Positions 1-64,000 of a stretch of DNA of 64,000 nt are shown piece after piece. A program made the position numbers and the translations under genes. Every line of letters begins with the position of its first letter. Position 1 is the first letter of the stretch. Under the pieces are notes generated by a model that worked only from the letters and a program-made list of their open reading frames with translations, was not told the origin of the DNA and searched no databases. This stretch comes from Cloeon dipterum (taxonomy: Eukaryota; Arthropoda; Insecta; Ephemeroptera; Baetidae): assembly GCF_949628265.1 (NCBI RefSeq), contig NC_088788.1:33528335-33592334 (forward strand). Direction: 5' to 3'.

Positions 1-3000
1 ACATACTGCCGTGAGCACCTAACTAAAAATAAATATTTTACGGGTGGCGAGATTCAACAGCTGCACTGGTTCCCCTGTTTTTGGCAAGCTGAGAGATTCT
101 AGATGTGTGCTGACACAAACTAATCTAGCGGCACACTGCGCCCGAGTGATGACGAAAAGGCCGTTGAACCCGCTCGCGCGAGAAATCATAATGATAATAA
201 TTCGCCTCTGAATCAGGGCGATCAAAGTGAGGAATTTTCGCAGCATCCCTTTAGTAGTAAATTATGTTGTTGGCACGCAATGAATAGCAAGCGCCATGTG
301 CGACGCGGCCGACTTTTCTAGTAGTCATCCATCACGAAGAGCTAAAACTTTGTGTAGAGCTCACTGAGTCATTAAAGGGGTCGGAATCGTCTCGACTTTT
401 GCATCTTGGTTCCAATCCACATTTTGAGTCGCAGCATTAAAATGCGGTGAAAACAATAGGCTGGGCTTCTCAAATAAAATATCGTTCCTACCTCATCTGT
501 TTTTTTAGTCTCAATAATTACACAATCGTCTGGTCCGCATCCAAATGAAATCTCCTTCGATCAGGCGTCAGGTTTCTATTATTTGAATCGGCCCCGAGAT
601 TATTCTGGCACACAATGAGTGTGCTAAATCGGCGACTTTTTCAAGCCATCAATTCATTGGAACCGCGATGATGGTAATAATACACGGCAATAAAACGTTC
701 AGGCCCGTCGGTGGAAGGCGCAAAAGAAGAACGGCGTGCACCAGTTGAAATTTAGTGCTGCCAGCGAGAGTGAGAGAGTGCGATTCGAAAACAGCCTGCC
801 TGCCTGTACACGCACCCGTTTTACGACGGTCTACTGCTGGTGCTCTGTGCTCTCAGCAACCACCCAATTCGAAAGCGAAACGGGTGGCCCATTCGAGAGA
901 TCATACGATTTTGCAAATATTCGAGTCAAGCGCCGACGCACACCGAAATAATTTAACGGCTGGTTCAAAATAAATTCGGCGACCACGCGCGCACGCACTT
1001 TTTTTTAATTCGGTGAAGCCTAGAGACGTCCCGCGGCGGCCTACGTGCTCATCTTCTCTCTATTATTTGTTTACTTTCACTCTTGAAGAAGCGGCGACCA
1101 CCGGCAGCTTTAATGGCCGGCCGACCGGTTCACGCAATCGCGCGGCATGTGCACCGTTTCATACTGCACTTTAGCCATCCGGATCCGATTTCACCTCTGG
1201 ACAGCGACGGCTGGTGCCGGGGGCTGTTTTTCGGGTCGGTCATCAACCCTCGCTGCGGGTTTATCTCTCTAGAGAACGCTCGTGCAATGGCTCGTAAAGA
1301 TAGAGCTCGGTCGGTGCTGCTGCTGCTGGCTCCAGCCACGGCCGGGAAATTGGATTTGGGCCACGCGACAAATAAAACAATCAATCTCTTTTCTTTTGCA
1401 TTATTATCCGCGCGTCTTGTTGCGAGCTATCCCAGGAATTTTAAGCACTTCGCAAGCCACAAGTTGCGACGCTTTACGCCTTCTGATCCGGAACTATATA
1501 GCAATTTGCCTTGCTAAGCATTCGATTCATCACTGTCAGCTGGGGCAAATCAACACGTTGCATTGAGCACCCCGGTAGAAACTATTAGCGAACTTCTTGC
1601 CATTCTTCCGCCACCCGGTCTCGCACTTAATAAATTATACTCGCCTGCCTGCGGGGGATCAACGCTCTGTTTGCGAGTAATAGGCTTTATTTCGCGAATA
1701 AATCTTCCTTAACAAGCTTCCGGCATGAAATACAACCTGAAATGAAATGTCAAGTTAGTTGCGGTGTAGCGTGCTTTCTTTTTGAGGCTAACTTTGGGCT
1801 TCTTGGTCTCTGCGGAGCTTTTGGGCAGAGAAGAATGGTGCTGTTTCCTTTTTCTCTGAGTGTGTCGCACAAAAATTGTTCTTTTTCACGGCTGCTCCGC
1901 CGTTTCAATTCTGTTCAGGCCCATTCAAAGCCAAAAAATGAAGCGCGAGAATGCGAGCTTTGCATCATTAAAGAAAATAGGATAGTTTTTGTTTATTTTT
2001 GTGGAAAAATAAGGAAAAGTTAGGAATGTTGTTCAGCAGTTAAGACTTGCTGATGCATTAGGTTTTGAAACAACGAATACCTTTTTCTATCTATCGAGGT
2101 GACCGATTTCGTAAAGCTGCGCCGAGAGAAGCTACAAGTGCATTTTTATTAACAGTGTAGCAGTGGCGCGCGAGCACAATTACCCAACAGAATACTTTGT
2201 GACTACAATTTAAAGCCTGTTGGCCGCCGGTCGCTCTCTGATATTTCTCGGCCCGTCTTTAAACATGCACTTGATGTCGAAGGAGCACGCTGTGCTCGCT
2301 TTGTGTGTTTGTGCTAGCGCGTAAGTAAGAGCGTGCTGTGCAAATCTTGGCTCGGTCTTATTTCTACGTCTGTTTGCCAGCCGGGCGCGGAAACCACATA
2401 AAGTTTATTGTGTAAACTCAATTTCCAGGGAATGGATGTAGACCTACAATACGTATTCAATCGAAATGCTCCAGATGAATCTCACTTTGCAAATCGAGTT
2501 TCGTATTCGCTGCAAAAAAAACTGCGTATGCCCCTGACAAGAAGCTAAGCGCGTTTTCGCGCGCAGCGAAAGTTTCTCGCTCACGAAACTCGCTTCTTTC
2601 CTCGAGAGTTTAACTGTAATAACAATAGCAAGGGAAGTTTTTAAAAAGTTTTATCTGAGAGCGCGAAGGAACGCACTAGTGGTGGATTATTTACGAGATA
2701 TGCGACTGCATGAAATATTATCCTTGTAGACATTTTTGCGAGGATTACCCGACAAGTGAGGGGCAGGTAGAGTCGGTCCCTCGATTGTATCGACGGCAAT
2801 TTATGCTAATCACAGTCTCGCTCACCAAATGGGATTAATTTATGCCGTCGCGCTGGTTATAAATAATGAATGGGGCGTTTCATGAGGTTCCTAGAAGTCT
2901 GTCTCAATCTGCAGGCTGAAAGTGGCAAAAGGGAAGTAACCAGTAATTTTAAAGACGAAACGACAAATTATAATTTTAAAACTGCCTTGTGTATCTCATG

Positions 3001-3363
3001 AAAGGTATGTCTCCATAAAACAGACGGCTCATGCATGGAACCTTTTCATCACTGAATTTCCTTCTATAGCTTCAACAGCAGTGCATGATTTTCGTGTTAA
3101 CCACGCTAGGCAACTTCTTGACACGAAGGTTGCGCGGGTTGCATAATTTTGAAATGCCACAAAAAGATTGTATGGCTCTCTTGGGGCTTTATCCGGGTGT
3201 ATTTGACATTAAGTGCTTTTTATCCTTCACTTGCGTGCATGCATCGACTTATATTTCAAACCAAGGCTTGCAATATAACACAATTACGATTTTTTCCAAC
3301 AAATTTTGTGTCCCTGTGCTGTTACCCGCCTGACTAATCTGCTCAACCTTTTCTTGCTTGCAG
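1..3363 (+). other. sima: Left-edge intron of the HIF-alpha gene
   Basis: This stretch ends in a good 3' splice site (pyrimidine-rich tract then CAG at 3361-3363) that opens directly into a PAS-B coding exon in the middle of a codon. It is therefore best read as the 3' part of an intron, with the bHLH and PAS-A exons to the left of the window. I found no convincing coding exon in it. The short reading frames in the GC-richer part (about 700-1570) overlap each other on both strands and match no family I know. Confidence 0.6.
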
Positions 3364-3511
3364 TGTTCGCCAAGGGCCAGAGCGAAATCGGTCGCTACCG
3401 CTTCCTGGCACAGGGCGGCGGCTATGTGTGGGTGCTCACGCAGGCCACCCTTCTGCACGGCGGCAAGGCGCAGCAGCCCATCAGCGTCGTGTGCGTCAAT
3501 TTCGTCATAAG
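3364..3511 (+). CDS. sima: HIF-alpha exon: end of PAS-B domain
   Basis: The exon reads (L)FAKGQ..GRYRFLAQGGGYVWVLTQAT, then a variable loop, then SVVCVNFVIS. This is the last strands of the HIF PAS-B fold; the vertebrate counterpart has KGQ..TGQYRMLA, GGYVWVETQAT and CIVCVNYVVSG at the same places. The donor is G|GTAGGA at 3512. The split codon AG|C joins to the exon at 17272 and gives Ser-Gly, as in the family. Entry is two bases into a codon, so the upstream exon supplies the first base of a Leu codon. Confidence 0.93.
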
Positions 3512-6500
3512 GTAGGACAGACGGCTTTCCTTACTCGATATTAACCGACCTGCCGACCGCATAAGCCGCACTTTTATCGGTCTCGTGGATACACCGCTTG
3601 AATTTCAGCGTAAATAGAATATAAGAGACACGCCGATAGACAGCCGACCGACTCCGTAAAACGGTCGTAAAAAGTTGCCCGCGCGCACTTTCCGCCCGCA
3701 CGAAAGATGTTTATCCAGCAGTCGATCCGACACACAATGCTCGTGTTTTTTTTCACGCACTCCTAACGCGTATAATATGAATAATTTGCGCACGCATTCC
3801 CATCGCGAATTCCCGGCTCGTACCACACTAGGACTGGAGATTTACTCGCATTGACAGTAAAAAATCACTGCGGTAAGCTTCGCGCCGCGAGTAGCGAGCG
3901 GAGGGAGGGAAAAGGGCTGTTTTATGCAGGAAGCACGGCGCTATGCACAAAGTTCGAGTCACGTCCCTAAATTCCGCGTTGCTTGCAACCCAGGCTTCTT
4001 TCCCTTTTTTCGGGTGCGCCATCCTTCGCCGCGTGTGTGCGTGGTGCAATTTTTATGGGGCCGTTTGCCTCCCTCGTTTGTTTGCTGGCAAGTAAAGCTC
4101 ATCACCAGCCTCGCGGTTTCTTTTTTTCGTTTAGCGAGAAATATGTTAGCAATAAATTCCATAACTTAGAACGAAGGTTTTTTTAATAAGTTTGAAGGAA
4201 AATCTTATGAAAAGAGGGGACAGGGGAAAATGAAAAAGGAGATTTGTCACACGGATGGAGTTTACGCAGCTAGCGCAAAAAAAACACATTTGACAGATGA
4301 AGTGTCGGGTCGGCTGTGCTGCATATTTGGAAATGACGGGAAATCACTCCCGCATGTACAGCATAGCCAACTCGTCCCCAGTTTTGACAGTTTTGAATAT
4401 AGTTTATTGCAGATTAGCTGTAGATTTCGTCCAATTCCATACTTCAGCCAACTTGAGACTTCATCTGTCAAATGCGTTTATTTTTTCCCTCCGTTAACTT
4501 CATCCATGCAGTAAGTCTCCTTCTTTTTCCCTTTCATGTTATCTAAAATCTTGTTCCCTTGACAAACTGCTTTAAAACTGAATCTAAAATAACGCAGTCG
4601 GCAACAAAGTGCTGGCTCTGAATTTAAAATATATTTGGCCATGGGAGCATGTGATATCAGCTGCCAATAACAAGCCGACTCACTGAAGGCCCGTTTAGCG
4701 CCGCACGGAATTAATACTAAGCTCAGCCAAATCACGCCTGATGGGAATCGGGCTCTAAAGCTGATTGTCTAGACCATTCTCTTGTTAGTATAGTGTTTGG
4801 TGTTTGGTGGCTGTAACCAACTTTAAGAGCGTACTCTACTCTACGGCCTAGTTTGAGGGAAAACAATAGAATAAAAGTGTCGGCGTGTTGTAGTTCTCAT
4901 GAATTAGTGCGCCGAGTGCGAGTGCGTGTAGCAACATTCGTGAACGTCACGTGAAGTTGAATGAGCGCGTGCCAGAGCAGTTTTATTCTTGCCCGTGTTT
5001 TTCTAGAGGTTTGACGGCTTTATCTGCATGCGACGCGCTTGCAAAATGCAATTCGGACCCCTTTGCTCGCTTCTTTTATTGCGCTCGGCGCTCAGCGAAT
5101 CTCGCTTGTCGCAATCACGGGGGTGTTGAAACCGCGTCGAATTCTCTAAACCTTTTGATCCTCTTTTCTGCCGTCGGTACTTCAGGGTCTAATTAAAATA
5201 TTACACGCTTTGATGTTTGCGCAAGGCTGCCAATTTCAATCTCACCGCCCGCCCTCCACAGCTATTTTTGCCCCGATTCAGAAGCGAAACAATGAGCAAG
5301 GCGGTCTAAATTTATATTTGGAGAGGACGTCCATAAAACACGGCATGCTTCAAGTGCCCTCAATCCTGCACCAGAACAGAACGAGAGACTTGATCTCTCC
5401 TTCTGAACTTGCTGACCTTTTTAGCCGCGTCTCTTTTATTTTTTCAGGGCTCTAGCAGATCGTTTTAAGCGTTTTTAACCTCAAAGCTGTTCTATTTTCA
5501 AATCGCTTCATTTTTCTTTCGCGGAAAGCTTTTAAAAAGCCTCTGCGGTATTTGCCCAGTATAATGAGTGCTCATTGTCAGCGCGCAAATCGTCTGCCAT
5601 CTCATTTGCCTAACCACTCTCACTCTCTCATCGCACGCAATTTCCATTTCCCAGCGTAGGAGACAATTTGTGCTGTGATAGCGGAATTTCAATCTAGAAC
5701 CAACAAATAATTGATTTCCATTCGACGTCGCCCGCCCATAGTTGCCAGCCAGCGTGAGGCGGAGATAAGTGTGCGCATGCTGCGGAGGCGACGAGATTCA
5801 TTGTTGTTGCCGGGGGGCGAGATGGAGCAAGCAAAACTGGCAGGAAAAGTAACAATTTCGCTAGTGACGCGTAAACCCCCTGTGTGTTGCTGGCCGAGCG
5901 GTCGATGCATCAATGTATTTATATGTGCCGTGCCGGCGAACGGCGAATGAAGGTGTACAAATGTGCGGCGTGGCTCTCTCCTCTGCACGCATCATTTTCT
6001 CGAGAGATAAAAAGCAGCCCTGTCACTTAATAGACAGGCGCCTGCTTCCGCTTTTCCGCTCCAGCCTGCAGAAAGAATTTCCTATTTTGCAGTGTCAGTC
6101 ATTGGCAGGCCTAATATGCTGACAGGCCCTTATGCCCGCCTCGGCGCGGACCACTCGTAATAATGCAATATTACGTCCCTGCTAGCTCTCGCTCGGACCA
6201 CATCGTTAGACGCTAACGTAAGATAAAGACCACTGCCCCGCCGCGAGATTTAATCTCGCCGAAATCCTCCTCCTCCTGTCACTTATTTCGTACTGTCAAA
6301 CAGTTTTCGCACGAGTGTTTATTCTGCGTGGTGTGCTATTAGTTCGGTGCCCGCGCGTTTGACGATTCCGAACAGGTTTTGTTAAATTAAATTCAGAAGA
6401 AAGAAAAAAGAAAGAGCGGTAAATTTGGCACCGGCTCCTCGCAGGAGGATATATATTATTCTGTGAAGCACGAACAGAGATGAGCACGGCGTTTGGCATA

Positions 6501-9500
6501 AATCAGAGAGGAAATAATATTCTACTGGCCAAGCTAGGGAAAGACCGCAGTGTGGCTGAAAGGCACAAATGAAGCTCAAAACTTTATCTGTAAAGGAAAT
6601 TTCTAGATAACTTTGAAGGTGTGGCACCACTTTAACTTTGTTAATTCCATGACGTAAAATAGGCCCTGAACTTGGGCAGTCTTAGCCTCAAAGTTTGCGT
6701 ATCATCACCTTTTATTATTCTAAAACTGTCTTTATCTCGTCATTAAAAGCTTTTTTTAAGTTTGAAATTTAAACGGAAGCGCTCATAGTCTCGGGAACCT
6801 CTTGAGAATTAATCCAGACGACTGCTTACAATGCCCGTACGCCACGTTTCATAATAAAACTTTGCCTGTCAGCGGAGGGAGAAGCATTAATAAAACTCTT
6901 TTGTCGCCTGTCGCCGTCATTTTGATTTATCCACTTCCAGCAGTAAGAGGATGTGCTGTGCTACTTAATTGTTTGCTGATTCAATTAACTGAGTCTCCTC
7001 TGAGAAATTTGCATCGTTATTCCTTGGCAGTTTGCTTCTTCTCTCGCTGCGGGCTGTTTAAAATGAGACACCGCCGAGCAGCTCGATCTCCTGTTTCGTG
7101 CACACGGAAAATTTCGAAACCCAATTAAATCCACACACGCCCGGCGCAAATGGCATGCGTGTGCAGCAAAGTACAATATATAAGAAGGCCGTACTTGGAC
7201 TTGTTGTGCTGTCGGCCAGTTCCTTTTATTATCCGGCTCTGAACAATTTTATATTCAGCGGCTTTTACATTTTATAACGCTTGCAAAAATTTGAAATCCC
7301 GGCTCTTAAGCTCTTTCAATTTGCTCGTCGACGCCAGTTCAGTGAGTTAGCTGCGTGTGCCGCCTCCGCCGAATACATTACGCCCGGCTCCATTCGCGGG
7401 GACAAAAAGGGGGTGCCGCACAGAGGGCGCGTTCACATAAGCCTTTCGAGAACATTCGCTTTCGCTACTCGCTGCATTAAAGCCCCGAAACTGGCGGGTG
7501 CCCAGCGAATCCGAACCATGCCGCTGCAGAGCCGAGACCTTGAGGGGAGCTACGCAGTCATCAAAAGAATCATGATTCGTCAAAAACGCGTCGCTTTTTT
7601 TGTGATTGCCTCTGAAATTTATTGCGCTAAGCTGACGCCACTTGCAACAGGGATGACAGAATGTCCTTGTCAACGTCAACAATATTATTACAATGTTTGC
7701 ATGCTGTAGCGCCCAGCTTGATATCACCCGATGATCAGAATCAGATAAGAGAGCTGTTTTTAATTGGAGGTTTTGTTCTTATTATTTTTATTTTTGCTGA
7801 GTTATTTTTCACTTACTGTGGATTGATACAGGGTGACAATTAAAAATTATTTGAATTGTCGGATGCAACAGCAGTTTATTGATAAAAAAATGTACTGCAA
7901 TTTACAGTAGTCAAAAAAAGACCTTGCTAAAGTACAAATTCAAGCTATTTAAATTATATCCAAAATTTACAGCGCTTGACCACATTTCATTGGTAGATTT
8001 CGATTCTTCACGTCGAGATCTGTACAACAACGCATTAAACCTTTTAGGGAAACTTTTTGTTATGAATTTTAATAAGATTTAAAGTAGGGATGAGACAGTT
8101 CTCACCGTTTGAAAAGCATGCTAACTTAGCAGCCACATTTCTAAAAAACTTACACTGCTACTTGGGTCAATTTTTGCATCAACTTTCAAGCTCATGAATT
8201 GGCAACAAGCATTTCCCAGCATTTTGCAGTACCTTTAAAGCACGATATTTACCATAATTATTGCTTAGCTATTTCCCTAAGAATTTGCCAGCTGTAGAGT
8301 GTCGACCCAGAAACCTGTTATTAATCTGAGCAAAAACAAAGGGTGCGTTAATGACTTCGGATGGCGCGCATCTCTTTCAAAGGTACATACCGCGCCGCAG
8401 CACACCCCCTGCCCGAAAAGGAGCTCAGCAGAGCAGTTTTGACTCCATAAACGCAGGCCCCTTCTGATAATCGCATACGGAATATATAGGGCATCGAGCG
8501 CCTGTTTTGCCAGGGCTACGACGCAACTCACAAGCCCGATTAGTTAATAAAAACGCATGTACTAACAACCAAGACACAGCGTCGCAGTAGCATATCTAAA
8601 TTACACAGACGCACGGTCCCTTTCAGAGTGATAAAATTACACACCAGCGCAATTTGTCTTGCTTGCTGCTCCAATTTGGAATTAGGGGACTAAATATATG
8701 TGCTGCTCTGAGCGCAGCGTCTCTTTTCGGCGCGCCTTTAATTATTCGAAAAGTGAGAGCGACGAAATGAGAAATTCCTGCATGTCGCTGTTGCTGAAAT
8801 GCAAATAATACACTGCCGACGAGCCACACGCTGCTCATTCGCCAAAGTGCGTGGCTGTGTGCTAGCTGTCCGCTCCGTCAGTCAGATGTTTTTCTTCAGT
8901 ACAAAGCAAACAACAACCTCCCCGGCTTGCGAAACAACCTCCTCTTTTCGGCCGCAGCTGCACGAATATAAATTTTTATTCTTTTCTTTCACGTTAGTTG
9001 GCCCTGCTAGCTGGAGCTGCAGATGATGACGACTTATTCGGCATGATCGATCCTCTCTGAAGCGATTTACACACAAGGTCAAGGGTTCATGCCGTACGAT
9101 GGATACATCTCGCGTGACCTCCGGAGCACTGTTTGTTAATTCCGAATTCGTTGCCTTTTTGACCGGCTTGCTTCAGTGGCGTTTTATCCAGTCGGCATAC
9201 TAAATTAGACGTCGCCACAGTTTCCTAATATTTTTTAAACCAAACATTCGACCATGGAAAATTTACAAACTTGTTGGTCGCGTGCCTTTTAATAGTATTT
9301 TTCTGATCACAATCTGCAACGCATTAGTTTGTTGAATCCTGATTGTAATTTTGCAGGCAACTGGTTTGAGAATAAAAACGTTCCTTTAGAAAAAAGTGTC
9401 CTTCTAACTTTGCTTAATCAAATTAAGTTTGCATTTCTGGAGTTTCATGGCGGTCCCTCTCGCACTGAAACTCATCCTTCTCAAGTTGTTTTCGGCCAGC

Positions 9501-12500
9501 GGCATCCTTTGTGGCCGTTTTCCACATCGATCCGTACTCTACTTCATACATAAAAGCTGTGGGGACACTTTTTGCTTGCGCCTACTCGCAAAGACTTCAG
9601 CGACAACGAAAATAAATTTCTGCTTACTGCCGCAACACCCTGGCTGGACCCGTGTAACTTTCGGTGCGTAAACATCGATCACAATTACCCGGCACACAAT
9701 CCGGCTACCCTGTTTGCACACCACTCGCCTGCCTATTTGAGCAAAACGCGAATCGAAGGTGCCACTTTAACGGCAGCAGCCTAGAAAAAAACTGCCACGA
9801 AGCAAGAAGTCCAATTAAACGCATGGACGGCGGGCGGGCGGGCGGGGGTGCCCATGCTGTTGTCGGTTATTTATCGCGATCGCTGCGGCAATCTTTTCTC
9901 TTGTCCCGCGGAAAAACTTTGCCTGCCCATTATATTCTCATTTTACAACCCGGTGGAGAGCAAACGCGCGAGGCTGTGTGTGCGTTCTGCTGGTGTGCTC
10001 CAGATGGAAATCCAATACGCAAAAAGCAGCTCGGCATTCTGGCATGAATATAAATTTTACTTTTTCCCGTCCCGAACGGCCGGATCAAGATGTACGCTTG
10101 ACGAATCTCCTGTCGATCGCACCACCGGCTGATCGGTATGCAATTCCAGCCCCGTTGTCGAATAGTCAGCTGCTCGCGATATTTACTTTTTGCCGCACCC
10201 GCGACCTTTGACCTTTGATGTCGGATGCACGATTCGCGGCGGCGGATTGGCTTGCTGGCAGGCGTGCAGGCGACCAGCCCCTCGCCCCTCACACCCCCGG
10301 CAGCCAGCCAGCGAGCTCGCAGCGTTGCGAATTTAGTGCCGTGTTTTCCAGAAGGAAGGACGCGGCCTTGAAATTCGGGACCGAGTCACGTGACCCTCAT
10401 CCCCCACAGCCGGTGGAATGGGGTCGATATTGGGCGCGCTCCGGTCCACCCCCGCGCGCGGGAGAAGCGCTGATCAATCCCGCCCGACTCCTCTCGACCG
10501 TGTCAGAGTTCATCGCCCGAAGGGTTCACCCCCGGCTGACCTGGTTTCTGGGGTGCTCCCTTTCTTTCTCTCTCAATTCGGCGAAAAAGGGGCCGCGTTC
10601 ATCTTGATCGCGGAGCGAGCGAGCAACCCCGAGCCGGTTGCATTTTTCCGCCAGCTAGAGGCGCTCGCACAGAATGGTCCCCCTCTTCTGCTACTCGCGC
10701 TCGCTCACCACCGCCAGCCAGCTGTGGTCGGTATACCAAAGCAGTGAGGCCAAGACCGCCAGTGCATGGACCAGCAGCAGTTCCTACGGCTCTCGCGGAC
10801 AGACGCACGCTAACCGGAGACTGCTTTTTCATGTGTCACTCGTTCCACTGTGTAGGTATCGCGACAGGCGAGAAGTGTCATTCCTTTTCCAGTCCAGTCC
10901 CGCTTCCCTCGACGCAGTTTTCCGATTCGGAGCACAACCCGTCGTTTTTCTCGCATTCCAAAGAGTCCACCCCCTCGACTCGTTAGTCCGCCGTTCCTGC
11001 AGCCTCATTAGATTAGCAGCATTTTTTCCGCTTAGCTTGCTAACAAACCAACCCGCCTGCAGCAGCGGCGGCGGCAATTGCGTGCAATTTTGGCTCGGCA
11101 GCACCGTATAACCTTTAACACTCGCAGCACGAGAGGCGGCTCGCTCGTTTATATAAATCTCAATTGGCCTAGAGTATCATTCTGGAACCCCACTGCCTGG
11201 AATCCAGCCTGCCCGCTACCGATGCCGCCGCCGCTGCTCTCGTCAATAATAAATCTCAATCGTAAATGGAGTATTATGCTCGGCTCATTCAATCCCGCGC
11301 CTACTCACTTGCATCTCGGCCACATGCACCGCGTCACGCGGCATGCATGACATGTTTGTGTCTGTGAAGTGCATTCCCGAGTGTTATTACGGTCGCAGCC
11401 GAGCCCCGCTCGCGCGGCCAACACACAGTGTCTGTGTATGAGTGTGTTACGTGTGTGTTACAGTATTCAGCCGGTCGTAGTAAGTAATAGTTGGCACGGC
11501 TCCAGGCCGATCAGCAGCGGCCACATTGCAAAACGCAGGGGCGCATCAAGCCCAATAAAAAAGGTTACACAACGCCCAGGACAAAGACCGGTGCGAGCCG
11601 CCTGATTTGATTTGCACCTTTTAGTAGTTATTTCTTTCTTTGACGAGTTGGAACTCGATTTTCTGGTCACTTTTCCACCCCACTGCCCGAACGAACTACG
11701 TGTGCGGCGCACTTGCCCGCACTCGCGGACGCCGAAGCAAAATCGATGCTGAAAATTAGTGTGGATGGTGCAGAAATTGGAGCAACGCAGGCATCATCTG
11801 TCATGCTTCCTGTCGACTGCAAATGCTCAGCAAGTTGAGAAGTGCGTGTGTGCCGTGGAATTAAACGTTGACGTGCGGCGAAAAAATCGATTCGCGAATT
11901 TGGCTTTAACCCCTTTCACGGACAAGCAAAAGTATTGACTTTAACTCGTAAAGTCGCTTTTACCATTCGATGAAAGTGAATGAAACGTTTGTTTCTGCAA
12001 CGCGTATAAAATCTGAATAATGGAACTTTGTGCAGACGCGCTATAAATGTTTCGTGTTTCCTTTCTCTTTCTCTCTCGGTTTGCATTTTTCCCTCGAGTT
12101 GAACTGTTATATAAAAATGCTCTTCTTGGCGTCGTGCCAGCACAGCAATCTTGAACTTCAGGCAAAACCCAGAAAACACGCGCCAGAGGCTCGCGGACCG
12201 AGTCCAGAAGCGTCGGCCCTTTTTGCTCGTCCTCCGAAGGTCCCGCACATGTCGCTCTCAATTACTAGTTCGACTTGGCGAGCCTCCAGTTTAATAACAA
12301 GCATCGAAAATAATTAATTAGTTGCTCAGCCGACACGAAAATACCCGCTCGCAAGCACCCTGAAAACGCCGAACCGGTCCTCGAGCCGGGCCGCGGTCGC
12401 TGCACCGATCAATCAATTGTTTGCCACTTCTTAAGTTAAGCAACTCGGGAAGAGCATAATTATTTGATTAGGCGCGAATCGTTATCATTAGCGCGTCTCG

Positions 12501-15500
12501 TGACCACGCTTGCACCACGCTGTTCTCACGTGTTATACTCGCGGCAAACGACTTTGCACACCCACCTCAGGAGTTGCCATTTTTAAATGCTCCGCGTGTA
12601 TTTTCATCTCGGTTGTGGACGTCCTTGACGCGCGGCTTACAGTGCAAATCGGCGCTTTAAAGCGCGCCGAAAGTGACTGTCATCTTTCACAAATCGCCTG
12701 CTCAGTCGAGCCCATGTTAGGAAGCCCCGATTTCATCAAGCAGCTTCTCAGAGGGGGCTCGGCTTTGTTTGTATTGGGTATTATTCAAATTTTCTCAAGC
12801 TGACGCTTGATATTGTGGGTTCGAGGAGCCGTGTCAGAAATTCGTCTTTTCTCAATGTAGAAATTCGTCTTTATTTAAGTCTCGAGGTTTGAAGGTATAT
12901 TAAGAATCAAGATCAGGAATCAAGACTGTGAATGAAATAATTAAAATCACAATAGTACATAAATAATAAACAACATGAAAATATCAAATTAGAACATTAT
13001 TTACAATTATTATACATTGTGAAATTCTTACCCTGTAAGTAGTGCGGTGGGTCTGATAAGAAAGAGTTTCTAGAATATTCTTGCACGAAATCTCATATCC
13101 TATCTAGTTGGAGAGTAAATATTCGTTTTGACTGTTGTTGTGCGAGGTTGAATATGCAGTGGGGGTGAAGGTGCAGCAAAGGTGCCTTTCACCTTTGCAC
13201 TGCCACCTGATGATACAGGTTAAAATGCAAACTAGTTGCTAGGACAGTAGTGGCGAGAAGGTGCCACAATTTGTTGGTTTTATACACTGTTCCGGCATCT
13301 CCACGGTCAGAGATTTTTTTTCTCGCCAGCTTAATTAGGTTCTCGAAAATTTAAATTCATGAAGTGCGACATTTCATAGAAGAAGAGGCCTCATTCTTTG
13401 CGGGAGCCCGGTGAAAAATTGGCTATTCAACACAACTTGGCAACTCTATTAATCTTTTTCTTGGCTTCTAGAGTATTCGCAATTTACGGCGCCGCTATCG
13501 TGATCAAAACGCCCGCTATCTGACAATTCGCAAGAACAAAAATAACCAATTATTCTCGGCACACGTTAATATTCATGTTTGAATTTGTAATTTCCACCGT
13601 TGCGAGACGCATTTTTGAGACCGCATCATCCAGGCAGTGGTCGACCTTCAGCGGCGTCGCACGATTTGCGGTTCAATGACGCAAGCCAAAAAAGCACCAG
13701 CCATTAGTAATGAGAGGTGCGAAGCAACCACGCCGATTCGTGCATGTTCTCTTCCCTACTTGCCGCGCCGAATGAGTGGGGAATTAATAGCCGTCAGCTC
13801 AAACTGTGACAAATTCGACGGGGTAGTGAAAGAAATCGTGCGGTGATTTACACCCTTGGAGCGGATCAACCGACACCCCTGGCCTCATTTTTCACGCCTG
13901 ATGAGTGCGACGGAAGAAATTGGGCCGATATTAACAGGCATTACGTGATCTGATGCGATATGAAGGGCTTATTTCATATTAGCGCGTGCGGCCAGCAGTC
14001 TTCTCCTCCTGGGAAATGCTGCTGAAAGCGAGCAGCCCGATTGCATAAAGCCAGGCAGGGTATAAAGTGTGCTCGCGCCTCTCCCGAAAGGCAGTGCGCA
14101 AAAGGAATCGTCGCGGAGGTTGCAGCCCTGACGAAATCGCAACATTCCCAGCCGAGAGCTTTCCCGTGTTTGCCGCCGGGTGCTGATATACGAACAAATC
14201 GAGGTAATATTTAAAACAAGGCAGCGCTGTTCATTTGATTACCTGCTGCTGCCGCGAGAGTTAATTATTTTCCGAGGGGGGTTAGGGGTACGCGTTTTCC
14301 TCGCCGAGTTTGATAAAGTCTGACTTTCCGCTGAGCGAAGCAACTTTTCCGGCGGTAAATAGCCTAATTTGATAATCTTAATCGTGCAAGTTGTATTAAA
14401 AGAAAAGTTTTGCCGCTATCCCGCGGGTTGTAATATACATACATACTCGGATCTAGGCACGTAGGCCGCAGGCAGTTATAGCATCGCAATATGGTCGCCC
14501 GTAATTTCGTGACAATTTGCCAGGATTAGAGGCCGATGGAAACCGCGACTCAAATAACAACACCACCTCGCCCAGGCAATTGTGTTCTTGGTTTTGAATT
14601 TCCTGTGTAACAGCCGTGCCTCAACCGATACAGTAACGGTGCTATGTAATGTTGTGACTTGATATACGATTCCGTGTTTCGTTAAAAACTCATTGCTTTA
14701 ACTTTGGTGAAGTTTTGCACTGCATCGTATCGTTCGCATGTTGACCAAAAAGACCTAAGAGCAGGGTTCAAAATCCGCTGCAGTGAAAATTCCGTGACAA
14801 GTGTGTGCCTATATCAGATTGCGTTAGTCAACGAGCGGAGATTATTATATTTATGGTGGTTTCCTGGCTCATTAATCAGCCGGGGATAGCATCTCTGGAG
14901 AAAGCTAGAAACGTGAATGTGTACGTGCGAATATCCGCATAGTAATTGCTCTATTTGGGGGGTTAAGAGCGTACGGCTTCGGCCCGCTGGTCACGAACAC
15001 GATTCCGCGTAGATGACTTCTGGCAGACTGCGCGGCCGAATCAATATCATCCAGTGGGTCACTTATGAAAGTTTAATGCATGACGCCGAAATACATACGG
15101 GGCTAAGACGAGTCGCGTGACGCTTATCGCGCAATCTGGGGCAAAAGGGGTTAATTAAAATTTAATCATTCGGCCCTGTCGCTCTTTCTAGAGTCGACAG
15201 CTGCCTCAGGAGATTAGCTTTAATCGTCTCTCGAGTGTGAATAATCGCGGGAAATTGGGAAAGTTGTCTGTTGGTTTCCGCCTATCCAACGCCGCGGGCT
15301 GCAAACAAATTGCTGGCATTGAACTTGCGCAATATTATTTAAAGCACCCTGCTCGCCAGTTGAACGCTGCATTCTTGGCAGCCTTTGGCGTACAGCTCGC
15401 GCTCGTCGTCTAGGATCTGATGAGGCGCGGAAAGCAAGCAAGCATCACGTGCGTGTGCTGAATCGTCACAAAAAGTGGCAACAAATTAAAAACCAGTAGA

Positions 15501-18500
15501 TTTCTCTAGAGGTTTCAGTCACAAGTCGCCGTCTTCAGCCTTGACCTTATCGTGCGCAGTTATCGCTGGACGGAAAATTGATTATAAAGTCATCGATGAA
15601 TTGCGAGCTCTTGAACTCATTTTCGAAGCTAAAAATGCACCTAATTGGCAGTGTTACGGGACAAATTTGCTTATTCCGAATTATAAATAACGTGTTTATT
15701 CACAGAGTTCATCACGGGAGGGCCTCAATAACATGTCGTCTAAAAATAATTGTTTGAGCACTCAAAAAGCTGCCACCATTGTGTTTTACTTGTTTTTGTG
15801 TCGCGCAGCACGCGCGGCTATTTTGGTAGGGAAATCACCTGATGTTGGTTGGCCCGAATCAAATGAAGCTGCTGCATCTCGCTTATTGGGCGCTGGCGAA
15901 CAAATTAAGAAAGAAGGCGAGCGCGTGCTACCGGAACAACGACGAGTGAGCATCATTCTCTAGAGACCTTAGAGTGACAGCTCCTGCTGCCGGCCTAACT
16001 AAGCCAATTTTGCCGAGCACGCGTTCTTTTATTTTCGTTGGGAGTGCGATGAAATTATTTTCTTTACTTGCGCACGATAAGCGTACCGTTATCAAAATCT
16101 GGGGCTGTCTAAGCACTGGGCGCGACTACTCGGCTGCAATCGATTTTTATCGGCTATTTTGGGACACGTCGGTTCTCCTGAAAATTCAGCTGGTAATTAA
16201 AGGCGAGCGGGCGTTGCGAAGCTGTTTTCATTTGCTCTTGTTATATTTTACGGCGGCGGTCCCATCTTCACGTAATTACGACCCATAAAGTCGCTGACAG
16301 TGCTTCAACATTCGCGGTTGCGCAATCAAACCCTTTAGTCGGTCGTAAAGATCGGCACGAAATCGAAACGAAGTGATTCGAAGCGGGGTTTCTTGAATGA
16401 AATATTCAGCTGCCGCCCGGCGTGACGGAAAAGTTAATCAAAGTTGAATTATAATTCGAGTATGCGTGCCAGAAAATTCATCCCATTTGTCTGTCACGGT
16501 GATTTGATTCCGACTGAAATAGCCGCATTGTTTTCTATCGCTTCGGATTCTATTTTCTACGGCATGTGCTCGTTCATTGAGTTTTCGGGCGGCTATATAT
16601 GCAACACGCTCGCCTAGAAAACCGGGCGGACTGCCTAATTATCTATTCGCCCCAAGGGTCCGGCGGAACTTTTCAGCCTGATTTCAAAACTTGGCTTTCC
16701 TCGAACGACTTGACAATCTCTCGGCCCGCGCGCCTAATCAAGCTGGAACGAATTCTGCAAACGATAGACGCCGCCGCGCGTTCACTCTTACGACGAGTGC
16801 GCGCGAGATAAGAAACGTGACCTTAACAGGCAGATTATGTACTTCGTCTTATTTCAGCAGTCGCGTTTCGGCGGAGCGGCTACGTGCATGCACTTCACCA
16901 TTTCGGTCGGCGATCCAAAGAGAAGGAAACCGGTCGGTCAGTCGGTCGGTCAGTCAGTCGCTCACTCGCGCAACTTTTCCGTTTTCATGCCTTTTAAGAG
17001 TGCGCGACAAACGAACATGAGTCGCTGGTAGCAGAGGGTGTGCTCGCTCGCTCGCTTGCTTCTTTCAGGTACTGGTCGTCACCTGACACCTGCCAGCAGG
17101 TACGTAGCGTGTGTGTGTGTGTGCGTGTCTGTCTCTCGCGAGTTCCACCCCGCAGCACATCCTCTGCTCCCCGAGTGTCGGTCGCGCGCGCGAGTCTCCG
17201 AGTCTCGAGAGTCTCGGCCGCCGTACCGTCCCGACGAAAATATGCATGTGTTTTGTCTTTGTGTGCCGCAGCGGAGTCGAGGCTGGTGATGAGGTGTGCT
17301 CCGTCAACCAGTTGACCAGCGTGAAGGACGACGAGCCACCCCCGCTGCTGCCCCCGACCGCCCCCGTTGAGAGTAAACCCCAGCAAAAGCCGCCGCCGCC
17401 GCAGCAGCAGCAGCCGCCGTCGCCGGCGAGGTCCTTGGCCGCGTCGCCGTCGCTCCTGCCCTACCCACTGCCGCAAGCGGCCACCTCCAAAATCTTCATG
17501 CCGCGCACAGAGGACATGAGCAAGGGATTCCTAACCTTCTCAGATGACGAACCTGGCCTCACATGTAAGCATTTCCGCCTATTTCAAAAGTAAGCTCACT
17601 CCGTTGATATATTTTTTGTCAACACTCGGGTTGACTCTAATCGAACCGCCAACTAGCCACACTTCTTGCCGGGCCATCTCCGGGTGCGTGGCGAGATAAT
17701 GAGCCGGCTGACAATTACGAGGGTCGGAAATGACAGGGTGTTATGACCTTCTCACTTCCCTCTGGGGGTGGTTTAAAGTTCACGGGCGCAGGCACAAACT
17801 CCGTACATAAGGGAGCATTGACCCAAATTCTCGTTTTGGCGTGGAATGCTCTCGGCCCACTGTGCTCTATCAGCGCATTTTGAAGCTCCTAAAGCGCTAC
17901 CCCTCCCCGTTCTGTCGCTAACAAGGCCGAGGATTAGCATTGTCGATCGAGAAAAGAAAGAAAGAAAGAAGGGACGAATACTAGCCGCCGGGCTTCCGAT
18001 ACACCGACCACTTTCACTTTCAATCTCTTTAATCCGGCCAAATTCGTAGCTGAATCGGCCCGACTTTCTTGTTTTTCAATCACATTCACTCTTAGCTCTC
18101 TTGGCGCCACAACTTTTTTTCGCCGGCCGTAAATTGGCAGAAAGTTGGCAGAAACTACTTTTCTCGAGATCGCAAACAACAACACGCCGTTTTTCTTGTT
18201 TCGCAGTGCTCAAAGAGGAGCCGGAGGACCTCACTCATCTGGCTCCGATGGCCGGTGACGTGGACATCCCCCTGGACGGTCCAGCGTTCCTCGAGGATGA
18301 CGTCTTCAACGAGTTCATGATGGCCAACTACTGTCCGCTCGACTTGCAGTCGTCCGAGGACGAAATTGACTCGGCTTCGGGGTCCAACTGCAGTCCGCAC
18401 GACCCCTTCCTGACGTACCGCTCCGACAACAGCAACCAGTCGTCACCGGACCCCAAACTCAATTCGCCGGTGCAGGTGAGGCAGCGTCAACAAAATTCAT

Positions 18501-21500
18501 TTCCCCCATTTATCGTTTTATAACTGTTCACCGTCCGTTATCACTCACCTAAACTCTTTGGTCGCCAGAGTTCTGATCGAGACAGTTTGCCGTCGCTGTG
18601 CAGTCCCGACTCCAAAGACTCGGCAAAGCTGATAGACGAGGATGACGAGCTGACCTTCCGCGCGCCCTATATTCCAATGAGCCCGGGAGACACGGAACTT
18701 CCATTCCTCATCTCACCAGACCCGATTTGGTGCGCGCTCTCGCCGTCGGACAGGCCGCCAGACACTCCCAAGTCGATGCAACTGTCGCCAGTCCCATCCG
18801 ACAGCAGTTCCAAGAGCTGCTGGTGAGTGCCGCACCTGCTGGCTCGACTTGCCGAGTTTTCTAATCAATTGCTGTTGCTTTTAGGAGCTCGCAAGACAGC
18901 CCGCCGAGTCTCAACTCGAATCTAGCCCAGTTGCTGCTCGGCGAGGCAGCAAAGCCCGAATCGCCCACGCCAATGCTCCACGAGGAGGATAAACTTCCCA
19001 CCACCATCATGACTCAGTTGCTGCAAAAAGTGAAAATTCCCAATCAGGGTACGTTGCCGCAGGTTGCGATGCCATCTCGTGTGTTTACGCATTCTGTGCA
19101 TCGATCGGCCTTCTTGCGCTCGAGATAAACTTGAAAAATTGCTGTTTTCCGGCGCGTCAACAGTTTTCCACTCGCCGAATAAATCTCAGCAGGGTGGGAA
19201 ACTTGTTGTTCATTATGAAATTCGGCAGTCTGTTTAATCCTGATGAAGCCTATTTCATGCCTCGCTTATCTCGAATGTGCCGCTTATCAGAATCACTCAA
19301 TTTCACTCTGCCGAGCTGTAATAATTAATGTCAGCGTGTGTTTGGTTGCGTTCGCAGGAGGCCGGATAGCAGGCTCCCCGCAGAAATCAAAACGGCAAGC
19401 ACAAGATTTCCTTCTGGCCGAGGAGCCGAAGAGGGCCAAGCATTCTTCAGAGCTGCTGCAGCGCCTGATCGCTCCGAAAAATGTCGACTGGGCGGATGAG
19501 GGCATCAAAAGCAAGAGCAACAACAGTGTCCTGATGAATCTGCTGGTTAGTGGGTGTGACGTTAATGCGGGTTACGTCTGCATTCCGATCAACAGGGCGG
19601 GCAAAATTTGCGAATCGGGCAAAAGACAGAAGGTGTCCTCGTAAGATCTCCGAGAGGAAAGAAAGAAATAAAGAAGTAAAAGTTGTGCATTTTTGCCGAA
19701 GATGTAACAGCAGAGAAAAAGAGTAGCTAATCAGCAAGAGAGTCTCTGTAATTTACTTAAAAGGAGAGGTTGCATCACGGAAAGAGCAGCATTTTTTTTG
19801 TAAACTCCAAGTGTGCGAGCACCTGCAGACACATTTTAGCACCAGGCTCTAAAAGAATTACCCAAGCAGAGAGGTTTTTGCATGCCTATTGTTCGAAAAA
19901 AGGAAAAGCGAAGAGTACGCAACGCGCAGTAGAAAGAGAATTGTTAGTGTTTGGTCGCAGATTCGTTGCAAAAATTGAAAAATTACGCAATAATATTCAG
20001 AAAATATACACTCACACTCATGCCAAGAGCATAAAAACGATGAAAAGATTGATGTTGTACCTTGAAAATCAAAATGCGTTCAAAAATAAATACTGTAAGG
20101 TTGTTAAGTTTGCAGAGAATATCACCCCAAAAGGAGGATGAAATAATATTTTATTGAAGTAAGAGATGCGGCACATGTTTTTGGAAATGCCAAATAAATA
20201 TTGATAATAATGAAGCAAAAGCTGCGGTGGGTGACACCGGATCACATCGACAGAGATTGAGAAAATCAACCGTCGTCATTTTAAGAAAAAGTTTCAAACA
20301 CAAAAACGTATTTTAATTGGACGCCATGGGCAAAGTTATACTACATCATGATGGTGAACAATATTATTTTTCAAATAAATTGTTGAACGTCACTGTGCAT
20401 TATTATATCCACAAAAAACACCTGCCTCTTTATTTGCATGAGATTTAGAGTTGGCCCCAGAAGTAAAGTAAAAAAAAAAACGAGAATGGTAGACAGTAGT
20501 AAATGTGTCGGTCAGACTTTAAGAAGCAAAAATTAAGGACGGAAGCCATATATCGGAGGGATCGGTAAGTTTCTGATCAAATCGGAATAGTTCTATTCAC
20601 CTTTCGCCTTGGCCCCCGCCCTCGCTAGCACCCTACCTCCGCACCCGGCCCCACCCCTCGGCTAGAGCTAATTCTATCAGCCAAATTAGGGATCCTCTCG
20701 TCGTGTACATATATTGATTCCGCCTGCTCTTTTTCTACTCGGCCCTCGGACGCACGCTGCCTGCATCTTTCTTCCCGACCGGTTTGCAGAGGAAGCAGAG
20801 CGGTCCTGCGAGAGAACCGACTTGTTAGATCTGATTTATGGTGCCACGCGAGAGCGGTCATTTAAAACGCCGTCGCTGCAGCACTTCTTCGCCCAACTAC
20901 GCACTATTATATTTCATTGAATTCGCCGCTAATTCGCCGGCAAAGTAACGATCGAGAGGCGGCAGAGTTGCAAGTGAACGTATGCGCCTAAAAGTGAAGC
21001 CGCAACACACACGTGAGCCGAGTTTTTGGCACGCGGCCAGCGGCCGAGATAGAACAATGGTCCCCGGGAATTATTGCCGGCGAATTATGCAAATTGTGAA
21101 AATTGTTATACACAGAGGTTATCTCGCCCTCCCTCCCTCCAGCCCCCCTCTCTTCGAGTGAGTGTGTGAGGCGGTGTAAATGGAGCTTTATTTGAGGCTT
21201 GTGTTTATTTATTTTTATTCCGTTCGAGAACAATGGCATTCGACGCAGGTTTTATTTGTATTATTTTTAACACCATCACCAGACCCTAATTTATCGTTTC
21301 GGTGCGAAGCTATTTTTTTTCGTATTAATATTTTTTCAAGGTACATTCTATAGAACACGATTTTGCTTGATTTTTATGCTGCTTGGCAAACCTGCGTGAG
21401 GACTGTTTGTCTCTTTCCCTTTCTTGCGCCTCGCGTCCCGCTGCTGATTGCGAGCGTATTCAATTCTTTTTTCCTTCTTTCCGCTCGGAGAGTCGAATCA

Positions 21501-22401
21501 ACCTGTTTTATGACGAAGAAATCAGACACTTCTTCTTCTCTGGGCCTCAGTTAATTTCTGATTGCCTGATGAACGGTTTTGTACCGACTAAAGTTGACGA
21601 AGCCAACCAACAGCGCGATTGGCTGGCGCAACCCTTTCCGAATCGCAACTTTTCTCCCACCCAGCTGCGGGAAACTGGGTTGAATCAATTCGGGGGGTGG
21701 GGTGAATGCTAAATTTGATTTATCCAACTATTTCAAAATAATACGAGCTTGGCAAATAAATCAACCATGAATGTGTGAACTCTACATTTAAAATCGTTCT
21801 CTTTACAAACATTTATTAAATAATCCAATACAGTTTCGTAATCTAATTATGAACTGTTTTATAGATGTAAAGTGCGCGATTTCTTTAAATAAAGTTGTCT
21901 CAGGTAGAAAAGTGGCATAGTTGAATTTTTGCCACTCTAAAACTAGGAGAAAAATGCTACAGTATTTTGTAGGCCTCTTTAAATCTTACTTAAAAAATTT
22001 TAATTCCAAATTGTTGGAATTTTAGGCTAGAAATATAATTTTTAAGACGCTGACAAAGAAAAATATCCACGAAAATCATAAAACTTTTAAATATAGTTCG
22101 TTACAGTTTAAATCTTATATATTTTGCTAAATATCTCATCACGCAATAATTAATTATAAATTTAAAAAAAAAATAAGTCGAAGCCGACGACCTAATTCAC
22201 CTTTTGTTCTAACTTATGCCACGCTTTTGTTCTCCCTTTTTTCAGGACGACCAGCCGCCCCCTCTGGAAGAAGTTGCATACGTGGAGGGCGGCAAGATGG
22301 GTCTGCCGATCGGAGTGCCGCCTCCGGTCGTTGCCCGCGCCTCTCCTGACCTGATGCTGTCGGACGTGGAGGCGGTGCTTCGCTACCTGAACTCTGAATA
22401 G
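3364..22401 (+). CDS. sima: Hypoxia-inducible factor alpha (HIF-1alpha/Similar), 3' half, partial
   Basis: Oxygen-regulated bHLH-PAS transcription factor subunit that pairs with ARNT/Tango in the nucleus to drive hypoxia genes. Coding exons: 3364-3511, 17272-17564, 18207-18475, 18569-18822, 18885-19048, 19358 to 19632 (or to a stop at 19644), and 22246-22401; all phases join. About 518 residues are visible with the last exon, 470 without it. Domain order: end of PAS-B (GRYRFLAQGGGYVWVLTQAT), a Pro/Gln-rich linker, N-terminal ODD (LTHLAPMAGD), C-terminal ODD (APYIPM), a basic segment (EEPKRAKHSSELLQRL) placed like the C-terminal NLS, an FIH-type loop (GCDVNAG) and a terminal helix (EAVLRYLN) resembling the ELLRALD helix of the vertebrate C-TAD. 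The start codon, bHLH and PAS-A are outside the window. Identity as a HIF alpha subunit is firm; orthology to Drosophila sima is inferred. Confidence 0.93.
4224..4533. repeat. Foldback (long inverted-repeat) element in HIF intron
   Basis: The left arm (about 4224-4317) and right arm (about 4445-4533) are imperfect reverse complements of each other over roughly 85-90 bases. They include a perfect 17-base block (4287-4303 against 4458-4474). A second, shorter pairing lies inside (about 4306-4327 with 4357-4378). The structure fits a MITE or foldback transposon remnant; no protein-coding capacity is visible. Confidence 0.6.
9829..9848. repeat. GGGC simple repeat
   Basis: A short run of GGC/GGGC units (cggcgggcgggcgggcgggg) inside the large HIF intron. 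It is low-complexity sequence with no sign of coding. Confidence 0.6.
17109..17128. repeat. GT-rich simple repeat
   Basis: A run of GT dinucleotides just upstream of the HIF exon that starts at 17272, followed by TCTGTCTC. It is low-complexity intronic sequence. Confidence 0.6.
17272..17564 (+). CDS. sima: HIF-alpha exon: post-PAS linker, Pro/Gln-rich
   Basis: The exon begins SGVEAGDEVCS, the HIF segment just after PAS-B, and continues into a Pro/Gln-rich stretch (PPPLLPPTAP, KPPPPQQQQPPSP). It ends with a segment (FMPRTEDMSKGFLTFSDDEPG) that leads into the degradation domain. The acceptor is GCCGCAG and the donor is CAT|GTAAGC at 17565, leaving one base that completes a Leu codon at 18207. 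The antisense reading frame across the Pro/Gln-rich part (Arg/Leu-rich) is a shadow. Confidence 0.9.
18207..18475 (+). CDS. sima: HIF-alpha exon: N-terminal oxygen-dependent degradation site
   Basis: It encodes LLKEEPEDLTHLAPMAGDVD, matching the vertebrate N-ODD (LTLLAPAAGD). The proline at codon 18245-18247 lies in the LxxLAP motif hydroxylated by PHD/Fatiga enzymes and then bound by VHL. Acidic, Ser-rich sequence follows (DLQSSEDEIDSASGSNCSPHD). The acceptor is TTTCGCAG and the donor is CAG|GTGAGG at 18476, phase 0. Confidence 0.92.
18569..18822 (+). CDS. sima: HIF-alpha exon: C-terminal oxygen-dependent degradation site
   Basis: It contains DELTFRAPYIPMSPGD. APYIPM is identical to the core of the vertebrate C-ODD (LAPYIPM); the hydroxylation-site proline is codon 18674-18676. 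The position equivalent to the usual upstream Leu is Arg (FRAPYIPM), so the first Leu of the LxxLAP consensus is not conserved. The donor is TG|GTGAGT at 18823, and the split codon gives Trp. Confidence 0.93.
18885..19048 (+). CDS. sima: HIF-alpha exon: inhibitory/linker region
   Basis: It encodes SSQDSPPSLNSNLAQLLLGEA and, later, IMTQLLQKVKIPNQ. It is Ser/Pro-rich with short Leu-rich helices and has no catalytic function. The acceptor is CTTTTAG and the donor is AGG|GTACGT at 19049. It joins in phase to the exon at 19358. Confidence 0.85.
19358..19644 (+). CDS. sima: HIF-alpha exon: NLS-like segment and FIH site, with alternative end
   Basis: It encodes a basic stretch (QKSKRQAQDF, EEPKRAKHSSELLQRL) and then VLMNLLVSGCDVNAGYV. 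CDVNA aligns with the vertebrate C-TAD core (DCEVNAP); the Asn at codon 19564-19566 is the predicted FIH hydroxylation site. If unspliced, the frame stops at TAA 19642-19644. Phase-0 donors occur at 19633 (AAG|GTGTCC, three codons before the stop) and 19546 (CTG|GTTAGT, just before the FIH loop). Either can join the exon at 22246, so this exon can end in three ways. Confidence 0.85.
20193..20198 (+). terminator. Poly(A) signal, possible short HIF-alpha transcript
   Basis: AATAAA lies about 550 bases after the stop at 19644, in sequence that is AT-rich and non-coding. It would serve a transcript that does not splice to the exon at 22246. Confidence 0.35.
22246..22401 (+). CDS. sima: HIF-alpha terminal exon (C-TAD helix)
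   Basis: A strong acceptor (TTCTCCCTTTTTTCAG) opens a phase-0 frame starting DDQPPPLEEVAYVEGG and ending SDVEAVLRYLNSE before TAG at 22399-22401. EAVLRYLN resembles the last helix of the vertebrate C-TAD (EELLRALDQVN), which contacts CBP/p300. I infer it is the normal last exon, joined from donor 19633 or 19546. Confidence 0.72.
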   Translation, partial: DDQPPPLEEVAYVEGGKMGLPIGVPPPVVARASPDLMLSDVEAVLRYLNSE

Positions 22402-24420
22402 CCCCCGTGCACGCAGCATGGCGACGGGGCTGAGTAGTTGCGGGGTCAATGGGGGCCGCCGGGGGGCCTGCTCGAGTACGGTGGCCGTCGCACCTGGGAT
22501 CTACACTCTCGCCTGAAAGGGGCAGACCGATCACGGCAGGCCCACCCACACGCCTCCGACACCCTTCTAGCTCAGAATCTCGCGCGCGCATTTCATTTTG
22601 CAATTTCAAACAAGTACGGTGTGTTGAAATCGCCATGCTGCACCCCCTCTGCCCTTTATTGTTCACTCTTTTCTGTGTACCCCAACCCCGTTTTTAATTT
22701 TGACGGTTTTGAGCATGCTTTTCTCTTTTTGGGTTGGAATCAAACCGATTTTTCTGCACCCTCCCGACGTGTTGATTGCGTTGGGAAGGATTATTATCGT
22801 CGTATATATATACATTAATATTCGCGTACACGTGCTTTTTTTCTCTTGTTTTCGGCCAGAAAAACAATTTATTTCTCCCCGCAGCGGTGCAACATTTGCA
22901 CGGAGCAGGAGTTTTCGGTGGTTTTACTTTCCTTTGTGTTTCTTATCGATGGTTCAAACAATTAGTTAGCTTTTAAATCAGTGTTTTCTCTGAGGAAATG
23001 TTCAAATAATATGTTTCTGGCTCTTTGGAATATATCTAGTGTCAAAATGTAGTGCACTTTGGATAGAAAAGTGTCTAGTGCACGTCGCATTGTGTCAAGT
23101 GGTCAAAACAAAATGAATAACAATGATTATTTACTGCCAGGAGGGTGCACTAATTCGCATATACACAAGGAAAATATAGTTGATCTATATTCTATACCTT
23201 TATCGAGTGGTGAACACGCAGGTAACAAAACGGATTAGTGCTCATATTTGTATTAAAGGTAGAAAGAGGAAAACTAAAAATAGTAACCCCTATGTAGCAA
23301 ACTTAAAATTAGCGTTACTTTCTGTTTAAAACAAAAACTAACCTTTTCTTGCAAATTTAGAGATATACGTTATTAATTAACTTTTTGGTACAATAATCAC
23401 TGGACGCTGAGGTAGCTCTTGGTAATGATTGAAAAGAAGTACAACACATATTAGTAGCTGTAGCATCGTCTTCTTTTCATTGACCTTTCAATGGCGGAGG
23501 CACGAGCGATTTTGCGGAAGCTGGGACCGTCTCGGATCAGAGACGGTGTTGAGTGGGTTCTTAAAGTGTGATCACCTAGGTGTAATCGAATTGGCTATAG
23601 ATTATCTTTGAGCTTTTTTACAAAGCACCCTAAATTCGCGAGCAAATATATTTTTAACGCTGCAAATGCCAGTTTTTGCTTTCATCCCCTTTGTGAGGAT
23701 TAGAGAACAAGGTTTTCTTTTCTTTTCATTGCCATTAAACTTTCACGCGCTCATGTCGGAGTTAAAATAAATGAATCCGAATTTCGAACGTCTCTAGAAA
23801 TTCCGCTTTTCCAGGAATCAGTGAATCGAATAGCCGGTCTGCTGGCTTGACCTAAAATCGTACACATTGAAACGAATCTGTTGTGTAACTCATTCATGAT
23901 TCGCTCGTTTTGTAATTAGTCGTAAGAGAAGGAAATATATATTGTTAAGAAGCAACACACACACACACGTAAAATAGTAATGTTTTCATTTTGTTGCAAA
24001 TTCCTCGGATCACACACAGAGGTTAAATGATATTTTACTAGACAAAATCTCGAGGGAAATGCAGCAGATTGAAATTGTAACTTCTTCTTATTGCACAACC
24101 CCTGTGCATTTTTATTTTTCTGCGAAAAATATGCTATTTAGTGGGAGCAATTATTACAGTCTTTGGAAAATTGTGTCTTCTTTGTTTATGGTAATCTAAA
24201 ACTGTGAAACAAAAAAATTGCAAAAGTAGCCGTCTCTATTTCAAATTTGATTCTAACCCGCGATTAATTTTTATCAATTTAACGCTACCTTCGGTTTGTG
24301 TGGTGTTCCAATTATGCCTATAATAGCTCTTCATCTGTAATGTCGTTATCAATACCCTAATTTTTATCCTGTAAACGCTATGGTTTATTCAAATAAAGGA
24401 TACTGTTGCAAAACTGTGTT
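22402..24420 (+). other. sima: Probable HIF-alpha 3' UTR
   Basis: There is no coding sequence after the stop at 22401. The sequence changes from GC-rich to AT-rich at about 22.8 kb. AATAAA at 24392-24397 is followed by GT-rich sequence (actgtgttgtttc), as expected for a cleavage site. The end is inferred from these signals only. Confidence 0.4.
24392..24397 (+). terminator. Poly(A) signal, long HIF-alpha transcript
   Basis: AATAAA with downstream GT-rich sequence, about 2.0 kb after the TAG at 22401. It is the best candidate for the 3' end of the HIF gene. Confidence 0.4.
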
Positions 24421-25805
24421 GTTTCAATCAACCTTGTACACTTTATTTCGCAAATTGTAGATGACTGGGATTTTACAGCAAGGGAAATCAGTCATCAATT
24501 GCAATAACCGTGCAAAAATGGCACGTAATTTCAGTTTAGCTTCTGATAAGTTAGGCCTTTTTAAATCTTAATTGAGCTAACGCCTTTTTACCGAATTCTA
24601 TTTTGCTACGGTTAGAAAGCGTGTATCAATCAATTTAATGACCTGTAGTAGGAGAATATTAAAGATAACAAAACGGTAATAAATAATTCATGGCTATTTT
24701 TATTTTGAGTGAGTCGTCGCCGACTGTTAGCCATATTATCAAACACGGTCCGCTAGAATTAAATCGTTCATAAATAAACCAATAATATTGAGGACCAATG
24801 CAGATAGCATCGGAAATGGACTACTAATGCCAACGTATAAAGGAAATTCACTATAGGAAAATTATTGCCAAGCACACATTATTTAACCTCTAAGTATAAT
24901 AAAAGTTTCAACCTATTGCTAGAGCTGTGAATTTCCGAGGGGTTTTGAGCTGATTAAGACGGTTTTTTTGACAGCCATTCTGGCCAAATTTTACATATTT
25001 TCCTATTAAAATGGCACTCCCAAAATAAAATGGTTTTTGTCAAAAATTCTAAAAAAAGCAATTTTCTTGGAGAGTGCTGAACCGAAAGCATGTATTAAAA
25101 AACGTTAAAATATTTATTTTCACCTTGCAAATTGCAAAATCAAAATTGTAAAATAAAACTGCGTCATTTTTCTTTTCTTTCGAATTTGAACGCCATTTTT
25201 AGTCGTTACTGATAATTTCTTTACTGTCATTTGGCTTTTTTTAAACTTTCTTGCATGTCATATCAAAACAGACAAAGCGTGAGTTTTTTCCATATTGGAA
25301 AGTTGTTCGAATTCCTTAAAATATGTAGGGTAGCAACATTTTCTTTGCCGGAGATTTTTACCAGAGAAATTAAATCTGACGAAACATGTCTAAAAATAAT
25401 AACAAAACTGTAAATAATGCTTTGACTAGAGAAGTGATCAAAAATAATTTCGGTCAAAACTATTGATGAAATAATTAAACCGTGGGAAATTTATGCTTCG
25501 GAATCTTAATCTGTTTTAGACTGATCTAATTGTAGACATGCGGTAAGCCAAAAAAAGTATGAGTTGAATTGTCTATTATTAGACGGGTTTGGTAATTTTA
25601 GGCGACTTTAAGTATGTTTCAAATGGCTTAAAATAACATGCTCGTTTGATTGAAAGCTTGGGAAAAAAGTCACTCGTCTAAATTTCAACCTATTACTTTT
25701 TATTATTTTTGAATAAGAAAGAGCTTAGACATTTTGAGGGCGTTTGGAAATCTATCAATAAAAATGAAAGAGGGTTAGAGGCTGATTGTTTTCAATGTTT
25801 TTTTT
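24421..25805. other. Gene-free AT-rich spacer between HIF and AdSS
   Basis: Intergenic DNA between two convergent genes. I see no exon-like frames, RNA genes or clear repeats; the short frames here are low-complexity. Confidence 0.5.
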
Positions 25806-25811
25806 TTTATT
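25806..25811 (-). terminator. Poly(A) signal of AdSS (minus strand)
   Basis: TTTATT on the plus strand (AATAAA on the minus strand), about 385 bases beyond the AdSS stop codon. Another copy lies near 25699. Confidence 0.35.
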
Positions 25812-26195
25812 TCCATTTTGCACGTTCTTCGACATTAACAACGTCCACTTTTCCTGCACAAAATTACTAGGCAGCTCAAAAATACTCCGATAACGTGAGG
25901 AGAGTAAAAGACAACCAAATAACGCGGCAGAACAACCTCGAGTCACAACAAAAAAGAGATTTCTCGTAAATATTCAGGGAGCGACTGAACATTGCAGATT
26001 GTGTAGCTTCTTTCAAAAGTACAAGCTGTGAGACTAGAGAAGAAAAGTAATGAATAGGTGAGAGACAGTGGTGGTGTCGTCTTGTTGCAAATCAATAAAC
26101 TCCTCGAAATTTGATCGTGTCCAAATCTTCTTTTTCTTCAACCAGGAAAACAGGGCAAAACGTGTCCAAAAATAGTGGTGCCTCTTGAGTAGCGT

Positions 26196-29100
26196 TTAGA
26201 ATAACTTAATTATACTCTCCCGTCCTTTGCCGACTCCAATGTACTGAACTGAAATTCAAACGACGACAATGAGCGATATGCTACCACTTCGATTTCGTCT
26301 TGGTGCCTTAAAAATTGCGCATATCTCAACAAACAATCAAACTCAAGTTTCAATTTTGCAAGTAAAGGGCATCATTTGATTCCACAGTGAAAATTTAGGT
26401 GTTTGTTGAGCTGTGCGTAATATTACGGCACCACGACGATTAGTTATTTAGCCGCCAATTACCTGGCACCCCGAGCAACTGCTGAATCCGCGTCACGTAC
26501 TGTTGTGCGTTTTCTGGCAAGTCGCTGAATGATCTCACGTTCTGGATGCTGCAGTTCCAGCCAGGCATGGTTTCGTACTCAACCTGAGGTAAATTTATGC
26601 CAGCTTGCCGCTACACTTGTCAAGACTTTCGACTTACCGTGACAGAGCCAAGTTCAGCCTGTCCACTGGGAAAATGTTTGATCTTCTGCCCGTTGAGAGA
26701 GTAGGACACCCCAATCTTAATTTCTGGGAAGCTATCCAAAACGTCTAGCTTCGTCAGAGCCAATCTGAAAAGAAAACAAGATGAACGCGATATTAAAATC
26801 AATGGGTAAATGCGTTTATTTAAATTGTTTAATATCCCAGAGGCCAGACTAGCGATACAGCTGTCTCGCTTCTCCCAATAAAATAGAAAACCTGGTTCAC
26901 TTCAAAGAATAATGGTATATCGCGTGTTATGAAAGCCTGAGGTTGAAAACCACTATTAATTTATTAATGTACGAAATGTACAGCTGTTGCATGAATAAAA
27001 CTGCGTATAAATAATGCATTTTTGCTGTTTTCTTTAAAAAAAGTAAGCCTATAATGTCTTATTGATTTTTTGAAATATCAATCAAAGCACAGACAGGAAA
27101 TCCATAAATTTCACTCTTTAGTCATTTCGTTTTTAAAATGCTTGACTGTGTATTATTAGAAAAAAAGTGTTCATTTTTACCACCACTCAATTTTCGCAAA
27201 TTCGCGTGCTTAAAATTGCACAATTTCTTTTATTAAAAATAAGAGAAATCATGACTTTATAGCAAAATAACCCGACCTGAAATCTGCTCCGAGGTTGGTT
27301 TTTAATTCTTTTTCACTAATTTCGAGCGCTTTTGGCGGTACTTGACGACGATTTTTAACCCATACCTGTGACCAACCTTCCTCAGGTCACGCGACCTGAC
27401 ATCGAGTTAGTTGTGGTTTTGCCGGCGCCGTCGCATATATGTTTGAGTCTTTTGGTCAATTTTGCTGCTTTGACGGACAGTTGCCTGAAGGACTGGCGCG
27501 TAACGCTCATCTGGAAGCCTTAAGTGCCCAAGGGGCGCTAGCCACTCGGCTTTTACTAACAATAATAAAAATTAAGACATTGCAGCAAAATTACTATGGT
27601 TATATTCAACGTTTAACTGTTATAAAGGACCACCACAAGCCCTGACTAGAGCTTGTTTTTATCAATTTCTGCAATTCTTAACACATATTCTATTTTGAAT
27701 GAATGGGGAGAGTCCAGATGGCGGCTTAGCCAAATTTTTGCCCAGCGGCGGCTGGCGTCAAGCGCGGCTGACAATATTTTAAACGTGAAGTTTGATAGTG
27801 CTTTACGCTCTAAAGGGCCGGAAAAAATATTTTCTCCTGCACTTATTAATTTTTGACCCTTTTTCACTGACAGCTGGCGCGGCTGCCTACGTGACCCAAA
27901 ATTTTCCGGCTGACTGAGACCCTTACAAGAACAGAAGTAGAATGTTCTCTCAATACTCTCATTAGCGGTAAGATAAAAAGAAACAGCTGCGGATCGACCG
28001 ATCGGCATGGCTTGGCAGTTGTTGTGGTCCACTTACGACGTGTAGCCGTTGATCATGCTGGTGTAGCGGAGGAGAGGGATGTCGAGCCAGCCGCACCGAC
28101 GCTTCCGCTGGGTTGTCACGCCGATCTCAGCACCAATGCTCTGCAGCTTATCCCCGATTTCCTTGTGGCAACAATTTCTAATTACACACTTGCGGCAGCG
28201 CAAACAAGATAATCCTTACGTTGATCTGCTCCGTGGGGAACGGCCCGTCGCCAACGCGGGTCGTGTACACCTTCACGACGCCGACGATCTCGCCGATGTT
28301 GCGCGGCGGCAGCCCCAGGCCGGTGCACACGCCGCCGATGCTGCAGTTGCTCGAGGTAACGTACGGATACGTTCCTGCAATGGACCAAGAGAAGCAAATA
28401 ATAAAATTGTGAAACGCCCAATACGAAAAAACAAATGCTAAACAATAGATCTGTTCACAAAACATTTACGGGTAATGCCCACAAAATGTTAATCAGTAAT
28501 CCAGTTGAGTGTGCTGAATGCATAGCAGGCAGTGTAATTTATTTTAAAATTAATTGACCAAATTCAAAATACTGCCAGGTAGAAAATAAAACTGAGTCAA
28601 TGCTGAGTTACTAAATCTCTTTCGTGAGTGCACAGCAGCTAATCGCAATTCACCCACAACTTGCACAATTTTCCACTCACCAAAATCGATGTCAAGCATA
28701 GTTGCGTTGGCTCCCTCGACCAAAACGTTTTTCCCTGAAGACAATGCGTCGTGGAGGAAGGTGACCGACTCGACAATCATCGGTCGCACCCTCTCGGCCA
28801 GTTCTTTGTATTTCTCCAGCTCGGACGCGACGTCAACCTGCAGGTTTGGAAACATCTTTTCGTGGACGGCCACCAGGGCCTGGAACCTGAGGAAAATGAC
28901 GGTAGTAAGCCTCGTTCTTTCCAAGGGGAATAATTTTCCTACTTTTCTGTGAACTGGGAGAAGTCCCCGATCAGGTCGGCGATGCGGATGCCGATTCTGG
29001 ACGCCTTGGACGAGTACGTTGGTCCGATTCCCTTCTTCGTGGTGCCAAGCGACTTCTTGCCCTTCTCCTGCTCCTGCATTCCGTCCACTTGCTGCATTTT

Positions 29101-32100
29101 CAATTTCACGGTCAGTTAGCGCGAGAGAGTTTATCATCTATTTGTCACCTGGTGGAGATCAAAGACGAGATGCGCCTTGTCGGAGATGAATAGTTTCGAC
29201 TGCCAATTCTCCAAACCCTTGGCCTCGCATTTCTTCAGCTCATCAAACATCCCCGGCAGATGGACAACCACTCCGTTGCCTGCAAATGTATTTGTTAAAA
29301 TTTGTATGCTTATAATAATTGCTGGATTCACGTACCGATCAGTGACAGGCACTTGGGTTGGATGATGCCACTGGGAAGCAAGTGGAAGTCAAACTCGCAG
29401 CCGTCCACGACGACCGTGTGTCCGGCATTGTTGCCACCCTGGAATCAGAAGATTGGAAGATGAATATTATGTGACATACAAGGCTTCATTTCTTTTTGTA
29501 TTTTAATTAGAAAAAAGCCTCACGGATAAACCAGACATGAATTATGAAATATCTCAGTTCATCCGCAATTGTTTATACATATTTAGAGAATGTTCTCTGA
29601 CTGTTTTTAATGCATTTATGAGTTTGCCTGACTTTTGAGAGGGCGGCAAGCAAGATTTTAATAGTATTTTGTATAATTTATATTTATGTAACTGGAATCT
29701 GGCACTGTAATTGTCTTCAAATAAAATTGTTCGGTCTTCATAAAGTAAAAATCTCATTTTGAACCCTTTATTGGCTCATTAAGAAATCGCTTTGTATGTA
29801 TAAAAAAATAGAAATTTTAAGTGACAATTAATGCAAAAGGTTAAGATATTTTTGGGCGAAAATCATTAAAAAATGAGACGATACAGCTCTACTGAAAATT
29901 TTAAAATAAACGAATGGCTCTTCTCTGAGCGGGTATTTATTCAGAAAGGCTAGCTAACGGTGAAAATTTGAAAGAAAAAACTTTTTAACACGTTCTTTTG
30001 CTATACAGCGGCTATTTCAGCAGTATTTTAACTCTAAAACAAAATCCATACCACAGTATGAGCTGCAGGGAATTCGAAATCGTCAAAAAAGGTCCAGCTT
30101 TACTCATTGCTGAGCTAAATCGATGGTATCCTCTTTTCGAATTTGTTCTGCAATGAGTATAAAGCCGGACTTTTCAACCATGTTGATTCTCTGCAGCTAA
30201 TACTGCGTGGTCTCAATTTTGTTTTGAACTGCTGTAACAAGGCCCGAGGTGCCGAAATAGCCGCTGCACAGAACAATAGCGTCAAAAGTCAAAATAGTGT
30301 TGTTTTGTCTCAAATAAATTGGTAGTTAGAAAACTGTTACGAAACTGCAATAATTTATTGATAGTTTCTCTTGTAACACTTTGAATTTAAAAAATTCAAA
30401 AACTCTTAAAAATACTTCTAAAAACTGTAAATTAGTTTCACGTTGCATTTTAAATAAAAATACGTTTAATTGACAAATCCTGATTGATTTGCAAATGTGG
30501 AGGAAAAGGATAACCGACCACCGACCCGACTGAAATACTAACATTTTTGTCCTTCACGAATTTTCTATATTCGTTTTATCCTCACTTCCCAATTTTTCCC
30601 CTTTTATCATACAAGACGTAAATATATGGATAGGTAATTTAACAATAATATTTGGATCAGAGTTGTGCGCATAAAGGCACAAACAAGTTATTTATTTCCT
30701 CCGCTAGACGTTTCAATACCACTAACCCCACTAATTAAAATCGCCTCTCTATGCTCTTTAAGGAAATAGACCAAAGCATTCGTGCCTAGCTAGTTTAATT
30801 CGAGCGGCGCAAAAGTGGTCTCGTTCAAGGCTTTGACCAAATCAGAGCGATCAGCGTGGTGTCGGCGCTAATGAAGAAGCAGCTTTGCTCTTTTCTCGTG
30901 CGTTGGCCGCGCGATTGTGACGCGCGCCAATTAGGGATGAGTCCCGACTCGTCATCAATTTCGCCGATTGTGCGGTGGACCGTTCTCTGTCGTTTATTTG
31001 CAATCATCAGCCTTGGCCGCAATCAAGCGCCGCGCGAGCCGCCGCTAATTAATATTTACACCCACCGAGAGCGGCGCAAAAGTAGTGAGCGCGCGTTTCG
31101 GCGCGCGCGTGTGTGGCAACTTTATCGCCGCCGCCGCCGCCGCGCAAAAGAAGAAGTTTGCTCGTAGATAAGGAAATGAGCGGGATTCGAGCCTTGTCCT
31201 TGCTGCTTTTTACGGGAGGGGACCGAGGAAGTGACTTTTCTGATAAACACCGTCGTATGTGAAACTTCTGGCGGAAAAAGCGACCGAGGCACGGTTCCGA
31301 GTAAAATTTAAAACTTCAACCACCGTCCTAACATTTTTGTTTATTTATAATAAATGTTTTCGATGAATAAACCAAATAAATAACATTCTGTCAACTTTTA
31401 GGGCGAACATTATTAATTGTTTACTCTCATCGTAGTCAGTACAAATATAGTGCAAAGTCAGAAATATATCGATGAGTACAAGGCAACAAATCTACGCACG
31501 ACCTCTTCTAGGTAATCTGTGAAATTCGGCCTCTCAGAAGTTAAATTGAGTTTATCTGTCAGTGGCACGTGTTAAATCCAAAATTGTCCCCGCATTCCTT
31601 GAAAAAATTGAAAAATAATAATCCGTTCAATCTCGTGGAAAAGACTTTTTCTGAACAAGAGAATTAAGAGGTTAAGGTCTCAAGAAAAATGTTTCAAAAC
31701 GATTTGGCAAAATCGGAAGATCGAAGACACCTATTTTTAAAATTGATGCTTAATCTAAAATTAGTAGTAAGAATTGGGCGTCGACAAAACATTTCATTCT
31801 GAGGTCCGAAACCCCAACACAAACAAATCGCTCATTCAAAATTTCCCTCTCGCACACTTGAGAAAAATTTTAAGACAGAGTTCAGGAATTCAAACAAACT
31901 GAATTCTCCACGGCGTTCGAGGAAAATCTCTTTGACGTGTTTTCTTTGCCACGAGATAAAGATGCGACAGCTGGCGTGAAAAATCGGCCAGTGCCAACAA
32001 GCTACTGCAGTCCACCTGAGGTGTGATTGATGGTGTCATAGGCAACGCAGACAACAACGGCCACGTTTGTTTCCCTTGGCCCATTACTCACAGAATTTTG

Positions 32101-35100
32101 TGGGCACGCGCAAATCCTCACTTCACTCGTTTAGCTTTGTCCCCGGAGTGGAGTGGAGCGGAGCGGAGATGGCCTAAAACGGCTTATGCAATCGCGTGGC
32201 ATGAATGGAAAAAGCGGACTGCTGACGCGACATTGAACTCCACGCGCAAAGTGATAATATATTATGCGTTTTGCAAATAAACAACAAGCTACTCAAGCGG
32301 ATTTAGTTGGATGACGATTTTCTTTCCTGTTTGCTTTACAATACAAATCAAATAATGATGAATGAGATATGACGGAAACACGTAATTAACATTTTTCTAT
32401 TATTTGTAAGCGACAGCAAAGTGCTGCAGGCTTGAAAATTTCTTCCATAGCCAACTTCAATCCTCATCAATGAATGATTGTGAATGCTTACATTTTTTTC
32501 AATAACTATTTAATATTGAAAATCACACTTCAAAATTAAATGAGTTAATTGTTTGTGAAATTAAGCGACAGTTTATTTCTACGAATGTGCAATAATGAAA
32601 TCAGGACCGAGGAACGGTCAAATTTCAGTTTTTGCCAAACTTCTCGAAAAATTAGACTGTTTTTCCAGTGATTTTTCGCTTGATTTTGATCCCTTTCTTC
32701 GCGATCAAGCCAACTAGTTGCAAATTTTGGGATAACATCCCCTAAATTGTGAAATATATCGTGATTTTACACATTAGAGGCAATAGTTGCACGCCAATTA
32801 ATAAGCATGCAAGCTTTGTAGCCGATTTTCTCGTAAATTTAAACGGCGCAGCCTAAAAAATATATATATTTTCCTATTTTTAAATCGTATTTCAAGTTAA
32901 GATAAAAAGAATAATTTCCAACTTTTAATTAACAAGGAAATTTACACGATTAAAATGATATCAAATGCGTTTTGAACAGTTGAATTCAAAGAATTCAAAT
33001 TTTTACAGTGAACATTCCAATTTTGTATTTCAATAATACGCTGGTGTTAAAAACAGCCACTTTTCCTCTCTGCAAAAACACTTCTCTCCGCTTTTAGCAA
33101 TGTGACAAGGAGATGTTCCCCAAGAGTAAATTCAAACAGAGAATGAAGCATTACGGCTTTCATAATTCCGACGTCTTATGCGCTATAATCTCGGGTGCAG
33201 AGATCGTAAAACACGCCCATTTTAAAATTCAGCGCACGAACTGGCAAACAAGGGAGAAGCCGGCACAAATATTTATGCCTTTGTACACTCCAATTAAACA
33301 AAAGAAATAATTATTGCTGTTGCTTATCCCGAGTCAAGGAAATCTGGCTAATTAAAAGGGCGACACGATTTGCATAAGATGTCATAGCCAGACGGTAACA
33401 GGCACAATCGGCCAAATTAGAGACTGACAGCGATGCCTCGCACTGGTGCAGAACCCTACCGGCCCGGCCCAGCTCACGCGAAATTATCGTTATACGACGT
33501 GCTTTTGCTACTAGGAACGCGAATTATAAATTACTTTTCGCAGTCGACCCAGTTCGAGCTCTATTTGATCGTGCGGTGGCGACAATTTTTACCATAACAG
33601 ACATGATATGACTGTGGAGCGAGCGAATAACAAATCAAATTAGATACTGACGCGAAATATTAGCTGTGAACGACAGTTAGTTGACAAGGATTGAACAATT
33701 TTTATAATTTAAGGGGCTTGAATAACAGTAAAATATTTATAAAATGGTTTAGCAACGTGTTTTTATTTATTCTTGGGTAATGTGATTTAAATAATATTTT
33801 TGATGATGATGAAACGATTCAATATTATTGCATAAAAGGGTAGCGGCCAAATTTCACAAAGGAGTTTTACTTGAAATACTATCTATAAATTAGAAAACAG
33901 CTTTCCTTTTAAATTTTTGAGAAAATCTGAACAAATGTTTGCATGATAATCAAGCGGCGAGCATCAATTGTATCCTTATTTTAAAATCACGATTTATTTC
34001 ACAATTTAACGAATTTTTTTTTAAAATTCTCATACCATTGGATAGATTGCGACGATGGATCGAAATCAAGGGCAAAATCACTGAAAAACCGTTAATATTT
34101 TGAGAAATTTGGCAAAATCTAAATTTAAACTGTTCCTCGGTTCTGATTTCATTTTTGCGCATTGTAGAGATAAAGTATTGCTATATATTTATTTCACAAG
34201 GATAAACTCAATGAACAACATGCTTTAGTCAACGACGCAAAACGTTCTTAATTTTTGACCTGTATAACTCTACTTTAAATTCCCATCAAAACGTATATTA
34301 TATACCATCCTGTCTGCTAGTTGTTAGACTTTTATTCCTGTACAAAATAAACGAGGGCAAGCTTTCAATAATTAGACGAACCGAATGTTCCAGGCGATCG
34401 TGATTTCAATAAAATTTTCACTCTTGCGCCGTTGGTGTGGGTGCAATGTTTATTTATTGACCTCGTCGGCTGTGTGGTGAGAAACCACCGTGAGACAACA
34501 ACAGAGAAAGAGCTGGCGTCGAGGGTTGCGCCGGCTAATTTTAGCAGAGGCGGTAGGTATTACGGCAGCGCTGAAGAAAGTGGAGCGTCACTTTGACACA
34601 CCTAGCTCATTATCTGCGAGTTCAAAATTTAATCAGTCATGTGCCCGGCCCGGCCCGGCCGACCCGATATCTGCATGAACACACTCTCTCACATGCCTCA
34701 GCTGGTTAGCTAGTACACGCAGGGCCCGAGTGTCGAGAGCTGTTTTGGCAGCAACTCTTTCGAGTGACTCTAAATTTAAAGGCCCGCGCGTACATGGACG
34801 CGCACTGGACTTGACTGATGGCTTGTCGATCGCCCAATTCAATTTGGTCCAACGCAACGACCTTTGAAGCAAAAAGAAATGCCAAGGGCAAAACAAAATT
34901 AGAGTCTTGTTCAAAGGGGGGTATGTAGAGTAGAAAAAAGGAATTTCTTTCAACTAAAGCGATTTTTCTGCTGGTTTTTCATTCAAGTGCAAGAGAGATT
35001 TGGTGATTCCCCGTATTTTTCAGACTATAATCCTGCTTTCTGTTTCATATAGGCTTCAAATAGCAAGATGAGCATGCAGGATGTGTAATTTTGCACTTCA

Positions 35101-38100
35101 TCTAAGATAAGCCCAACACTGACGCTGTTACTGCAACGCATATTCAAATTACGATAACGAAAGCACGTTTTGACTAACACTCAAATTCTTTTAAAAAGAC
35201 GTTGTTCATGCAGAACCGTTGGCTCTTTCGCTAATTCTAATTCTAGTACAGGCGTGGGACGTAAATAAAATAAAATACCCTTTTTATTGCGCCTTTTAAT
35301 TATTTTTTATCGGTGAGTACGCACTTACGCAGAGAGGGCGGAGAGTGGGCAACAAATTACTGCGTACGAGCAGTTTCAAAGCACTTTAATTATTCACCTT
35401 ATCTGCATGAGTGTGTAAAAAGTCAGTATGACGGTCAAAACACGAAAATGCAAGCCTGCCACCAGTCAATTAGCAAGCAATGGATAACAGTTTGCCAAGG
35501 AAAAGCTTCAAAAAAGAATTTTGCATTATATACACAATACTGTATACCGAACCACTTTTCAACACATTAAGTTTAGGTTTTAGAGTAATTTTCTTCTTGA
35601 AGAAAGCACGAGGAATCGGCGCATTAAATGATTTGGACATTCAAAGCCAACCGTGGCTTACTGGATTATGTATTTTTTTCAATTTCATAAACAATATTTA
35701 ATCGTCTTTTTTTCAATGAACAATTTCTTGGCAGCTGTTGATAAAACAAGTCTGCGCGTCAGCAGGGAGTTGCCCTTGAAACGGGGATTGAAAGGAAATC
35801 TGCATTTTTCGTTTTGCAAGGTCAAGACAGTTGGAGCTCCTGCTTGCACTAAATCTCCTACTCATCAAAACAAGGGTTTAAATAAACATAAGGCGGAGGG
35901 AGAGAAAGAGAGAGATATTATCAAAGTTCTTGCTGTTTCTGCCACTTGGCGTTAACTGCCTGCACTTTCTTGAATACCCACGATTTTAAGATTCCCTTTG
36001 AACGGCTCAGATCACAAGAAGTGTTTTTGCCATTTGCTTGGTTAAAAGTTGTTGATATTTTAGCGCACATAGAACGGTGTCACAATTTTAATGGAAATCC
36101 CATTGAAGCAGAGAGTTATAAAATTTGCTCCGTGTTGTTTGCCAAGAACATTAATAGGCCAGACGATAATAATGCGAACAATGCTCCCCACGTCTACTAT
36201 TTCGTAACTCTACTCGTTTATTCACTTTACTCATAAAGTAGCACAGATATTATCTTCATGAAAATAATGTGACAAATATATTTTGAAATTATGTCACAGT
36301 CAGCTTAATTCCAAACATCAATAGAAAACAGCCCTCATAGACGCATCAATTGCGGAAGTAAATATTGTCAACTTGTGTCGCTCATACAAATTCCGGCCAA
36401 GGGATCAAAAAAGGTTTCGTGATACCGAATACAAGCTTTTAAAGCGTAATATAGCTTTCAAAAACGAGCAAGTAAGTGGAAAAGATAGCTCTATTTTATC
36501 TTTAAAAAGGTAAATGTTTCAAACAAAGTGGTCCTATTATCTAAATAAAGAATTTAATGAACGTATGCAACTGGAAATGTTCAATGGAACCTGATGTTTG
36601 TGATTTTCTCTGTACCTACTTGTTTATTATTCGAGCTAAAAATATTGAACAGTTAAGTGTAGAAAATTGCACAAACAATTAATAGAAAAATGACAGGTCG
36701 TAATAACTGCATAAACGCGCGAAGCAATAAATTGAATCATCGTTTGTGCCGCAATCGAGTTATTAGGACTGTTATTTAAGACGATCTACTATTTTTTTCT
36801 GAGTTTCAAATCTTCATGAGGTTATCAAATGAGCACGAATCGTGCAATTTAAAGCCATACTTTCGTCAAACACTGCCAACGCTTTCGAAAAGCGCTTAAA
36901 AGTGACCAAAACCATCTAATTCGTTCAGTGTGGCATACAAGTTGTCTTCGAATATGATTTTCATTTTAAAAATCAAATAAATGTTTTGGCTTGTCCAGTG
37001 TTTATATTTTATATACGTGACGAAAGACATACAAAACGTTCCATTTTTGCCAATATTGATCAACTCGGGTTCTAACGGTCTGAATTGTAATAAATCCCAC
37101 CCTCCGACTCGTCTCGACCTCCCCTAGGTAGCCAAAGGGTTTTTAGGGTGATCAACCCATGCATTACAGGAACGATAAAAATGCGTCGCTTTGCACATTC
37201 ACAAACTTGTTCACTGATCTCAGCTCTCTTAAATTAATTCAAATCTACCCCTAACTACCACCTTTTACCCTTGATATAGAGAGTTAAAAAAATCTAAACA
37301 GCAGAACCAGAAATTCCATCCCTTTATAACTAATCAATATTTTCTACGAAGGTAGAAATAAGGCAAGTTGGTGGGTTATCGTTATCACCCCCAAAACTGT
37401 CCAGGGGAGGTTGTAACGATTCGAACGGTGTAAGTTTTTGTAAATCTGATGTCTCAAAGCCGAGATTCAGCGATGACAATGTTGACAAAAAATAAAAGTT
37501 TTAATTTTTGGCTAAATTGCCAATTTTTTTTAATAATAGCACTTATATTATCAAAGGAAACCCACCTAAATGGTCTCAGCCGAAAAAATTCCTACAAAAC
37601 ATCTAAAAATAGCTCAACTATAATCTCTCCGTCTAAAAATAACAGCTCAATACTTTAATTTGAAATCAGTAATTCAAAACTATCTAAAGGAAATACGATT
37701 GTGATTTAAATTGTTTGATAAAGAGTGTAAAAAATGGTGTAGAGCTTTCTCTGCTTGTGAAGTCCATAAAATTATTTATGATTTTAACGCAATAATGTTA
37801 CCAAATTGCTCCAATTTTATAGTTGTGAAATTGAGAGGACACGAAGTAAACAGTGAGTAAACATCAAGAAAGGTGTGAAATGAAAATAAATAACAAAGAT
37901 GAAATAAGTTTGTTTCAATTTCATTGCGGAAAAAACAACCTTTAGTCGAGTTTTAATTTAAAAATAAATACACACAGTTCAAAATAAATATTAATTCACT
38001 GAGTCTACAATTTCTCTAAAATATACAAAACAAAAGGATCCGAGTTTTAATATCAAAATTCACAAAAGCTCAATTTTCTTGACATTTCTCCATCAAAATT

Positions 38101-38536
38101 CCCAAAATTCATAGACGTAAAAACTATATATTAATAATTCAATTTTAACAACAAAGTTTGTAAGTTAAGAAGAAAATCCAACCGCGAGTAAAAACTAATG
38201 TCAATAAACTTCTTTTTTCTTAGAAGAGAATAAATTAAAAGGCAGCACGTGTTTGTTTGGCAGTGCGTATTAAGTAACGAAATCGGCATGACAACGTGCT
38301 AGGCGAGGCAGCCAAGTGTGTCTGCTCTTTTTTCAATGAGCGCCGCGAATTCCCGCGCTCCGGGCCCCCCAAGATCATGTGTTTTGCCGGCCGAAGGGAC
38401 TCACCTGGCATCGGCAGACGACGTCGGCGTCGGCGGCGAGCAGGTCGACCAGCTTGCCCTTGCCCTCGTCGCCCCACTGGGCCCCGAGGACGACGGTGGC
38501 CTGGCGCACCTCGTGGTGGTTGTTGTGGCCGTTCAT
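26196..38536 (-). CDS. AdSS: Adenylosuccinate synthetase
   Basis: This enzyme makes adenylosuccinate from IMP, aspartate and GTP, the first committed step to AMP in the cytosol. Ten exons (minus-strand order): 38405-38536, 29336-29438, 29149-29279, 28943-29091, 28681-28886, 28220-28374, 28037-28161, 26638-26764, 26463-26583, 26196-26248. Together they give 1302 nt or 433 residues, close to other animal enzymes, with every phase consistent. Motifs in order: [14 protein letters not shown] (residues 15-28, with the catalytic Asp and P-loop), [11 protein letters not shown] (45-55, with the catalytic His), [75 protein letters not shown] (guanine recognition) and [12 protein letters not shown] at the end. 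The ATG at 38536 is the only start in frame near a GC-rich promoter. All motifs are intact, so it should be active. Confidence 0.96.
27711..27925 (+). repeat. Dispersed repeat family 1, copy a (AdSS intron)
   Basis: This segment lies in the 1.3-kb AdSS intron and matches the reverse complement of 60171-60390. Shared blocks include GCGCGGCTGACA, GTTTGATAGTGC, AAAGGGCC, GACCCTTTTT and ACGTGACCCAAAATTT. It is GC-richer than its surroundings, non-coding, and probably a short non-autonomous transposon (MITE or SINE-like). Confidence 0.65.
30004..30268. repeat. Long foldback element in AdSS intron
   Basis: The left arm (30004-30110) and right arm (30150-30268) are imperfect reverse complements over more than 100 bases. 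Pairs include TACTCATTGC (30101-30110) with GCAATGAGTA (30150-30159), AGCTGCAG (30061-30068) with CTGCAGCT (30191-30198), and CAGCGGCTATTTC (30006-30018) with GAAATAGCCGCTG (30254-30266). The loop is about 39 bases. It could be a foldback transposon or a hairpin-RNA source; no coding sequence is present. Confidence 0.7.
32585..32706 (+). repeat. Dispersed repeat family 2, copy a
   Basis: It shares long blocks with the reverse complement of 34045-34168: AATGAAATCAGGACCGAGGAAC against AATGAAATCAGAACCGAGGAAC (one difference), then TTTGCCAAA, TTTTTC-CAGTGATTTT and a GATCC...TCGCGATC-like end. The two copies face each other 1.3 kb apart in the AdSS intron. Confidence 0.65.
34045..34168 (-). repeat. 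Dispersed repeat family 2, copy b (inverted)
   Basis: This is the reverse-complement partner of 32585-32706, with the same block order and scattered differences. It is non-coding. Together they could form a long-range hairpin in the AdSS primary transcript. Confidence 0.65.
38405..38536 (-). CDS. AdSS: AdSS first coding exon
   Basis: It encodes the first 44 residues, including [14 protein letters not shown], the catalytic Asp/P-loop signature, and ends VVCRCQ just before GGNNAGH in the next exon. The frame remains open for a few codons upstream of the ATG, but only through non-ATG codons, so 38536 is the start. Confidence 0.93.
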
Positions 38537-38930
38537 TTTGCGAATCGACTCTCGGTTTTCGGGAAACAACGGTGTGTTTGCAAAGGAGAGGCGCGAGTTG
38601 CGAACCGGAAGTGTCCAACTGACCGGAAGCGGTTATCTCCGGAGCATGGTGACTCGATTAGGCAGGGTGCACGCGAAGTTCGGACAGTATTCGTTCGGAC
38701 ACAACCGACCCGGCCGACAGCGAGCGCAGCAGAAATGTTTTTCTGCTCGCTCGTGAAAATAGAAGGCTGACGGAGGGTGTGCGGGCAGGCGGGCGGAAGG
38801 GAGGGGACGCGTTGGCGGGGAGGCAATCATTATTTGCGCTGTTGCCCGGGCGCAGGGATGGCGCTCGCGAACGCGCCAGCCTGAGTGGCGCGTGGCGCGC
38901 TGCGAACGAAATTGAAAGTTTTTCGCGGAC
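38537..38930 (-). promoter_or_regulatory. GC-rich 5' region of AdSS
   Basis: A GC-rich patch of about 0.4 kb lies upstream of the AdSS ATG, in contrast to the AT-rich flanks. It fits a housekeeping-type promoter plus 5' UTR. No clear TATA box was seen and the start site cannot be placed. Confidence 0.4.
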
Positions 38931-39664
38931 CCTCATCTTGATGAAAATCTAAAAGTGACTCTAGAGTGTCTTGATTTAGTCTCCGAGATTGTTAACATTT
39001 GAAATTTATGGCTGGACACTTCAAGAGTTATGTATTCAATAAAAATACTATTATTTTGGAATTTTACACATACACACATGCTTTGCTCTATATTTACTTG
39101 ATTTAAAGTAAGAAAATGCTTTTCAGAAACCTTGTGAAAAATCATTATTTACTTGAAATACTATCTAAAAATGAGGAAAAAGCTAAATATTTACAAGGTA
39201 TTGCCGTTAAAATATTGGAAATAAATTAAACAAGGCTTCATCCTCGTTGCGAAATTGTCGTTTTAATTTCTCGACTATATGTTTCGACGTCATCCAGTAC
39301 GTCCTAATCATGACTAAATCATTAAAATCAATACTATATTATAATGTCACATTTTAAATTACAAAATATTCCGACATGAAAATTCCAGACACTTTCTCAA
39401 CAAATTAATATCACCCACCTACATATTCATGAGGCAGTTGAGGCTAGCTCCAAAGACCAAATGTGGAAATTCTAAGCCATCCCTTTGTTAGATATACGCG
39501 CACCTCACAGGTGGTATTGCCGTTTAAATTGAAATAGACTCAAAAGTTTGCATGCTTATCAAGCGGCGTGCACTGCCTGGTCATACAAAATAAAAATATT
39601 CTCCTTAAAAGGGATGCACATCCTGACATCATATATTATGGGCACCGCCGTGCAAGGCGCCACA

Positions 39665-39728
<64 letters not shown>

Positions 39729-40495
39729 ATATGACTGTTTCTCACGATCCTTTCATCTATACCAAGAAAAATGAATTTCTTTTAGCTGTCAAAGCTATGT
39801 TTTTTATATCCATAGTCGCCGGGGTTAATTTATCATTGCATAAGATGTATTGAGTTTCGTTTATTATTGGTTTTCCAATCGACTTAATTGCCTATTTAAT
39901 TCCACTATTTATTGTGAAATTATTTTAACTTGCTGATATATAGCATAGGTTGTACATTACAAACTGTTGGTAATTTTAATATAATCAATAAAATCAGTGA
40001 ACTACTTTGTATACCAAAAATCCAAAATATATTTTTTTGTTAACCTGTAAAGCTAATTTAACAGATATTGAGCTATTTTATTTGAAAATCACAAAAGATA
40101 CTTGTAAAAAAATAATTTGAAACTTGTTATGAACGTGAATTAAAAGTCACGTGTTTTATTTAACCCGTTTTTCAATAACATTAAAGTAAATCAATTAGTG
40201 AGATAAGCCGCACGATTAAGATAGCCCAAACAAAGATGATCATTCAAAAAATAGTTTCGGCGCAGTATGTTTTTGTTGTACCCCTCGTACTCCAGAAAGA
40301 TATAGCTATTGATAGCAATGAATTTTGTTGTAGAGATAATTAGCAATGCAAATGTTGGGAACCACCCGAAGCCGGTGTAAAGGTTATGCTCACGCGGTGC
40401 TACCAAATGGTTTAAAAAGCGTGATACGAGCTGCAATTTCCAGCATTTGCGCTCCCGTTGCCATACAGTTTGCACAATTTTTTTTAAATAGCAGA
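38931..40495. other. Intergenic AT-rich spacer
   Basis: Lies between the divergent AdSS and astacin genes. It contains a TA microsatellite (39671-39725) and two short segments (39150-39166, 39547-39568) that also occur in the AdSS intron at 33868-33884 and 33938-33959. No gene was seen. Confidence 0.5.
39671..39725. repeat. TA microsatellite
   Basis: An uninterrupted (TA)n tract of about 27 units. Length may be unreliable in the assembly and is likely polymorphic. Confidence 0.95.
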
Positions 40496-41989
<1,494 letters not shown>

Positions 41990-44900
41990 TTAAATACAAA
42001 AATAAACGTTTCAGAACATTGCAAAATTTGATAGAGTTTACAGATTTTATTAAGATAACCCTCTAATGAGATTCAAAATTCATTTTAAAATATTATTAGT
42101 ACATACAGTACACTAATGAACAGTTAATTATAAATTATTATCTGGCGAAGAGCTATCTTGCGGCTATTTATAGATTTTAATTTGTATATTATGCAATTCG
42201 CTTGACGAAGCAGTTACACTGGCTGCCTAACGAAATACTTTTGAGAAAACAGCGAGCTATAAAAGATTGATATATTAATAAACACATCATGAACTCTCAA
42301 ATATTAAAGTACAATATTTGTTTTAAAATATATAATTTTACACATTTGGAAGTATTAAGGGGAATCCATATTATTTAATTAGTTATCGAACATCTCGTTA
42401 ATTCCTTATTTTATTCTGAAAAATATGTTTCATACCAGGTAAAATAGCACATACGCATTTTAAAGGTTATTATAACAACGAATGATACACTGCATGTTAA
42501 ATATCTACTTCAGCACCCATAAATTAAGCAAGTTTCAGATTAATAGCAGCGTTCCACTTCAGTTTATATATTCTGAAGTCGGACTATCGCCCGTGAAGCA
42601 CAAACAAAACGAGTTTCACACCAGATTTCTGGTAATGTCCATATAAGTTCAACTCGTCTGGTTTTCAAAACTGTAAGAGTTATTTTGCTTTTAAATGAAC
42701 CCTCTCAACAACTAGGAACTAGGGTATTCAGTTTATTGTTAAATATTTGATCACTATACTGAACCACATTAATTTTGAAAGCGTGTCGCTTAATTATAAT
42801 CTCACTCAAGTAAAACTCCTAAAGAAATGCAAAAAAGTGTAAACCATGATTTGTGTTGAAATTTACCCAAAGAAACTGTCAACCTTGCGCAAAATGCAAA
42901 AAAATATGTAAATTTTACAACGAAAAATTACAAAAACGACTATTTTCAACTCTTTGCATATATTTATTATTTCATAATTATGAGGTATTTAAAAAATACT
43001 AATAGTAGAAAACAATTATTAGTCTGATAGCGAGGTATCAGTGGCACATTTAAAATCAGAGAATATTTAGGCACATTTATAACTTATTCTCTTTTCTTCT
43101 TGTTCCAAATTGTGGAAATACCCGCCACAGCATTATGTTAATTGCAATGGATATATATACGAGAAAGGATTTCACGGAAGATGAGGATTTTTTGCTTATA
43201 TCATGGGCCGGATGTCAATTAGAATTTATTAATCGACGAATATTTATAGTTTAAAATTTTATTTTACTATGTTGCAGCCAATTTTTATGCAAAATTGTTT
43301 TTTAATTTTTGAGAAAGACACCAAAAATTTCAGTATGTTGATTATTTTATCAAGATTTTTGCTTCATGTTGAATTCCCTTATTTTGCTCTTTGTACTAAG
43401 CACAAGTCTTGTTTCGCTTCCGTTTCCGTCGAGTGTCTCGAGTCTCTTTTAGGGACCCAACTGAGCCAAACTGTTCCTTTTTACTCTCAAACTTTTGAAA
43501 ATGGCATTGACGATAGTTTCGTTCCAATATTATTATACCACGTGCGACTTTCGAGAGACAGTAAAAAAGAGTAATTATAATTATCATAATATATATAACA
43601 TCATTTTTAATCAGATTAAACACCATAATTTTTACAACTACAATATTAATTGTCAGGAAATTTGATGAAATGGATAAAATTTTAACTGGTGCGCAAACGC
43701 AGCTAATGCTGTTACGCACTTTTTTCTTTTTAACCAAAAATATGGAGTTAGGATGACATGTTTTACGATGTGATATAATAAGATTCACACATTGGTCATC
43801 TATGTAAATTTCGGTCATGCAGTCCATGCATATTGCTGCCACAACTGTTGGGTTGGCACCAATTCCCTTAGCTGCCCGTAGCCATAACGCCCATTACTGA
43901 TTATAAGCCTTAAGCTTACACGCTTTCGTGTTTCATGGTCTTACTGGTCATAGCCATCAGCCGTCATATTATCATACATAGCTTCGATTTCGATCATGAC
44001 CCAGCCAGTAGAAGTAATAGTAATAGTCTGTCGTCATCCTATGCTCTGCACTCAGCTGAAGGACGGTTGTTGTTGCCATCGTTACCCAAACAACGAGACA
44101 CCAAAAGTGGACAAACCAGTAGAGGAGTAAAGTGCACGGTAAGTAAATTTTAACCGCAAATAATGACGCTATCACAGAGATTCTAATGTTATCGTTATGT
44201 GATTGTCATACAGAGCAATGCACATATATAGAGGTTGAGGAGGGCACGAGGGAGCACATCATACATAATTTTACAAGTAACAGTGCTAGTTTTGTGCGTA
44301 TACCTATGCAAATTTGCCGGTTCCCGCACATGCTGGCATACGCATGCGCTTCTCAACCTGCCACCTTTAATTAACTGACCGATCAACCAACCTCCGCACG
44401 CAGTGGTCATGTCGCTTACTCGCTCTCCGGCCGGGAAATTAAATCCTGCGTGTTATTATAGAAGTTGTAATGCAGATATGTATTTTTATATCGACCAATT
44501 ATACAATAATAATTATTGCTACACTCAAAAATAAATGACTGAGGAATTAAGGGAATTAAGACGCATTATCTTCTCTTTTGCTCATCTACCCTACACAATA
44601 TTTTCTGCTGGTCTTCGAATTAGTTTCAAAATTAAATTTATTATGGGCTGACACTTGACAGGGAAACTCTGCCCCAAATCAGCACACATCCATAAAGTAA
44701 TGAGACAATTATTATGTAGGAACAACATTTGGAAGGAAGTAATGATCAATGGTAGCTTGAGATTATTGCTTCTTCAATTTTCTTCTTCAATTAGCACAAT
44801 ATTTTTAATTGAAACATTTAAAAAAAACAGTCCGTTAATTTGAATGATAATCAGGAGGAAAATTCGGATGGCCTATTCGCGCATTCCTCATTGAAAACAG

Positions 44901-45168
44901 TAAAAAGTCGTCGTTTTCTTTTATGCCTACTTCGGCTGTCAACTGCAGCCTTATTTCATGGAAAAAAATTAATCTCTATTTAGATAATAATGCAGAATAG
45001 TCAAAAAATTTACAGCAGGTAATTTAAAAAATATATTTTCAGGATATTTTTCGACTGGGAAAATGTCTCGATCTTGTAAATAAAAAAGAAATTACAGAAA
45101 AAGCTTTGAGAACGCAGAGGCTGCTTAGGGGCGTAACCAACCCTTGGTGTGTGAGAAAAATAACCCAC
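41990..45168. other. AT-rich spacer without a recognised gene
   Basis: An astacin poly(A) signal (AATAAA) occurs at 42001-42006. Beyond this I see no exon with family similarity. The longest open frame (minus, 43396-43842) is low-complexity Ile/Lys-rich and not convincing. A good donor-like site (ACG|GTAAGT) at 44139 on the plus strand ends a Ser-rich frame that I could not assign. Confidence 0.45.
42001..42006 (+). terminator. Poly(A) signal of the astacin gene
   Basis: AATAAA starts 12 bases after the TAG at 41987-41989, suggesting a very short 3' UTR. Confidence 0.55.
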
Positions 45169-45259
45169 CTGAACCTGTAGTGCTGCGCTTGCGCCAGCTC
45201 TTCCTCAATCATTCGAAGGACAGCTGGTCCGTAGCACGCTTCTAGAGTTTGGACTCGAG
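45169..45259 (-). CDS. Orphan exon-like segment, unknown product
   Basis: On the minus strand, a good acceptor (CTTCTGCTTCAG) and donor (TTCAG|GTGGGT) enclose 91 bases open in only one of three frames. That frame reads RVQTLEACYGPAVL, then RMIEEELAQAQHYRF. The composition looks like a real protein (balanced, helical), unlike surrounding AT-rich frames. I do not recognise the family and found no partner exons in matching phase nearby, so it may be a decayed exon, part of a gene with distant exons, or chance. Confidence 0.35.
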
Positions 45260-47680
45260 CTGAAGCAGAAGAAGCGTGTATTTGGGCAAAAAGAAATCAA
45301 CTCCGGATACTGAATAGCCTGAATAGATGAAACTAGTCTACGGCCGTTATAATGTCATCAGCCACCCCATATCTAGCTCATTGATATGTGGAGGGTTGTT
45401 TTCAAATGTGAGTCAAAAATATTCCTTAAAAATGTTTATTCGATTGCTTGTTTTGTTTGTGCTTTCCGAAAGGCACATTACCTTTACCAACCAGCAATTC
45501 GAGTTTGTGCCATGAAATATGTAAATAACTTAATATTTTCTTTAAAATTATTAATTAACCTGCTGTAAATTTAACGTCGTATTCTATGTTTTTGAAACAG
45601 GGTGCAGTTAACAGCCGAAAATTAGTAGGCATAATACGATGACTTTCCAATTATTTCATATATATTAATGTTTATTGCTCATTTTAAATATTTAATATTT
45701 ACATGCATAAATTATTGAGATTCGCGAATAATGCGTCGTGGTAGCGGAAAAATTACGCATTGCATTATGGCAAAAAATGGACAGTTAGTATCTGCATAAA
45801 CGCCTGAAACAAAGAATTGATTCGTCGTTGTCACGTCCGTTAGTTAATAAATTTAATTCAACACTCAGAAACACTTTAAAATTGCAACACAAGAACTACT
45901 CGCATAGGGAGGGGAAATTTTATGCGTCACACAATACTTCAAACTCGGTGGCAGGTCGTTATAGGGCTTGCATACCCTGCGTATGATAAGGCGCTTCCGT
46001 CAAAAGCCTTTTTGCTGGGGGCGGCTGGAGGCGGGGATGTGCCGTGTTGTCCCCTCGCAGGGCGCGTCCTTGAACGATTCTCGCTCTTGCGTCGTCAGTC
46101 AGTCAGTGTCTGGCCGCTTTGAAAGAAGGGGAAGAAGACAAGGTCAGTGTGCCGCAGGTTCAAGACGTTCTAGTTGAAAGGCATATTATTTTGTCGGGTC
46201 AGGAAAGGATCTTACCGGTTCATGCCCGTACGCAGTGCCGATTGCAATTAGTCCATTTTTTCATTAGGTCTCTATTTTCAATGCACATAAAACTCATATT
46301 CTGAAACTTAAACATCATTCTTCTTTCTATAAAAAACGGCCTCATTGTTAAAAATTTTCCTTTTAATTCCTCGATTTTCTATTAACAAATTTAGCGTTTG
46401 CTATGTATTTCATGAAAATTGTAATTGTGATGCCAGAACTGAAAGGGAAAGAAGGTGCATTCTTTTAGTATTAACCTGCTCTTAAGTAGTACATTAGAAA
46501 ACAGCTCGGCCTTAACTTGCTGATAAAATCTCAGCACTTCGACATATATATCCCATTTAAAATAATGAACAATTCCACGGAAGCAGCGTTCCGACTGGCC
46601 GTCATTTTGCGTATTTCGGTTAATGAATATTCCTTAATAAAAATCAGCGACAACTCGCCAGTATAGGAATTATACGTATATAAATTGCGGAGCATTAAGC
46701 AGTCCGATCGGCACGATTTCATTGTGCATTCCCGCGAGCGAAATGAGTTCAAAAGGAAAGGTTTTTCAATTGGTTAGATGGCAATATTTTTTAGTTTGAC
46801 GCGTTTGTTTGTTCCCAGCATTAAAAATTGATTGCCCAAGATAATGCGTGGTCATAGGTGCGTTTTGGAAAAACGTTAATTTGCAGTTTGGCAGAGCTAA
46901 ATGGGTATGGCATTTCGTTTGTCACAAAAGTGACACGCCGCACATTGTGTCATTTAAAGTTATTGCGGCCGACACTATTCAATTGAGAAATATTTGTAAG
47001 CAACGAGGATGCAATCCGTTTAGTTTAACAATAGAAAAAGCAACCTCGTGTGTCGAAATTTTTACTTGATTTGATCAATATTCCTTTCTTTTGAAATTCT
47101 TCCCTAGATTGCACATAGAGTGTTTCCAGGTTGTTGGTTCTTTTATTCAATAACATTGCTAGTTTATAAGAACGATAAATAACGTCAAATCTTTCATATT
47201 TTATCTATGAATTAATTGAAATTCTCAATGAAAATTTAAAAATAATGTATAATTTTATTGCTCTTCTCTGCGCGGACTTGACTATTAGGATTAAGTGGCT
47301 ATGAGTGAATTTTTTAGGGACGATTTATTAAAACAATACCACGTTCCCATACTGCTGTACAACTACTGCTGTTTTACCTTTTTAGTTATGACTATCAGCG
47401 TTGACGAATATAAACATAACGTTATTTTTAATTTGCATGCTATATCCTGCATGTGTGCATTATTTCTTAGTTCTGTTGTAATTGTTATCATTCAGCACCC
47501 AGTTTTAAATAATATAACTTTCGTGCCTGTTCACAGATAAGACACGTGTCGCATGAACACTGATGCTCACACTGCGTTCAACAGACTGCTTTAAATTTTT
47601 TTGTTACACACGGAAATCTGTAAGTTATGGAAAAAATTTATATTGAACTAATACAATAATTATTTGCCTGGTTCTTCCAG
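45260..47680. other. Spacer upstream of disordered-protein gene 1
   Basis: Mostly AT-rich, with a GC-rich island at about 45960-46145 described separately. No coding exon was supported. A strong donor-like site (TCT|GTAAGT near 47619) could end a non-coding exon. Confidence 0.4.
46040..46142 (+). promoter_or_regulatory. Promoter-like GC-rich patch with initiator repeats
   Basis: An isolated GC-rich patch contains TCAGTCAGTCAGTG (46095-46108), resembling the arthropod TCAGT initiator, and is followed by AAG|GTCAGT, a plausible donor at 46143. It could be the TSS and a non-coding first exon for the gene whose first acceptor is at 47681. This is inference only. Confidence 0.3.
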
Positions 47681-47692
47681 AGTTTTAGCACC

Positions 47693-48019
47693 ATGCTCTC
47701 ATATAGCAAAGGTGGCGTGAGGATGGTTTACAGTTTTGACGATGGAACTGAATCTGGCTGCGAAAGTAACAGCCTCCTGGTCAATTCGCACTCTTTGAAC
47801 ACTTCACAGCAAGTTCCTAAACAAGTTGATTCTGCATCAGTTTCAGCAACACTTGCTGTAACTGGCAAAAAAGACGACCAAATTACACAGCAAGTTCCTA
47901 AACAAGCTGATTCTGCATCAGTTTCCACAACACTTCCTGTAACTGGCAAAATAGACGACCAAATTACACAGCAATTTCCTAAAGAAGCTGATTCTGCTTC
48001 AGTTTCCTCAACACTTCCT
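47693..48019 (+). CDS. Paralogue 1 exon 1 with 27-residue tandem repeats
   Basis: After a 38-residue lead, a unit of 27 residues (81 nt) starting QQVPKQ, with core DSASVS.TL and ending VTGK.DDQIT, is repeated at 47807-47887, 47888-47968 and from 47969. The exon ends inside the third unit at CCT|GTAACT (48020). The rest of that unit lies in the 61-nt intron and runs into a stop at 48047. Confidence 0.75.
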
Positions 48020-51000
48020 GTAACTGGCAAAACAGACGACCAAATTTAATTAATATAACAATTATATCTTGTACTCTCAGGCTGTATCAAAATCTACTCG
48101 AGCAACTGATGATTACCGAATTAAGGCTTCTGATTTACCAGATAATTATTTCGATGACCTTCTGGATATCATGAATATGCAACCTCAAATACAACAGGAA
48201 GATATCTCACCTGAAGGTTTGTTAAGTCTGAGTGCTTTCACTCATCTATTTCAATTTCTCGTAATTCAGATGCGGCCCAATCATCAGCTTTGCCTGAAGA
48301 GACTCCTGCTGTGGTAAAAATCATAGATTTACCAATAAAGAAAGAGAACTTGTCTGACTGCATGGAAAATTCTGATGTAGTCTGTCCTGAGGCAAATACC
48401 AAAAATGCAAGTGAGAACCAAATTCTACTTGGTGATGAATACCACGCTGCGTCCATCAAGACCGTGACGTTCAAAAAGATAAAGATAAATATGAAAGAGA
48501 ACCAAAGGCCTTCACTTAGTTGTGAAAACAATCCACCTGTAGTAACGCAAAATACCATCTTGGATGAGGACAAATTGGTAAAGTTTGTTGAAGATCTACT
48601 TAGCCCAGCTTCTGCTGCATGTAGCAGTCGGTCTCCTCCGTCAACACCGTCTCCAACTAGCCAGAGCAAAATAACCACTCAAACAGCAAACAAATATGGA
48701 AATATCAGCAAATCAAACGTGAGCAATTTAATCAGAAAACAGTTTTAATGTGAGGTATTGATTTATTTTAAATTCTTAGTTGCCTTCAAAGGAGGAAAAT
48801 CAGTCAAATTCTGAAAGGGCTGCAAAAGTCATTAGTTCGAATCGTCAATCGATTGCCAAAGGGATAAATACTCAAATTCCAACCCATCAAAACAGATTAT
48901 TACCCTCTCAACCATTTCCTTACGCCGCACAACGTCCGCTGCTTCCTTTTGCACCTGTACAACCACGACCTCTATCACCTCCCCATTTGTATGGACAACC
49001 TTTACCAATCGTCCATCACAACACTATGCATCGTTGGCCACATCCACCTCGTCCTTTGCCACCAATCATGATGCCATACTTTGACCCTAATTTGCCAAAT
49101 CCATGCCACAGACCGCAAAATATTCCCACAACCACTTCAACAGTAATAAGAGAAGGTCTATTTTATTAAGTCAACTCTCAACTTTTTCTAACTCCAATAA
49201 ATTTTTTACTTTTTTTAGAAAAAGAGATAAGGACCATGGATGCTAGAAATTTAGTAGATGTCATGAAAGTGTCAAAGGCGCAGGGAACCAAAGTAAGGTT
49301 TATTTTCATTTAGGTTTTTTGCCTCTCGTCCGGTCTGAAATTCAAAATTGAACCTACGGTTTATTTAAATGCAATATATTTGTTTCAGACTGCTACAAAA
49401 GTCGTAAGTAGTGAACCGCCTGTCAAAACTTCCAAAACCGAGGTGGAAACAGTAAAACGCGATGAAACAGTTAATATTAGGCTGCGCAAACCGAAAATAA
49501 ATTTTAAATTATTTTTTTTCCAGAACACAAATGGCAGACTGTGTTTCAAGTGTAGTCATCCTTTAGCGAGCAAAGAGAACGGTCCCGAGAAAAAAATGAG
49601 CGAGATGGAAACTCAGGTTAATTGAGTGAAAGTATAGCAGAAAACCACGCATTAATTAATAAAAATTCTATTAGACATACTGTGAAGATGAGCTCACCAG
49701 TTCCAATGCACCAGTCGTTAAAACCTTTCAGACGATTGCCACTCAAGTATGAGTCAAATCATGTATTAATCATTTTGCTGATCTAATAGTTATTTTTTCT
49801 TTTCCAGACTGAGAAATGCATTAGAAAAGATGTGGATGATCCTCCAGTTTCTAGTGTAGAAGTCCAGACTGAGGTACATTTTGCAAGCTACTATCTCTTC
49901 TCAATTGTAAATATTTTTAATAGGTTAGCTCATCCCTCTTTGCTCACAAAGGAAAGAATGTGCCTGATGTGGACCCCAAATCTTATACAATTAACAAATC
50001 AAAGCAGGTAATTTCTCAATCAATTTGAATGTAATATAGCCACGCTATTCACAGCAAACTATACCAACTTTTCAAAAATTTTAAGGTCGACAGGCGTGTT
50101 AAAAACAAAGAATATGAAACTTTTTCCTTTTTGACTGAAGCAGCAATGTTGCAGGTATGGAGAATACTCTCTCACATTTTTATCCCTCTGTAACTGATAG
50201 TTTTTAGAATGAAAAGAATATGAGGGGAAATGATGATTTAGATGAAGATGCTTCATCCAAAGTCAAGAAAACTCAAATGGCAAGTAATATAGCTCAGTGC
50301 TCAGTTATTTTCATTTACAACAGTAATATATCTCTTGTAGAGTGAAAAATTGGTCACAACCAACGTCAAAATGGAGAAAAGTGATCCTGTTGAGTCAAGT
50401 GGAGCTGATAAGACTGAAGTAAATTCAACTTGTTGTATACTCTTGCAGTTTTTCACACCTGTGCTTATAGATTGGCGCTACCTTAAGAATGAAAAAGAAA
50501 AATTCTAATTTGAAACGAAGTGCTTCCTTAGATGCATCTGAAGCTGTTCCACCTCAAGCAAAGAGAGCTAATAAAGTAAATACATTGTAGATTAAGAGGT
50601 ATCGGCCACGCAATCTAAGGCGGCAGCTAGCTGAACCAGCTGCAGCTGAATTTTTGCCCAGAGACTGCAGCTGAAAAATTATCAAAGTTTAATAGTGTGC
50701 TTAACGGCCTTTTTTACTGGTTGCTTTGCTGAAGTCATGACAGCTGACCTAGTGACCCAATATTAGCTGGATGGCGCGGGCACAGCTGAGACCTGAGACT
50801 CTAGTTGTAGATCAGGAAACATAGCAACCACATATTTTGTAGAAGATTTTACAAATAATTGGTTTATAGATAAAATGCTGCATGATGCTATCATATTTTT
50901 TGTTTGTATGCAAAGGTACTCTCTGAAAGAGTAATTTATTGATTTACAATTTTCAGACGGATAGAACCGGAACAACAATAGCCAACAGCGAAACTGAAAC

Positions 51001-51259
51001 TTCTAAATCAAAGAAAACGCTCAAATTTCCATCACACAATCCAAATATGGGATCAATTCGAGGAAAAAGTACTAGAGGAAAAAATCAAATTCGTGGGTAT
51101 GCAAATGAAAGAAGTCGCGGCTTTCATCCCATGAGAGGTCATTACGTCTCACGGTGCTCCGATTACTATAAGTATGGTAATGCCAACTTCCGTCCACGCT
51201 CAAAATCTAAAAGATACGCATGGGAGATGCAAAACCTTGATATTAAACTGCATGATTAA
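47693..51259 (+). CDS. Disordered Lys/Ser-rich protein, paralogue 1 (unknown family)
   Basis: Fifteen coding exons: 47693-48019, 48081-48216, 48270-48718, 48780-49155, 49219-49292, 49389-49469, 49524-49616, 49675-49746, 49808-49873, 49924-50007, 50086-50154, 50208-50279, 50341-50418, 50471-50575, 50957-51259; 2385 nt, about 794 residues, every junction in phase. No known domain is seen. Parts in order: SKGGVRMVYSFDD at the start; three 27-residue repeats; IKASDLPDNYFDDLLDIM; an acidic region with KIIDLPIKKEN; a Pro-rich segment (HRWPHPPRPLPPIMMPY); nine short charged exons; a basic Arg-Gly-containing tail (STRGKNQIRGY). The first and third parts recur in the gene at 52486-61805. The acceptor at 47681 sits just before the ATG, so a non-coding or coding exon upstream is possible. 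A nuclear role is inferred from basic composition only. Confidence 0.72.
47807..48046 (+). repeat. 81-nt tandem repeat, about 3 units
   Basis: Three direct units of 81 nt, about 85-90% alike by eye. Each contains the same phase-0 GTAACT at 47858, 47939 and 48020. The last crosses the exon-intron boundary. Confidence 0.9.
48081..48216 (+). CDS. Paralogue 1 exon 2 with YFDDL motif
   Basis: It encodes IKASDLPDNYFDDLLDIM at 48120-48173. The same motif, VKASELPETYFDDLFDIM, occurs at 54457-54510 in the next gene (14 of 18 identical). It is short, acidic and amphipathic, like an interaction or activation motif. Its function is unknown. Confidence 0.75.
49389..50575 (+). other. Run of nine short phase 0-0 exons (paralogue 1)
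   Basis: Exons of 81, 93, 72, 66, 84, 69, 72, 78 and 105 nt each begin and end on codon boundaries. Several start ACT/ACA and end CAG or GAG before GTA/GTT. Each encodes a charged, disordered module, for example CIRKDVDDPPVSSVEVQTE. Any exon could be skipped without a frameshift. The 54-nt intron 49470-49523 is itself open in frame, so exons 49389-49469 and 49524-49616 might also be one exon. Confidence 0.65.
50280..50340 (+). other. GC-AG intron
   Basis: The donor is ATG|GCAAGT, with GC in place of GT, and the acceptor is TTGTAG. Only this donor keeps the frame (QM|SEKL); the nearby GTAATA would give a TGA at once. The rest of the donor matches the U1 consensus well, as is typical of GC donors. 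Confidence 0.7.
50595..50803 (+). repeat. Dispersed repeat family 1, copy b (degenerate)
   Basis: It lies in the last intron of paralogue 1. It shares ATTTTTGCCCAG, AGTTTRATAGTGTGCTTA, GACAGCTG.C and TAGTGACCCAA in the same order and orientation as 27711-27925, but is more diverged. It ends GCTGAGACCTGAGACT, like the other copies' CTGAGACC. Confidence 0.5.
50957..51259 (+). CDS. Paralogue 1 last exon, basic Arg-Gly tail
   Basis: It encodes 100 residues ending in MQNLDIKLHD before TAA at 51257-51259. It contains scattered RG dipeptides (IRGKSTRGKNQIRGY, SRGF, MRGH) and Tyr/Arg-rich sequence, typical of RNA-binding or phase-separating tails. RNA binding is inference, not shown. Confidence 0.7.
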   Translation, partial: TDRTGTTIANSETETSKSKKTLKFPSHNPNMGSIRGKSTRGKNQIRGYANERSRGFHPMRGHYVSRCSDYYKYGNANFRPRSKSKRYAWEMQNLDIKLHD

Positions 51260-52485
51260 CTGATCAAGTCGCTGTTTTTAATTTTGGGGACGGCTGTTGC
51301 GTCAGGTGCTTTTGATACAAAAGTTTTTTTTACTTTTTATTCTAAATGAGTGTAAAGACAAATCATGTACAAAAATGTCGAAATTTCGCTTAAAAATTAA
51401 TTTTTAACAATTTTGGATGTTTTGTTTTTAAATATTTTGAGCTCTGAAGGACTGCGTCACACTATTTATTGCTCAGTGGTGTTCGTAATATAATGCTCAA
51501 CATGTACAAATCATATGGTGAAAATGTTGCTGAGATAAAAAGGTGGTTAGACACAATAGCTTATTGGAGGTTTGGATGTCAAAATTTATCACTCAGTTAA
51601 TGTTCCTTAAACGAAACGCCAGTTACCATAATGATTGATATGTATGGTATATATTATAATTTAGATAATTTATTTAATGATCATATTATTAAGGACGCCT
51701 GAGTGGTGTTTTATATGTACTTGTATTTTATTGAATTATTAGTTAATACATATTAAATTTGCACAAAACATTTGTGCGATTCTCATCAAAGTAGAGCATG
51801 TTTAGCAAAGAGACATGTGCGCCTGCACCGGTCCATTACTTCGCCAACATTATTTCAACGCACGATTTTTTTAATATTCATGTGGCATCTCATTAAACTA
51901 GAACACAAGATATTATTTTTTGGTACCTTGTCTTCTGGAAAACCTTTTATTGAACGTATTTGTATTCGTGTGTCCTATTGATATGCAAATAATATCAAAG
52001 ATCTTGGATTTGTCAGATTTTTTAGGAGATTATTTATGAATTTGGCGTACAGAAGTAAAATTAAATTGGATACATGGGTTAATTTTGTAAAAAAAAATGT
52101 ATAATAGGAATATGATATTCTGGTATTAAAATAAAAATAAAATAAATGATTTATGCATTTTACTATGAATTTTATTACCTCGATGCACTCTCTCCTGTAG
52201 ACCTAATTCAGCTTTCAAAACAGTCGTAAAAATTTCAAAATAATGCCCTGCTAATTCATTCAAAGCATCTTAATATTCATTGTCAGTAGTAACTTTATTT
52301 TGTTGGTGTTCTCGCGCCCATTCCCGCTGAAGAGAGAACAAAAACAAACCAGCGTGGCAGGGCCGTGAGCGGCGTGAGCAATGTTACTTCGATAGTGACG
52401 CGACACGCTAGAGCATCAAACATTTAACAAAATTATTTGCCGATCTGGCAGAAGTTATTGACTGATAACGCAACGAGCTTTTGCC
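51260..52485 (+). other. 3' UTR of paralogue 1 and promoter of paralogue 2
   Basis: AATAAA copies cluster at 52130-52146, about 0.88 kb after the stop. A short GC-richer patch at about 52310-52485 precedes the next ATG and is its probable promoter and 5' UTR. No TATA box is evident. Confidence 0.45.
52130..52146 (+). terminator. Poly(A) signal cluster of paralogue 1
   Basis: Three overlapping or adjacent AATAAA hexamers lie downstream of the stop at 51259 and upstream of the next gene. Confidence 0.4.
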
Positions 52486-55400
52486 ATGGCACCTGTTAGC
52501 AACGTTTCTCGGGTTTCTCGTGAGTATCTAATTTTATTCTGATTCTGTTTAGTTTTTTGTCAAATGTACATACATACATAAATCATCTGTATGTAAGTAT
52601 GTAAGAAAGGCTTCGTCAGCTCCGTTTTAATTCATGAATGGGTGGCACTATATACATAATTAATTATGTTAATTTGGCTGTTTTAAATTGATGCTTCGAC
52701 GTATTCCAAAATCGCACCTGTATATATTTCGGATTAATGGAATAAAAGTTATTTTGAATTTGAATTTGTACATACATATATTATATGTAACTCGCTCCTT
52801 ATGTATTTAATTTCTTAGATGGTGCAGATTCTTGGTCCTCAGTGCTTATAAATTGCGTCCGAATAGGGGCCGAAACACCTATAATTAATTAGGTGCGGAT
52901 AGGGGTTGAGGTCACGGCAGTATGCATTATGTACCTAATCATAATATTTTATTATGACGATTTTCATTTAACTCTAGAAACATAGACAAAATTCATCTTT
53001 CTTTAGACAATTTTATTATAATATATTAAGTGCAAAAAACATTTTAGGGGCTTCATCCTATTCGCAACCAATACAAGTGCCAATAGTTACCCTTCTTCAG
53101 GGTGGGTTTGGGTATTAATTATTGTGATTTAGTTTGTGGTTTTTTTTTAGTTTCCTGCACCTTCTCTTTTTCTATCGCCACACATCGTCTCTTAAAAATA
53201 AACATAATATGTTATTGCGAGAATTGGTCTAATTAAAATTAATAAAAAATTGCTCAAGTGTATTTGATTATTTTGTTGTTTTCTTTCTTCAGCTGTTACA
53301 TCGCCGAAAAGGAGCAAGGGAGGAGTTTTGATGGTGTATGCGCCTGATGATGAAGAAGCTGGCGGTGAGGTGTCCATCTCAATTGATGATTTCATCAAAG
53401 CCGAGCCGAATCGTCCTGCAAGTATCAGCAAACCAACCTTGAAAGAAGTACCACCCAAACCACTGACCCAGCTCGCCACTGAGACTGTTGGGATCCATAA
53501 TGAGTCCGCGATCTCAAATCAAACTCGGCTAAAGAGCGCAACCATCAGCGGGCCAAGCAACGTTTGTGAAAAAACATCACTGCCATCCTCATCTCTTCTG
53601 AAAGTTAACATTGCCAAACAGTCTGTGAAGGACGTCTGTGATGTTCAAAGGATTTCTGCAAATCCTTGCATAGCAACCTCGCAGTGTCGCTCTAGTCCAA
53701 GAGATCAGCAGCCTAAAACAATACTGTTGTGTCCTCCACTTTCCAGTCTGACTCCAAGTATTGCTGGAAATAAAACGAAGAGTGTCACTGCATCTCTTTT
53801 GAAGAATCCGCAAACAAATGGCAGAGAATCACCTTCCATCTGCAGTTTGAAGAAAGATATTGTACCACTTCTCTCTCATTCCACCAGTAAAAATGCGATG
53901 GTGTCCACTGGCGTTTCAAAGATCAAACCTGCAGAGCTTCGCGACGATGGGAGTGAGCAATCCTGTCCTCCTTTGCTTTTGACTCGGCTGCCTGAACGAT
54001 CTGGACCTCCCAAATCGATTTCAAGCGTAGCTGGAAATCATTGCAAGACTACTCTAACTGCTGGTGCACAAAAAACTGCTACAGTATCCCAGAAAATATT
54101 GCTTACGAGTTCAACTCTTGGAATAGGCTCCATAAATCAGACAGCTTCAACTGTGTCGTCCTTACAAATGAAAGATAACACTCTGCCCACCTGCAATGAA
54201 AATGGTATAAATGCAAACTTGAAAACTTTACTCTTTGGCTTTCATATGATTATCCCAAATCCCATTTTTAGCTAATGTCAACTCTAATCATCCCGCCTCT
54301 GTAGTGGAAAAAACGCAGCTGACTCAAATTCCTAGAGGAGCAGAGGGTATGAGACCAGGAGCAACCGGAACATCTGAAAATTTAAATGGAAACACGCCTG
54401 CTTTAGTTCAAAGTCAGCCGACGGACTTCTCTCTGCAGACAGAGGACAACATTAATGTGAAAGCCTCTGAATTGCCTGAGACTTATTTTGACGATCTCTT
54501 CGACATAATGGACCTTAAGGGAAGAAACGACACCAAAAAAGGTAAATAACTTACATCTATTTTGAATAACCTATTTAGTAAATCAATTTTTTTTTTTTGC
54601 AGAGAGAGACAACTTAAATGCGGTTTCAGAAGACATGCATTCAAATGAGGATATATGCAAAAGCAATCGTCAAAACCCACCCACAAAAGAAGCTAATTCT
54701 TTGCAACCGCCCCTTACGAAACCTCCACTTCCAGCTCAAGAAAAGGATATTGCAACAAATCCCCTTGCTAAAGAGGACCAAATGTTGAAAGAAACCAATT
54801 CAGCCTTGGAAAATATCACATATTTAAGTGGAGCGAAAACTTCATGCCCTTCACTTGAAAGAAAGAATGCATTGGAGACATTGTTGGAATCACTGAAGTC
54901 AGCATGTACAAAAGCTGAAGAAAACTCCAGAGGTGAAAAAGCTGATAAAAAGGTAAAATCTTCGCATTCAACCAACAAAGTTACATTGCCCCAAGACTCT
55001 GATTTGATCACGACAGCTCAAAAGAGCAAAAAAGATAGCATCCACTCACAAGCTTTCAAAAATAAAAGTTATCTTCCTTCCTTGAAGACTCCAGCATCAA
55101 CAGAGGGGCCAAAACCAACTACTGGACACGCTGCATTTAAAATAGGCCTCGGTAATTCTAAGAAATTGTTTGCCGCAGAGGAAGGAAGTGCATCGCAGTT
55201 ATTAAGATCTGAAACTTCTTTCTCTGCAAGTACCAAAGCTGCAGGGATCAAACACAAGAAAAAAGCTGAACAACCGTCAAAATCTACAAAACCTTCAAAC
55301 AAGTCTTATCCGGGCATGGCCAGTGAAAATGACAAAAATCAAGAGTCCCTCTCTACCTCAAAGACAATGGATCCAACTGGAGAGGGAAAATCCAAAACAA

Positions 55401-58400
55401 GCTCAAACAACACTGAAAAAACAGGAGGTCTAAATTTGGAAAAAAAATCGTCACCTCCAAAGGATGATAATGCCTCCAAGTCAAGATCAAAGGTTTCAAC
55501 TCTCCCTTCAAGTGCCAAAGTCAAAGAGGTCAAACACAAAAGAAGTTCCAAACAGCCTTCAAGCTCTAGCAAGAAACATTTACCCTCAAAAGAGCGTGAT
55601 TCAACAGTGGCAGTCATTAAAGACAGTGAAGGAGGCAGCGATCATAAATCGAACAAAAATCAAGACTCTCATTCTACTTCCAAGGCTAAAGAACCAACAA
55701 AAGTAGAAAAGTCCAAATCAAGCACAGAAAATACTGCACTGCGAATGAAAGATCCCTGTGACGCTAAGAATTCTTGCACCGAAGATAAAGGAAATAATGC
55801 GTCTCAGTCAAAAGCTTCAACTTTCCCTGCAAGTGCGAAACGACCCAAAACAAACAACTCAAAAGAACATTCGCCTTCTACAGAGACTGGTTTGACCATG
55901 GCTGTACAGAAAAATGGAAAAGAAAGCAGCCATAAGATCGTTGACAAAAAATCATCATTGGACGTTAGGGAGTCGATTGAGGTTGAAAAAACAAAAGCAA
56001 GCACTGGAAACATTGCTGCACAGGTTAAAGACCTCAATGACGGCAGTAAATTGTGCTTGGTGGAAACAGGAAAGGCACCTCTGGTTTTGCCATCATCACA
56101 AACTCCAGCTTGCCTTGCCAGTGCTCAAGTGAAGCAGATCAAACCTTCCAGAGATGCTAAAAAGCTGCAGCCCTCAAGGTCAACCAATAAAACTTCCACC
56201 ATGAAACAATCTAATTTGAGCGTGGCTGTTCCAAAAAATGGAGAAGAAATCAATCGCCAGATTTTGGATAAAAATCAAGTCTCACTCATTCCATTGGGGC
56301 CAAAAGAGCAGCCAGAAGAAGAAAAATCCAAACGGACTTTGAAAAATACGGAAGTAATGAAAGATGATCATAGTGGTGTTAAACTTACGTGCCCCTCAGA
56401 AGGAAGTAATTCATCCCAGTCAAGAACAGTAATTTCATCCTGTCCTGCAAGTTCGAAGGTGGAAAATGCAAAATCTAAAACAGGTTATAAAAAGAGGAAG
56501 TCCACAAACTTAACCAACGATCAACCGCCTCTAAAAGTGTGTGATTTGACGGAGGCAGTTCAAAAAGTTGGAGAAGAAAGCATTCATCAGATATCAGACA
56601 AAAATAAAGAATCTTTCCGTTCCTTGAAGACAAAAGAAGCTCCTATATTGGATAATTCCAAACCATCCACAAAACAAGCTGAAGAAATGATCGTTGCTAA
56701 ACCTTCATGCTCTCCAGAACAGGAAAATTCTTTGTCAAGATCTAAAATTTCACCTGCCCAATCAAATCCAAAGAATAACAAGATCAAACTTACAAGTGCT
56801 AAAAAACTGGAGGCCGCAAACTCGCCCAAAAAACACTTCCTTGGGATAAAGTCTGATGTGATCGAGGCACTTCAAGAAGACCATCCAATTTCCTCAAAGG
56901 CAGAAGAATCTCCTAAAGTTGAAAAACTTAAGCCTGCTCCACAAAACGAAAAGATGAAAGACAAGATCATATCAAAAGAATCTTCTGCAGACGACGGCAC
57001 TGAAACCGCAGGAGATAAAAACAGTGGGAGTACTAATGATGGCGAAGAAAAATCGGAAGGAAAACTTAGAGCTGTTTCCAAAAAAACTGATAAAGCTGGC
57101 AAGATCATCAACAAGAATGAGGAGAAGCCATCTTCAAATGCAGATCAACCACCAACAGGGGACAAACAACCTGAAAGAACACAATCTAAAATTCGACCAA
57201 GCAAGCGTCTACTTGAAGGGCAAGAGTCAGCAGAAGCTTCACCTTCTTTAGATGTTCAGACCAACATCGAAGCTTGCACAGCTAATGTTAGTAAACGTAA
57301 AAAGAAGGAAACCCATAACTGTTCCGCATGCTGTAGCACCAACAAGAGCCCTAGCAAGATCTCGAGACCACCTAGTGCGAAAATGGAAACAACTGATGAG
57401 GTGAAGGTGGAAAAAAATGCCAAGAACCAAGAACTTTATGAGTTGGAAACTAGACCTGATACATCAAAAAATGAATTGACTGAGGAGACTGGCGCTAAAC
57501 CAGCAAGACGCGGCCCTAAACCTAAGAACAAAGATGCGAAGGAAACGCTATCAAAGGCAGGGAAAAGAAATTCTGCCTCTGGAGAAAAGAAATCAAAGGT
57601 AAATTCAATCAATCTCTTATAAGTCGTAAAACTAATTCTGACCTTATATTTGTGTCAGCAGAGCTTTACACTGAAAAAACGTTCTCTGCGATTGAAGAGG
57701 AAGGAAAGGAAGCAACTTTTAGCTGATCAAGTTGAAAGTTTCCCAGTTGAGCGCGCTTTACGCTCCAACTCAACAAAGTTGCCGTCTGTCATCGCTGATC
57801 CTCCTAGCAAGGTAGAGAACCTCAGGATATTTCCCCCTATTATTTCTATATAATCATGTTTTTTTTCACCATCAGCAGCCGCAAAAGTGCCAAACCACAA
57901 GGAAAAGTTCAAAACCTCGCAGCATCTTACCCAAAGAGCTCTTGGATGAAGCTGCCATCCCAAATGTAATACTAATGACTTTATATATTTTATCTTAATC
58001 TTATACATTGAAATATTTCTTATTAGGATGCTGAAACTGATGGGTCTGTTGGACCTTATCGCCAGGAGGCCGCTCCAAAAACTAGCTGCACCATTGGCAC
58101 ACAGGTATAAAATACTAACAGGAAATTGATTGCAGTTATAAGCACATTTAATTTTAATTTAGACTGAGTTCGTCTCTGAGATTCCTCAGGTGGCCGACGT
58201 TGCACTTAAAAAGACATTCAAAAGTATATCCACGCAGGTGTGTATGATTATTTATGGTATTTTACATTTTAACAATAAATAATAATTATGGTTACAGACG
58301 GTAACAACTTCAGAAGCAACAACAGAGACCTCACTTACTGTGGCTGATTCCCCAGAAGATAGGGAAAATACTAATATTCCTGAGGTGAAATCAAGAATTT

Positions 58401-61400
58401 GGTTGTTCTGTATCTTTGCTAACATAATGGATTGGTTTTTATTACAGATGACTGTGGATTGCCAAAATCAGGCACCAAGCGCGTTGAGTGATCGAGCAAA
58501 AATAACCAAAAAAGGGGATGAATCAGTTAAAACATGGGAAATGCTTTCTTCCTCAAAAACCTCTTCTTGTGACAAGATTTCTAGAGATAGACAAGAAGTC
58601 ACCAATTGCGATGAAACCGATGCAGTGATAGCAAAAGAAAAGAGCGCTGGTAACAAGAATTCAGACAATCATGCGAGTAAAACGGGAACAAGCTGTGCAA
58701 CTAATGACAGAAAATCTCTAAAACCAGAGGTAATATTATTTTTCCCATTCCTCGTTCTGGATATTAAATATTTATTAAATTTTAATATGTTTGATTCAGA
58801 GTTTGCGTGAAACGGGACACGGAGCAAAGAAACGTTCTTCACCTACTGCAGCGTCAACTTGTGAAGAATCCCAGTTAAAAAAACCACGGAAGGTAAGATT
58901 TTTAAACTGGCTTAAAGAGCGTGCTGAAGGATATTTTTAAAAAAGCTTTATCTAATTTATTAGTATAGTATAATATAGTACGCCTAAAACTGTAATATTC
59001 TTGTTGCAGGATGACTTAGATGTTGTTGCGGTGATGCGTAAATCCATCGGCAAGAAAAAAAGCAATGCCACAAGGAACAAGACAAGTAGAACAGAAGAGA
59101 CCATCCTTATTAGCTCGGATGATGAATCCTCAAATAGGGATGTTGAGCAAACCCAAATAGGGACTGCTGTAAGTGATACTTATTCGTTGAATAAGTATTT
59201 GGGTGCTAATAAATTAATGCTTGTTGCAGAAGGATGTTCAAATCGTCGCAGTAAATATGAGCACTATAACAATGCTCTCTGACGATGAATCTTCAAGCAA
59301 TGAGAAAGAGCAAACTCAAAAAGGTGGAGACGATACTAATAATTTGCAATTACAACAGGTAACTTTTGTTGAAGAATTAGTAAAATTTTAAGCTGTTAAT
59401 ACATGTGGCATTAGGATGTTGAAATGAATAGTGGTGAGGAAAATCCAAACACTGACACTAGCAACTTCGACTGTAGTTCAGGAATGACTGATGGTGGAAC
59501 TACTAGCAAACATGCAGAGCAAACCCCAAAAGCAGCGGCCTGCAGTGAAACTAATACAGTGGTCTCGCTACAAGTTACGGTTACAGTAACTCCAAATGAG
59601 GTCACATCTAATGTGCAAATTACTCCAGAGAACATTGATCACTCAGAGGTGAATATTGCTGATTGAAGCGCTATTTTTTATAATTAAAACCTTACTTTTT
59701 AAGGGCGAACATAACTTGAACAGCATTACAAACAAAGAATCATCTGATTTTGTATCGACTTCCGATCTTTCCAATGAGAAAACCAAGACGGTAAGAATGA
59801 CACAATCTCTTATTTTATATATTTATTTCGGTGTAGACTAAGAATAGGTATTGTTGGTCTATGCTGTTCAACTGCAGGATGCTCTGCATACATTAAATTT
59901 TACGGAGCATTATTATTGCGCTAATTTAGGCAAATTCCATCTAGCTGCTGTATCAATAGTTAACAAACTTTTACTTTCGCAGCACGAAAGAGAAATCAAG
60001 TCATGCGCTGGTGCCAAGGTTTTGGACTGTGAAATGGAAATAACCAGCAAAGCAGAAGAAAAACAAAGGAAATGTGTTCAAAAACCTGATCAGAAGAAAT
60101 CTGAGGAGAAAGTAAATGCACAAATAGCTACCAAGTCCAAGGTAATTCTTTTCTAGCATTAATTTTATGTAGAGGTCTCAGCCAGCCATGCTGCGCCTCG
60201 CAAGGTGGCAAATTTTGGGTCACGTGGGCAGTTGCTGGTTAAAAAGGGTCTAAAATTAAATGGTGCATGAAGAGTTCTGGCCCTTTCGGGCTGCTAGGCA
60301 CTATCAAACCTCATGTCAGCCGCGCAAGCCTAAAATGGCCAGCCACCACTGTTTGGCAAACAATTTTGCTAAGTAAGCGGGTCCCGCCAGACACCACCTT
60401 TAATCTCGTGGCTGTGACCTCTAATTTTATGCTAAATATAAGCACATTGCTATGGGAGCTAAACCAATTTTGTGTTTTTGTAGATGGATGGAGAGATCAA
60501 GAAGAAAAAACGAAACGATGCTGCCAAGAATTTGGGCCATCAATTAGAAACTGTAAAATCTGGTGATTCGACTAATTCAGTAGAGGCACCAAATTCAACA
60601 GAGGCTACAAAACCCACAAGTGACAAGATTTGCAGCTCTGCAGTGAAAATCACCATAAACACAAACGTTGGAAATGAAGCTGGGGAAGTTCAGGCGACTC
60701 GTGTCAGCGGAACCACTACCAATATAACACCAAACAAGGGCATTACTAATACTGAACCTAGGAATGGAGAAGGAAAGTACAAAATTTCTGCAGGAGGGAG
60801 CAGCAAGAAAAAACTTAGCGCGTCAAATTCTACCCAGTCTAAGGTAAATTATTATAAATAAAACACCGCATCTGGTGGAAGTTTAAACGTTAATAATTTT
60901 TCCACTGGTTAACTAAATTTCAAAGTGCTCACTAAAAACCAATTTTGCCACAAACGTGCAAAAATTTAGCCCTACTTGCAAAATAAGTTTGTAGATCAAT
61001 ATAGTAGTAATTGTAGAAAAAATTAATGAATTACACCGTTGTGAATGTTAAGAAATATTTCATAGCTAGCAGGGAGAAGTCATTAATCTCCTGGAAATAA
61101 TCTTGTTAATAAAGAAAGCTAGTTTTCCAGTCAATTTGCTTTATACTTAGTAAACTAACTTGTAAATTCATTTAATCTTATTTGCAGACGGTGGGAAGAG
61201 ACATCAAGATCAATGCACCAAGCAGTGCCAAGTCCAAAAGTACCAAATCTGCTATAAATGCTTGTGAGCTTCCTGTCATTGCCAATGATTGCGGCAAACC
61301 CAATCTGAATGTCAATGTGAAAGACACTATGGAGAATAACTGCAGCAGTCAAATGCTGGAATTAAAACCTGATCTTGCAGCAAACTCGGGGATGGCTCAA

Positions 61401-61805
61401 GAAAAGTGCACTACCCCAATAAGCACAAGCGAATTCAACAATGCTCAAGCAACAAGCAACAGCAGCATTTCTTACGATCAAACGTTACCAGCTAACCCGA
61501 ATTTGAGGTATGTAAGAAATGCAAGTGCAGACCGAGGATATTACGGAGCTCAACGTGTTGCACCAAATTTTCGCACGGCAGAACCATTAATGAGAGGACA
61601 TCCATATCCGTCACCCCAAGGCAATTGGCAGTGGCAACAACGACGTTCCCTCATGGGCCCTGTTCAAAATCCCTGGCTTCACCCACCACCTGGTTGGTAC
61701 TCATATGGTGGTTCATACAACAATTACCCTCAAACAAATTATGCTCATCAGAATGCGTACTATCCTCCTGCAGACTATGATAGACATATGGACGAAAATT
61801 GGTAA
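52486..61805 (+). CDS. Giant disordered Lys/Ser-rich protein, paralogue 2 (unknown family)
   Basis: Eighteen coding exons: 52486-52519, 53293-54204, 54305-54541, 54603-57598, 57659-57811, 57876-57965, 58027-58104, 58163-58237, 58298-58384, 58448-58729, 58800-58892, 59010-59168, 59230-59358, 59415-59648, 59704-59790, 59878-60141, 60484-60843, 61188-61805; 6888 nt, about 2295 residues, all junctions in phase. No known domain is recognised. Order: SKGGVLMVYAPDDE (residues 19-32); an IKAE SUMO-type site; VKASELPETYFDDLFDIM; about seven 100-residue Lys/Ser repeats in one 3-kb exon; thirteen phase 0-0 exons, two carrying AVxx...SDDESS cores; a Tyr/Pro/Gly/Gln-rich tail ending MDENW. The two shared motifs and head-to-tail placement point to duplication with 47693-51259. 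The exon at 59878 is the least certain. A chromatin or RNA role is speculation. Confidence 0.75.
53293..54204 (+). CDS. Paralogue 2 exon 2, N-terminal region
   Basis: It starts PVTSPKRSKGGVLMVYAPDD, then acidic EVSISIDDFIKAEPNRP (IKAE fits the SUMO-acceptor consensus), then about 280 Ser/Thr-rich low-complexity residues. The acceptor is TTTCTTCAG and the donor is ATG|GTATAA at 54205. The frame continues past the donor to a stop at 54275, so retention would truncate the protein. Confidence 0.78.
54305..54541 (+). CDS. Paralogue 2 exon 3 with YFDDL motif
   Basis: It contains VKASELPETYFDDLFDIM at 54457-54510, the counterpart of 48120-48173 in paralogue 1. Entry and exit are both phase 1, so the whole motif exon can be skipped in frame. 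Confidence 0.78.
54603..57598 (+). CDS. Paralogue 2 exon 4: 3-kb exon of degenerate ~100-residue repeats
   Basis: It encodes about 998 residues rich in Lys, Ser, Glu and Thr. A pattern recurs about seven times: DLT.AVQK.GEES opening, DKN.ES..S.K.KE, then SK.ST.NT, then SQSK.ST.PASAK, then a KK-rich end. Openings lie near 55000, 55307, 55594, 55885, 56209, 56540 and 56851. The last 200 residues are non-repeat and highly basic. Long exons of this kind are common in disordered scaffold proteins. Confidence 0.8.
59010..59358 (+). other. Duplicated exon pair in paralogue 2
   Basis: Exons 59010-59168 (LDVVAV ... ILISSDDESSNRDVEQTQIG) and 59230-59358 (VQIVAV ... TMLSDDESSSNEKEQTQKG) share opening and closing blocks in the same order. 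This points to tandem exon duplication, followed by loss of the basic middle (SIGKKKSNATRNKTS) from the second. Confidence 0.65.
60171..60390 (-). repeat. Dispersed repeat family 1, copy c (inverted)
   Basis: It lies in the intron between the exons at 59878 and 60484 and is the reverse complement of 27711-27925, with shared blocks of 10 to 16 bases in the same order. It is GC-rich compared with its flanks and non-coding. The chance frame across it is a shadow. Confidence 0.65.
60844..61187 (+). other. Last intron of paralogue 2
   Basis: AT-rich, with donor AAG|GTAAAT and acceptor TTTGCAG. Nothing else was recognised in it. Confidence 0.7.
61188..61805 (+). CDS. Paralogue 2 last exon, Tyr/Pro/Gln-rich tail
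   Basis: It encodes 205 residues, starting TVGRDIKINAPSSAKSKSTK and ending in a prion-like stretch (WLHPPPGWYSYGGSYNNYPQ, AYYPPADYDRHMDENW) before TAA at 61803-61805. The aromatic, low-charge tail contrasts with the highly basic body of the protein. Confidence 0.78.
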   Translation, partial: TVGRDIKINAPSSAKSKSTKSAINACELPVIANDCGKPNLNVNVKDTMENNCSSQMLELKPDLAANSGMAQEKCTTPISTSEFNNAQATSNSSISYDQTLPANPNLRYVRNASADRGYYGAQRVAPNFRTAEPLMRGHPYPSPQGNWQWQQRRSLMGPVQNPWLHPPPGWYSYGGSYNNYPQTNYAHQNAYYPPADYDRHMDENW

Positions 61806-62180
61806 AGTCATAACTGACCTTAGCAATTTAAAACCAGATGTAACGCGTGCGCACTTAATCTGTACCTGGCGCCTGTTAGTCTTCCTGGACCAATATAAGT
61901 TGTATTGTAGGATTATTTAAGCTGCTAAAAGACTGCTTAAGCGCAATAATTTGTATGTAATCTTTTTGCCATTATGCCGTCCATTGAGAATTTGGAGCGA
62001 TTGGAAATGAAATAATTTGTGTGCTACAATGAGAAAAGACTCATGACCATTATTTTGCTATACACTGGTCGCGAAACTAAGTTTCCTCTTTCAGTAGACT
62101 GCTATTTTACATATATTAGAATTTTTAACTGCATGATTTACTCTAAAAAGGCTTAGAATATGTATGTAAATAATAAAATG
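61806..62180 (+). other. 3' UTR of paralogue 2
   Basis: Non-coding sequence to AATAAA at 62172-62177; a second candidate signal lies near 62418. The end is inferred. Confidence 0.5.
62172..62177 (+). terminator. Poly(A) signal of paralogue 2
   Basis: AATAAA about 370 bases after the stop codon. Confidence 0.45.
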
Positions 62181-62439
62181 CTCAAAGGACCAAAAAATGG
62201 TTAAATTATTTAGTAATATTCCTCTTTACTATTTTTTTCTTCAGATTGTCAGGGAAATGTCATGTCTCCACAGGCAAAAATTGAATTGGAGAAATCCTAA
62301 TAAACTAAGATAATGATTTCTCCTGTTTTATACTGAAGTTCTGAAGGTTTTAAATTTATTAGCGACGTGAAAATTATGTATTGTGCTTTAACTGAACTAT
62401 CTTGATGGAAGTTTAAAATAAAACCATGATAAAACTAAG

Positions 62440-63900
62440 GGTTTTGCTGTTTTAGCCTTAAATCAAGCATTAGTGATTTAGGTCACAGGCAACAAAATTA
62501 AGTTACTAGAGTAATTTTTTTTTTTAAAGTATTAAGTACAGGTGAAATACAAAATATTGCAAGATTGGTTGTTTTTTAGCCTCTGGGGGTCATTCCTCAG
62601 ATCAGATAAGATGATCAAAACAGCTATGAAATCGAACCCTGGCGTCACGGTGTCCTTTGGAACGTTTTATTTCAATCAATCCATGTGTGGCCGCACTAAC
62701 GAGGCCTGATAATCGGTTCCGTATTTATTTGAACTGCAAGGTGCGAACGCACCGTTGGGAAGATCAAGTGAAGAGCTTTCACGATAATATGTTTTATATT
62801 AATGTGCCTTTGGAGGCCATCAAAAGGCCCTGATGCGCCAAAATCTCGTTCCTGAGCTGAGCACCCTTTGGGCGTGCGGATCTTTACGTTAGATGCGGCA
62901 TACACATACACACTTATATTATAGGGCAACATTTTCTCTCAGATAAAATGATTAATAAATGCGATATTAATAATATTCAAAACCAAAGAAATAAAAAAAT
63001 TGCTTAAATTTGATTGATTATAAAAGTGGTTTAAATTTAACAAAAGTTAGTGTTTTATTATTGGCACTAAATTTAATGTTCTATAGCATTATCATTAGAA
63101 CTTCTTGTTAGATATTTTTATTTTTGTAAACGCCGATTGAGAAGCCCGCGTCTCTCCAGATTTCACAACTATTTTTCGAAAAAACTAAAGTTGATCACCA
63201 ACCTTGGTCATTTTTCGACACCTCAATATGAAGCACCCTTAAATAAATAAATAAAAAATCGAAAAAATCAGAGGATATGGTGCTCATAACAAAATTTAAA
63301 TCTTTCGTAGGATCACCCATTTTTTAAATTTGACAAAATCACGCAAACCAGTTTATAAATGCATGGCATGTGATTAAAATTGTATGTTAGAAATGGCAGC
63401 TTGTGATTTAAATAAACAGAAAAAAGCACTAATAATAAAAAATTCTTGAGGCTCAGCCAAGCCTAAATCTGAGATTGCTGGGATGTGCGGCATCAACAGC
63501 ATCCACGGCACGCCGAGATGTTTTTACAGTCGCCAGCTGCTGCGCACACCTGCCTTCATACTCCGAAGGTGAGCGTGGTTTAAAGGGCCGGCTCACACCT
63601 GTCACGTCCGTAAGGTCGAAAATCGCTTGCTCCCGCATCTCCCCATCCCCCTTTTCCCGTTACAGTCGGGCCTTTTTTGCGGGGCAAGGGACCCTGATGC
63701 TCGTTTGAAATGGGCCAAATTTGGGGCTGATGAGCAGGCGAATTGGAACTACAGCATCAGGTGGTCGAAACTGGGCCAAAATCTGTTTTTTAAGAGAACA
63801 GATCCGCGGTGCGTGTGTGATGGCGCCCTCGGTGGCGCCCCTCGGTGAGAGCGGCGGGAAGCCGGCTCGCATCAATAATCCATCCGCGGCTACAGCGCGA
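62440..63900. other. Gene-free spacer
   Basis: AT-rich, with GC-richer stretches at about 62580-62900 and 63450-63900. No exon with family similarity was found; overlapping frames on both strands at 63450-63875 look like GC-rich chance frames near a promoter. Confidence 0.45.
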
Positions 63901-64000
63901 GCTGCTCGGCTCAGTCAGTCACTAACGTGGTTACCAAGTGTGCGAGTGCAGCTCCGCAGATCGCGTTCCGTGTTGTGTGAGAGTGCATCCAAGGTGGGTC
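63900..64000 (+). promoter_or_regulatory. Probable promoter and first-exon start of the next gene
   Basis: CTCAGTCAGTCACT at 63911-63924 resembles the arthropod TCAGT initiator. It is followed by about 80 GC-rich bases with no ATG in good context and then AAG|GTGGGT, a plausible donor at 63994. This would be a 5' UTR exon of a plus-strand gene that continues beyond the window. Confidence 0.4.

Follow-up and report, generated by a model that had tools for sequence, protein, structure and literature searches.

LC8 is a small dimer-forming protein, and the triplet TQT is the anchor of LC8/DYNLL-binding sites. ASCIZ (ATMIN), an LC8-binding transcription factor, carries zinc fingers. In Ki-67, a nuclear protein that is large and disordered, a single giant exon encodes degenerate repeats of ~120 residues. 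In Panoramix, a factor of piRNA co-transcriptional silencing in Drosophila, LC8 brings about dimerisation through two TQT motifs, and putative insect orthologues are reported to have two or three predicted motifs; the authors of that work write that no clear homologues outside insects have been identified, and raise the question of whether LC8 came into use anciently or as an innovation of insects (PMC7861614). For ASCIZ of Drosophila, seven motifs are given (PMC10046861). The optimal LC8 motif is given as VSRGTQTE in published work, where TQT is also described as insufficient, since numerous TQT peptides do not bind LC8 (PMC6607443).

Within the window (the whole stretch of 64,000 nucleotides of Cloeon dipterum DNA that was analysed), two genes adjoin head-to-tail. 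Their products are mostly disordered, with FoldIndex below 0 in 73% (gene 1) and 75% (gene 2) of 41-residue windows, disorder having been assessed by FoldIndex and TOP-IDP. The coding regions, and the two boxes that an initial annotation of this DNA had singled out, are as follows.

47693..51259, forward strand: coding region of gene 1, 14 exons and 812 residues in our own model, based on inspection of splice sites and frame
52486..61805, forward strand: coding region of gene 2, 18 exons and 2271 residues in our own model
47705..47731, forward strand: SKGGVRMVY box of gene 1, 8 of 9 residues identical with gene 2
53313..53339, forward strand: SKGGVLMVY box of gene 2, 8 of 9 residues identical with gene 1
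48120..48173, forward strand: YFDDL box of gene 1, IKASDLPDNYFDDLLDIM
54457..54510, forward strand: YFDDL box of gene 2, VKASELPETYFDDLFDIM, with an AlphaFold helix over YFDDLFDIMDL

These gene models are ours and were built without transcripts; automatic chaining gave variants of 10 exons for gene 1 and 19 for gene 2. The coordinates first assigned to the genes hold, with the lengths revised from 794 to 812 residues (gene 1) and from 2295 to 2271 (gene 2), and the runs of phase 0-0 exons reported earlier are present, with 9 consecutive phase-0 introns in gene 1 and 14 in gene 2. A further upstream coding exon of gene 1 may exist, because the frame is open through a 5' splice acceptor. That the genes are unrecognised was likewise upheld: Pfam returned nothing for the whole of gene 1 and nothing above cut-off in 17 of the 18 exons of gene 2, which was scanned exon by exon with the 11-residue exon 1 left out, so that a domain split over short exons could escape. 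The only sub-threshold matches in gene 2 exons were to PhoD (E 0.048) and SCIFF (E 0.028). NCBIfam gave nothing for gene 1 or for exons 4 and 18 of gene 2, sequence searches of the PDB were empty for the segment of gene 2 with the TQTs, that of gene 1 with YFDDL, the whole of gene 1 and exon 4 of gene 2, and a search of viral contigs gave 71 pattern matches with no relative among them. This is an animal protein described by none of the libraries searched (Pfam, NCBIfam, PDB).

The SKGGV(R/L)MVY box is common to both genes, as had been claimed, with SKGGVxMVY identical at 8 of 9 positions. The sharing of the YFDDL box is borne out as well, but at 13 of 18 identical residues and not the 14 of 18 originally counted. 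Shuffles of both proteins (n = 200) never exceeded 7 matches in a 9-residue window, against 8 observed, or 11 in an 18-residue window, against 13 observed. The alignment score of the YFDDL exons was reached by 0 of 2000 shuffles; the SKGG exons, in gapped alignment, gave p 0.0125 (2000 shuffles), and it is on the ungapped window test, not on this alignment, that the significance of the SKGG box rests. When searched by tblastn against its own genome, the YFDDL box of gene 2 finds two places at E <= 10, namely genes 1 and 2 (gene 1 at E 0.0044), and SKGGVLMVY has no match besides itself. Literature searches found no paper containing 'YFDDL' in any field, and none combining 'SKGGV' with 'disordered'.

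Beyond these boxes, the remainder of the two proteins had been held to have diverged beyond recognition, which is too strong: the genes share a third exon, of phase 0-0, with two TQT triplets. The TQT-type sites are listed here, a slash marking the intron where one splits the motif.

48677..48685, forward strand: gene 1 TQT in ITTQTAN, a weaker LC8-like site (score 6.8) with no gene 2 counterpart seen
49611..49677, forward strand: gene 1 TQT no. 1 (METQ/T), intron-split
49675..49746, forward strand: gene 1 TQT exon, TYCEDELTSSNAPVVKTFQTIATQ, phase 0-0, top-scoring of 126 short-exon pairs when set beside exon 8 of gene 2
49741..49810, forward strand: gene 1 TQT no. 2 (IATQ/TE), intron-split
49862..49870, forward strand: gene 1 VQT (SVEVQTE), a further LC8-like site
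58099..58165, forward strand: gene 2 TQT no. 1 (TIGTQ/TE), the best LC8-like site, intron-split
58163..58237, forward strand: gene 2 TQT exon, TEFVSEIPQVADVALKKTFKSISTQ, phase 0-0
58232..58300, forward strand: gene 2 TQT no. 2 (SISTQ/TV), intron-split

Both TQT exons have the phase 0-0 setting and KTF-x-x-I-x-TQT in common, and with its flanks this exon ranks first among the 126 short-exon pairs (shuffle p 0.0002, or ~0.025 when corrected for 126 pairs), a wider local alignment around it giving p 0.015. When gene 1 and gene 2 (its body removed) are aligned globally with MAFFT, the SKGG boxes pair up, as do the YFDDL boxes, whereas the TQT exons do not, and either TQT exon finds only itself by tblastn in its own genome. 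A TQT pair 15-30 residues apart is present in both genes; when each protein was shuffled 20,000 times, a pair so spaced turned up in 19 shuffles for gene 1 and in 71 for gene 2. The observed pair lies at ~65-68% of protein length, with several more exons after it. TQT triplets number 3 in gene 1, where 0.24 are expected (p 0.0016); the 2 in gene 2, where 0.75 are expected, amount to no enrichment when that gene is taken by itself (p 0.17).

Of the 33 identical degenerate codons in the four blocks that were aligned, 27 carry silent differences, with pS 1.02 and pN 0.29, values measured on a single pair of sequences, the two paralogues. Genes 1 and 2 are old tandem paralogues with protein-level constraint on four short blocks. 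Selection on the motif residues follows from silent sites being saturated while those residues were kept, and the same saturation bears on the notion that nothing more is involved than lineage-specific disordered proteins of an ordinary kind, with motifs that persist through shared descent alone and have no common docking partner. The empty library searches and the comparison of just two sequences would suit that notion; since descent without selection would have erased the motifs at such saturation, we find it very doubtful. The general idea in the initial annotation, of docking motifs on divergent disordered scaffolds, was right, but the shared elements number more than two and the paired TQT exon had been missed. 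We do not claim the tails and the NLS-like exons as a fourth and fifth shared block, their similarity being not significant: p is 0.57 for the C-terminal tails, 0.077 for the whole last exons, and 0.068 for gene 1 exon 13 against gene 2 exon 11.

All four paired TQTs span an exon junction, and CAG/A at exon junctions is favoured by splicing regardless. The triplets might be incidental to splice-site sequence, and the proteins acidic activators or repressors that bring in a coactivator or corepressor by way of YFDDL, a helix like that of a transactivation domain. The pattern F-x-D-L-[LF]-x-I-M, which resembles the first activation helix of p53, is matched by both boxes, and their acidic residues lie amid aromatic and aliphatic ones. 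AlphaFold predicts a short helix over YFDDLFDIMDL (block pLDDT 79-83) in an exon otherwise unstructured, the other blocks having 44-57; a Foldseek search of this low-confidence model against the PDB gave no match, the model being too poor to inform. We nevertheless consider an activator or repressor unlikely, as Pfam shows no DNA-binding domain, either in gene 1 or in the 17 exons of gene 2 (of 18) that were scanned, and as the paired exon is itself common to the paralogues: in its two TQT blocks, 9 of 11 identical degenerate codons have changed silently, which would not be expected of incidental sequence. The same helix could be taken for a CRM1-type export signal on shuttling proteins, because YFDDLxDIMxL fits Phi-x3-Phi-x2-Phi-x-Phi at the same place in both genes (F-DDL-[LF]-DI-M-x-[ML]). 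That pattern is commoner in shuffles than in the proteins themselves (2 against 6.1 in gene 1, 5 against 6.6 in gene 2), and the conserved KAS-LP upstream lies outside such a signal, making export, to our mind, a quite improbable function for the box. Readings of YFDDL as an eIF4E-binding or a cohesin-binding peptide were dropped on inspection against the respective consensus sequences.

We favour LC8 as the likely partner named by the paired TQT exon. Candidate sites were scored with a matrix (distinct from LC8Pred) built from the published peptides in Tables 1-2 of PMC6607443. It draws on 16 of 19 binder rows, a duplicate MUC4 row and two viral rows being left out, and was applied to 23 of 43 non-binder rows, with 4 'weak' rows left out and all rows counted by eye. 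The 20 omitted non-binder rows mostly have no Q[T/I] anchor, those of DDX1, UBN2 and a plant virus being anchored yet omitted, and the non-binder ANKIB1 was mis-parsed to seven residues, which voids its score and leaves 22 valid non-binders.

CTIGTQTE of gene 2 scores 17.7, above all 23 scored non-binders (22 valid), and the other paired sites score where binders and non-binders overlap. The LC8-like sites of gene 1, at 12.2, 11.1 and 10.7, are the top three windows of that protein, and its best site is outscored by 4 of 23 non-binders, the weaker members of the pairs (10.7 and 10.9) by 5 of 23. An unpaired LQT window of gene 2, TDFSLQTE (11.2), outranks that gene's second TQT. For gene 1, 4.2% of 500 shuffles reached the score of the observed best window and 0.6% that of the second-best; for gene 2 the figures were 0% and 4%. 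As in LC8 (DYNLL) clients, an eight-residue TQT-type motif lies in a disordered region, and it is kept between the two paralogues, a single sequence pair. The genome also has an LC8 gene, the second exon of which is identical to PDB 1rhw at 52 of 53 residues. In the peptide tables, the IGTQ-type LC8 site of ICE1, a human LC8 binder, resembles TIGTQTE of gene 2, the peptides alone having been compared (PMC6607443).

Other elements of the two proteins are consistent with a nuclear location, and most of them are also the hints there are towards the germline, chromatin or RNA-granule roles that the initial annotation had raised.

50471..50575, forward strand: basic NLS-like cluster in gene 1 exon 13, KRSASLDASEAVPPQAKRANK, by eye
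58800..58892, forward strand: bipartite-NLS-like stretch in gene 2 exon 11 (KKRSS...KKPRK), by eye
59103..59126, forward strand: SUMO-interacting-motif (SIM)-like string ILISSDDE of gene 2, from pattern and shuffles only
59272..59295, forward strand: second SIM-like string of gene 2, MLSDDESS, from pattern and shuffles only
50957..51259, forward strand: RG/aromatic-rich tail in the last exon of gene 1, by eye
61188..61805, forward strand: Tyr/Trp/Pro-rich tail in the last exon of gene 2, by eye

The SIM-like pattern has 4 overlapping matches at 3 sites in gene 2 against 0.36 expected, and none in gene 1 by pattern search; the last exon of gene 2 has no second copy in its own genome at E <= 0.1. 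We posit that an old tandem duplication produced two long, mostly disordered scaffolds, in each of which the TQT pair would bind two LC8 (DYNLL) dimers, and that these dimers would clamp two scaffold chains in parallel, much as LC8 does with Panoramix, joining products of one gene or of both (homo- or heterodimers). Other partners may then dock on the SKGG box and on the YFDDL helix, which is acidic and amphipathic, and the basic clusters, the SIM-like strings of gene 2 and the aromatic and RG-rich tails suggest that the protein is probably nuclear and brings together partners bound to SUMO or RNA. Between the motifs, the scaffold would be free to change, partly via expansion of internal repeats. 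We judge this proposal, with its LC8 binding, location and docking, to be about evenly balanced between right and wrong. If the LC8 sites are real, two genes that otherwise offer no handle gain a partner known by name and an assay that can be run quickly, and one dimerising hub would hold divergent disordered duplicates together.

The resemblance to Panoramix lies in the disorder, in two closely spaced TQT sites (a pair in each gene, where Panoramix proteins have two or three motifs) and in poor conservation over much of the length (PMC7861614). One or both genes might even be this lineage's Panoramix or its equivalent, a silencing scaffold working with a diverged NXF protein; the SIM-like strings of gene 2 would fit, as would the genome's three TAP_C (NXF) matches, of which two fall in a pair of NXF genes that converge on one another ~285 kb from here, on this contig. 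The well-conserved parts of Panoramix, among them its Nxf2-binding region and TQTs, are however C-terminal and its N-terminus is poorly conserved (PMC7861614), whereas the SKGG and YFDDL boxes are N-terminal here, and the PDB sequence searches listed above were empty. We therefore judge such an identity rather improbable. More speculative still, and in our estimation a long shot, the pair could have arisen independently, or very long ago, as an animal counterpart to Panoramix and its partners: duplicated disordered silencing scaffolds zipped by LC8 into homo- and heterodimers, with SUMO readers in the larger paralogue and a YFDDL helix docking on the UBA-like domain of the NXF proteins that this contig encodes in duplicated, diverged form. 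A second pair of disordered scaffolds with TQT pairs, in a genome whose NXF genes are duplicated, would, if expressed in the gonad, bear on the age of LC8 use; absent gonad expression, the LC8-clamped scaffolds that we propose would be one more LC8 client family.

ASCIZ is similar in being a disordered chain with several TQT-type motifs (PMC10046861); no C2H2 zinc finger came out of the Pfam scan of gene 1 and of 17 among the 18 exons of gene 2. The likeness to Ki-67 is that of a large disordered protein with degenerate repeats in one giant exon, the repeats having been compared with Ki-67 through Pfam only, and no N-terminal FHA domain was found by Pfam when gene 1 and exons 2-18 of gene 2 were scanned. 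Both genes contain internal repeats.

54995..56848, forward strand: repeat array of gene 2 (residues 537-1154), at least 6 degenerate repeats of 92-110 residues, inside the 2996-bp exon 4
47805..48046, forward strand: tandem repeat of gene 1, three copies of 81 bp (27 residues), spanning the end of exon 1

The body of gene 2 had been described as low-complexity, which stands in part, since 618 of its residues (537-1154) are a degenerate array of ~100-residue repeats and not plain low complexity. The unit profile is absent from gene 1 and has no match in 200 shuffles of gene 2, and when built from four units it picks up two more, which score 16 and 39 bits. In our model of gene 1, intron 1 begins inside copy 3 of the 81-bp repeat.

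Gene 1 and gene 2, two neighbouring genes encoding proteins that are mostly disordered in composition, are a real, old and constrained pair of scaffold genes. They are arranged head to tail on contig C3 (33.53-33.59 Mb) of a genome of 190,111,064 bases in 10 contigs, and the features of the locus are as follows.

28550-29137, minus strand: adenylosuccinate synthetase exon(s), by ORF match
40694-41185, plus strand: astacin metalloprotease exon(s), by ORF match
47693 (ATG) to 51259 (stop), plus strand: gene 1, 14 coding exons, 812 residues in our model
47805-48046: 81-bp tandem repeat, three copies, straddling the end of exon 1 in gene 1
52486 (ATG) to 61805 (stop), plus strand: gene 2, 18 exons, 2271 residues in our model
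54995-56848: degenerate repeat array with indels, units of about 100 residues, 618 residues in total, inside gene 2 exon 4 (2996 bp)

Automatic chaining initially gave 10 exons for gene 1 and 19 for gene 2, and exons were then added or changed manually as far as reading frame and splice sites permitted, so that exon numbers depend on the model; the lengths of 794 and 2295 residues proposed in the initial annotation lie near ours. Exon 1 of gene 1 may vary in length, since each 81-bp copy carries a potential GTAACT donor (47858, 47939, 48020). Elsewhere in the window, ORFs at 18050-18826 look by eye like the oxygen-dependent region of HIF-alpha proteins; the two ORFs scanned had no Pfam match.

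The initial annotation recognised two motifs common to both proteins, and both are real and beyond chance, although identity in the 18-residue YFDDL box is 13/18 and not 14. The SKGG box (SKGGVxMVY) is identical at 8 of 9 positions; shuffling both proteins 200 times gave no more than 7 matches in a 9-residue window and 11 in an 18-residue one, and the alignment of the YFDDL exons was equalled in 0/2000 shuffles. In each gene the intron after the YFDDL box has phase 1, and every intron from 5 to 13 in gene 1 and from 4 to 17 in gene 2 has phase 0. Searched against its own genome by tblastn (E<=10), the gene 2 YFDDL box found gene 2, gene 1 and nothing else; the gene 2 SKGG box matched only itself, and a genome-wide search is therefore too insensitive to count SKGG copies.

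We compared four blocks between the genes, namely SKGG, YFDDL and the paired sites TQT 1 and TQT 2, which flank one exon per gene. Residues are identical at 35/67 positions, and silent differences occur in 27 of the 33 identical degenerate codons. Pooled pS was 1.02 and pN 0.29, the latter biased downwards because the blocks were picked for similarity, a bias of which pS should be free. Silent sites are saturated and residues kept; these are hence coding frames from an old duplication, with the boxes under selection. The pair has no counterpart in the libraries searched.

AlphaFold, run on exon 3 of gene 2 and, as second row, exon 2 of gene 1, predicted a single helix of at least four residues, at positions 71-81 (YFDDLFDIMDL; block pLDDT 79-83), with low confidence over the rest of the exon (other blocks 44-57; mean 56.9, pTM 0.22); as two sequences formed the input, we take this as an indication only. 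The YFDDL box is compatible with an acidic amphipathic docking helix, and it matches both a p53-TAD-like and an export-signal-like pattern, the latter turning up less often in either protein than in shuffled versions of it. Within gene 1, DEDKLVKFVEDLL (residues 253-265, exon 3) contains the most strongly amphipathic helix window, for which no counterpart was seen in gene 2.

These two motifs are not all that the genes have in common, however, as a third element, a TQT-bounded exon, had been missed. Gene 1 exon 7 (TYCEDELTSSNAPVVKTFQTIATQ, 24 residues) and gene 2 exon 8 (TEFVSEIPQVADVALKKTFKSISTQ, 25 residues) are both phase 0-0 and have KTF-x-x-I-x-TQ in common, and at both ends of each a TQT triplet straddles the exon junction. 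With six flanking residues, they are the top-ranking pair among 126 pairs of short exons (p 0.0002 by shuffling, or about 0.025 after correction for all 126), and a TQT pair 15-30 residues apart arose in 19/20,000 shuffles of gene 1 and 71/20,000 of gene 2. Against a common element stand the wider local alignment around these exons (p 0.015) and the fact that CAG/A at exon junctions is also splicing's preference. Global MAFFT left the two exons unpaired, own-genome tblastn with each found nothing beyond the query exon, and TQT is not enriched across gene 2 as a whole (p 0.17).

TQT is the commonest anchor of the eight-residue stretches that LC8 (DYNLL) binds in disordered chains, with VSRGTQTE as a phage-display optimum, according to PMC6607443. 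We derived a matrix from 16 published binders and scored 23 non-binders (22 valid, one mis-parsed). CTIGTQTE of gene 2 scored 17.7, above all these non-binders and 14/16 binders (leave-one-out). The three best gene 1 windows (QTIATQTE, 12.2; SSVEVQTE, 11.1; SEMETQTY, 10.7) fall in the mid-range, where the matrix separates poorly (non-binders exceed 12.2 in 4/23 and 10.7 in 5/23 cases). KSISTQTV (10.9) is third in gene 2, below the unpaired TDFSLQTE (11.2). The genome holds a two-exon LC8 gene whose product is almost identical to solved animal LC8 (exon 2, 52/53 residues against PDB 1rhw), and this, like the adenylosuccinate synthetase and astacin ORFs nearby, is consistent with animal DNA.

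LC8 is a probable and testable partner for the pair, by analogy with known LC8 clients, from which the mechanism we suggest is borrowed. LC8 dimers would occupy the TQT pair and keep two chains parallel, YFDDL and SKGG would recruit other partners, and both proteins would be nuclear. The analogy is Panoramix, a Drosophila piRNA silencing factor dimerised by LC8, which likewise has two TQT sites; PMC7861614 gives a 1:2 Panx:Ctp stoichiometry by ITC and states that a double TQT mutant did not rescue silencing. We do not claim membership of the Panoramix family, since the well conserved parts of Panoramix are C-terminal.

Residues 537-1154 of gene 2 contain six or more degenerate repeats, each 92-110 residues long. 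A four-unit profile found two further units there, scoring 16 and 39 bits, and matched neither gene 1 nor any of 200 shuffles; a genome search with one unit hit gene 2 five times and a single place elsewhere (E 3.5). SIM-like strings give four overlapping pattern matches at three sites in gene 2, against 0.36 in shuffles, and none in gene 1 with the same pattern. Alignment of the tails was not significant; both have an aromatic/RG-rich look. About 285 kb from the pair lie two convergent, diverged NXF-family genes (C3:33286800-33296700); each strand carries an NXF_NTF2 and a TAP_C match, and LRR_NXF1-5 is above cut-off on the plus strand only; the third TAP_C match of the genome is on contig C1.
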